Assembly (NCBI GenBank): GCA_036655895.1
Contig: JAVVPF010000030.1
Span: 1 to 38,069 of the forward strand
DNA length: 38,069 nt
Direction: 5' to 3'
Source of the DNA: Cloacibacillus sp.
GTDB taxonomy: Bacteria > Synergistota > Synergistia > Synergistales > Synergistaceae
The notes under the pieces were generated by a model. The model had not been told where the DNA came from. It made no database searches and saw only the letters and a list, made by a program, of their open reading frames with translations. A program made the translations under genes and the position numbers. Shown one piece after another: positions 1 to 38,069 of the stretch. Every line of letters begins with the position of its first letter. The first letter of the stretch is position 1.

Positions 1-180
1 GTTTCGGCCATATTCAGCATCAACAGAGTCGCTGTTTCCTACCAACAAGCAAAGCCGCGCGCCAAAGACGACCTTCGGCTTACAATGGAAGATATTATAA
101 GATTCCTAAAAATGGCGGAGGCCGCGGGACATCAACCCCCCGCTAAACCCGGCGAACATCAAACAATTCTTAAACTGTAA
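1..180 (+). CDS. 3' end of an unidentified gene (partial)
   Basis: A reading frame is open from the first base and stops with TAA at 178-180, giving 59 residues. The tail reads like ordinary protein (for example RLTMEDIIRFLKMAEA, an amphipathic helix) and ends HQTILKL. I do not recognise the family and no start lies inside the window. It would be transcribed convergently toward the minus-strand dctP gene, with the hairpin at 346-393 between them. A chance open frame of this length at the edge cannot be excluded. Confidence 0.35.
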   Translation, partial: VSAIFSINRVAVSYQQAKPRAKDDLRLTMEDIIRFLKMAEAAGHQPPAKPGEHQTILKL

Positions 181-345
181 TTTTGTGCTTGCAAAACAGC
201 CTGCCGTGACCTTTTCGGCTTCGGCCGCCTTTTCAATGCGGCTAATAAACCAAGTCACTAAATCCACGGCGTTGGCGCCAAGCCGCGGCGCGCTTACCTG
301 CCGTCTACCTACCGCTTTTTATCTTAAGGTACGGCGGGCCGTTAT
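181..345. other. Intergenic stretch with no supported gene
   Basis: This lies between the left-edge reading frame and the hairpin at 346. A 61-codon plus-strand frame crosses it, but it runs into the hairpin, has no clear ribosome binding site and has an unconvincing composition, so I do not call it. No RNA gene or repeat was seen. Confidence 0.4.
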
Positions 346-393
346 AAACGCACAGAGCCGGGCCTCTTAAAAAGAGCCCGGCTCTGTGCGTTT
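346..393. terminator. Long hairpin, probable bidirectional terminator
   Basis: An 18-base arm at 346-363 is the exact reverse complement of 376-393, and four more pairs follow inward after a one-base bulge. The outer ends are AAAC/GTTT, so there is only a short U run on either strand. It lies 17 bases beyond the stop codon of the minus-strand dctP gene. It is the likely end of that transcript and of any plus-strand transcript from the left edge. Confidence 0.7.
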
Positions 394-409
394 GAAGCTT
401 CCTATCTTG

Positions 410-1444
410 TTATTTTGAGCCGTCTGTTATTTTTTTCATTTCATTTTTAAAGTCGCTCATGAGAGCTTTTCCCTTGCTGTCATCCAGTTTTTCCCATGTA
501 TTTGAGAAAGCCTTCATCATTGGGCGAAGCTGCTCCGGCGTGTAGGTGTGGACTTTTATACCACGTTTGGTCATAAGGTCCAGATATTTTTTGTCGTTTG
601 CCTCCGCGTTCTTTATGGAAAGCGCGGTCTGTTTGTTGACGGCAGCCTGCAGTACCTGACGATCTTCCTTTGAAAGCTTGTCCCATACCTTATTGCTGAT
701 CATTATGCCCAAGCATTCCGTATTTTTATTGTAGTTGTACCAATGCTTTATGACATCGCCCAACGCAGTGTAGGCTGCTACGATGGAATAACCCGTATCA
801 CCGTCGCATACTCCGGTCTGCATCGACTGATAGACATCGGCGAAAGGTATGGAGATGGTACGGAACTTCGCACCTTCCAGCGCCGTCTTGAAGACGTCCA
901 TGTTAGGTATGCGCAGCAACACTCCGTGGTCCACATTTGGATTGAGCGGCTCTTTGATCTCCTTCACCGTCCCCATGCCAACCATTCCTTCAAGATACAT
1001 ACCAAGCAGCTTCACACCCAATTTGCCGTTAAACTGATCCATCATTTTAAAGAACCAGCCGTTCGGGTCGTAGGCTTTAGCCACCTGCTTATAGCTTGCG
1101 GTATACCCGTGGATATATATCATATCCATTCTGCTGTCGAACTGGCTCGGAAAGGATATAGCCGCCATCTCTATGGTGCCGCGAATAAGTTCTTCATATA
1201 CGAGTGAGTAGTCGCCCAGCTGGTTGGCTGGAAAAACGCGTATCTGGACTCGGCCGTTAGTCTTCTGCTCAACCTCTTTCGCTATCGCCCTCATCGAGGT
1301 AGTAGCAAAGTGTTCCGGCGGGTTTTGTCCGGCAAATTTGAGTACTACCGGCGCGGCCGTGGCCTGTGATAAGAAGGATACCGCTGTGAGCGTAAGCGCG
1401 GCAAGTGAGATGATGAAGAACTTGAGATAACCTTTCCTTTGCAT
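410..1444 (-). CDS. TRAP transporter solute-binding protein (DctP family), orphan
   Basis: A periplasmic solute-binding protein of the TRAP (DctP/TAXI-like) carboxylate importers, 344 residues, the normal size. A signal peptide is clear: a basic start (MQRKGYLKFF), then a hydrophobic stretch ending near SQATAA at residues 25-30. The mature part starts with the family-typical VVLKFAGQNPPEHF, and the MQTGVCDGDTGY region matches the conserved segment that holds the ligand-binding part of the second lobe. The start has a GGGAGAG ribosome binding site. It lies 14 bases after the B12 mutase, at the 3' end of the cassette and far from the only DctQM membrane pair (6070-7901). It may feed that same pair with a second ligand. 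The ligand cannot be told from sequence. Confidence 0.9.
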   Translation of the reverse strand: MQRKGYLKFFIISLAALTLTAVSFLSQATAAPVVLKFAGQNPPEHFATTSMRAIAKEVEQKTNGRVQIRVFPANQLGDYSLVYEELIRGTIEMAAISFPSQFDSRMDMIYIHGYTASYKQVAKAYDPNGWFFKMMDQFNGKLGVKLLGMYLEGMVGMGTVKEIKEPLNPNVDHGVLLRIPNMDVFKTALEGAKFRTISIPFADVYQSMQTGVCDGDTGYSIVAAYTALGDVIKHWYNYNKNTECLGIMISNKVWDKLSKEDRQVLQAAVNKQTALSIKNAEANDKKYLDLMTKRGIKVHTYTPEQLRPMMKAFSNTWEKLDDSKGKALMSDFKNEMKKITDGSK

Positions 1445-1458
1445 GATGACACTCTCCC

Positions 1459-3240
1459 TTATTTTGATGTTTCTTTGCTTACTGCAAGCGCCTGCCCCGT
1501 CTTCTCCGGGAGAAGCTTCAGGTCAGTTACGACCCCTACTCCCATTGCTTCAAGATCGGCGCTTATATCAACTGGGATAACGCTCTCTTCTATGTTCTGG
1601 TTAAGCACTCCGCCCATACAGAGCGGCACCTTATAATTCTGTTCTTCCATCTCGTCTCTGACGCTGCGCGCATACTCCAACGCCATACCGTTGTGGGAGC
1701 TGATGAATATTATTTCGACACGTCGTGCGGCGGCTTCGGAGACGACCTCGTCTGGGTTGCGCTCCGCTCCGATGTTCTGCACTACGGCGCCTGCCGCACA
1801 AAGCAGCCTGTCTATCAAAAGCAGTCCGTGCTCATGGACGTCAGTTGAGGCGATGAGCGCATTGACCCCTGAAAGTTTCCGGCACACGTCACAGCTTTCG
1901 TAATATGGACGCCACAACTCGACGTGACTCAGCGTTCTTGTAAAGATGTCGTTTGGAATCGGCGGCTCGTAAGTATCAGCGCCGGAGCGCGCTCCCGGGT
2001 TCAACTGGTCCTCAAAGGCTCTGGGGCCTATCATTTTCAACACGTAGAGCATTTGGACAGCATCCTTAACATCGACTCCGCACTCCTCGAAGAAAGACAG
2101 TGCGTCTTTGAATATCCTTTTGCCCTTAGTACATATAGAATGCGCAAAGGCTTTGCTTGCGGAAAAATCGAAATGCGGATGAAGGCCGCGCGCTATTTTT
2201 TCAGTCTCACGACCCCAAAGCTGCGCCTCGCATATTTCATCAAGCGACGGCGCGCGAAGCGCCTCGGTAAACGGCACGGGGAGCACCGCATGCCCAGTGG
2301 GGCATTCGAGCTGCGTCATGATGTCCCATATAAGGTACTCCGACGTAAGAGAGCGGTTCTTTTCCGGATTCGGATCGGAAGATATGGTATCTCCATAGAT
2401 CATAGAACCAACGCAGTCATGGTCATGTATTTCATCCAGAGCGAATATCCATCCGGAACGCTTCACAGGATCTGAGATTAGGCCGCCTATGCAGTGGGCG
2501 AGGCGCGCTCCCAAAAGCTCCTCCACTATATATTTTTCAAGATAGCCCCACGCGGCGCTCGTCGCACAGTCAAGAAAGAGCGCGCCAAAACCGTCGTCGA
2601 GGTATGAATGCATCATAGTTCCCTTGGCGCGCAAGGCTCCCATTATGCCAATTGCCTTTGCGGTCTCGACAGTGGTTATATCCGTTCTCTTCCACATAGG
2701 CGCTTCGTGCGCGAAAAACTGGGAGAGATTGCCTACTGTAGTGACACCGGCGCGCAGAGCCGCTACAGCGTTTGTCGTAGAGGCGGGAAAGCCGATTATA
2801 AAATCTCCCATGTGCGGCTGTATTGGCGCAGCCTGTCCAACGCCCTGCCAGTCGGCGTCGGTGGCAAGATACGGGCCGGTTTCCTGTATGGCCGAACGGC
2901 GAAGAGAAAGCGGAAGCGACATTCTGCGGTCAAGGCATATCCCGGCTCTGTCCATCGTGAAGCCGTTTGCTTCTGCGAAACCGTAGAGCCCCTGCAGCGC
3001 CTCTGCGGTGCTGGCCCATGTGTTCATGCCGATATGGGCGTGGTACATGATCTTTTTCTCTTGTACGCAGCGGCGTTTATATTCAAGCTCAGAGGAGACG
3101 TCATACTTGTCCATAAATTTAGTGCGCCCGATTTTCACTTCAGAGGCGATGGCGCGGGATTCTGAAAGTACGGTTGCCGCCTTTGGCAGTTCGGCTTCTT
3201 TTAGTATTGATCCAATTCGTTCCTGTAATCCTATCAACAT
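1459..3240 (-). CDS. Adenosylcobalamin-dependent mutase, glutamate-mutase-like with fused B12-binding domain
   Basis: A 593-residue protein with two parts. Residues about 60-430 resemble the TIM-barrel catalytic subunit of glutamate mutase (GlmE/MutE). The segment around FPASTTNAVAALRAGVTTVG (about 151-170), followed by a His/Asp-rich stretch and LGARLAHCIGG, parallels the SNAVG...AGVKNITVGYG and AGATKVIVKTP regions of that family. Residues about 455-590 are a cobalamin-binding domain with the base-off/His-on motif DVHEHG at 467-472 (H469 would ligate cobalt), an ISSHNG loop at 513-517 and MGG at 542-544. Known glutamate mutases carry these parts on two proteins (GlmE, GlmS), whereas 2-methyleneglutarate mutase is a single chain of similar length. 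The substrate is therefore open: glutamate, 2-methyleneglutarate or something new. It sits between an ASKHA ATPase and a TRAP binding protein. Confidence 0.82.
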   Translation of the reverse strand: MLIGLQERIGSILKEAELPKAATVLSESRAIASEVKIGRTKFMDKYDVSSELEYKRRCVQEKKIMYHAHIGMNTWASTAEALQGLYGFAEANGFTMDRAGICLDRRMSLPLSLRRSAIQETGPYLATDADWQGVGQAAPIQPHMGDFIIGFPASTTNAVAALRAGVTTVGNLSQFFAHEAPMWKRTDITTVETAKAIGIMGALRAKGTMMHSYLDDGFGALFLDCATSAAWGYLEKYIVEELLGARLAHCIGGLISDPVKRSGWIFALDEIHDHDCVGSMIYGDTISSDPNPEKNRSLTSEYLIWDIMTQLECPTGHAVLPVPFTEALRAPSLDEICEAQLWGRETEKIARGLHPHFDFSASKAFAHSICTKGKRIFKDALSFFEECGVDVKDAVQMLYVLKMIGPRAFEDQLNPGARSGADTYEPPIPNDIFTRTLSHVELWRPYYESCDVCRKLSGVNALIASTDVHEHGLLLIDRLLCAAGAVVQNIGAERNPDEVVSEAAARRVEIIFISSHNGMALEYARSVRDEMEEQNYKVPLCMGGVLNQNIEESVIPVDISADLEAMGVGVVTDLKLLPEKTGQALAVSKETSK

Positions 3241-3417
3241 CGGGCCGCCCCCATATAATTTAAATTCTTTTAGTTTATGTTCAATATTTTAATGTATTGC
3301 CTAAAATAACCCTTGTTATAGTTTAATAAAATCCCCTCCTAAGTTATGCGAGTATTTGTGCATTATCTACAATCCCTTCCGCAACGCTGCCATCTTATAC
3401 AAAGGGAGCGCACCGAT
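3241..3417. other. Intercistronic gap within the mutase cassette
   Basis: This 177-base AT-rich gap between the ATPase and the mutase is wide for an otherwise compact gene set. I see no gene and no strong hairpin. It may hold a separate promoter for the mutase and the distal dctP gene, but no clear -35/-10 pair stood out. Confidence 0.3.
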
Positions 3418-5058
3418 TTATATATTCTGCACAACGGCCTCGCCTGTTATGGTGATTTTGGCAAGGCTTTTTTCGTTCTGTTCTTTACCAATGTATTCCC
3501 GCTCTTCCGTTATTGTGACATGCGGCTTTTCAATGCCCATCAACTGGGATTGCCTCCGTAAATAAACGTCAAGCCTCATTTTGCTTTTTGCTGTAATTTC
3601 GTAAACGTTCGGCGCACAAAGCTTTGCATCTGGCAAAAAGGCATAATACAGGTCGTCGAAGAAACTGTGAATGATAGCAACTGAACATGAAAGCGAAAGA
3701 GAACTCGCAGCAGCCCCTACCGCACTGGCCACACCGGAACCGTGGGGGACTCTGATATCGGCTGCTTTTTCAACGTAGGCAGCCGCCGGCGCCCCGACAC
3801 ATATTTTTTTCATTCCGGTGCTACTGCATTTTTTTGCAAACAGCGCCTCAAGCCGCGTAGAGACCTCATTGCGCACTGCTGAGGCGAACTCCGCGGCGGA
3901 AAGCCCCAGCTGTTTTCCTAAAGTTTCTGACGCGATGCAGCTTGCCTCTTTGTTTCCATCATATAAACCGAGCGTACAGAGTGCGTCCGTAGGCGTATAG
4001 GCGCAAGAGGCGCCGCCCCTTGCTACAGGCACGGCTCGCTGCGGCCCGATGACAAGGGCGCCGCTCTTTCCATCCACGCACACTAAGCTGTCTCCGCCAA
4101 GCGCTGCGGAATATATTTCAAGCGAAGGTATCATCGTCTGATATGAACCAATGGACGCACCCTCCTCGGAAAACACCGGACGCCCTTCGCGTATCAGCCC
4201 TATGTCGGTAGAGGTGCCCCCCATGTCCGCCACTATCGCCGCGCCCTCATCTATATCATCTAGTACGGCCGCGCCGCGCATACTGGCTGCGGGCCCAGAA
4301 AATATCGTCTCTATTGGAAAGCGCGCACACCATTCTCCGGAAACAAGAGAGCTGTCACTACGTAGGAACATGAGTGGACAGTCAAGATCAAATTTTTCGG
4401 CGCAAAGCTTTACACTATGAATAAGATGCTTCGTAGATTGCATAAGTGACGAATTTAAAAATGAGGTTACGGTGCGCTTCACAGAATTTAATTTTGAGTG
4501 AGCTATCTCATGCCCACAAGTTAATCCTGCACATCCGATATCTTTTATAGTTTCTGCGGCCTTTATCTCATGTGACGGGTTGCGCGGCGAATAAAGAGAC
4601 GATATGGCAAAATATTCTCCTACATGCTTTTTTGCAAAGTTCGCTAACGCGCCTATATCAAGCGGGGCGCGTTCCTTTCCCCATCCATTATGCCCACCCA
4701 TTATGGATAGCGTTGCTGATGGGGAAACAATCTTTAATATCTCGTCTTTTATATGAGGGAAATCATCATAGCCAATAAGCACAAGCGCTACAGGAGCGCC
4801 TTTACCCTCAAGCAAAGCATTTGTCGAAAGTGTGGTAGAAATATTGAGAGATATTATATCCTTAGGCAACGCAGCGCAAAGTAGTTTCCTAATGACAGTT
4901 TCCACAGAGTATCCATAGTCGTTATGATTCGTGGAAATCTTCGCCGAAGATGTGATATACTTCCCTTCTGTGTTATAAAGGACTCCATCCGTGTTCGTTC
5001 CTCCGACATCAATACCTATCGTAAATTTTTTATGTCTGATTTCCTGTTCTTGCCGCAT
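3418..5058 (-). CDS. Hydantoinase/oxoprolinase-family ASKHA ATPase
   Basis: A protein of about 546 residues related to HyuA and the N-terminal half of 5-oxoprolinase. Near the N-terminus is the phosphate-1 motif GIDVGGTNTDGV, then the family's NISTTLSTNALLEGKG. In the middle come FSGPAASMRGA and the second phosphate motif VADMGGTSTDIGLI, typical of the ASKHA (actin/Hsp70-like) ATPase fold. I chose the ATG at 5058, preceded by GGGGGA at good spacing, over a GTG at 5076. Most HyuA proteins are longer and are encoded with a HyuB partner; none is present here. Its place directly upstream of a B12 mutase parallels GlmL/MutL, another ASKHA ATPase found beside glutamate mutase, so a role in reactivating the mutase is as likely as hydrolysis of a cyclic amide. 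That role is inference; the fold is secure. Confidence 0.8.
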   Translation of the reverse strand: MRQEQEIRHKKFTIGIDVGGTNTDGVLYNTEGKYITSSAKISTNHNDYGYSVETVIRKLLCAALPKDIISLNISTTLSTNALLEGKGAPVALVLIGYDDFPHIKDEILKIVSPSATLSIMGGHNGWGKERAPLDIGALANFAKKHVGEYFAISSLYSPRNPSHEIKAAETIKDIGCAGLTCGHEIAHSKLNSVKRTVTSFLNSSLMQSTKHLIHSVKLCAEKFDLDCPLMFLRSDSSLVSGEWCARFPIETIFSGPAASMRGAAVLDDIDEGAAIVADMGGTSTDIGLIREGRPVFSEEGASIGSYQTMIPSLEIYSAALGGDSLVCVDGKSGALVIGPQRAVPVARGGASCAYTPTDALCTLGLYDGNKEASCIASETLGKQLGLSAAEFASAVRNEVSTRLEALFAKKCSSTGMKKICVGAPAAAYVEKAADIRVPHGSGVASAVGAAASSLSLSCSVAIIHSFFDDLYYAFLPDAKLCAPNVYEITAKSKMRLDVYLRRQSQLMGIEKPHVTITEEREYIGKEQNEKSLAKITITGEAVVQNI

Positions 5059-5148
5059 GGTTTCCCCCGAAAACACAACAATTTCATACTACTCAAAACA
5101 AAGCCATCCCTATCCAGTCCTATAATTCGAGAGACTGACAAAGAGTGG

Positions 5149-5961
5149 CTATAATCCGGCACTGTGGTTCTTGTTATTAAAACTCTTTGATTTTTCCCAT
5201 GCCGCGCGATAAGATTCTTTCACGGCGGCTCTAAAATTCATTTGATCCATAACCCTTAGACTCTCCACTGAAGTTCCAGCGGGTGTGCATGACTTTATTA
5301 TCAAAGGATGGAGGTCAAGGTCATTCTCTTCCCATAATTTTAAACAACCGAATATTGTCTGAAAAACCATCGCTGATGATGTCTTATAGTCCAGCCCACA
5401 AAGGACCGAAGCGTCTATCATTGATTCAAAGAATGACAACACAGGAGCTGGGCTAGTTAGCGAAGTGAAGATATCTATTTTATCTTCAGACACTGCAAAA
5501 CATTTACCAAAAAGATTTAAAAGCTCCATTATATTTTTAAGTTGCGCCTCTTGGACATTTCCACTGATTGTGATCGGAATCGCTCCTTCCCCTACAGCAC
5601 TGGGCGGATTAGGTAAAACTCTTGCCACTACTGCCCCGGGAAGTTCTTTTTGGTAGGTGCTGATAGAAATGCCCGCACTTACTGAAATCAATATCTTATT
5701 ATCAAGAGACGTTTCTTTAAGATCGCAAACTACTCTTTCTACAATGGAAGGTTGCACACAGACAAAAATAAAATCAGACTGCAATACTGCCTCACGATTA
5801 TTTCTGGCAACCCTCACTCCAAATTTTTCTTTTAATTCCGCACATCGGACGGCATTAGGATCAGCAATCGTAATTTTTTCAGCTATAGACTGTGAGGTAT
5901 TCGTTAAATGATTGATCAACAGCTCGGTAATATGCCCTGCTCCTATGAAAGATATCTTCAT
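5149..5961 (-). CDS. Pyrroline-5-carboxylate-reductase-family oxidoreductase
   Basis: 270 residues, the size of ProC. The N-terminus has the Rossmann motif FIGAGHITELL. The coenzyme domain then shows FVCVQPSIVERVV (ProC: CVKPQ), ISVSAGISI and the highly characteristic VLPNPPSAVGEGAIPIT (ProC: MPNTPALVGEG). The C-terminal helical domain has SLTSPAPVLSFFESM and CTPAGTSVESLRVM, the counterpart of the ProC segment TSPGGTTIAG. It is thus a true ProC-family member, but divergent (S-P-A-P where ProC has GSGPAY), so its substrate may not be pyrroline-5-carboxylate. It stands between the TRAP membrane genes and the ASKHA ATPase in the same orientation, which suggests an NAD(P)H step in the breakdown of the imported compound. 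Confidence 0.8.
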   Translation of the reverse strand: MKISFIGAGHITELLINHLTNTSQSIAEKITIADPNAVRCAELKEKFGVRVARNNREAVLQSDFIFVCVQPSIVERVVCDLKETSLDNKILISVSAGISISTYQKELPGAVVARVLPNPPSAVGEGAIPITISGNVQEAQLKNIMELLNLFGKCFAVSEDKIDIFTSLTSPAPVLSFFESMIDASVLCGLDYKTSSAMVFQTIFGCLKLWEENDLDLHPLIIKSCTPAGTSVESLRVMDQMNFRAAVKESYRAAWEKSKSFNNKNHSAGL

Positions 5962-6069
5962 GATGTTTTCTCCTTTTAGTTTAGATGAACTTATGCTGAT
6001 GCTCCAGCTCTATGCTTAGATTTCCGACGACATCTATTTCTCAGTTGGATAGTAATAAAAATCAAGAAA

Positions 6070-7383
6070 TCAATTTTGCATTAACTGTGGAAGCCACAGC
6101 GCTATCTTTGGAAAGGCAATAATTATGGCAAGACCTAACATCTGTAATAGAATGAATGGGATAGCCGCTGAGTATATTTCTTCTATTGTAACGTCTTTAG
6201 GCGCAGCACCCTTCATGTAAAAGAGAGTAAAACCAAACGGCGGAGAAAGATACGCGACCTGCAAAAGAACCATAAATATCAATCCCCACCACAGTGGGTT
6301 GAATCCAGCACTGGATATAAGAGGAGAGACTATCGGGGCCGCGAGCATTATCATTGCGGCTGGTTCCAGAAACATGCCAAGAACAAAAATAAATAACACC
6401 GCTACCGTGAATATAGCCCACGGGCCGCCGGGCAAACTCATTGCGATATTGCTGATCAGGACGTTGCCTCCGATCCCCGAGAATATGGAACCAAATGCAG
6501 AAGCTCCAATTATTATCCAACAAACCATAGCTGTTATCTCCATGGTTTCTATAGAAGATTCAAAGACAAGCGTTCTAGTTAACTTCTTATTCAACGTCAC
6601 CAACAAAAGAGCGCCACCGGCGCCGAAAGCCGCAGCCTCGGTAGGGGTCGCCATTCCCGTCAATATAGAACCTAGCACTATAAGTATAAGCATACTAGGC
6701 AAGAAAACATTGCGCAGGGCTTGGATTTTTTCTCTTGTAGTCGCCCTCTCATTTAGAGGCAGCGCTGGACAAAGTTCTTTATTAAAGTAACTTCTCACCA
6801 GTATATATAGCGAATAGATAAAAGCCAAAAAGAGTCCGCATGTAATTCCTCCAGCAAAGAGCCCACCGATAGATACACCTGTCACCGCTCCGTATACAAC
6901 CATATTTGTGCTAGGTGGGATAAGCTGTCCAAGGGTGCCGCCCGCCATAACAGAACCGATGCCAAGCTTTCTGTTATACCCATGTTTCGTCATCTGTGGC
7001 AGGCCTATCAATCCAAGCCCAATTACACCAGCCGCCACGACACCTGAGATTGCGCCCAGCATAGCGCCTACAAGTATAGTTGCAACAGCCAATCCTCCGC
7101 GCAGCGGGCCGGACCATTTATAGAACGCGTCATACAAGTCTTCTACAACCCGCGCCTTTTGCAGCACGAGTGCCATAAATATAAAAAGCGGTATCGCGAT
7201 TAGAGTGAAGTTATTCATCGTACCCCAAACCGCCGAGATGGCAAGGCTTACCCCGCCTGTTCCCCATAAGACACAACCAAAAAGCAGTGCGACAATCAGA
7301 AGCGAAAATGAGATCGGAATACCAATGGCAAGCGCCATCATAAGCAATAGGAACATGTAAAGAGGCGTATAGTCAAAAACCAT
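6070..7383 (-). CDS. dctM: TRAP transporter large membrane subunit (DctM)
   Basis: 437 residues, the standard DctM length, with about 12 hydrophobic segments. Family motifs include IPISFSLLIVALLFG near the N-terminus, GAISGVVAAGVIGLGLIGLP, then GGTLGQLIPPSTNMVVYG and the later FLEPAAMIMLAAPIVSPL. It forms the sodium-driven channel of the importer with DctQ. The start is 2 bases from the dctQ stop, so the two are translationally coupled. A 108-base gap separates it from the downstream ProC-like gene. Confidence 0.95.
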   Translation of the reverse strand: MVFDYTPLYMFLLLMMALAIGIPISFSLLIVALLFGCVLWGTGGVSLAISAVWGTMNNFTLIAIPLFIFMALVLQKARVVEDLYDAFYKWSGPLRGGLAVATILVGAMLGAISGVVAAGVIGLGLIGLPQMTKHGYNRKLGIGSVMAGGTLGQLIPPSTNMVVYGAVTGVSIGGLFAGGITCGLFLAFIYSLYILVRSYFNKELCPALPLNERATTREKIQALRNVFLPSMLILIVLGSILTGMATPTEAAAFGAGGALLLVTLNKKLTRTLVFESSIETMEITAMVCWIIIGASAFGSIFSGIGGNVLISNIAMSLPGGPWAIFTVAVLFIFVLGMFLEPAAMIMLAAPIVSPLISSAGFNPLWWGLIFMVLLQVAYLSPPFGFTLFYMKGAAPKDVTIEEIYSAAIPFILLQMLGLAIIIAFPKIALWLPQLMQN

Positions 7384-7385
7384 AA

Positions 7386-7901
7386 TCAGTTCTCCTCCTT
7401 TGAGGGTAAAGAATCTTTTGTCAAAGGTAAAACGATATTTACAATGGACTGAATGGCTACAAAAAAGAATGAGAATGGGACAAACAGTTTAAACCACCAT
7501 ATAGTTGGGTTAAAATCAGTCTGATGAACGGAACGCTCATTAATCAACATGGACTCATAGGCCCAGCCGCTTGCGTAATAGGCAACAACAAGGCACCCAC
7601 CGGCGATCAGTAAATTAGAAAGAGTTTGAAGTCTAGTTTGCCACTTCAAGGAAACGTATTTCGGAAGGATGTCCACGTTAACATGTTTATTGTTTAATTG
7701 ACAATAGATTCCTCCAACAAGAAAAAACATTCCGTAAATGAATATAGGAATTTCGTATCCCCATGATGGCATGCTATCAAAGAAATAACGCTTACAGGCT
7801 GCATATATTATTAATCCAATTAAAGGCAGAATAATGAGCGCTGTTATGTCGCCTAAATATTTTGAAATACGATTAAATTGCATGGCAAATTTTTTTAACA
7901 T
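7386..7901 (-). CDS. dctQ: TRAP transporter small membrane subunit (DctQ)
   Basis: 171 residues with four hydrophobic segments: ITALIILPLIGLIIYAAC, a middle one at IFIYGMFFLVGGIYC, LLIAGGCLVVAYYA, and one close to the C-terminus. The loop after the second segment has the family's HVNVDILPKYVS (general form HVRVDILYxxL). It follows dctP and precedes dctM, the common TRAP order. It anchors DctM and helps dock the binding protein. Confidence 0.92.
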   Translation of the reverse strand: MLKKFAMQFNRISKYLGDITALIILPLIGLIIYAACKRYFFDSMPSWGYEIPIFIYGMFFLVGGIYCQLNNKHVNVDILPKYVSLKWQTRLQTLSNLLIAGGCLVVAYYASGWAYESMLINERSVHQTDFNPTIWWFKLFVPFSFFFVAIQSIVNIVLPLTKDSLPSKEEN

Positions 7902-7939
7902 GTTTTTTCTCCTAATCGTCTTCTATATTAAGGGGATAA

Positions 7940-7971
7940 AGGGGGCAAAATTTCTTTAAAATAATGCCCCT
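7940..7971 (-). promoter_or_regulatory. Intercistronic hairpin between dctP and dctQ
   Basis: Arms AGGGGGCA and TGCCCCT enclose an AT-rich loop in the 98-base gap between dctP (stop at 8000) and dctQ (start at 7901). Such hairpins in binding-protein-first transporter operons often protect or partly terminate the upstream message, so that more binding protein than membrane protein is made. I infer that role here. Confidence 0.4.
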
Positions 7972-7999
7972 CTGCGGGAATCAAATAACAGAGTGTTGA

Positions 8000-9061
8000 C
8001 TATTTATGCCCCAAAGCCTTAGCCTGGTCTTTATAACCGAGATCGGAGAGTACCTTCGAGTAAACTTTTATAAATGCCTTACCTTCTGGCGTTTTGTTTG
8101 CCTGCTCAAGAATTACCTTCGCTCCTATTTGACGAGCTTTAATTACATCTTCCTTAGGTAAGACAATAATCTTAACTTTTTTGTTTATCCAATCTTGTTT
8201 TGCGATAATACTCTGCGGTGGGTTAGTGACTGCGGAACGATACCTTGAATGGTCTCGTGCGGCAAGGACTATATCCTTGAGATCCTGAGGTAAATTATTC
8301 CATTCCTTGGTATTGACGATAAACCCCTTGTCTTCATTAGAGCCTAGGTGTAGGCATGGTTCCACGACAAACTTGGTAACTTCGTGCAAACCCATATCTT
8401 TATTTTCTTTCCAATCAGAGAACTCTGCCGCGTCAATGGTCTTCATTTGAAGAGCGGTATATATTTCAGGAGCCGCAACACTTACAGTATTAGCGCCAAG
8501 GGCCTTATAGAACAGCGCCCCAATTCCACCCGCACGAATATTCTTTCCCTTAAAATCAGCCAAACGATTAATCGGCGTAACCGAACACAAAATCTCTGGG
8601 GGCATAAAATCCAACGTCCCTAAATAGGTCACGCCATATTTCTTATATAGCTTCTCCTTTATAGGCATAAGTTGTTCTTCCAGGTACATTTCATTGCTAA
8701 AATCTGTGATGGGGCACCCCGGGCGATTGCCAAGAATCGCAAAGGTCGGGTCTTTGCTGGACCAATATCCAGACCAAACAAAGGCTGCCTGTACTATGCC
8801 ATTTTTTACCGAGTCAAAGGAATCATAAACTGGAAATAACACTCCGGCCCCAAATGGTTCTATCACTAAACGACCTCTGGAGGCTTTCTTTACTGTATTA
8901 CAAAAATCAACGACTGTCTGATAGCGCTCCGTACCCACCATAGAGTGAGTTACTAAACGCCACTTATAGACTTTCTCGGCCGCGTTCGCAGGAAATACCG
9001 TTACAACAAGAAGCAATGCCATTAAAGAAATTGTCATAAAACCTTTTAAAAATTTGTTCAT
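8000..9061 (-). CDS. dctP: TRAP transporter solute-binding protein (DctP family)
   Basis: 353 residues with a signal peptide (MNKFLKGFMT..., cleavage near FPANAA at about 23-28). The mature part runs YKWRLVTHSMVGTERYQTVVDF, then VKNGIVQAAFVW and a central GKNIRAGG (family form GLKIRxxG) that contains the conserved Arg which usually ligates a carboxylate. MKTIDAAEFSDW is the counterpart of the lobe-two ligand segment. The ATG has AAAGGAGG nine bases upstream. It is the first gene of the dctPQM-proC-ATPase-mutase-dctP set. It belongs to the subgroup with long C-terminal helices that binds diverse organic acids; the ligand is unknown. Confidence 0.93.
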   Translation of the reverse strand: MNKFLKGFMTISLMALLLVVTVFPANAAEKVYKWRLVTHSMVGTERYQTVVDFCNTVKKASRGRLVIEPFGAGVLFPVYDSFDSVKNGIVQAAFVWSGYWSSKDPTFAILGNRPGCPITDFSNEMYLEEQLMPIKEKLYKKYGVTYLGTLDFMPPEILCSVTPINRLADFKGKNIRAGGIGALFYKALGANTVSVAAPEIYTALQMKTIDAAEFSDWKENKDMGLHEVTKFVVEPCLHLGSNEDKGFIVNTKEWNNLPQDLKDIVLAARDHSRYRSAVTNPPQSIIAKQDWINKKVKIIVLPKEDVIKARQIGAKVILEQANKTPEGKAFIKVYSKVLSDLGYKDQAKALGHK

Positions 9062-9362
9062 ATAAACTGCCTCCTTTATTTTTGTGATACGGTACTAATA
9101 ATGTACTTCCTGTCGTTAAATATGTCATTGGACATTGAAGCACAAAATAAAAAGCATTACTCCGTGTCCGTTGTGCACTTCGCACAAGCCCGTGGCACTG
9201 GTTTAATTTTAAATTAGATTCATGTTATTTTGAACAAATTTTATTTTATCCCTCATTTTTTAATAAAATCATTTCTACCCACTTTATTTCTTTTCCTTTT
9301 AAATCCTGCGCTGTTATAATATGCAACTGTGTGTCATATATTTTTATATAGAAGGTGTTGCT
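9062..9362. promoter_or_regulatory. Divergent promoter region between the TRAP/mutase set and the ABC importer
   Basis: About 300 AT-rich bases separate the two divergent start codons. On the plus strand a perfect TATAAT (9315-9320) lies 43 bases before the ABC binding-protein start, with no good -35 partner. Near the minus-strand gene is the inverted repeat TTGTGC-ACTTC-GCACAA (9171-9187), a candidate operator. I looked for a cobalamin riboswitch and could not identify the conserved B12-box arrangement, and no convincing Fur box was visible. Confidence 0.45.
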
Positions 9363-10439
9363 ATGAAAAGCAAAAAATTTCTTTCGTTGATTGCAGCCGT
9401 AGCTGTCGTTTTGACAGCCGCCATCTCCGCCTTTGCGGCCTCCGCGCCACAAGGCAAGCGTGTAATAACCGACCAGTTGGGACGCAGCGTTACTATCCCA
9501 CAAAATCCGAAAAGGGTCGTCTGCCTTATGCACCACGCGCTTGACATAACGCTTGAGCTACAGGCTGGAGACAGGCTTGTCGGCATAATGAAAGACTGGG
9601 ACAAACTGCTCTTCCCGGGCATCGCGGAGATTTATCCGCCAATCAAAACACTGCCGCAGGTCGGCACACTCACTGAAGTCAACATGGAGGAGCTGCTCAA
9701 GGTCAACCCCGACCTCGTAATAGTAACGCACTATTTCCCGCAGGAGACGCTGAAAAAGATCGAAGCGGCAGGGATTCCAGTTGTCGCTATTTCGCTCTAT
9801 CAGGCGGATTTCGAAGAGGCGTCGAAGCTCAACCCTAAGTTGAAAAACCCGGACAGAGCCTATACCATCGGAATGAAAATAGGCGTCAATCTGCTTGGCG
9901 AGATATACAATAAACCAAGAGAGGCCAAAAAGCTCAACACATTCGTTGAGGATCGGCGCGCCCTCGTCGGCGACAAACTATCGGCCATCCCCGAGAATAA
10001 AAAAATAACCTGCTACATGGCGAACCCAGACCTTTACACCTACGGCAGCGGTAAATACGTCGGCGTAATAATGGACAGAGCCGGAGGCATCAACGTCGCC
10101 CGGGAGATAAGCGGTTACAAAGCGGTCAACATGGAGCAGATACTAAAATGGGACCCTCATGTCATCTTCGTGCAGGATCGCTACGCAGCTCAGGTCATAC
10201 CCCAGATAACCAAGGGGGCGGCCTGGGCGCAGATTTGCGCCGTCAAAAAACATCGAGTTTACGAAACACCGGAATATGTGAAGCCATGGGGACACCCATG
10301 CCCTGAGTCAATGGCGCTCGGTGAATTGTGGATGGCGAAAAAACTCTACCCTGAACGCTTTAAAGACATCGATATCAATAAGTTCGTGCAGGAATTCTAC
10401 ACCACTTTCTACGGCGTCCCGTATAAAGGAAAACATTAA
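9363..10439 (+). CDS. ABC transporter binding protein for iron complex, haem or corrinoid (FepB/BtuF type)
   Basis: 358 residues from the ATG at 9363, which has GAAGGTG just upstream; an in-frame ATG at 9321 would put a poor extension before the signal peptide. MKSKKFLSLIAAVAVV... ends near SAFAAS, a cleavable signal without a lipobox cysteine. The mature protein starts RVITDQLGRSVTIPQNPKRVV, the hallmark of the PF01497 class III binding proteins. Later come NMEELLKVNPDLVIV and NMEQILKWDPHVIFV, the two equivalent lobe segments. It overlaps the permease gene by one base (TAATG). The ligand could be ferric siderophore, haem or cobalamin; the neighbouring B12 enzyme makes corrinoid worth testing. 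Confidence 0.9.
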   Translation: MKSKKFLSLIAAVAVVLTAAISAFAASAPQGKRVITDQLGRSVTIPQNPKRVVCLMHHALDITLELQAGDRLVGIMKDWDKLLFPGIAEIYPPIKTLPQVGTLTEVNMEELLKVNPDLVIVTHYFPQETLKKIEAAGIPVVAISLYQADFEEASKLNPKLKNPDRAYTIGMKIGVNLLGEIYNKPREAKKLNTFVEDRRALVGDKLSAIPENKKITCYMANPDLYTYGSGKYVGVIMDRAGGINVAREISGYKAVNMEQILKWDPHVIFVQDRYAAQVIPQITKGAAWAQICAVKKHRVYETPEYVKPWGHPCPESMALGELWMAKKLYPERFKDIDINKFVQEFYTTFYGVPYKGKH

Positions 10440-11467
10440 TGGGTCTAAATGGCGGCCAAAATAAAGACCGGCTGCTTCAGACGGGGCTGGCGCTGGCCGT
10501 ACCGGCCTCGTTTCTCCTGTCGTTGCTGATAGGGCGCTACGACATACCGGTTGAGACTCTGATAAAAATGCTGCTTTCGACCGTACTTCCGATAGAAAAA
10601 ACATGGCCGCAGACGATGGAGACTGTATTTTTTCAGATACGTCTGCCTCGCATCACAGCGGCATTTTTCGTCGGAGGCTCGCTTGCAGTCTCTGGGGCTA
10701 TATTTCAGGGGATATTTAAAAATCCTCTCGTCTCTCCAGATATTCTGGGAGTCTCCTACGGTGCTGGCTTTGGCGCGGCGTTAGCGATACTGTTGACAAA
10801 CGGAGGTCTATATCTACAGGCCTCCGCCATTTTTTTCGGCCTAACCGCAGTCTGCGCCGCATACGCAATGGCGCGCCTCTTCAAAGGCGCGCCTGTATTA
10901 GTGCTCGTACTCTCAGGAATCATAGTCGGAGCCTTCTTTCACGCGCTGCTTTCGTCTCTGAAATATATAGCAGACCCATACGACAAGCTGCCCTCTATAA
11001 TTTTCTGGCTCATGGGCTCGCTCTCACGCGTTGCACCAGAGGATCTGAAGTGGAGCGTCCCCGCCTTTATCACTGGCATCACAGCGCTCTACGCCTGCCG
11101 TTGGCGCGTCAACCTGCTTGCGCTCGGCGACGAGGAGGCTCGTTCTTTAGGCGTCAACACGACAGTTGAACGTGGCGTTGTAATCTTTATATGCACGCTG
11201 CTCTCATGCCTTGCTGTATGCCTCGCCGGAACGATAGGGTGGGTCGGCCTCGTAATACCTCATGTCGGAAGACTCTTTGTCGGATCCGACTACAGAAAGC
11301 TCATTCCAGTTTCCGTATCGCTTGGAGGCATATACCTCATTCTCATTGACAACGCAGCACGCGCGCTTACCGCAAACGAAATTCCGTTGGGCATCCTCAC
11401 CTCGCTAATAGGCGCACCCTTCTTCGCACTGCTGCTAATTAAAAGAAGGGCCGGGTGGCAGGCATGA
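10439..11467 (+). CDS. FecCD/BtuC-family ABC permease
   Basis: 342 residues, normal for one permease subunit of this family, with about ten hydrophobic segments. Motifs are RLPRITAAFFVGGSLAVSGAIFQGIFKNPLVSPDILG in the first third (the family form RLPR...GAxLAxSGxxxQxxxxNPLAxPxxLG) and IGWVGLVIPHVGRLFVG in the last third. The latter contains the coupling region that touches the ATPase. The gene starts on the stop codon of the binding protein and overlaps the ATPase gene, so the three are one translationally coupled operon. It would act as a homodimer. Confidence 0.95.
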   Translation: MGLNGGQNKDRLLQTGLALAVPASFLLSLLIGRYDIPVETLIKMLLSTVLPIEKTWPQTMETVFFQIRLPRITAAFFVGGSLAVSGAIFQGIFKNPLVSPDILGVSYGAGFGAALAILLTNGGLYLQASAIFFGLTAVCAAYAMARLFKGAPVLVLVLSGIIVGAFFHALLSSLKYIADPYDKLPSIIFWLMGSLSRVAPEDLKWSVPAFITGITALYACRWRVNLLALGDEEARSLGVNTTVERGVVIFICTLLSCLAVCLAGTIGWVGLVIPHVGRLFVGSDYRKLIPVSVSLGGIYLILIDNAARALTANEIPLGILTSLIGAPFFALLLIKRRAGWQA

Positions 11468-12252
11468 CGCTCGAGGTTCTCTCGTTATTCGCCGGCTACG
11501 GAGGGAAAACCGTCATTGAAGACATTTCCTTTAAACTTTCAGCAGGCTCCGTACTCTGCCTGCTTGGGCCTAACGGCGCAGGGAAATCGACGCTGATAAA
11601 ATGTCTGGCTGGAACAGCCGCGCCTCTGCGCGGTGAAATAAAAATTGACGGCAAGGCGCCGCGCGAAATGGGGCGCAGAGAATTTGCGAAAATTGTAGCC
11701 TACATTCCACAAAGTTCGGGTCCCGTATTTCCATTCAAAGTACGCGACATGGCCGCTATGGGGCGTACCCCGCACAAAGGCTTCTTCGACCAGCCGAACC
11801 CAAAAGACTACGCTAGGGTAAGCGAGGCTCTTGCGCAGCTTGGGCTCTCGCATCTCGAAGAAAAAAATTTTACAGAGTTATCCGGCGGCGAACGCCAGAT
11901 GGCGCTCTTTGCCGCAGCGCTTGTGCAGGAACCGCAAATACTTTTGCTTGACGAGCCCACCTCCCATCTTGATTTCGGCAACCAGATCAAGGTGCTCAAG
12001 ACGGTACGGCGTCTTGCGGACGAAAGAGGCATCAGCGTCCTCATGGCTACGCATTCGCCAGAGCATGCGCTCTTTATAGGGGACGCCGCAGCTATAGTAA
12101 GGGACGGGAAAATGTGGCCGCCGGGAGCGCCCGACGAAATAATCACAGAAAAGAGCATAAGCGAATGTTTTGCCGCAAAGGTTCGCGTAATAGAAACACA
12201 GGACGGCCAAAAAGTTTGTTTCCCAGACAAAACGGGGCTTGAGTCGTGGTAA
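11455..12252 (+). CDS. ABC transporter ATPase (FecE/BtuD type)
   Basis: 265 residues counted from GTG at 11455. Walker A GPNGAGKST (38-46), Q-loop Q86 in AYIPQ, signature LSGGE (142-146), Walker B LLLDEP (163-168) and switch His H200 are all present, so it should be active. Two starts are possible. The GTG at 11455 has AGAAGG five bases away; the ATG at 11464 makes the classical ATGA overlap with the permease stop but is 14 bases from the same ribosome site. It powers the importer encoded just upstream and is the last gene before the terminator at 12332. Confidence 0.95.
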   Translation: MAGMTLEVLSLFAGYGGKTVIEDISFKLSAGSVLCLLGPNGAGKSTLIKCLAGTAAPLRGEIKIDGKAPREMGRREFAKIVAYIPQSSGPVFPFKVRDMAAMGRTPHKGFFDQPNPKDYARVSEALAQLGLSHLEEKNFTELSGGERQMALFAAALVQEPQILLLDEPTSHLDFGNQIKVLKTVRRLADERGISVLMATHSPEHALFIGDAAAIVRDGKMWPPGAPDEIITEKSISECFAAKVRVIETQDGQKVCFPDKTGLESW

Positions 12253-12331
12253 TGGAGTGCCCTTCCGCAAATAGTAACTTTCCAGATTTATGCACTTCTT
12301 ACTAAATCATCTGAACTTAATGTGCATCCGT

Positions 12332-12376
12332 AAAAAGACAGCGAATAAGAAGTATCTTCTTATTCGCTGTCTTTTT
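12332..12376. terminator. Strong bidirectional terminator
   Basis: A 21-base arm at 12332-12352 and its exact reverse complement flank a three-base TAT loop. The arm begins AAAAA, so both strands have a U-rich end. It lies between the plus-strand ABC operon and the minus-strand dehydrogenase/TTT operon and should stop both. Confidence 0.92.
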
Positions 12377-12419
12377 CTTTAATTAATAACCTTTTTCAAT
12401 AGCTATTGAACCATAAGAG

Positions 12420-13322
12420 TTAGGACTCTACTGATTCTTGCAAAGAGAGATTATTAATTACCTCGTAATAACGACTGATCGATGCATGGTCTAGATTTTC
12501 ACCACCATGATTGGCTACGGAAAGCATCATTTCTAAGACTTGCACGGAAAACGGAACCGAGCAATTTACCGCCCTGCTTGTTTCTAGTACATTTAGAATA
12601 TCTTTAATATGCAGCCCTATTCTAAATCCTGGCTCGTAGCGCCCTTCCAGCATTCGGGGTGCTTTATCCTCCATACATTGACTACCCGCGAGTCCTTTTC
12701 GTATGGCCTCAAAGACTTTGCGCGGATCGACTCCTGCTTTTTTTGCAAGAATCATTCCTTCTGCAACTGCGGAGATGTTAATTCCGACTATCATTTGATT
12801 TACAAGCTTAGTGATTTGTCCCGCTCCGCTTTCGCCTATATATGTAACACTAGCCCCCATCTTCGCAATTACTGGGCGTACCTTTTCAAAGGCCTCTTTA
12901 TTACCGCCAACCATGATTGCAAGCGTCCCATCTTTAGCCTTTTCTTGGCCGCCGCTAACAGGTGCGTCTATCATCTCTACACCTTTTTCTTTTAAGAGCG
13001 CGCAAAGCTCCCTGCTGACAATGGGAGCGATTGAGCTCATATCAACCACAATCTGCCCTTTCTTCATGCCTTTTATTATTCCGTCATCACCGGTAACAAC
13101 TTTCTGTACATTTGGAGAATTGGGAAGCATTGTGATGATAAGATTTGAAGATTCTTTTGCTACTTCTTCGGGTGAAGAAACGCATTCTGCTCCACAAACG
13201 CAAAGTTCCTCTACTGCCTCTTTATTGATGTCAAATACAACAAGAGAGTACCCCGCCTTAATGAGGTTTTTAGCCATTGGTTTTCCCATAATCCCAAGGC
13301 CTATAAATCCTATTTTATCCAT
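12420..13322 (-). CDS. Beta-hydroxyacid dehydrogenase (GarR/HIBADH family)
   Basis: 300 residues from the ATG at 13322, which has GGAGG upstream; a TTG at 13325 is less likely. All family elements are seen: Rossmann GLGIMG (8-13), followed after the second strand by the acidic D of VVFDIN, which favours NAD. The substrate motif DAPVSGGQEKAKDGTL has S123. The catalytic-Lys helix GAGQITKLVNQM has K172 and N175. Relatives include tartronate-semialdehyde reductase, 3-hydroxyisobutyrate dehydrogenase and 2-(hydroxymethyl)glutarate dehydrogenase, and sequence alone does not choose between them. It is the last gene of the TTT operon, downstream of three D-2-hydroxyacid dehydrogenases. Confidence 0.9.
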   Translation of the reverse strand: MDKIGFIGLGIMGKPMAKNLIKAGYSLVVFDINKEAVEELCVCGAECVSSPEEVAKESSNLIITMLPNSPNVQKVVTGDDGIIKGMKKGQIVVDMSSIAPIVSRELCALLKEKGVEMIDAPVSGGQEKAKDGTLAIMVGGNKEAFEKVRPVIAKMGASVTYIGESGAGQITKLVNQMIVGINISAVAEGMILAKKAGVDPRKVFEAIRKGLAGSQCMEDKAPRMLEGRYEPGFRIGLHIKDILNVLETSRAVNCSVPFSVQVLEMMLSVANHGGENLDHASISRYYEVINNLSLQESVES

Positions 13323-13358
13323 CAAAATGACCTCCGTATATATTTTTTAACTAATTCC

Positions 13359-14393
13359 TTAATAACCTTTTTCTATGTCGATCACATTATCAAGTGCTTC
13401 TCCAGCCTTAAGCCTACGCAAGTTTTGAAATACAATGTCAAAGGTACGGTCTATATAATTTTCTTCGTCATCACACCCCATGTGCGGCGAGATGATAAGG
13501 TTGGGCACAGACCAAAGCGGAGAATCCTTAGGAAGCGGTTCCTGTTCAAAAACATCAAGCACGGCACCTGAGATATGCCCGGCTTCTAGACTGCAGATCA
13601 GCGCGTCGTTATCTACTATTTTCCCCCGGCTTATGTTTACAAAACCAGCGCCCTTCTTCATCACAGAGAATTCTCTTTCTCCGACAAAATGGAATGTATC
13701 TTCTACCAGTGGGAGAGTAACAACGACGTAATCCGCCGAACGCAACACCTTATGAAGTTCCGACGGGGGTAATATTTCATCAAAATTTTCTTTAGGTATC
13801 TGATTTATATCGACACCAACTGTCTGCATTCCAAGCTGTTTCGCGGCCAGAGCAACGGCACTCCCCTGCTTGCCTGCACCAAGAATTGCAACCTTGGAAC
13901 CCTTTATAACGGAGACAAAATGCCCGTCCCAAAAATGTTTTCGCTGCGCGCATGCAAGTCTAGGCATATGGTTTCCTAACATAAGCAAAGCCATCATGGC
14001 ATATTCATACGTTTTCGGAGCATGTGCACCTCTGTTGTTGGTCAGTATCACACCTTTGGGCAGCCAATCCAGCGGCAACAAATGTTCTATTCCGGCCCCT
14101 ATTATATGTATCCACTTAAGACGTGGCGCAAGCAACGCTATCTCTTTAAGCGGAAACATATAGCCTACTACGATGTCCGCCTCTTTTATATCCCGACGGA
14201 ATTTTTTATAGTCTTCTTCATTCCAGCTTGGGTCATTCTCAAAGCTCGTCGTTGTAATTGTTCTTGAAATATTTATACTGTCTATAAACTCTGGGTATTT
14301 TTTCATAGCGGCATCCACGCGTTCCTGTGTCATGCGAAACACTTTGAGGCTGTCCTCCGCCGTCATTACCATGATATTCAATTTCTCATTCAA
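13359..14393 (-). CDS. D-2-hydroxyacid dehydrogenase, paralogue 1
   Basis: 344 residues of the D-isomer-specific 2-hydroxyacid dehydrogenase family, which reduces 2-keto acids or oxidises D-2-hydroxyacids with NAD(H). The dinucleotide motif is GAGKQG (172-177), and D195 in GVDINQ favours NAD over NADP. The catalytic triad is R256 (ISRG), E285 (EQEP) and H304 (SPH). The start is TTG at 14393, supported by AAGGAGG nine bases upstream; the first ATG lies seven codons inside. It is the most divergent of the three tandem copies (IIGAGIEH where the others have SSGVEH). The C-terminus is NVIDIEKGY. Confidence 0.9.
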   Translation of the reverse strand: MNEKLNIMVMTAEDSLKVFRMTQERVDAAMKKYPEFIDSINISRTITTTSFENDPSWNEEDYKKFRRDIKEADIVVGYMFPLKEIALLAPRLKWIHIIGAGIEHLLPLDWLPKGVILTNNRGAHAPKTYEYAMMALLMLGNHMPRLACAQRKHFWDGHFVSVIKGSKVAILGAGKQGSAVALAAKQLGMQTVGVDINQIPKENFDEILPPSELHKVLRSADYVVVTLPLVEDTFHFVGEREFSVMKKGAGFVNISRGKIVDNDALICSLEAGHISGAVLDVFEQEPLPKDSPLWSVPNLIISPHMGCDDEENYIDRTFDIVFQNLRRLKAGEALDNVIDIEKGY

Positions 14394-14407
14394 TTTTATC
14401 TGCCTCC

Positions 14408-15430
14408 TTAAAATTCCGTGTCTAGGTTCACGAGGTTTACAAGGGGCTTGCCTTCAAGGTAATTGCGAACATTGCACATAAGTATGTCAAGGCTTCTTGG
14501 CATATAATTTACAGGGTCATCAGATGATACATGCGGGGTCATTATCAGGTTAGGCGTCGTCCACAACGGCGATTCGTACTCAAGTGGTTCTTTGTCAAAA
14601 ACGTCAAGTATAGCCCCGGCCAGCGCTCCAGTTCGTAGCTTCTTATCAAGTGCAGCGGCATCAAGCAGCTGTCCTCGAGAAACATTGAGCAACGATGCTG
14701 TCTTTGGCAACCAGCCAAGCTCCCTTTCCCCGATCATTCTGTAGGTTGATTTAGTAAGCGGAGCCGCTATCACGAGGAAGTCCGCACTCTTCAGCGCTTC
14801 CTCCAATTTATCGACGGTCAATATTTCGTCACAATAAGGATGCTCTTTGATTACAGGATCTATTCCCGTCACATTCATACCAAGGCGCTTGCCTTGCCTA
14901 GCAACCTCTCCACCCTGACATCCAATTCCGATAACGACCAGCTTTTTCCCTTTAATAACGGTGGTAAAAACTCTCTCCCACTGCCCTTTCCTCTGCGCTG
15001 TATAAAGCTTAGGAATTGCAGAATTGAGCATTCCAAGATATGCGGCAAAAGTTTCCCCCGATTTTGGCTGATGGACGCCCCTGCTATTAGTTAGAGAGAG
15101 TCCCTCTGGAACCCAGGCAAAAGGAGTTATATGTTCCACTCCGGAACTATTGAAGTGTATCCATTTGAGATGAGGTGCATAGGTATGGATATGCTCTGTG
15201 GGAAACGTATATCCCATGAGTATATCCACCTCTTTCATTCTGGTAAAGAAAGAGTTTAAATCATTTTCCGTCCAACGATCATAATCATATTCACTGCTGC
15301 CCATCGTTACACAAAACCGATCCGCAATGTCACGGTTCCTAGCTATCGCGTCAAGTACCTGTTCTTCCGTCGCTTGGTATACATAGGCAGAGTGGCGGTT
15401 ATTCATTATGTGTATTTGAAGTTTTTTCAC
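14408..15430 (-). CDS. D-2-hydroxyacid dehydrogenase, paralogue 2
   Basis: 340 residues of the same family as both neighbours. It has GIGCQG (168-173), D191 in GIDPVIKEH, and catalytic R252 (VSRG), E281 (DKEP) and H300 (TPH). It begins with GTG at 15430, preceded by GAGG, 9 bases after the stop of paralogue 3. It is closer to paralogue 3 than to paralogue 1: both have FxSSGVEHI, RGxHxPKSGExFA and VFTTVIKxKKLVV. The N-terminal substrate domain carries MGSSEYDYDRWTENDLNSF, matched by a similar stretch in the other two. The substrate is unknown; context suggests the acid brought in by the TctCBA importer. Confidence 0.9.
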   Translation of the reverse strand: MKKLQIHIMNNRHSAYVYQATEEQVLDAIARNRDIADRFCVTMGSSEYDYDRWTENDLNSFFTRMKEVDILMGYTFPTEHIHTYAPHLKWIHFNSSGVEHITPFAWVPEGLSLTNSRGVHQPKSGETFAAYLGMLNSAIPKLYTAQRKGQWERVFTTVIKGKKLVVIGIGCQGGEVARQGKRLGMNVTGIDPVIKEHPYCDEILTVDKLEEALKSADFLVIAAPLTKSTYRMIGERELGWLPKTASLLNVSRGQLLDAAALDKKLRTGALAGAILDVFDKEPLEYESPLWTTPNLIMTPHVSSDDPVNYMPRSLDILMCNVRNYLEGKPLVNLVNLDTEF

Positions 15431-15439
15431 GGGGGACCT

Positions 15440-16471
15440 CTAAAATTCCATTGATATATCGACGATATTTCTCATCTGGCGGCCTGCAATTTCATTACGG
15501 AGATTCTCTATTGTAAGGTCAAGTGTTAACGGAATGTAATTCACAAGATCATCGGAGGAAACATGCGGCGTTATCACCAAATTAGGAGTGGTCCACAAAG
15601 GCGAATCTTCGGGAAGCGGCTCCACACAAAAGACGTCTAGTATCGCTCCGGACAATTCGCCATTCCGGAGTTTTTCATCAAGCGCAGCCTCATCAAGCAA
15701 AGGGCCCCTTGATACATTGATGATCCCGGCTCTTTTCGGCAGCCATCCAAGTTGCTCCCTACCAATGATGCCCTTTGTCTCTTTTGTAAGCGGTGCGGTA
15801 ATGGCCAGAAAATCTGCGTCTCTAAAAACTTCCTGCATTTTGTCCATTCCAACAACTGCATCACAATAACGATGTTCTTTACAGTAAGGGTCTATCCCCG
15901 TTACCACAAGCCCCATATCTTTGGCACGTCTTGCCATCTCGCCACCCTGATTGCCAACACCAAAGACCACAAGTTTCTTATTTTTTATGACAGTAGTAAA
16001 GACTCTATCCCATTTGTGATTACGTTGGCCTGTCATGAGGCGCGGCATGGCTGCGTTCAGCATACCAAGGAATGTAGCAAAGGATTCTCCTGATTTTGGG
16101 AGGTGAATACCACGGTTATTGATGAGCTTAATACCATCGGGAACCCATGTAAAAGGAGAAATATGCTCAACGCCTGAGCTGATAAAGTGAATCCATCTAA
16201 GATTCGGGGCGTAGCCTGCTATATTTTCAGTAGGAAAACTATACCCGACAAGAATATCTGCCGTGCTCATATAGCTATAATACTCATTGAAATCCTCATC
16301 TGTCCATTTCTCAAGCTCGTCATAACCGCTACTGCCAATTGTTATGTACAGCTGCTCGGCAAAATCAGCGTTTCTCTTAAGCAGGTCATCAATTTGCCCC
16401 TGCGTTGCTTTAAAAACTTCGACAGAACTTCTGCTGTTTTCAATATGGATATGAACTTTACCGTCTTTCAT
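15440..16471 (-). CDS. D-2-hydroxyacid dehydrogenase, paralogue 3
   Basis: 343 residues; the first of the three tandem dehydrogenases in transcription order, 42 bases after tctA. It shows GVGNQG (171-176), D194 in GIDPYCKEH, and catalytic R255 (VSRG), E284 (CVEP) and H303 (TPH). All three copies keep intact catalytic residues, so none looks like a decaying duplicate. The Gln at the fifth position of the glycine motif (GxGxQG, where most relatives have I or R) is shared by the three and marks them as one lineage. Confidence 0.9.
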   Translation of the reverse strand: MKDGKVHIHIENSRSSVEVFKATQGQIDDLLKRNADFAEQLYITIGSSGYDELEKWTDEDFNEYYSYMSTADILVGYSFPTENIAGYAPNLRWIHFISSGVEHISPFTWVPDGIKLINNRGIHLPKSGESFATFLGMLNAAMPRLMTGQRNHKWDRVFTTVIKNKKLVVFGVGNQGGEMARRAKDMGLVVTGIDPYCKEHRYCDAVVGMDKMQEVFRDADFLAITAPLTKETKGIIGREQLGWLPKRAGIINVSRGPLLDEAALDEKLRNGELSGAILDVFCVEPLPEDSPLWTTPNLVITPHVSSDDLVNYIPLTLDLTIENLRNEIAGRQMRNIVDISMEF

Positions 16472-16513
16472 GATGACGTCTCCCCCTTTGCAGTCTAACG
16501 TTCCACAATCACG

Positions 16514-18001
16514 CTAAGCCATTGCTGTTTTATAGATTTTTTTCAAAACTGGATATACCCAAATCAATATTGCAACCACGGCGAGTGAACCCGCTATAGG
16601 ACGGTTAAAGAAGTCAACTATATTTCCATTCGACTTGACCATGGAAATAATGAAGTTCTTTTCCATAAGGTTTCCAAGCACAATCGCCAGCAACATAGGA
16701 GAAATCGGAAAGTTGTTTTCTTCCATAATATATCCCAGCAATCCAAAAAACAGCATTACGGCAACCCCGAAGAGGCTATTGTTTATTGAAAAGGCACCGA
16801 CAATACAGAATACAAGGATCACCGGAAGAAGTACGAACGGAGGGATCCGTAGAATATGACGAAATGTCTTTATAGAAAAATATCCCAATACGAGCATCAT
16901 TATATTCGCAATAGCAAAACAGATGAATACACTATAGATAATCTCAGGATGATCTAAGAACGCAGTGGGGCCCGGTTTAAGATCCTTTATATAGAGGATT
17001 CCTATAACCATTGCCGTTGTTACATCTCCAGGGATGCCAAAAACAAAGGCTGGAATCCAGGCCGAAGCAAGAGCAGAGTTGTTGGCCGATGTACTTTCAA
17101 TGATACCTTCCATATGTCCAGTACCAAATTTTTCAGGAGTTTTTGAGAATTTCTTGCTGATGGCGTAGGCCAACCACGCCGCAATATCGGCCCCTGCTCC
17201 AGGAAGAGCTCCGACAACAACTCCTATAATATTGCCGCGAAAGAAGTTAGGAAGATGAGCACGCCATAGAGGAAATATCCCTTTATATATATGGCCGATT
17301 TTGCCATCATAAGCCGTCGATGGCGGAGTCGTCGAGCTAACGCGCCGCATAATTTCTGAGACAGCGAAAAGCCCTATGAGAACGGGGATAACATGGATAC
17401 CAGCGAGCAGTTCTGTACTGCCGAAGGTAAATCTCGGCTGTCCTGTTATAGAATCGTATCCAATGGTAGTTATGAAAAGCCCTAAAAATAGTGAGGCAAT
17501 ACCCTTGATGGTGTCCTGCGACGTCATAAATGTAGCACATGTTAGCCCCAGACACGCAAGCCAAAAATATTCATAGGTACTAAAATTCAATGCAACTTCA
17601 GCAAGAACAGGGGCGGCACACATAAGAGCAACCAGTCCAAAAAGCCCTCCTATCGCCGAGAAGAAACAGTTGGCGCCAAGTACCATTTCTGCCTTTCCCT
17701 GTTGAGTAAGTTTATAGGAATCGTCGGTGTAAGCACCCGATGCGGGAGTCCCAGGGATTCGCAGTAACGTTCCAGGAATATCGCCGGCAAATACAGCCAT
17801 TGCGTCGCAGGCAATAATTGCAGCAAGGGCCGGAACAGGATCAAGAAATATTGCGATCGGCATAATAAGGGATACCGCCATAACTGCGGTAAGTCCGGGA
17901 ATGGCTCCAATAACTATTCCATAAATAGACGACGCAAGCATTACCAATAATACTTCTGGCTTGAAAACTATATTGACGGCCTGAAAAAGAATATCCAGCA
18001 T
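16514..18001 (-). CDS. tctA: Tripartite tricarboxylate transporter large membrane subunit (TctA)
   Basis: 495 residues, the usual TctA size, with about 12 membrane segments. The N-terminal repeat has GIVIGAIPGLTAVMAVSL followed by LRIPGTPASGAYTDDSY (family form LLNxPGTPxxAAxxxDGY). A second pseudo-repeat appears in IGVVVGALPGAGADIAAW and ESTSANNSALASAWIPAFVFGIPGD. It forms the secondary-transport channel with TctB and receives substrate from TctC. Substrates of characterised systems include citrate and other carboxylates. Confidence 0.95.
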   Translation of the reverse strand: MLDILFQAVNIVFKPEVLLVMLASSIYGIVIGAIPGLTAVMAVSLIMPIAIFLDPVPALAAIIACDAMAVFAGDIPGTLLRIPGTPASGAYTDDSYKLTQQGKAEMVLGANCFFSAIGGLFGLVALMCAAPVLAEVALNFSTYEYFWLACLGLTCATFMTSQDTIKGIASLFLGLFITTIGYDSITGQPRFTFGSTELLAGIHVIPVLIGLFAVSEIMRRVSSTTPPSTAYDGKIGHIYKGIFPLWRAHLPNFFRGNIIGVVVGALPGAGADIAAWLAYAISKKFSKTPEKFGTGHMEGIIESTSANNSALASAWIPAFVFGIPGDVTTAMVIGILYIKDLKPGPTAFLDHPEIIYSVFICFAIANIMMLVLGYFSIKTFRHILRIPPFVLLPVILVFCIVGAFSINNSLFGVAVMLFFGLLGYIMEENNFPISPMLLAIVLGNLMEKNFIISMVKSNGNIVDFFNRPIAGSLAVVAILIWVYPVLKKIYKTAMA

Positions 18002-18024
18002 AATATATTTCCCCCTATTCCAAA

Positions 18025-18483
18025 CTACAGGCCAATAAATCCGGCAGGAAGCGGAACCAACATTATTTTAGAGAAGAATACATAAATCAATAATGAGCTT
18101 GCAACGGCCACTATGAATGAAGATTTTAATTTTCTTCTAAGCCACCATATTGTAAATGTAATCATGATGATAACAGTGGGGACAAAGCCCAATAGGGTGG
18201 AGACCAACATATAAAAAACTAAATTTGCCGGAATAAGGCAGATATTAGCGACAAGAGTAGGTGATTTTGTCCATTCACCGAGCACTACTAATTTATCCTT
18301 TGTTTTCAGCCCTCTTAAAATAAGCATAACTCCGCACCCAAGAATAAATACCGCGGCCACCGCCGGAAAAAACCCGGATCCGTACGCGTATCCCGGTAAA
18401 GAGGGAAGGGATCGAGCATAAACCAATACAAATAAAGAGAAACATACTAACACCATGCCAAATATTTTATCGCTGATTTTCAT
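18025..18483 (-). CDS. tctB: Tripartite tricarboxylate transporter small membrane subunit (TctB)
   Basis: 152 residues with four hydrophobic segments: the N-terminal one, FFPAVAAVFILGCGVMLIL, a middle pair around VFYMLVSTLLGFVPTVIIM, and the last near SFIVAVASSLLIYVFF. The sequence YGSGFFPAVAA in the first loop (family form xGPxFFPxxxA) and the closing PLPAGF are typical of TctB. It lies between tctC and tctA, the canonical order, 23 bases before tctA. Confidence 0.9.
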   Translation of the reverse strand: MKISDKIFGMVLVCFSLFVLVYARSLPSLPGYAYGSGFFPAVAAVFILGCGVMLILRGLKTKDKLVVLGEWTKSPTLVANICLIPANLVFYMLVSTLLGFVPTVIIMITFTIWWLRRKLKSSFIVAVASSLLIYVFFSKIMLVPLPAGFIGL

Positions 18484-18526
18484 CGTATTCCCTTCCCTTT
18501 CTATTTCCTGTATTTAGTAAAGTTAT

Positions 18527-19507
18527 TTATTTTACGATGCCTACAGATTTCATAACCTTACCGTAGTTCTCGTCCATTTCTTTGAGAAACTGCTTAAATT
18601 CATCAGGTCCAAGATAGGCAGGGGTTTTTCCAGCTTTTTTCATGGTATCCTGGAATTCTTTTGACTCCCAGACCTTCTTGATTGTGTCACCAAGGTTTTT
18701 CTTCATTTCCTTTGATAGCCCTGCGGGGGCGGCAATACCGCTCCATGAATCAAGCTGCCATTTTGAGCCGGTAGCCTCTTTAAGGGTAGGGATTTTCGGC
18801 CATTCGGCAACGCGGGTTTTTGTGATCGTTACGAGCGGGCGCACCTTTTTTGCATTAACCAGCGGGCCGGCCTCGTTAGGAGAGCAAACAACAAAATCAA
18901 GGCCGCCTGCGGCAAGATCCTGAAGCGACGGTGCGGCGCCGTCATTAGGAACCCAAACAACATCGTTTGCCTTGAGTCCTTCAGCCTGTAGCATACCCGC
19001 TGCGCAGAGATGCCATATTCCGCCATGAGACGCTCCCGATGCTTTTAATTTTCCAGGGGTCTTCTTAATAACGGCTATAAGCTCCTTCATATCTTTATAA
19101 GGTGCATCTTCTTTGACAAAGACAGCTCCTCCGACAGAAACTATCAAGGCAATTGGCGTCAGATCTTTATAAGTTAGACTTGTTAGTCCAGACCAATGCA
19201 TCATATTAAGTTCACATTCGATATCTCCCAGAGTATACCCATCAGGAGCGCCTTTTGCGATGGCGGTATGTCCTACTACACCTTGGCCGCCCGTACGGTT
19301 AATGCTGTTGACACGGACGCCAAGAATATCGCCCATAATTTTTGCCACAAGTCGGGCGTTAAAATCCGTCCCCCCTCCGGTGGCAAAGGGGATCAACATG
19401 GTAAATGGCTTCTCTTTAGGCCACGTGGCCGCTTGAGCAGGAACACCTACCGAAATACAAGAGCAAAACATAACTATCGCCAACATCACCGCTAACTTCT
19501 TAAACAT
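18527..19507 (-). CDS. tctC: Tripartite tricarboxylate transporter binding protein (TctC, BUG family)
   Basis: 326 residues from the ATG at 19507, chosen for its AAGGAGG site and because the signal peptide (MFKKLAVMLAIVMF..., cleavage near PAQAA) begins there; the frame is open further upstream. The mature part has the BUG hallmarks: WPKEKPFTMLIPFATGGGTDFNAR near the N-terminus, NRTGGQGVVGHTAIAKGAPDGYT, and AAPAGLSKEM near the C-terminus. It captures the substrate in the periplasm and hands it to TctBA. Confidence 0.95.
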   Translation of the reverse strand: MFKKLAVMLAIVMFCSCISVGVPAQAATWPKEKPFTMLIPFATGGGTDFNARLVAKIMGDILGVRVNSINRTGGQGVVGHTAIAKGAPDGYTLGDIECELNMMHWSGLTSLTYKDLTPIALIVSVGGAVFVKEDAPYKDMKELIAVIKKTPGKLKASGASHGGIWHLCAAGMLQAEGLKANDVVWVPNDGAAPSLQDLAAGGLDFVVCSPNEAGPLVNAKKVRPLVTITKTRVAEWPKIPTLKEATGSKWQLDSWSGIAAPAGLSKEMKKNLGDTIKKVWESKEFQDTMKKAGKTPAYLGPDEFKQFLKEMDENYGKVMKSVGIVK

Positions 19508-19577
19508 GAACACGACCTCCTTATTATGTTTATCGGGAAAATGTCTCTTCCCGTAAAAACCTGCACAATAAAAGCTC

Positions 19578-20282
19578 TTACTTAACATATTTAGCCAGAT
19601 GGTGCTCGGCAAAATAACCTGCCTTTTTGGGATCTCTTTCCTTGATCGCCTCCAAAATTTTCCTATGTGCTACAACGGTACTTTCAAGCAACCCCAGGTC
19701 CTCTTTATATCGGCGCCACATATGGACATTAGCCTTCATCAGAAGATTTTTGCTTACATTTAAAATTTCCTCGTTGTTCGTCGCCTCAGCTATAGCCATA
19801 TGAAAGGCGCCGTCAATATCAAGAAAAAGTTCAATATTGTTATCTTCCAACGCTTTCATAGAAGCCTCTAGCAAATCCTCCATCTTTGTTATCTGTTCTG
19901 GCTCTGCACGCCTCGCCGCCATCACAGCAACAGAAGGCTCCAATACCATGCGAGCTTCAAGAGCTTCAAAGGACCCGTTTACTCGTTCGGTGTCTTCGAG
20001 GAATTTCTCTAAAATTCCTCTTGGCCCAAATCTACCAAACAGGGCATCTTCCGTTACATATGTACCTTCTCCTGGAACTCTTACAATAATCCCCATCAAT
20101 TCCAACGCAGACAACGCTTCGCGAACAGACGTCCTACTGATGTCGCTCTGTTTTACAATATCAAGCTCGTTAGGAAGCTTATCTCCGGGCTTAAGCGCTC
20201 CTTCTTCAAGCAGAGATAGAATCCTTTTTACAATTATTGCTGGCTTTTTAGTTGAATCTTGTTTCGAAAATAAGTCTGCCAT
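19578..20282 (-). CDS. GntR-family regulator, FadR subgroup
   Basis: 234 residues. An N-terminal winged helix-turn-helix is at about 15-80 (ILSLLEEGALKPGDKLPNELDIV, SRTSVREALSALELMGIIVRVPGEGTYV), followed by an all-helical FCD ligand domain. That domain keeps the metal-site residues in the pattern D-IDGAFHMAIAEA and VAHRKILEAI...AEHHLAKYV. FCD regulators sense small organic acids, often through a bound metal. The gene heads the operon 70 bases upstream of tctC in the same orientation. A palindrome over its promoter (20313-20333) suggests autoregulation and co-regulation of the transporter and dehydrogenases, released by the imported acid. Confidence 0.92.
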   Translation of the reverse strand: MADLFSKQDSTKKPAIIVKRILSLLEEGALKPGDKLPNELDIVKQSDISRTSVREALSALELMGIIVRVPGEGTYVTEDALFGRFGPRGILEKFLEDTERVNGSFEALEARMVLEPSVAVMAARRAEPEQITKMEDLLEASMKALEDNNIELFLDIDGAFHMAIAEATNNEEILNVSKNLLMKANVHMWRRYKEDLGLLESTVVAHRKILEAIKERDPKKAGYFAEHHLAKYVK

Positions 20283-20300
20283 GTGGCCTCTCTTTTCTGT

Positions 20301-20333
20301 ATTATATACTCTATAATATGTATGACATATTAT
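20301..20333 (-). promoter_or_regulatory. Promoter and candidate GntR operator upstream of the gntR-tctCBA operon
   Basis: On the minus strand TATAAT is at 20301-20306. Just upstream an inverted repeat ATAATATG-TATGA-CATATTAT spans 20313-20333. Its centre, TGTATGACA, fits the T-x-GT-(N)3-AC-x-A pattern usual for FadR-type GntR operators. It lies between the -10 and where a -35 would be, so binding should block transcription. No good -35 hexamer is seen. Confidence 0.6.
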
Positions 20334-20570
20334 GTGGGTAATATAGCGCCTACATAAATTTTGTCAAGTCTGTTTCCAATTTCACCTGTTGAAGATTTTT
20401 AGTATAAAAATAGTCATGAAGTTATCCTGAGCTCTGGTTGCTACCTATTTTTATTTCCCATTCTATTTATTAAAATCGTCTTCTAAACCACATCTCAAAG
20501 CCGCACAATACAGGAATACATGCCACTTATGCTTGTCATGATCTATAAAAAACCAAACTGCAGAAGCATC
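20334..20570. other. Intergenic stretch without a recognised gene
   Basis: AT-rich sequence between the gntR promoter and the terminator hairpin downstream of tRNA-Thr. No open frame of note, RNA gene or repeat was identified. Confidence 0.4.
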
Positions 20571-20592
20571 AAGCCCCCGCTTTCGCGGGGGC
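20571..20592 (-). terminator. Terminator hairpin downstream of tRNA-Thr
   Basis: AGCCCCCGC and GCGGGGGCT pair around a TTTC loop, about 33 bases past the 3' end of the tRNA on the minus strand. The U run after the stem is broken, so efficiency is uncertain, but the nine-pair GC-rich stem is clear. Confidence 0.65.
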
Positions 20593-20624
20593 TATCTATA
20601 CTGTTGGGAAATATATTCTAAAAA

Positions 20625-20700
20625 TGGAGCCGGCGAGGGGATTCGAACCTCCGACCTGCTGATTACAAGTCAGCTGCTCTACCAGCTGAGCTACACCGGC
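20625..20700 (-). tRNA. tRNA-Thr (anticodon TGT)
   Basis: A full cloverleaf reads on the minus strand. The acceptor GCCGGTG pairs with CGCCGGC (one T-G pair). The D-arm is GCTCAGCTGGTAGAGC. The anticodon stem GCTGA/TCAGC has loop CTTGTAA with anticodon TGT. The T-arm carries GGTTCGAATCC. The discriminator is T and the CCA end is encoded (20625-20627 on the plus strand as TGG). Confidence 0.97.
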
Positions 20701-20973
20701 AATTCTGGTATGGCACGTCAAACGAGCCGAAAAATATTATACATGATTATGAGGCTTTGTCAAATTCCCAAGGCCGCGCAATTGGGGCTGTCAGCAGATT
20801 ATATAGGACGCTTGAGGCAGAGACACAAAGAGGAGGTTTGACAGCCGCGGTTCGGCTGGTTCCTCCTCTTGATTTATGTATTCTCTTTCGTTGAGCATAT
20901 TGTAATATGCGCTGTTTTTTGCGGTTATGGTAGTTTTGCTTTATCTTTGGTGATGAAAATTACCGGTCAGCCA
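20701..20973. other. Intergenic region between tRNA-Thr and the C26 peptidase gene, with a hairpin
   Basis: It should contain the tRNA promoter on the minus strand. At 20828-20870 arms AAGAGGAGG and CCTCCTCTT enclose a second short stem AGCCG/CGGCT. This compact structure may end the peptidase and arn messages, although no clear U run follows on either strand. No gene is supported here. Confidence 0.4.
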
Positions 20974-21762
20974 TCAGCCTTTTGCTTTTTTTATGAGCGC
21001 GGCGAATATCTCGGCCTGTACAGGGTCCTCTTCAAAGAGACATTCGGGATGCCACTGGACGGCCGCGGCAAATTTATATTCGGGAGCCCATATAGCCTCT
21101 ATGAGGCCGTCTTCCGTCACTGCCGCGATCTCTGCTTTGCGCGCCAGTTTGTCTATGGCCTGATGGTGCATGGAGTTGACGCGCATCGTATCGCCCTTCG
21201 CCGACGGAAAGAGCCACGGCGCCTTTATTATGACGTCGTGGACGTAGCCCCTTATGACGTCGGAGCGTTTGTGCAGTATCCATTCAGGTTTGAGGTCGGG
21301 CATGTGCTGGATGAGCGTGCCTCCGAGCGCCACGTTGAGCAGCTGGCAGCCGCGGCAGATGCCAAGCACCGGCTTGTTTTTCTCAAGCGCCTCGCGGCAG
21401 AGCGCAAGCTCAAAGCGGTCGCGTTCTATGTATGGGCTGACCGCGCCTTTATTTTCGCAGCCGTAGAAGGCGGGCGCTATGTCGCTTCCTCCCGCAAACA
21501 GTACGCCGTCGAGCTTTGAGGCAAGCGTCTTCAGTTCGCGCGGATCTTCTGTCGGCGAAAGCAACAGCGGAAGGCCTCCCGCGGCGCGTACTCCGGAGAT
21601 TATTTTTTCCGTCAGGCGCGAGAGCAGCCAGAAATATTCAAGGACGTCGCTTTCGACCTCTGAAAGAGCCTTCGAGGCGAAGGCGTGTCTGAATGGGGCG
21701 GTGGCAATTCCAATAAGCGGTTTCATCGTCTCATCACTCTCCAGTCTTTCTGCTCTTTCCAT
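20974..21762 (-). CDS. Class-I glutamine-amidotransferase-like hydrolase, peptidase C26 (PuuD-like)
   Basis: About 262 residues from the ATG at 21762, which has AAGGA nine bases upstream; ATGs at 21771 and 21726 are alternatives. It shows LFAGGSDIAPAFYG, the nucleophile motif GICRGCQLLNVALGG with C136, and QWHPECLF with H238 and E240, giving the Cys-His-Glu triad. Relatives hydrolyse gamma-glutamyl amides such as gamma-glutamyl-GABA in putrescine breakdown. No other put/puu gene is nearby, so the substrate is open. It lies 138 bases downstream of ugd on the same strand and may be co-transcribed. Confidence 0.88.
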   Translation of the reverse strand: MERAERLESDETMKPLIGIATAPFRHAFASKALSEVESDVLEYFWLLSRLTEKIISGVRAAGGLPLLLSPTEDPRELKTLASKLDGVLFAGGSDIAPAFYGCENKGAVSPYIERDRFELALCREALEKNKPVLGICRGCQLLNVALGGTLIQHMPDLKPEWILHKRSDVIRGYVHDVIIKAPWLFPSAKGDTMRVNSMHHQAIDKLARKAEIAAVTEDGLIEAIWAPEYKFAAAVQWHPECLFEEDPVQAEIFAALIKKAKG

Positions 21763-21899
21763 TTCTATCATTCCTTTTTCAATTATAGTATCCGCCGCGC
21801 CTCACGCCAAGTGATATATGGCGGGGCGTATGCGCGAAGAAAAAGCGAAAAACCGGATGCGGCGCATAACTTCCGCAGCGCCACGCGCCCAGCGCCCCG

Positions 21900-23225
21900 T
21901 TAGGGGCGCAGGTTGCGGCCGATGCAGTAATATTCAAATCCAAGCGCCAGCATTTTTTCCGGGTCGCAGATGTTGCGGCCGTCAAAGACGATTTTGCGCG
22001 TCATCAGCGCGCCGAGCTTTTCCCAGTCGGCCTCTTTGAACTGCGGCCATTCGGTCACTATGACGGCGCAGTCCGCGCCCGTCACCAGCTCTTCTATACC
22101 GTCCGCGTAGTCTATGTTTTCATGAAGCCTGCGGCGCGCTTCGTCCATCGCTATAGGGTCGTAGGCGGTAACTTCGGCGCCGCAGTTGAGCAGGCCGCGA
22201 ATGAGGTTGATTGAGGGCGCCTCGCGCATGTCGTCGGTGTGCGGCTTGAAGGCGAGGCCCATTATTGCGGCGCGCAGCCCTTCCATGTCGCTGCCGAAAC
22301 GGTCGCGCATCATTATCTGGAGCTGCTCCTTCTGCTTGCGGTTGACTTTACTGACGGCGGAGGCCATCGTCATGTCGAGGCCCTGGCTTTCGCCGATGCA
22401 GCAGAGGGCGCGCACGTCTTTCGGGAAGCACGAACCGCCGTAACCGCAGCCGGCGTTGAGGAAGAACTCGCCTATGCGGCGGTCCGAGGCCATTCCGCGT
22501 TTGACGGAGAGCACATCGGCGCCGACTTTGTCGCAGAGCTGCGCTATTTCGTTCATGAAGCTGATCCTCGCGGCGAGCATTGTGTTTGCCGCGTATTTTG
22601 TGATTTCGGCTGAGGCCGGGTCCATGAAGATTATTTTGTCGTCGGCGGCAAATCCGCGGTATAGCTCGCGCATTGCGGCGCGCGCCTCTTCGCTTGCGGC
22701 GCCCACGACGACGCGGTCTGGGTGCAGGCAGTCCTCTATGGCCATGCCCTCTTTGAGGAATTCGGGGTTCGAAAGTATCTCCAGGTTCAGATCTTCCATG
22801 CCGCGTTCGCGGAGGTGGGTCTTTATGCGTTTGCAAAGCAGCGTGCCGGTGCCTACTGGAACGGTGGATTTCACGACGATGTAGCATGAGTGCGAGAGTA
22901 CGCCGCCTATTTCGTCCATCGCGGCAAGCACCTGCGCCAGGTCCGCGCTTCCGTCGTCCGCCGGGGGCGTGCCTACCGCGATGAAGCAGAGGCGCGCACC
23001 GGGCAGTCCCTCTTTGACGCTGGTTGAAAAGCAAAGACGTCCCGCGTCGCTGTTTTTCTTTATAAGTTCGTCAAGCCCTGGCTCATAGATGGGGCTTATA
23101 CCCTCTCTGAGTTTTTTTATGCGCTCTTCGTCGATGTCGATGCAGCAGACGTCATGCCCCATTTCTGCAAAGCAGGCGCCGGTGACGAGCCCAACATATC
23201 CTGTTCCAACTACACAGATTTTCAT
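21900..23225 (-). CDS. ugd: UDP-glucose 6-dehydrogenase
   Basis: 441 residues. It oxidises UDP-glucose to UDP-glucuronate with two NAD. N-terminal Rossmann GTGYVG (7-12) is followed by the acidic pair in CCIDID. YEPGLDELI, VKSTVPVGTG and SNPEFLKEG are conserved. The catalytic cysteine is C266 in GCGYGGSCFPKD. The C-terminal domain has GLAFKPHTDDMREAPS. It supplies the first intermediate of L-Ara4N synthesis and is the last gene of the arn operon, 50 bases after the arnE-like gene. Confidence 0.96.
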   Translation of the reverse strand: MKICVVGTGYVGLVTGACFAEMGHDVCCIDIDEERIKKLREGISPIYEPGLDELIKKNSDAGRLCFSTSVKEGLPGARLCFIAVGTPPADDGSADLAQVLAAMDEIGGVLSHSCYIVVKSTVPVGTGTLLCKRIKTHLRERGMEDLNLEILSNPEFLKEGMAIEDCLHPDRVVVGAASEEARAAMRELYRGFAADDKIIFMDPASAEITKYAANTMLAARISFMNEIAQLCDKVGADVLSVKRGMASDRRIGEFFLNAGCGYGGSCFPKDVRALCCIGESQGLDMTMASAVSKVNRKQKEQLQIMMRDRFGSDMEGLRAAIMGLAFKPHTDDMREAPSINLIRGLLNCGAEVTAYDPIAMDEARRRLHENIDYADGIEELVTGADCAVIVTEWPQFKEADWEKLGALMTRKIVFDGRNICDPEKMLALGFEYYCIGRNLRP

Positions 23226-23275
23226 TTTATATTACCTCTTAAGATTAGTTTGAATTTATTTAATTTATACGGTGT

Positions 23276-23650
23276 TTAGCTTTTTATAGTGAGCATCGTG
23301 ATTCCGGCCAAGATACAGAACATGCCTGCGACGCGAATAAAGGTTACCTTTTCGTGGAAGAAAAACAGCCCTATCGCAAGCAGCAGCAGGTAGACTATGC
23401 CGGACATCAGCGGATAGGCGAGCGTCAGCTCCGCGCGCGAGAGGGCGGCCGCCATGAAGAAGAACGAGACGCCAAAGAGCCCAAGCCCCAGCACTATCCA
23501 CGGGTTCAGCGCGATTTTGAGCACAGCGCTTATTATGCCGTTTGAGAGCATGTCGCCGTCGCCGCCGTAAGCGTGCTTCATTACGGTGCTCCCAAAGGCG
23601 TTTGTGAAGGCGGAGGCCAGTATCATGCAGAGCGTTATTTTATCGAGCAT
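23276..23650 (-). CDS. arnE: Small EmrE-like transporter, probable L-Ara4N-lipid flippase subunit (ArnE-like)
   Basis: 124 residues with four membrane segments, the EamA/SMR topology. The third segment, AELTLAYPLMSGIVYLLLLAIGLFFFHEKV, has the conserved AYP...G...FxE pattern of ArnE/ArnF. In enterobacteria ArnE and ArnF form a heterodimer that flips undecaprenyl-phosphate-L-Ara4N to the periplasm. Only one such gene is present, so it probably works as a homodimer. It overlaps arnD by one base, in keeping with this role. Confidence 0.8.
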   Translation of the reverse strand: MLDKITLCMILASAFTNAFGSTVMKHAYGGDGDMLSNGIISAVLKIALNPWIVLGLGLFGVSFFFMAAALSRAELTLAYPLMSGIVYLLLLAIGLFFFHEKVTFIRVAGMFCILAGITMLTIKS

Positions 23651-24555
23651 TATTCTTTTTCCCGTTCTTTTTTCGCCGGCTGCTGGACGGCAAGCGTCCC
23701 GGCGCGTCCCACGAGCGTTCCCATTTTTATTTCGCAGCGCGGAAGCGGCGCCTCCGCCGCGTACTGCGCGAGCGTGTAAAATTTCGTTCCAAGCGCCTCC
23801 GCCATGTTGAGGAAGTTCTCAAAGACCTTGAGCTTTGAGATGCCCTCCATCTCGGCGTGCACCGTGAGGACGTTCCATTCGTTCGTCATACCGTCAAGCC
23901 ACCTCTTCGGCAGAGTCACGTCGTCGACGCCGGGCAGGCCGTATATCTCGTCCATTGTAGGCAGCGTAGTCGGTATCTGCGGCACGGCGTATTCTCTGCC
24001 GCAATATACCGGCGTAAAGGGCGCGTATCCTCGCGCGTCGCTTGCGTATTTAAGGCCGAGCATCCCCTCCGCCGCAAGCACCGCGTGCGACAGCTGCCAG
24101 CCGGGGGCCGCTATGCTTTCGGGCTTTTGCCCGCATATCTCCATGTAGAGCGCTTCGGCTTTTTTGTAAAGCGAAAGGTATTCGTCGCGCGAGATTTTGT
24201 CAAGGCAGTCCTGTACATAGACGTGGTCCCACGCGTGTACGCCCACGTCGTGTCCTTCGGCCGCCGCGCGTTTTACTATGCGCGGGTCTGCGGCCACAAT
24301 GAGCGGCGCCGGCAGCAGCGTGCCGTACATGAGCGTCTTTAGTCCGTAGGTGGACGGCGCCTTTGTTCGCATCATTTTCGAGATGAAGCCAGGGCGGAAT
24401 ATCCTGCGGATGGCCTTTCCAGAGTTGTCCGGGCCGAAGGAAAAGAAGATGCTGGCGGAAAGCCCGCGCCGTCTAAAAAGGTCAAGCAGCGCGGGGACGC
24501 CTTCGAGATAGCCGCGCAGAGTGTCGACGTCGACCTTTATCGCCAGCTTCGTCAT
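23650..24555 (-). CDS. arnD: Undecaprenyl-phosphate 4-formamido-L-arabinose deformylase
   Basis: 301 residues of the polysaccharide-deacetylase (NodB-like) fold. The metal and base motif IKVDVDTLRGYLEGVP has D9 and D11. The HxxxH metal site is H107 and H111 in GVHAWDHVY. TVHAEMEG near residue 250 is the late His motif. ArnD removes the formyl group after transfer of the sugar to the lipid carrier, on the cytoplasmic side. It overlaps its neighbours by a single base on both sides. Confidence 0.93.
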   Translation of the reverse strand: MTKLAIKVDVDTLRGYLEGVPALLDLFRRRGLSASIFFSFGPDNSGKAIRRIFRPGFISKMMRTKAPSTYGLKTLMYGTLLPAPLIVAADPRIVKRAAAEGHDVGVHAWDHVYVQDCLDKISRDEYLSLYKKAEALYMEICGQKPESIAAPGWQLSHAVLAAEGMLGLKYASDARGYAPFTPVYCGREYAVPQIPTTLPTMDEIYGLPGVDDVTLPKRWLDGMTNEWNVLTVHAEMEGISKLKVFENFLNMAEALGTKFYTLAQYAAEAPLPRCEIKMGTLVGRAGTLAVQQPAKKEREKE

Positions 24556-25577
24556 TATTTCGCCTCGTGTTCGGCGTACCAGGCGATGGTCTTGTTTAGC
24601 ATCGCGCGCATGTCGGTCTTTGGCTTCCAGCCAAGGCGGCTCTCCATCTTTTTGACGGAGGGCAGGCGGTTCTGCATGTCGTCGTAGGCCTTGCCGTAGT
24701 AGGCGGAGGCGGGGATTATCTCAAGCTCCGTATTTTCCGCCGCTTCGCGGAAGGCGGGGAACTTTTTCGCTTCGTCAACGAGCAGTTCCGCCATCTCTTT
24801 TATGGAGTAGTTGTTGGCCGGGTTTCCGATGTTGAATATTTCGTCTGCGGCGAGGCCCGTCTTGTTTTCTATGATGGACATAAGCCCCTCTATGCCGTCG
24901 CCCACCCATGTGAAGCTGCGGCGCTGTTCGCCGCCGTTGACGAGCGATATCTTGCGGCGGTAGATTATGTCGTAGAGCATCTGCGTCACGGAACGCGCGC
25001 GGCGCTCTTCAGCGTCCTTGAAGGTGTCAAGGCGCGGGCCGACCCAGTTGAAGGGGCGAAACAGCGTGAATGGAAGGTCGGCCTCCTGCCCGTAGGCCAA
25101 TATCATTCTGTCCATCATCTGCTTTGAGCAGCTGTATATCCAGCGCATTTTAACGATGGGGCCTGTGGTGAGTGGGCTTTCGTCCTCTTTGAGCTCCGCG
25201 TCTCCGCTCATGCCGTAGACCTCGGAGGTGGAGGGGAATATTATGCGTTTGTGGTGCTTCGCACACAGGCGCACCATCTTAAGATTCTGCTCAAAGTCAA
25301 GCTCAAAGGTCCACACCGGCTTTTTTATATAATAAGCGGGCTTTGCGATGCCGGCGAGCGGAATTACGACGTCGGCCTTTACGACCTCCGCTTCAAGCGT
25401 TTCGTCGTCTTTGAAGATGTCGCCCTGCAAAAAGGAGAACTGCTTTTGCCCGTCATACGGAGCCAGATTGCTGCGCGCTATGTCAAAACCGCTCACCTGC
25501 CAGTCAGTGCCTGCGATGATGCCCTCCAGAAGATGCGTGCCGATAAATCCGTTTATTCCCGTTACAAATAATTTCAT
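24555..25577 (-). CDS. UDP-glucuronate decarboxylase, stand-alone counterpart of the ArnA C-terminal domain
   Basis: 340 residues of the extended short-chain dehydrogenase fold. It has the NAD motif TGINGFIG (6-13), FPSTSEVYG with S118 and E119 (the catalytic pair known in ArnA), and Y148-x3-K152 in YSCSKQMMDR. It oxidises UDP-glucuronate at C4 and decarboxylates it to the UDP-4-keto-pentose used by ArnB. In enterobacteria this is fused to the formyltransferase as ArnA. Here it is a separate gene, one base from the formyltransferase gene. The reading frame is intact at both ends, so this is a true two-gene state, not a frameshift. Confidence 0.92.
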   Translation of the reverse strand: MKLFVTGINGFIGTHLLEGIIAGTDWQVSGFDIARSNLAPYDGQKQFSFLQGDIFKDDETLEAEVVKADVVIPLAGIAKPAYYIKKPVWTFELDFEQNLKMVRLCAKHHKRIIFPSTSEVYGMSGDAELKEDESPLTTGPIVKMRWIYSCSKQMMDRMILAYGQEADLPFTLFRPFNWVGPRLDTFKDAEERRARSVTQMLYDIIYRRKISLVNGGEQRRSFTWVGDGIEGLMSIIENKTGLAADEIFNIGNPANNYSIKEMAELLVDEAKKFPAFREAAENTELEIIPASAYYGKAYDDMQNRLPSVKKMESRLGWKPKTDMRAMLNKTIAWYAEHEAK

Positions 25578-26450
25578 TTAAAGCGATTCTCCTTCCGTTC
25601 CGCCCTCAGGCTGGAGTTTAAGTATCTTCAAAAGTCCGTCGCCCGCGCCCACGACAAGCGGGGCAACGCTCACTATCTCACCGGGCCGCGCGCTGCCGGT
25701 AAGCGGCTCGGCGCGCCAGATGTAATATTTTTTGCCGTCAAATTCCGTATAGGCTCCCGGAAAAGGATGCGTGACGGCGCGTATCAAATTATATATCTCA
25801 ACGGCGCTTTTGTTCCAGTCTATAGCGCCGTCCGCCGGGCGTCTGCGGCCGAAGCAGGTGGCCTGAGATTCGTCCTGCGGCGAGCGGGCGGCCGTTCCGG
25901 CCTCAAGCGCCGGAAGATGCCGCGCTATGATTTCACGCGCCGCCTGCGCCACTTTCATAAAGACTTCGCGCGCGTCGTCCGAAAAGGCGATAGGCACGGA
26001 AGAGGAGGCAACGATGTCGCCCCTGTCCGCCTTTTCCGTCATGACGTGCAGCGTAGCGCCCGTTTCGCTTTCGCCGTTCAGCACAGCCCAGTTGACGCAG
26101 GCGCGCCCGCGGTACTTCGGAAGCAGCGCTCCATGGATATTATAAGCGCCAAGACGCGGCATTTCGAGTATCTCTTTTGGAATGAGCGCGCGGTAATAAA
26201 AGGAAAAAATAAGCTCCGGCTCAATGCTGCGAAGGAAGGCTGCCTCATCCGTGTCAAGCTTCGCTGGCGTGCGCACTGGAATGCCGAGCGCCGCAGCCCT
26301 ATCTTTTACGGAGTGAAACCATATCTCTTCGCTTGGGTCATCCTCGTGCGTGTAGACGCAGACGATGTTCGCGCCGGCGCGCGCCAGCTCTTCAAGGCAT
26401 AAAAAGCCGACGTCGCTGTAGGCAAAGAGCACCGTGCGCGGCCTGGTCAT
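25578..26450 (-). CDS. UDP-L-Ara4N formyltransferase, stand-alone counterpart of the ArnA N-terminal domain
   Basis: 290 residues of the methionyl-tRNA-formyltransferase-like fold. Catalytic residues are N104 and H106 in NIHGALLPKYRGR and D142 in KADRGDI, matching N102, H104 and D140 of E. coli ArnA. The C-terminal part (CFGRRRPADGAIDWNKSAVEIYNLIRA) is the usual OB-like domain. It uses N10-formyl-tetrahydrofolate to formylate UDP-L-Ara4N before ArnC transfers the sugar. It overlaps arnC by four bases and abuts the decarboxylase gene. Confidence 0.92.
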   Translation of the reverse strand: MTRPRTVLFAYSDVGFLCLEELARAGANIVCVYTHEDDPSEEIWFHSVKDRAAALGIPVRTPAKLDTDEAAFLRSIEPELIFSFYYRALIPKEILEMPRLGAYNIHGALLPKYRGRACVNWAVLNGESETGATLHVMTEKADRGDIVASSSVPIAFSDDAREVFMKVAQAAREIIARHLPALEAGTAARSPQDESQATCFGRRRPADGAIDWNKSAVEIYNLIRAVTHPFPGAYTEFDGKKYYIWRAEPLTGSARPGEIVSVAPLVVGAGDGLLKILKLQPEGGTEGESL

Positions 26451-27433
26451 CTCGCGTCCTCCGCGCCGCGCTTTGCGTCGCCGTCTCCCGCCTCAAATAC
26501 TTTTCTTACGGCGTAACGCGGCCGCTTTATCACTTCGCGGTAGATGCGGCCGATATATTCCCCGATTATGCCAAGCGCGAAGAGCGTGATGCTTGCAAGC
26601 ACAAAGGCAGAGGCTTCAAAGGCCTGCTCAAGAAGGAGCTGCCAGGTGCCTACTCCAAGAAAGAGCCTGCGCGCGAACATAAACAAGAGCAGCATGGAGG
26701 CGAGGAAAGAGAAGAACATTCCCGCCATCGTCACAAGCTGGAGCGGAACGAGCGAAAAACTCGTCATAAGGTCGAAGTTCAGACGAATGAGCTGAAAGAT
26801 GCTGTATTTAGACTTGCCAAGTTCGCGCTCGCGGTGCGCCACAGGTATCTCCACCGGGTTCGTCGCAAACTTCTGAGCAAGCGCGGGGATGAAGGTGTTA
26901 GACTCGTGGCTTTTGTTTATTATTTCGATTATGCGCCTGTCGTAGCCGCGCAGCATACAGCCGTAATCGCGTATGTGCAGTTTGGCCAGACGGTTCGTCA
27001 TCTTGTTGATGATCTTTGAGGCCACCTTGCGGAATACAGGGTCCTGGCGGCCGACGCGATAGGTGCCGACGACGTCGTGCCCTTCGTCCATCTGCGTCAG
27101 TATCCCCGGTATCTCAGAGGGCGGGTTTTGCAGGTCCGCGTCAAGCGTGATTATTTTCTGCCCGCGCACATGGTCGAAGCCGGCCATTATTGCCATGTGC
27201 TGTCCAAAGTTGGCGCCGAGGTCAATGACGCGCACCTCCGGGTGTTCCTTGTAGAAGTCATAGAGCAGCCCGAGCGTCGCATCTCGGCTGCCGTCGTTGA
27301 TAAAAATTATCTCAAAGCTTCGGCCAAGCCCCGACATTACGGGCCACAGTTCGGCAAAGAGCGCGTGCAGCGACTCCTCTTCGTTGTAGACCGGGATGAC
27401 TATTGAGACCTCCGGCATCGCTGCCGTCATCAT
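26447..27433 (-). CDS. arnC: Undecaprenyl-phosphate 4-formamido-L-arabinose transferase
   Basis: 328 residues. The N-terminal GT2 domain has SIVIPVYNEEESL, FINDGSRD, and the metal-binding DADLQNPP with D98 and D100. Two membrane segments follow at about 235-265 and 270-300, ending in the cytoplasmic IGRIYREVIKRP. This is the layout of ArnC and dolichol-phosphate-mannose-synthase-like enzymes. It moves the formylated sugar to undecaprenyl phosphate. Four-base overlaps with arnB and the formyltransferase gene place it in the arn pathway rather than another GT2 route. Confidence 0.93.
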   Translation of the reverse strand: MMTAAMPEVSIVIPVYNEEESLHALFAELWPVMSGLGRSFEIIFINDGSRDATLGLLYDFYKEHPEVRVIDLGANFGQHMAIMAGFDHVRGQKIITLDADLQNPPSEIPGILTQMDEGHDVVGTYRVGRQDPVFRKVASKIINKMTNRLAKLHIRDYGCMLRGYDRRIIEIINKSHESNTFIPALAQKFATNPVEIPVAHRERELGKSKYSIFQLIRLNFDLMTSFSLVPLQLVTMAGMFFSFLASMLLLFMFARRLFLGVGTWQLLLEQAFEASAFVLASITLFALGIIGEYIGRIYREVIKRPRYAVRKVFEAGDGDAKRGAEDAR

Positions 27434-28593
27434 CGAACGCAGACCTCGGCTATCGCGCAGACGACGTCACGCATATCTTCGTCGGTCATGGCGGGAAATA
27501 GCGGAAGCGAAACGATGCGGTCGGAGACGTATTCGGCCTCCGGCAGGTCGCCGCGGCCCGCGCCCGTAAGCGCGTGGAAGCATGAGAAAAGGTGCAGCGC
27601 CTGATAGTGCAGCGCCGTTCCGATGTTGCGCTCCTTCATGCGCGCCATGAACTCGTCGCGCGAGAAGCCGGTGCGGTCGATGTCTATGAACGGCGTGAAG
27701 ATGTGCCACGAATGTTCGTGCGGCCACGGCGCCGGCTGCGGCAGGATAAGCCCCGGCATATCGGCGAGCTCCTTCATGTAGAAGGCGGCTATCTGTGCGC
27801 GGCGCGCGTTGAAAGCGGGAAGCTCCGCAAGCTGCGAATTTCCAAGCGCCGCCTGTATATCCATCATCGTATATTTCAGTCCGGGAAAAGGTATATCGTA
27901 GTTTGAGCTGCCCTTGGCGGCGTAGCGGTTCCACGCGCCTTTGGACATCCCGTTCTGGCGAAGCACCATTATCTTTTCGGCAAGCTCCTCGTCGCCGGTG
28001 CAGACCATGCCGCCCTCGCCCGTCGTTATGTTCTTCGTTGGATGGAAGCTGAAAACGGCAAGCCTCCGCGCGCCTCGGTCGGCCCCGATGCGCCGCCCCT
28101 TGTAGGAGGCGCCGAGCGCGTGCGCGGCGTCCTCGATTACAGCAAGGCCGTGCGCCTCGGCTATCGCCTCTATCGCGTCCATATCGCAGGGCATCCCCGC
28201 GAAATGCACCGGCGCTATCGCCTTCGTGCGCGGCGTTATGGCGCGCTTTATGTTTTCAGGCGTTACGGCGAGAGTTCTGCGGTCGATGTCCGCAAAGACT
28301 GGACGGGCTCCCGTAAATATTATCGCATTCGCCGTAGCCGCGAAGGTCATAGGCGTCGTTATCACCTCGTCGCCCGCCGAAAGCCCCAGCGCCATCATGG
28401 CGCAGTGCAGGCCGGCTGTCGCCGAATTGACCGAAAGCGCGTACTTCGCGCCAGTATATTTCGCAAAATTTTCCTCAAACTTTATCGTCTTTGGCCCCAT
28501 CGCGAGCCACCCGCTGCGTATTGAATCGGCGGCGTCGGCTATAGCCTCTTCGCTTATCATAGGCTTTGCAAAGGGCAGGAAATCTTTTCTCAT
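27430..28593 (-). CDS. arnB: UDP-4-amino-4-deoxy-L-arabinose aminotransferase
   Basis: 387 residues of the DegT/DnrJ/EryC1 aminotransferase family. The start resembles ArnB (FLPFAKPMISEEAI...SGWLAMGPKT). PLP-site motifs are VIEDAAHALGA (155) and FSFHPTKNITTGEGG with the Schiff-base K187. It transfers an amino group from glutamate to the 4-keto sugar. It is second in the operon, overlapping arnT and arnC by four bases each. Confidence 0.95.
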   Translation of the reverse strand: MRKDFLPFAKPMISEEAIADAADSIRSGWLAMGPKTIKFEENFAKYTGAKYALSVNSATAGLHCAMMALGLSAGDEVITTPMTFAATANAIIFTGARPVFADIDRRTLAVTPENIKRAITPRTKAIAPVHFAGMPCDMDAIEAIAEAHGLAVIEDAAHALGASYKGRRIGADRGARRLAVFSFHPTKNITTGEGGMVCTGDEELAEKIMVLRQNGMSKGAWNRYAAKGSSNYDIPFPGLKYTMMDIQAALGNSQLAELPAFNARRAQIAAFYMKELADMPGLILPQPAPWPHEHSWHIFTPFIDIDRTGFSRDEFMARMKERNIGTALHYQALHLFSCFHALTGAGRGDLPEAEYVSDRIVSLPLFPAMTDEDMRDVVCAIAEVCVR

Positions 28594-30260
28594 TTATCTT
28601 CACGCTCCCTGTTGAAGAGAATTATATACTTTCCGACCTCGACGGTCTTAGAGGCGTTCGTCTGTCCGTCGGGGAACAATTCATTGAAACGGCCGCCCTC
28701 TTTCGTCACCAGAATGAACTGGCGCTTCTTCGCGTGCCACAAAGGAAGGAATTCCTTTTCCGAAAGAAACCATCCCTTGCCCTCGGGCTGAGACGCGCCG
28801 TATGAAAGCTCGCCGGGATTGCCTACCATCATGACGCGCTGCTTCGTGTAAAATGGTATCCCCTGAAGCACCTCGTCGTAGGCTACGATCGTATCCCCGG
28901 GCTTCATCTCTTTTATTATCACATCTGACACGCCTTTCATTGTACGCTCCGGCGCGACAAACCCCATTATTCCCAAAAGGCCCGCTATAAAGACTATCGC
29001 GCAGAAGCAGAGCATACGTATCGCCATAGAAAAATCGCGGCGCCGCGGCGTCGTAAGATACCACGCAAAAAGCGGCCCGAAGATGAGCGAAAGGCCGGTG
29101 TGCACCGCTACAGGCCACGCCTGCGCGGCGCTTGCGTGTTCACCGACCAGCGGATAGATGAGCAGCCCCGCGCCCAGCAGACCGCCGAAAATACAGAGCA
29201 TCTGCAGCACCCACCCGTGCCACTCGCGGCGCTCCGCCATACGCATGATGTCCGCTCCTATCAGGATGGCAAGCGGCGGAAGACAGGGCACGATGTACGG
29301 AATAAGCTTTGAGTCCGAAGCGGAGTAAAAAAGCAAAATCACGCCAGACCAAAGCAGCAGATAAATGACTGAATCGCGTTTTTCGGCGCTTCCAGGGTCG
29401 CGCACTACGCTCTTTTTTGAAAATAGGGCGAAGAAAAAGGCAGTCCACGGCATAAGCCCAGCCGGTATCATCGGCAGAAAATACCAAAACGGTTCGTAGC
29501 GGTGGTGCATCTTCGTCATGTAGCGCAAAAAATGTTCTTGTATGAAAAAGAAACGGAAAAAGTCCGGGTTGTCGCGGCAGACGAGATAGAACCACGGAAC
29601 GGAGAGCGCGAAAAATAAAAATATACCCGGGATATAGAGCGGCTGATAGAAGAGCTTCCACTGTCTCGTCGCAAGGATATAGCATAAAATGACGCCGCCA
29701 GGCAGCACCACCCCGACCAGCCCCTTCGTCAGCACCGCAAGCGCCGCGGCGCCGTAAAAGAGCAGATACCAGCGTTTATTTTTGCTTTTATGCGCGACAT
29801 AGAAGGCGGCGAAGGCCAGCGTCAGGAAGAAAGAAAGCGGCATATCCGTAATATTTATCGTCCCTATCGCAAAATAGAGCAGCGACGTGGCCGTCACGAT
29901 GCCGGAAATTATCCCGGCCTGCGTTCCAAACATAAACGCGCCAAGCCACGCAGCGACGCCCGCTCCCGCAAGAGCGCAGAGCGCCGTTCCGATGCGCGCC
30001 GCAAATTCGTTCTGCCCAAACAGGTGGAAGCTGGCCGTGTTCATCCAATAAAGAAAGACGGGTTTTTCAAAATATTTGACATAATTGAGCATCGGCGTGA
30101 TGTAATTGCCCGACGCAATCATCTCGCGCGGAATTTCCGAATAACGTCCCTCGTCGGGCTCCATCAAAGGATAAGAACCCAGCGGCAAAATGTACAGCAT
30201 TATTACGGCTATGGCAAGAGCGGTGTAGAACAGAGTGCGTTTTGAAATATTGAGGGCCAT
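28590..30260 (-). CDS. arnT: Lipid A 4-amino-4-deoxy-L-arabinose transferase
   Basis: About 556 residues from the ATG at 30260, which has GGAAGGA eight bases upstream; the frame extends further but without a ribosome site. It is a GT83 membrane transferase. The first periplasmic loop has EPDEGRYSEIPREM with the catalytic acidic pair near D36/E37, then KPVFLYW. About 12 membrane segments and a C-terminal periplasmic domain follow, as in ArnT. It moves L-Ara4N from the lipid carrier to lipid A phosphates, which lowers surface charge and gives polymyxin resistance in known bacteria. It is first in the operon, unlike the enterobacterial order. Confidence 0.92.
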   Translation of the reverse strand: MALNISKRTLFYTALAIAVIMLYILPLGSYPLMEPDEGRYSEIPREMIASGNYITPMLNYVKYFEKPVFLYWMNTASFHLFGQNEFAARIGTALCALAGAGVAAWLGAFMFGTQAGIISGIVTATSLLYFAIGTINITDMPLSFFLTLAFAAFYVAHKSKNKRWYLLFYGAAALAVLTKGLVGVVLPGGVILCYILATRQWKLFYQPLYIPGIFLFFALSVPWFYLVCRDNPDFFRFFFIQEHFLRYMTKMHHRYEPFWYFLPMIPAGLMPWTAFFFALFSKKSVVRDPGSAEKRDSVIYLLLWSGVILLFYSASDSKLIPYIVPCLPPLAILIGADIMRMAERREWHGWVLQMLCIFGGLLGAGLLIYPLVGEHASAAQAWPVAVHTGLSLIFGPLFAWYLTTPRRRDFSMAIRMLCFCAIVFIAGLLGIMGFVAPERTMKGVSDVIIKEMKPGDTIVAYDEVLQGIPFYTKQRVMMVGNPGELSYGASQPEGKGWFLSEKEFLPLWHAKKRQFILVTKEGGRFNELFPDGQTNASKTVEVGKYIILFNREREDK

Positions 30261-30311
30261 TGAGACATTCCTTCCACTAAATAAAATACCTCGTACCTCG
30301 ACTAAGCGAGC

Positions 30312-30354
30312 ATACATAAATGTATTATACCCTAAAATAAGTGTAAATATACAC
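30312..30354 (-). promoter_or_regulatory. arn operon promoter with two palindromes
   Basis: On the minus strand a perfect TATAAT is at 30324-30329. Downstream and overlapping it is the inverted repeat ATACAT-AA-ATGTAT (30312-30325). In the -35 zone is GTGTA-AATA-TACAC (30341-30354). Either could be an operator. No clear -35 hexamer is present, which fits an activator-dependent promoter, though that is inference. Confidence 0.5.
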
Positions 30355-30494
30355 GAGGCTCAATCTATTAGTTATACCATATCGCTTACGCCAAACCCAC
30401 AATAAAGCCACTCTTAAAACGTTTCTAAGTTACAATAATGTAACAATATCAAAGACCGACGCGACAGGCTTGAGCCGCAGCCAGAAATAACAGA
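30355..30494. other. Intergenic stretch without a recognised gene
   Basis: Sequence between the arn promoter and the hairpin after the nucleobase permease gene. No open frame, RNA gene or repeat could be supported. Confidence 0.35.
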
Positions 30495-30518
30495 GGCGAG
30501 CCCAAATGCAGGCCCGCC
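30495..30518 (-). terminator. Hairpin downstream of the nucleobase permease gene
   Basis: On the minus strand GGCGGGCC pairs with GGCTCGCC (one G-U pair) around an eight-base loop, 40 bases past the permease stop codon. The following bases include only short T runs, so it is a moderate terminator candidate. Confidence 0.45.
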
Positions 30519-30557
30519 CCATGTTGATAGTTAGATTTTTTGTTTCCCGCGCCGCAT

Positions 30558-31985
30558 TTAGTCGTCGCAGCGCTTTTTTATCTTCTTCACGTTGTCCTGC
30601 ACATCCTCGATGCTCGGCACAATGCCGCGCTCCTCGGGCGTGCCGGGGATGAGGTTGTCGCAAAGCGCCGCCAGGATTCCGGCCACCGCCATCGGTGTTT
30701 TCAAAACGGCCCAGACCATGCCGCCCGCGGTCGTGCCAAGCGCGCCCGTGAAGAGCGCCTGATTCGGCTCCACCCATCCGGGAAGGCCCATCGCCATAAG
30801 GAAGGCGAAACCTACGATGAGAACGTTGCGCTGGCTGCCCATATCAGCGCGCATGAGGTTCTGGATGCCGAGCGCGCCGATGGTGCCAAAAAGCGTGATG
30901 TACGCGCCGCCGATGACGGGCGACGGCATCGTCGCGATGAGCGCGCCAAGCTTGCCGATAAGCGAAAGAATTATGAGAATGACGGCGCCCGCGCGGACGA
31001 CGTGGCGGCTTGCGACGCCGGTAAGCCCGATGAGGCCGATATTCTCAGTGTATGAGGTCGTCCCGATGGAACCAAGCACGCCGGACAGAGCGCAGCAGAA
31101 GCCCTCGACGCCGATGCCCCGGTTTATCTGCGCGGGGGTCGGGTCGTCGATGCCGGCGGCGTAGGAGCAGTTGTGATAGTCGCCGATAGACTCGATCATG
31201 ACGCAGAAAAAGCCCGCGGAGATGGCGCCGATGGCAAGGCCGGAAAACTTAGGCGCGCCCCACGGCATGAAGAGGTTATAACGGAGCCACGGCGCGTCCG
31301 CAACGCCCTGAAGATTTATATAGGCCGCGTGTCCCGGCGCAAAGACGCCGGAAAGCGAAAGCGCGAGGCATAGCAGATAGGCGCCGGCAATGGAGCCAAG
31401 CACCGCGAAAATGTTGCAGTAACGGTTCTTTGAAACGAGGCTGAAGAAAAAGACCATGACGACAACCAGCAGCGAGACGGGCCAGTAATTGGCCGCGTTG
31501 AACTGTATCGCGGTAGGCGCCAGCGAAAAACCGATAGCCATTATCGTGGGGCCGATCACGACCGGCGTGATGAACTTCCTGATGCGCCCGATGAGTTTAC
31601 TGTAGCCAAGCAGCGAAAGCACGAGGCCGCCCGAGATGAGCGCGCCGCCTACGTACTGCATCACGACGTCCGGTCCAAGCGCCTTATACGCGCCGATGAT
31701 CGTCATAATAGGCGGAATGAAGCTGAAGCTGGAGCCCTGCACTATAGGAAGGCCGGAGCCGATGCGGGGATGTGTCTGAAAAAGCGTGGCGATGCCCATG
31801 CTGAAGTAAACGCAGCCGATAAACGCGCCGATCTGCTGCGTCGTCATGCCCATTGCCGGCCCAAGCACCAGCGGCACAAGCGTAGTCGCGCCAAAGAGCG
31901 TAAGCACATGCTGAGCGCCCGCAAGAATGAGAATAGGCGTCGGCGGCCTGTCGTTGATTCCGTAGATAAGTTTTTTCTTAGCCAT
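30558..31985 (-). CDS. Nucleobase:cation symporter-2 (uracil/xanthine permease family)
   Basis: About 475 residues from the ATG at 31985, with GGAGGTG five bases upstream. It is a 14-segment NCS2 protein. Segment 1 has the conserved AGAQHVLTLFGATTLVPL. The segment-8 motif is MIESIGDYHNCSYAAG with substrate-binding E265. The NAT signature is ENIGLIGLTG, starting at E314. Glu at the first signature position is usual for uracil carriers (UraA), while the following GVASRHV and IESIGDY resemble purine/xanthine carriers, so specificity is unclear. A LacI/PurR-like operator just upstream points to purine control. Confidence 0.9.
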   Translation of the reverse strand: MAKKKLIYGINDRPPTPILILAGAQHVLTLFGATTLVPLVLGPAMGMTTQQIGAFIGCVYFSMGIATLFQTHPRIGSGLPIVQGSSFSFIPPIMTIIGAYKALGPDVVMQYVGGALISGGLVLSLLGYSKLIGRIRKFITPVVIGPTIMAIGFSLAPTAIQFNAANYWPVSLLVVVMVFFFSLVSKNRYCNIFAVLGSIAGAYLLCLALSLSGVFAPGHAAYINLQGVADAPWLRYNLFMPWGAPKFSGLAIGAISAGFFCVMIESIGDYHNCSYAAGIDDPTPAQINRGIGVEGFCCALSGVLGSIGTTSYTENIGLIGLTGVASRHVVRAGAVILIILSLIGKLGALIATMPSPVIGGAYITLFGTIGALGIQNLMRADMGSQRNVLIVGFAFLMAMGLPGWVEPNQALFTGALGTTAGGMVWAVLKTPMAVAGILAALCDNLIPGTPEERGIVPSIEDVQDNVKKIKKRCDD

Positions 31986-32004
31986 GTCGCACCTCCAAAA
32001 TATT

Positions 32005-32044
32005 TTTTGCAATCGGTTGCAAAATTATGCCGGAAGTTATTATA
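32005..32044 (-). promoter_or_regulatory. Permease promoter with a LacI/PurR-type operator
   Basis: TTTTGCAA and TTGCAAAA flank a TCGG core (32005-32024), a perfect eight-base inverted repeat centred on CG. The core GCAATCGGTTGC resembles PurR-class LacI operators (GCAAACGTTTGC). The minus-strand -10 TATAAT is at 32039-32044 with TGGAAA 17 bases upstream, so the operator covers the first transcribed bases, ahead of the ribosome site. The regulator gene is not in the window. Confidence 0.6.
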
Positions 32045-32224
32045 GGCGATTTAGCAAAAAATTTCCAGCCTAAGAAAAAACGAAATTCACACGGCGTCTA
32101 CTGACGATAAGGCCGTATCTGCTGCGGTCATTTACGCCATATTTCTATCTTAGATTTAATGGTTGGCAATATAATAAAAAAGGTACGATAATAAATCGAA
32201 GAAACGAAACGGAGGCTGACAGTT

Positions 32225-32845
32225 ATGAAGGTTGTTATGATAAACGGAAGTCCCAACGAACACGGGTGCACCTTTACGGCGCTTTCGGAGGCAGCGGCGC
32301 AGCTGGCGCGGCACGACATCGGCGCGGAGATGGTGTGGCTTGGCAAACATCCCATCGCCGGCTGCATCGCCTGTATGAAATGTATGGAGACCGGACGATG
32401 CGTCTTCAACGACAAGGTAAACGAAACTATAGAGCGGCTGGATGAATATTCCGGCATGATCATAGGCTCCCCTGTATATTACGCGGGGCCATCCGGACAG
32501 ATAAAATGCTTCCTAGACCGCCTTTTCTTCGCGGGAGGCGAGAAGCTTGCCTGCAAGCCCGGAGCCGCTGTCGTATCGTGCAGACGCGGAGGCGCCTCGG
32601 CAGCTTTTGACGCGCTTAACAAATATTTTACGATAGCCAATATGCCGGTGGTTTCAAGCCAGTACTGGAATCAGGTACACGGGCAGACTCCGGAGGAGGT
32701 GCGCCGCGACGAAGAGGGAATGCAGACGATGCGCACGCTGGGACAAAACATGGCATGGCTTTTACGGAGCATCGAAGCAGGCAAAGCTGCGGGGCTGCCG
32801 GCGCCAAAGTATGAAGAGCACCTCTGGACGAACTTCATGAGATAA
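32225..32845 (+). CDS. Iron-sulfur flavoprotein / NADPH-dependent FMN reductase family
   Basis: 206 residues with a flavodoxin-like FMN fold. The phosphate loop is [15 protein letters not shown] near the N-terminus and the second FMN contact is [22 protein letters not shown]. Between them C47, C50, C53 and C59 form CX2CX2CX5C, the compact 4Fe-4S motif of the Isf flavoproteins found mainly in anaerobes. Such proteins pass electrons or reduce oxygen species or quinone-like compounds. It has a good AGGAGG-like site (GGAGG) and is a single gene, divergent from the permease and upstream of tRNA-Leu. The physiological partner is unknown. Confidence 0.85.
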
Positions 32846-32928
32846 ACCGGCCGAGGGCGATTCGGGCCAATTTGCCTTTGGGGGCTTGACGTGGAGGCGA
32901 TATTTTAATATACTGTCTCTCGTTGAGC

Positions 32929-33013
32929 GCCGGGGTGGTGGAAATGGTAGACACGCACGTTTGAGGGGCGTGTGGAGCAATCCGTACGAGTTCGATTCTC
33001 GTCTCCGGCACCA
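32929..33013 (+). tRNA. tRNA-Leu (anticodon GAG)
   Basis: A class-II tRNA. The acceptor GCCGGGG pairs with CTCCGGC, with one G-T. The D-arm contains TGGTAGACAC. The anticodon stem-loop ACGCACG-TTTGAGG-GGCGTGT has anticodon GAG. There is a long variable arm (GGAGCAATCC) and the T-loop GTTCGATTC. The discriminator is A and CCA is encoded at 33011-33013. Confidence 0.96.
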
Positions 33014-33088
33014 TTTTTTGCTTGATATGAGAAGGTTGGTTATCAACCTTCTCTTTTTTTGTGCAGATGTTTGTGCTCTACTAGCCGA
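33004..33088 (+). repeat. Direct repeat copy 1: tRNA-Leu 3' end plus terminator
   Basis: An 85-base unit starting with the last bases of the tRNA (TCCGGCACCA) and running through the terminator to CTAGCCGA. The same unit recurs 126 bases downstream with only two G/A differences. Confidence 0.95.
33029..33060 (+). terminator. Rho-independent terminator of tRNA-Leu, copy 1
   Basis: A ten-pair stem GAGAAGGTTG/CAACCTTCTC with a five-base loop is followed by seven T. It is a textbook terminator. Confidence 0.95.
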
Positions 33089-33129
33089 ATCGCACAAATC
33101 GGAAAACCGCCGATTTGGCTCCCTGGCCA

Positions 33130-33214
33130 TCCGGCACCATTTTTTGCTTAATATGAGAAGGTTGGTTATCAACCTTCTCTTTTTTTGTGCAAATGTTTGT
33201 GCTCTACTAGCCGA
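33130..33214 (+). repeat. Direct repeat copy 2: tRNA-Leu 3' end plus terminator
   Basis: A second copy of the 85-base unit, with 83 positions identical to copy 1. It begins with the tRNA 3' end TCCGGCACCA but lacks the rest of the tRNA. The 41 bases between the copies contain a small inverted repeat AAATCGG/CCGATTT. GCCGATTTGGCT also occurs both there (33109-33120) and across the end of copy 2 (33210-33221). Confidence 0.95.
33155..33186 (+). terminator. Rho-independent terminator, copy 2
   Basis: The same ten-pair stem and T run as the first terminator, inside the second repeat copy. It would act as a back-up terminator before the convergent GGDEF gene. Confidence 0.9.
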
Positions 33215-33226
33215 TTTGGCTTGTGT

Positions 33227-34525
33227 TTACCGCGAACGGTGATGTTTTTGCTTTTCGCCGTACATGAGAGTGTCGGCCTTTAGGACCATAGAGGGCAGGT
33301 CGAAGTTTTGCCTCTCCCATCGCGCGCCTATAGAGGCCATCGACTGTCCGTTTTCACTTAAGAAACTACCTCTTGCCGCGTCTGTCAGCTGGTTGAACTG
33401 CTCTTTCGATATGTCCTCGCATAAGACAAGAAACTCGTCTCCGCCAAGCCGATATATCGTGCTGTTTAGAAATACCGTCTGCAATATCTTTGATACGGCG
33501 CGTATACGGTCGTCGCCAGCGTCGTGTCCCTGAGTATCGTTTATGAATTTTAATCCGTTGACGTCGCAGAAGACTACTCCCGCCGATTCGAGTTTTTTAT
33601 CCGCCAAAGCGGCGATGTCCTGAGTATATTTATTGCGGTTGAAGAGGCCGGTCAGCGCGTCATGTGAACTTTGATACTCCAGCTCGGCGCGCAGGCGTCT
33701 TTTCTGCAGTTCGTTCATCACAAAATACGATACGGACTGCAACAGCGAAGGGTTGTTGGAATTGCTGGCCGGGTTGTCCACGCCGATATATCCAAGCCCC
33801 TGATTTTGCAGATTAAACGGCGCGGCCATCAGGCGGCGTATATTTTGAAAACGCATCCGTCCATATTCCATAGGATATTTTTCTCTGATCTCTTCCACGT
33901 CTTGTATGACCATCGTCGAGACGGCGTCTATGGCGTCCTGCCAAAGAGGGATTTGAGACAACGGTATTCCTTGATTGAATTTTATTTGAGACTCCACTCC
34001 ATGCCTGCACCATTCAAAGGTGTTCGTACCCACGGTGCGTTCCTGATTGAGCTCCAGAATATAAGAACGGTCGGCCTGATAGTATTCTCCTATCGTTGAA
34101 AGCACCGTCTCTATTGCGTCTTTCAGTTCCTCCTGTGCGGAGAGCAGCCTGATACATTCAAGGAGCGTCGTGGTTTCCAGCCGGAAGAGGTTGCGGCTTG
34201 TTTGCTCGGTGATGTCCTGCGCTATTTCCAATCGCGCCATTTTACCGTGCCAGTCGACAAATTTATCTTTGAGCAGGTAGCTGTGTCCGTTGGTGGGGCT
34301 GGTATGTTCCCATATATAGAATTGTTCGAAGTCAAGCAGTCCGTTGGTGCAGAAGTAGCACGGGCTGCTCTTGCCATGTAATACCTTATAGCATTTGGCG
34401 TGAAGATAATCGTCAGTTTTCATGAACCGTCTTGCTGGTTCGTTCGCATAGAGCATTTCATAAGAGACGGGGTCGCTTACATATAGAATAGCGTCTATAT
34501 TGTCAATCAAATCGCGCTGTTCCAC
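33227..34525 (-). CDS. PAS-GAF-GGDEF protein, probable diguanylate cyclase
   Basis: About 432 residues from GTG at 34525, which has AGGAG eight bases upstream. ATG at 34564 and the frame start at 34612 lack comparable sites. Residues about 1-110 are PAS-like with a cysteine set C45, C56 and C59 (CYKVLHG...PCYFC) that could hold a metal or act in redox sensing. Residues about 120-275 look like a GAF domain. The GGDEF domain covers the C-terminal 130 residues, with DALTGLFNR and GGDEF at 361-365. The position of the inhibitory RxxD site reads F-L-N-S, so product feedback through that site is unlikely. No membrane segment is seen; it should be cytoplasmic and make c-di-GMP. Confidence 0.88.
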
Positions 34526-34645
34526 GTCGTCACTCCTGTCAAAAAACGATATGTTCACAACCATGCAACACGGATAACCTTTGAAATTCGATCCAACGGT
34601 ATTTCTGAACAATTATAGCATAACCGTTTTGTTCTTTCATAAACC

Positions 34646-35017
34646 TCAAATCATAAAATTCATCGCCGCGCGTCCCGCGGCTACGCAGGCGATGCAGCAG
34701 AGGACGCTTGCGGCGGCGTAGGCGGCGGCCATTGCGGGCCGTCCTTCGGCCATCAGCGTGAACATCTCAAGCGAGAAGGTGGAGAAGGTGGTGAAGCCTC
34801 CGCAAAATCCTGCCTGGAGCAGCAGAACGGCGGGATGTCCCGACATCGCGTACCTTTGCGCCGTGACGCTGACCGCGCCTATGAGCAGCGAGCCTGCCGC
34901 GTTTATGAAGAAGGTGGCGGCGGGAGCCGCGAAGTATCCGGCAATGGCGGCTCCCGCGGCGTATCTGGAGACGGCTCCCACGAAGCCCCCGATGCCTACC
35001 GCTAAAATATTTATCAT
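34646..35017 (-). CDS. crcB: Fluoride exporter CrcB/Fluc
   Basis: 123 residues from the ATG at 35017, preceded by GGGGGAG. It has four membrane segments. The start NILAVGIGGFVGAVSRY and the signature GFCGGFTTFSTFSLEM (about 71-86) are diagnostic of the Fluc fluoride channel, which works as an antiparallel dimer with a central sodium ion. Only one copy is present. I looked upstream for a fluoride riboswitch and did not find its conserved layout. The gene is divergent from the pentapeptide-repeat gene. Confidence 0.95.
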   Translation of the reverse strand: MINILAVGIGGFVGAVSRYAAGAAIAGYFAAPAATFFINAAGSLLIGAVSVTAQRYAMSGHPAVLLLQAGFCGGFTTFSTFSLEMFTLMAEGRPAMAAAYAAASVLCCIACVAAGRAAMNFMI

Positions 35018-35108
35018 GGCGTTCTCCCCCTTTCGCGGCACTTTGTGCGGCGGCGCACAGAGCGTATAATAACACGCGGAGCATTGCTACGGCGAGGGGG
35101 CGTCTTTT

Positions 35109-35714
35109 ATGTTTACAGAAATTGCGGCGGCGGCGCAGGAGGACGACAGGACTTTATCCGGCGGCCTCTTTGAAAACGAGACGCTTTGCGAACTTGACCT
35201 TTCGCGGCTGCGATTCGACGCCGTGCGCTTTGTAAAATGCCGTTTTGTACACTGCGACTTCACTCAGGCGCGTTTTTCTTCCGCCTCTTTTACCGGCTGC
35301 GACCTCTCAAATTGCGTTTTTACAAAAAGCTGGTGGAACAAGTGCGCCTTTGCGGACTCAAAGGGCGTAGGCGCTGATTTTCGCGGCTCCATATTCAAGG
35401 ACGCTACGCTTGCGGCCTGCGCCTTCAACCTCGCGAACTTCGGCGAGTGCTCGTGGAGCCGCTGTGAACTTACGCGGACTGACTTTCGTGAGGCGTCGTT
35501 TGCGGAGTCAAAGATGCGCTGCATCGTTCTTAAAGAGGACAACTTCGCGGCGGCCGAATTTTTTCATACGCCGCTTGCGGAGCTTGATTTTTCTGATTCC
35601 GTAATAGAGGGGATGGCGCTCTCTGAGGGGGCGCGCGAGCTGCGCGGCGCGCGTGTCTCAGCGTTGCAGGCGGTGGAGCTCGCCTCTTTTATATTAAAGC
35701 TCAGCGTTAAATAA
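35109..35714 (+). CDS. Pentapeptide-repeat protein (Qnr/McbG-like)
   Basis: 201 residues built mainly of A(D/N)LxF-type pentapeptides from about 28 to 185: CRFVHCDFTQARFSSASF, CDLSNCVF, GADFRGSIF, CAFNLANF, TDFREASF and AELDFSDSV. This makes a right-handed quadrilateral beta-helix of about eight coils. One interruption near residues 65-75 (KSWWNKCAF) might be a loop. Size and lack of other domains resemble Qnr and McbG, which mimic DNA and protect gyrase, but many such proteins have no known role. It ends 8 bases inside the convergent azlD gene. Confidence 0.85.
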   Translation: MFTEIAAAAQEDDRTLSGGLFENETLCELDLSRLRFDAVRFVKCRFVHCDFTQARFSSASFTGCDLSNCVFTKSWWNKCAFADSKGVGADFRGSIFKDATLAACAFNLANFGECSWSRCELTRTDFREASFAESKMRCIVLKEDNFAAAEFFHTPLAELDFSDSVIEGMALSEGARELRGARVSALQAVELASFILKLSVK

Positions 35715-36015
35715 CAAACCTTTCCAGCATGAAGACGACGGCGCAGGAGAGCGCCGCCACCTGAAATAGGCTGCCGCCGTACCAAGCGAGGACGGAGGCC
35801 GCCACAAGCGCGGCCATCGCGGTAAGCGGCTCGCCTGTGGCCTCTATTATCGACGGAAAGGTCATCACGGCGAGCGTAACGTAGGGGACGTAGTACAGAA
35901 AGGCCTTAAGATATTTATTGGTTATCTCGCGGCGGATGAGCGTAAGCGGCAGCACACGGACGAGATAGGTGACGGCGGCCATTATAAAAAGATATATGTA
36001 GACGTTATGCGGCAT
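35707..36015 (-). CDS. azlD: Branched-chain amino acid exporter small subunit (AzlD)
   Basis: About 102 residues from the ATG at 36015; the open frame extends upstream inside azlC. It has four short hydrophobic segments, with LVRVLPLTLIRREITNKYLKAFLYYVPYVTLAVMTFP as the family core (typical TxxLRxxPLxLLR...FLxYVPxAxLAA). It overlaps the end of azlC by about 11 bases, as is usual for this pair. With AzlC it exports branched-chain amino acids or analogues. Confidence 0.88.
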   Translation of the reverse strand: MPHNVYIYLFIMAAVTYLVRVLPLTLIRREITNKYLKAFLYYVPYVTLAVMTFPSIIEATGEPLTAMAALVAASVLAWYGGSLFQVAALSCAVVFMLERFVI

Positions 36016-36772
36016 GGAGCTGGGTTTCCTCGGCGCTTTCGCAAAGCGGCTCTGTCTCACGTGCGGAAACGGCCTCTTTCAGCGGGAAGAGATAGGCGGC
36101 CGCCGCCGAAATGGCGACGGTGAGGATGAGCGTCCGGCCGCCCGCCGATATTCCCAGCATATTGAACTTCGCGAAGGCGAAGCTTGACGCCATCGAAATG
36201 ATTATGAGCACGGCTACAATTTTATCTTTGCGCGCTGGCGGCACGATGACGGCGATGAACATTCCAAAGAGGCTGACGGAGAGCGCCGTCATGACCGGTG
36301 CGGAGAGCACGCTGCCCGCTGCGGCGCCGAGATATGTGCCCACGGCCCAGCCGGGGGCTGCCGCGACTACGAGGCCGTAGTTGTAGAATGGATTCAGGCG
36401 CCGCGGCTGAGCGGCTGCGAGGCCGAATATTTCATCTGTGATGTCGACCGCGAGGCAGAGGCGGTGGCGCAGCGGCGTGTCGGGAGATATTTTCTGGCTC
36501 AGGGTGCAGGACATGAGCAGATATCTTGCGTTCGCAACCAGTATCATGACGGCGACCTCAAGATAGCCGGCGCCGGAGGAGATGAGGGAGTAGCCCGCGA
36601 ACTGCCCCGCGGCGGCGTTTTGCGTTACTGCGGAGATGATCGCCTGTACCGGCGAGAGGCCGCAGCTTTTCGCTCCAAGGCCAAGCGTGAAGGCCACCGC
36701 AAGATAACCTAACAAAAGCGGCGTACCGTCTCTCATTCCTTTATAAAACATAGATACGTTTTCTTTGCACAT
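36005..36772 (-). CDS. azlC: Branched-chain amino acid exporter large subunit (AzlC)
   Basis: 255 residues with seven or eight membrane segments. The family core GMRDGTPLLLGYLAVAFTLGLGAKSCGLSP and the stretch VANARYLLMSCTLSQKI (AzlC form NxRxxLMSxxLSxxL), with DEIFGLA after it, are clear. ATG at 36751 is an alternative start. It is divergent from a LysR regulator gene that probably controls it, and its stop lies inside azlD. Confidence 0.92.
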   Translation of the reverse strand: MCKENVSMFYKGMRDGTPLLLGYLAVAFTLGLGAKSCGLSPVQAIISAVTQNAAAGQFAGYSLISSGAGYLEVAVMILVANARYLLMSCTLSQKISPDTPLRHRLCLAVDITDEIFGLAAAQPRRLNPFYNYGLVVAAAPGWAVGTYLGAAAGSVLSAPVMTALSVSLFGMFIAVIVPPARKDKIVAVLIIISMASSFAFAKFNMLGISAGGRTLILTVAISAAAAYLFPLKEAVSARETEPLCESAEETQLHAA

Positions 36773-36821
36773 TTTATTTCTCCTCCGCTATCCCTTGAAT
36801 ACCTTAATTTAACAACTTTCA

Positions 36822-36871
36822 TTGCAATTAGTCTAACGAATATTTATAATATGTTCATTAGTTGCACTAAT
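36822..36871 (+). promoter_or_regulatory. lysR promoter with palindromic LysR-type sites
   Basis: TTGCAA (36822-36827), 17 bases, then TATAAT (36845-36850) make a near-consensus plus-strand promoter. TTAGTCTAA lies in its spacer and ATTAG-TTGCA-CTAAT (36857-36871), a T-N11-A type inverted repeat, lies at the expected start site. This fits LysR autoregulation and control of the divergent azlCD genes. Confidence 0.65.
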
Positions 36872-36889
36872 TATATTTGGAGGCGTCTT

Positions 36890-37762
36890 ATGAACCGTTA
36901 TGAGGTCTTTGTGAAGGTGATAGAGTGCGGGAGTTTCACGAGGGCGGCCTCCGAGCTGGGTTACACCCAGTCGGCGGTGAGCCAGATGGTGCATACGCTG
37001 GAGGAGGAGCTTTCATCGGTGCTAGTGCTGCGCGAAAAGGGTGGCGCTGCGCTTTCGCAGGACGGCGCGCAGTATATGCCCTACATCACTTCGATATGCA
37101 GCGCCTGCCGCGAGCTGCGCGTAAAGCGCGATGAGATGCAGGGATTGATGGACGGCAGCATCCGCATAGGCACCTTCACGAGCGTCAGCCGAAGCTGGCT
37201 GCCCAGACTGATGAATGAATTCAAGAGGCGCTACCCTTACGTGCATTTTGAGCTGCAGCAGGGCGACTACCGCGAGATAGAGCGCTGGACGGCGGAGGGA
37301 GCCGTGGATTTCGGCTTCACCTGTTATGACGATATAAGCGGCCTCGTGGTGACGCCGCTGCGCAGGGACTACATGCTGGCCGCGGTGCCGCTCGACCACC
37401 CGCTCGCAAAAAAAGAGAGCGTGACGCTTGAGGAGATCGCGCGCGAGCCGTTCATTCTTCTTGACGAGGGGGAGTGGAGCGCGGCGATGGAGGCCTTTCG
37501 CGCAAAGGGGCTTGCGCCGGACATCCAGTACACCGTCTGCGACGACTACACGGTCATCACGATGGTGGAGCAGGGGCTTGGCGTCTCAATGCTCTACGAG
37601 GCGGTGCTCTCTGCCGGCGGCCCGCATCTGAAAACGCTGCGCGTAACGGAGCCTCCAACGCGGACGACGGCGCTTGCCTGCCGCAACAAAAGAACGCTCT
37701 CCGTGGCGGCAAAGCGTTTTGTAGATTTTGTGCTCGATAATTTCAAGAGGCAGGGCGCGTAA
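36890..37762 (+). CDS. LysR-family transcriptional regulator
   Basis: 290 residues from the ATG at 36890, with GGAGG just upstream; the frame extends back into the promoter. The N-terminal winged helix-turn-helix is at about 2-60 (VFVKVIECGSFTRAASELGYTQSAVSQMVHTLEEEL, the classic form). A periplasmic-binding-protein-like effector domain covers about 90-290 (IRIGTFTSVSRSWLPRLMNEFKRRYP). It is divergent from azlCD, so export genes are the probable target. The effector may be an amino acid, by analogy with LysR regulators of other exporters. Confidence 0.92.
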   Translation: MNRYEVFVKVIECGSFTRAASELGYTQSAVSQMVHTLEEELSSVLVLREKGGAALSQDGAQYMPYITSICSACRELRVKRDEMQGLMDGSIRIGTFTSVSRSWLPRLMNEFKRRYPYVHFELQQGDYREIERWTAEGAVDFGFTCYDDISGLVVTPLRRDYMLAAVPLDHPLAKKESVTLEEIAREPFILLDEGEWSAAMEAFRAKGLAPDIQYTVCDDYTVITMVEQGLGVSMLYEAVLSAGGPHLKTLRVTEPPTRTTALACRNKRTLSVAAKRFVDFVLDNFKRQGA

Positions 37763-37821
37763 AAATATTGCGCTAAAGCCCCGCGGCGCGCGCAAACCAC
37801 ACGCGGTCGTCTGACCCTCCG

Positions 37822-38069
37822 CTAAAGGCCTTTTAACCGCGCCTGATAATCTTCCGGCGTGTCCATGTCTTTGAAATGGCCGCCGCCGGCCTCCACGCGT
37901 TCTATCTCGGCCTCGTATTTTTTAAGTATGGCGCGCCCTCCCATGTCGCCGCTCGCTTGGGCGAAGCGGCGCCTCCACAGGGCGCGGTAGAACATCGGAT
38001 GCCCAAATACCCCGTCGCGGCACGGCGTGAGCACAGATTTCAGCGGCGAAAGCGCGCAAAAGCGCGACG
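37822..38069 (-). CDS. MobA/MocA-like nucleotidyltransferase, C-terminal part (partial)
   Basis: The frame is open to the right edge; about 82 codons are seen, and the 5' part lies outside the window. The sequence GVFGHPMFYRALW and GDMGGRAILKKYEAEIERVE, then HFKDMDTPEDYQARL at the end, match the last third of MobA-like NTP transferases that make molybdenum-cofactor cytidine or guanine dinucleotide (typical ...GHPVLF..., GDxGAR..., DIDTPEDY). The subgroup resembles MocA and the protein family found near molybdenum hydroxylases, but the neighbours are not visible. Confidence 0.75.
   Translation of the reverse strand, partial: SRFCALSPLKSVLTPCRDGVFGHPMFYRALWRRRFAQASGDMGGRAILKKYEAEIERVEAGGGHFKDMDTPEDYQARLKGL

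Follow-up and report, generated by a model that had tools for sequence, protein, structure and literature searches.

Few families of adenosylcobalamin (AdoCbl)-dependent radical enzymes are known, each opening new chemistry, and MutL/GlmL is the known mutase reactivase. The locus described here resembles glutamate mutase (GlmES with MutL/GlmL) in its B12 domain, its predicted barrel fold, and an ASKHA gene adjoining the mutase-like gene. It differs in that the putative mutase (MUT) is a single chain whose barrel has no detectable sequence similarity to that enzyme, the ASKHA partner (ASKHA-H) is of the hydantoinase-A type, and ProC instead of methylaspartate ammonia-lyase is encoded beside MUT. 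ASKHA-H shares the fold and both hydantoinase-A Pfam domains with HyuA-type ATPases (caprolactamase alpha, acetone carboxylase beta, and N-methylhydantoinase), whereas it is shorter, its genome lacks a HyuB partner, and it always adjoins a B12 enzyme. A further comparison is offered by the glycyl-radical enzyme HypD, which is encoded near P5C reductase (PMC7077986), and replacement of glycyl-radical enzymes by B12 enzymes, and the reverse, is known (PMC8473912). Like HypD, MUT is encoded beside a ProC-family reductase in a proline-type context; unlike HypD, it is an unrelated protein that relies on B12 and not on a glycyl radical, its substrate is deduced, and HypD occurs in the same genomes.

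The window, the stretch of 38,069 nucleotides analyzed here, is from Cloacibacillus sp., a gut-type bacterium (genome G000). A sequence-only reading had placed seven genes in a given order on one strand; all seven ORFs were found, on the minus strand, and the Pfam assignments agree:

8000..9061, minus strand: dctP1, TRAP solute-binding protein (Pfam DctP; closest PDB relative, the lactate/keto-acid binding TTHA0766 group)
7386..7901, minus strand: dctQ, TRAP small permease (Pfam DctQ)
6070..7383, minus strand: dctM, TRAP large permease (Pfam DctM)
5149..5961, minus strand: divergent ProC-family imine reductase (Pfam F420_oxidored and P5CR_dimer; GxGHITE and TPAGTS motifs)
3418..5076, minus strand: ASKHA-H, hydantoinase-A-like ATPase, proposed AdoCbl-enzyme reactivase (Pfam Hydant_A_N and Hydantoinase_A)
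1459..3240, minus strand: MUT, predicted AdoCbl-dependent radical enzyme (Pfam B12-binding, C-terminal)
410..1444, minus strand: dctP2, TRAP-type solute-binding protein (Pfam DctP)

Transcription runs from dctP1 through dctQ, dctM, the proC-like gene, ASKHA-H, and MUT to dctP2, and since the intergenic gaps are only 2 to 177 bp, it is plausible that the seven genes form one operon. Because the window is a whole contig, anything downstream of dctP2 is cut off. A cobalamin riboswitch was looked for ahead of the cassette, and none was found.

The family, B12 motif, and fold of MUT were computed. Its C-terminal domain matched the B12-binding model PF02310 at 43.4 bits (cut-off, 32.1) and carries the DxHxxG motif as D467, H469, and G472, along with a GG motif (G543 and G544). 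D467, H469, G543, and G544 are invariant in the MUT alignment (80 rows), the D and H of DxHxxG being kept in all 80 readable rows, and the motif ends in G in 57 rows and in A in 21. The N-terminal barrel (about residues 1 to 440) had no match among Pfam models or PDB sequences, and the matches of the MUT profile (A1) to the PDB were essentially confined to the B12 domain. When the predicted structure (pLDDT 83) was searched with Foldseek, methylmalonyl-CoA mutase and glutamate mutase were the best hits (probability, 1.00; TM, 0.4 to 0.56), and the predicted fold is a catalytic barrel plus a Rossmann domain, as in B12 mutases. Judged by its sequence, MUT is an AdoCbl-dependent radical enzyme of an unnamed family, whose catalytic domain has no Pfam or NCBIfam model. 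Full-length MUT was present in only 3 of 291 genomes in a Clostridia sample.

The ProC-family protein of the window matched PF03807 and PF14748 (Rossmann and P5CR_dimer domains) above cut-off, scored below the true-ProC equivalog TIGR00112 (179 bits versus a cut-off of 196.75), and has divergent motifs. It is a member of the MUT-linked ProC subfamilies, which are distinct from the housekeeping ProC copy; as these linked proteins are unlike ordinary ProC, the imine that they reduce may be something other than P5C. As to gene pairing, a ProC-family gene accompanies MUT in 34 of 82 nonredundant loci, or in 38 if a divergent ProC-like family is included, and the hosts of these 38 extend from Synergistota across proteobacteria and as far as Heimdall-type archaea. 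In 25 loci the family lies on the same strand within 300 bp of MUT, and seven overlap by a few bases. Of the four main MUT groups, three show this linkage, archaea included. The conservation of MUT-ProC (34 to 38 of 82) and of the ASKHA-MUT pair (16 loci) is far beyond chance. Literature searches found no described MUT-ProC system.

Because the gene order is kept across genomes and the homologues are not scattered, the refutation test of the sequence-only reading failed. That reading was supported in positing a conserved module that depends on B12, is probably catabolic, and includes an imine step linked to NAD(P)H. The core consists of ASKHA-H, MUT, and the ProC-family reductase. The TRAP importer, which had been regarded as a defining part, lies outside this conserved core and was rejected as a component of it, since DctPQM stands beside the core in two loci only, those of the window and of G015. 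Carriers neighboring MUT relatives are of the Dpp-type ABC, Liv ABC, NSS, or TRAP kind, and dctP2 follows MUT in 10 nonredundant Synergistaceae loci, mostly without permease genes.

Relatives of MUT cluster with genes for proline racemase/hydroxyproline epimerase, HplG and OrtAB, aconitase X (AcnX), and prolidase-family proteins. Examples, some chosen after being seen, are locus L159 (epimerase-HplG-MutL-MUT-OrtAB-ProC), L066 (AcnX, two proline-racemase-family genes, a DapA-like gene, and an FAD oxidase with MUT), L050 and L071 (proline racemase with MUT), and L060 (two M24 prolidase-family genes ahead of MUT-ProC). Separately, PrdA/B-like genes in G015 appear, on reading by eye, to be flanked by two racemase-family genes. 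The racemase-family enrichment amounts to six genes in five loci, and both catalytic Cys residues are kept in all MUT-linked family members. The catalytic pair of this family is Cys-Thr or Cys-Cys, the former being expected for trans-3-hydroxyproline dehydratase; MUT acting as a 4- to 3-hydroxyproline mutase that feeds this dehydratase is disfavored, since the linked racemase-family proteins are all Cys-Cys. Genes of the trans-4-hydroxy-D-proline C-N lyase pathway (HplG/OrtAB) are clustered with MUT in Emergencia timonensis and Clostridia related to it, and HplG is missing from the window and the clade-1 MUT loci. The idea that MUT converts 2-amino-4-ketopentanoate, which HplG produces, into glutamate semialdehyde was rejected on chemical grounds, as such a step offers no stabilized migrating radical.

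Three of the four MUT genes of E. timonensis have a HypD-like glycyl-radical enzyme gene no more than 5 kb away (p about 1e-4), and Maritalea, Mesorhizobium, and Levilactobacillus genomes carry MUT without such a gene. In the window, MUT has no adjacent gene for a racemase, a prolidase, or any other hydroxyproline enzyme, and many alpha- and gammaproteobacterial and actinobacterial MUT loci are without hydroxyproline genes. True HypD is carried by G000 and the other MUT-bearing Synergistaceae; MUT would therefore be dispensable there for trans-4-hydroxy-L-proline and would need another isomer or substrate.

From these neighborhoods we infer a substrate, a reaction, and its direction. The substrate of MUT would be a cyclic imino acid, with a hydroxyproline isomer the likeliest candidate; MUT would remove its hydroxyl to leave a pyrroline-carboxylate, and the linked ProC, using NAD(P)H, would reduce this cyclic imine to proline or one of its isomers. 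The cell would gain both an electron sink and an amino acid that it can use. ASKHA-H would spend ATP on reviving MUT when the cofactor has been damaged, a task that falls to MutL/GlmL in other systems. D-proline reductase was rejected as a downstream step, since no PrdA above cut-off was found in any genome searched. We tentatively propose that MUT may be an AdoCbl-dependent, oxygen-tolerant counterpart of HypD that makes an imine for ProC from a hydroxyproline isomer or a comparable imino acid, with ASKHA-H reactivating it. A bolder version, conceivable but unlikely, would make MUT the founder of a widespread family of AdoCbl hydroxyproline (or related cyclic imino acid) dehydratases and the first DxHxxG-type B12 eliminase, replacing HypD, with a dedicated ProC and, in Synergistaceae, ASKHA-H replacing MutL. 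Counting against elimination, all DxHxxG AdoCbl enzymes known to us are isomerases, not dehydratases.

That isomerase character of the fold and DxHxxG motif would suit a carbon-skeleton mutase or aminomutase of a linear amino acid (lysine, ornithine, a semialdehyde, or hydroxylysine), whose product cyclizes to a pyrroline or piperideine carboxylate and passes to the divergent ProC. Piperideine-6-carboxylate is also reduced by E. coli ProC (PMC12899673), which favors such a route, as do the divergence of the linked ProC, ArgE-type M20 deacylases linked to MUT in gammaproteobacteria, and class III aminotransferases in some MUT loci. The cyclic imino acid racemases/epimerases, HplG, AcnX, and prolidase-family neighbors suggest ring amino acids instead, and we consider a linear substrate possible, if rather doubtful.

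The role of ASKHA-H was approached through its position. It adjoins MUT in all 16 nonredundant loci that carry it, MutL adjoins MUT at the same position in all 15 MutL-bearing loci, in a sister MUT clade, and no locus has both. ASKHA-H is not matched by PF13941 (MutL/GlmL), of which G000 has none; it matches Hydantoinase_A instead, retains the ATP-site glycines and aspartates, and shows a weak profile similarity to MutL/GlmL (E=1e-4, Prob 53%). Since ASKHA-H always adjoins MUT, MutL holds that place in the sister clade, and the two never co-occur, it is probably a substitute reactivase, a role deduced from position and replacement. The sequence-only reading was right, by Pfam, in calling this protein hydantoinase-like and had missed both this likely role and the hydroxyproline/proline context of the relatives. 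Its best sequence relatives (caprolactamase alpha subunit, N-methylhydantoinase, and acetophenone carboxylase) might suggest an ATP-dependent lactam- or hydantoin-opening enzyme acting before or after MUT, with no reactivase function, and an AIG2/gamma-glutamylcyclotransferase-like gene beside MUT in some proteobacterial loci without ASKHA-H points the same way. Known enzymes of this kind, however, work with HyuB or another catalytic subunit; HyuB (PF02538) was missing in G000 and in all but one (G026, with a single copy) of the 10 further genomes searched, so a HyuAB-type amidohydrolase is disfavored, and ASKHA-H sits in the place of MutL, leaving lactam opening improbable.

We give similarly little credence to kinship with 2-methyleneglutarate mutase of nicotinate fermentation, with a branched dicarboxylate as substrate and ProC incidental or serving another intermediate. 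The Eubacterium barkeri enzyme is a single chain of a length similar to that of MUT with a C-terminal B12 domain, and the MutL partner in one MUT clade would fit. Against it, no nicotinate-pathway genes were recognized by eye in the MUT loci read, and the tight ProC link across phyla is unexpected; we know of no ProC partner for the E. barkeri enzyme. The 291-genome Clostridia sample contained no nicotinate cluster by which the 2-methyleneglutarate mutase (Mgm) could be identified.

That MUT is simply a glutamate mutase with GlmE and GlmS fused, serving glutamate fermentation, is highly improbable and was rejected on the basis of Pfam, profile-profile, and genome searches: the C-terminal part of MUT resembles GlmS and its predicted fold GlmE, but PF06368 (Met_asp_mut_E, the GlmE barrel) gave no match up to E=10, hhalign against GlmE was empty (Prob 0.05%, the GlmE side having two rows only), and the G000 genome has no GlmE, MutL/GlmL, or HyuB. 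The earlier label "glutamate-mutase-like" holds for the C-terminal B12 domain (residues 465 to 552) and not for the catalytic barrel domain, and the claim that no methylaspartate pathway is encoded at the locus is supported, none of the seven genes being an ammonia-lyase by Pfam.

The MUT family occurs across bacterial phyla as well as in Heimdall-type archaea, its electron-accepting partner is defined, and its reactivase has probably been swapped. Both its reaction and the question of which proteins are able to reactivate a B12 enzyme are therefore open to direct tests. If hydroxyproline is indeed the substrate, this would explain radical use of collagen- or plant-derived hydroxyproline by aerobic marine and rhizobial bacteria that lack glycyl-radical enzymes.

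All seven genes that the sequence-only reading had assigned to a B12 catabolic cassette, with the domains claimed for them, were confirmed on the minus strand of the window, from 9061 to 410.

Features of the window
410-9061, minus strand: dctP1, dctQ, dctM, ProC, ASKHA-H (hydantoinase-A-like ATPase), MUT (candidate adenosylcobalamin-dependent radical enzyme), and dctP2, in transcription order
9321-12252, plus strand: ABC uptake system of the cobalamin/siderophore kind (binding protein, FecCD-type permease, ATPase)
12420-20282, minus strand: TctABC-type carrier, three D-2-hydroxyacid dehydrogenase-like genes, a 3-hydroxyisobutyrate dehydrogenase-like gene, and an FCD regulator (by eye)
20628-20700, minus strand: tRNA gene
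21900-30317, minus strand: Arn lipid A aminoarabinose-like set (Ugd, ArnT, B, C, A halves, D, E/F-like; by eye only)

The ABC uptake system adjoins the cassette in divergent orientation, and no cobalamin riboswitch was found. The stretch at 12420-20282, read by eye, is a second acid-uptake cassette.

Pfam recognized in MUT a B12-binding domain alone (residues 465-552), and the barrel half yielded only a chance-level FIST match (E=0.14), even at E=10. When a profile built from 13 relatives was run against the PDB, essentially only B12 domains came up. The cassette is not one of glutamate mutase type: no GlmE was found in the window's genome (G000), and comparing the MUT profile with that of two GlmE proteins revealed no similarity. 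An apparent GlmE-GlmS fusion (666 aa), distinct from MUT, is encoded at L118 of another Synergistaceae genome (G035). The predicted MUT structure (pLDDT 83) consists of a barrel and a Rossmann fold, with methylmalonyl-CoA mutase and glutamate mutase as best structural matches, and every readable MUT row retains the GG motif as well as the D and H of DxHxxG. MUT represents a family of its own among B12 radical enzymes, and no published description of it was found in the literature searched.

Scanning one genome per species gave 247 stretches encoding MUT relatives, of which the best 80 were kept; together with loci from a further genome search, these yielded 82 non-redundant loci. The MUT tree has four main groups: Synergistaceae with Desulfobacterota and marine and rhizobial proteobacteria; Clostridia, Planctomycetes, and a Synergistaceae paralogue; a mixture of proteobacteria and archaea; and Actinobacteria. 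A ProC-family gene lies near MUT in 34 of the 82 loci (38 with the divergent c63 group added), whereas fewer than one would be expected by chance from a genome-wide density of ~0.5 per Mb. Twenty-five linked ProC genes are within 300 bp of MUT on the same strand, several overlapping it by a few bases. The linked proteins carry motifs of their own, and a separate, better-scoring ProC is also present in most MUT genomes.

In the clade to which the window belongs, MUT is less closely tied to ProC than across the whole family. The DctPQM-ProC-ASKHA-H arrangement, with ProC between dctM and ASKHA-H, occurs only in the window and in G015, and the TRAP importer, previously proposed as part of the module, is a local addition. 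The remaining Synergistaceae loci keep nothing of the cassette except ASKHA-H, MUT, and usually dctP2; thus, not every member has the importer and ProC beside the core genes. At L021-L026, L039, and L040, a convergent PucR/CdaR-type regulator (c7), backed in most of them by a pair of ABC permeases, lies 3′ of dctP2 and is a candidate for control of the module. The window spans contig C30 of the Synergistaceae genome G000 from end to end, and therefore sequence past dctP2 is missing; c7 is absent because the contig ends.

ASKHA-H directly adjoins MUT on the same strand in all 16 loci holding it, as does MutL (PF13941) in 15 of 15, and none of the 82 non-redundant loci holds both. Each is restricted to one part of the MUT tree. 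MutL acts as a chaperone in the reactivation of glutamate mutase (PMC4682846). Neither MutL nor HyuB was found in G000. Hydantoinase-A proteins normally require a HyuB partner. ASKHA-H has conserved ATP-site residues and shares the fold of acetone carboxylase beta and N-methylhydantoinase. The simplest reading is that ASKHA-H is a putative substitute reactivase for MUT. Outside Synergistaceae, a distant MUT-like gene (25% identity) is followed by a hydantoinase-like ASKHA-H gene in Bacilliculturomica (L158:3665-7478).

Substrate clues came from relatives. One Emergencia timonensis cluster runs in the order epimerase, HplG activase, HplG (assigned by way of a close homologue, 1376 bits to PDB 7vua), symporter, MutL, MUT, OrtA, OrtB, and ProC; HplG and OrtAB belong to the trans-4-hydroxy-D-proline pathway. 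All four MUT genes of this organism lie within 20 kb of genes for HypD-like glycyl-radical enzymes, and its islands (G061:C8:342-354k, 450-502k, and 1041-1112k) hold about ten HypD/HplG-like enzymes with six racemase-family, five ProC, and four MUT genes. E. timonensis is probably a hydroxyproline isomer specialist. Near MUT in a Chloroflexi locus are aconitase X, two proline-racemase-family genes, a DapA-like gene, and an FAD oxidase, a combination known from the degradation of 3- and 4-hydroxyproline. Proline racemase genes also occur near MUT in L030 (with an ornithine cyclodeaminase-like gene), L050, L070, and L071. Racemase-family genes number 6 in MUT loci versus ~0.85 expected, and all the linked proteins retain both catalytic cysteines. 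In G015, two such genes flank two that resemble PrdA/PrdB-type reductase subunits (L209:12986-18839, by eye), ~12 kb from the MUT cassette. Two M24 prolidase-family genes immediately precede MUT-ProC in L060, and an M19 dipeptidase-AIG2/GGACT fusion immediately follows it in Aminicenantes (L055:12557-14209). Several MUT loci, from proteobacteria and other groups, also encode Dpp-type dipeptide transporters, AIG2 proteins, and peptidases of the M19, M20, and M14 families, which would fit peptide-bound ring amino acids.

HypD dehydrates trans-4-hydroxy-L-proline to P5C, which a nearby P5C reductase converts to proline (PMC7077986), and B12 and glycyl-radical enzymes can substitute for each other, as in glycerol dehydratases (PMC8473912). 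By analogy, MUT and ProC would fit the HypD-P5C reductase scheme, with B12. An adenosyl radical on MUT would abstract the hydrogen adjacent to nitrogen, the substrate hydroxyl would then depart with formation of an imine, and ProC would reduce the latter. No HypD-like enzyme was found in the MUT-carrying genomes of Maritalea, Mesorhizobium, and Levilactobacillus. The main weakness of the hydroxyproline proposal is that HypD is present in Synergistaceae, including G000, and lies ~11 kb from MUT in G007 and G025, so that MUT there must act on another isomer or substrate. The proposal is the best hypothesis at hand, and a tentative one that falls well short of an even chance.

Additional ProC-like genes of G000 neighbor HypD-like glycyl-radical enzymes scoring below the HypD cut-off (L202:9914-13736 and L204:5720-19421), possibly further uncharacterised pairs of radical enzyme and imine reductase, so the combination of a radical enzyme with ProC looks like a recurring theme. 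MUT itself stands for a real, conserved family of B12 enzymes, and the logic of its partner genes is well supported.
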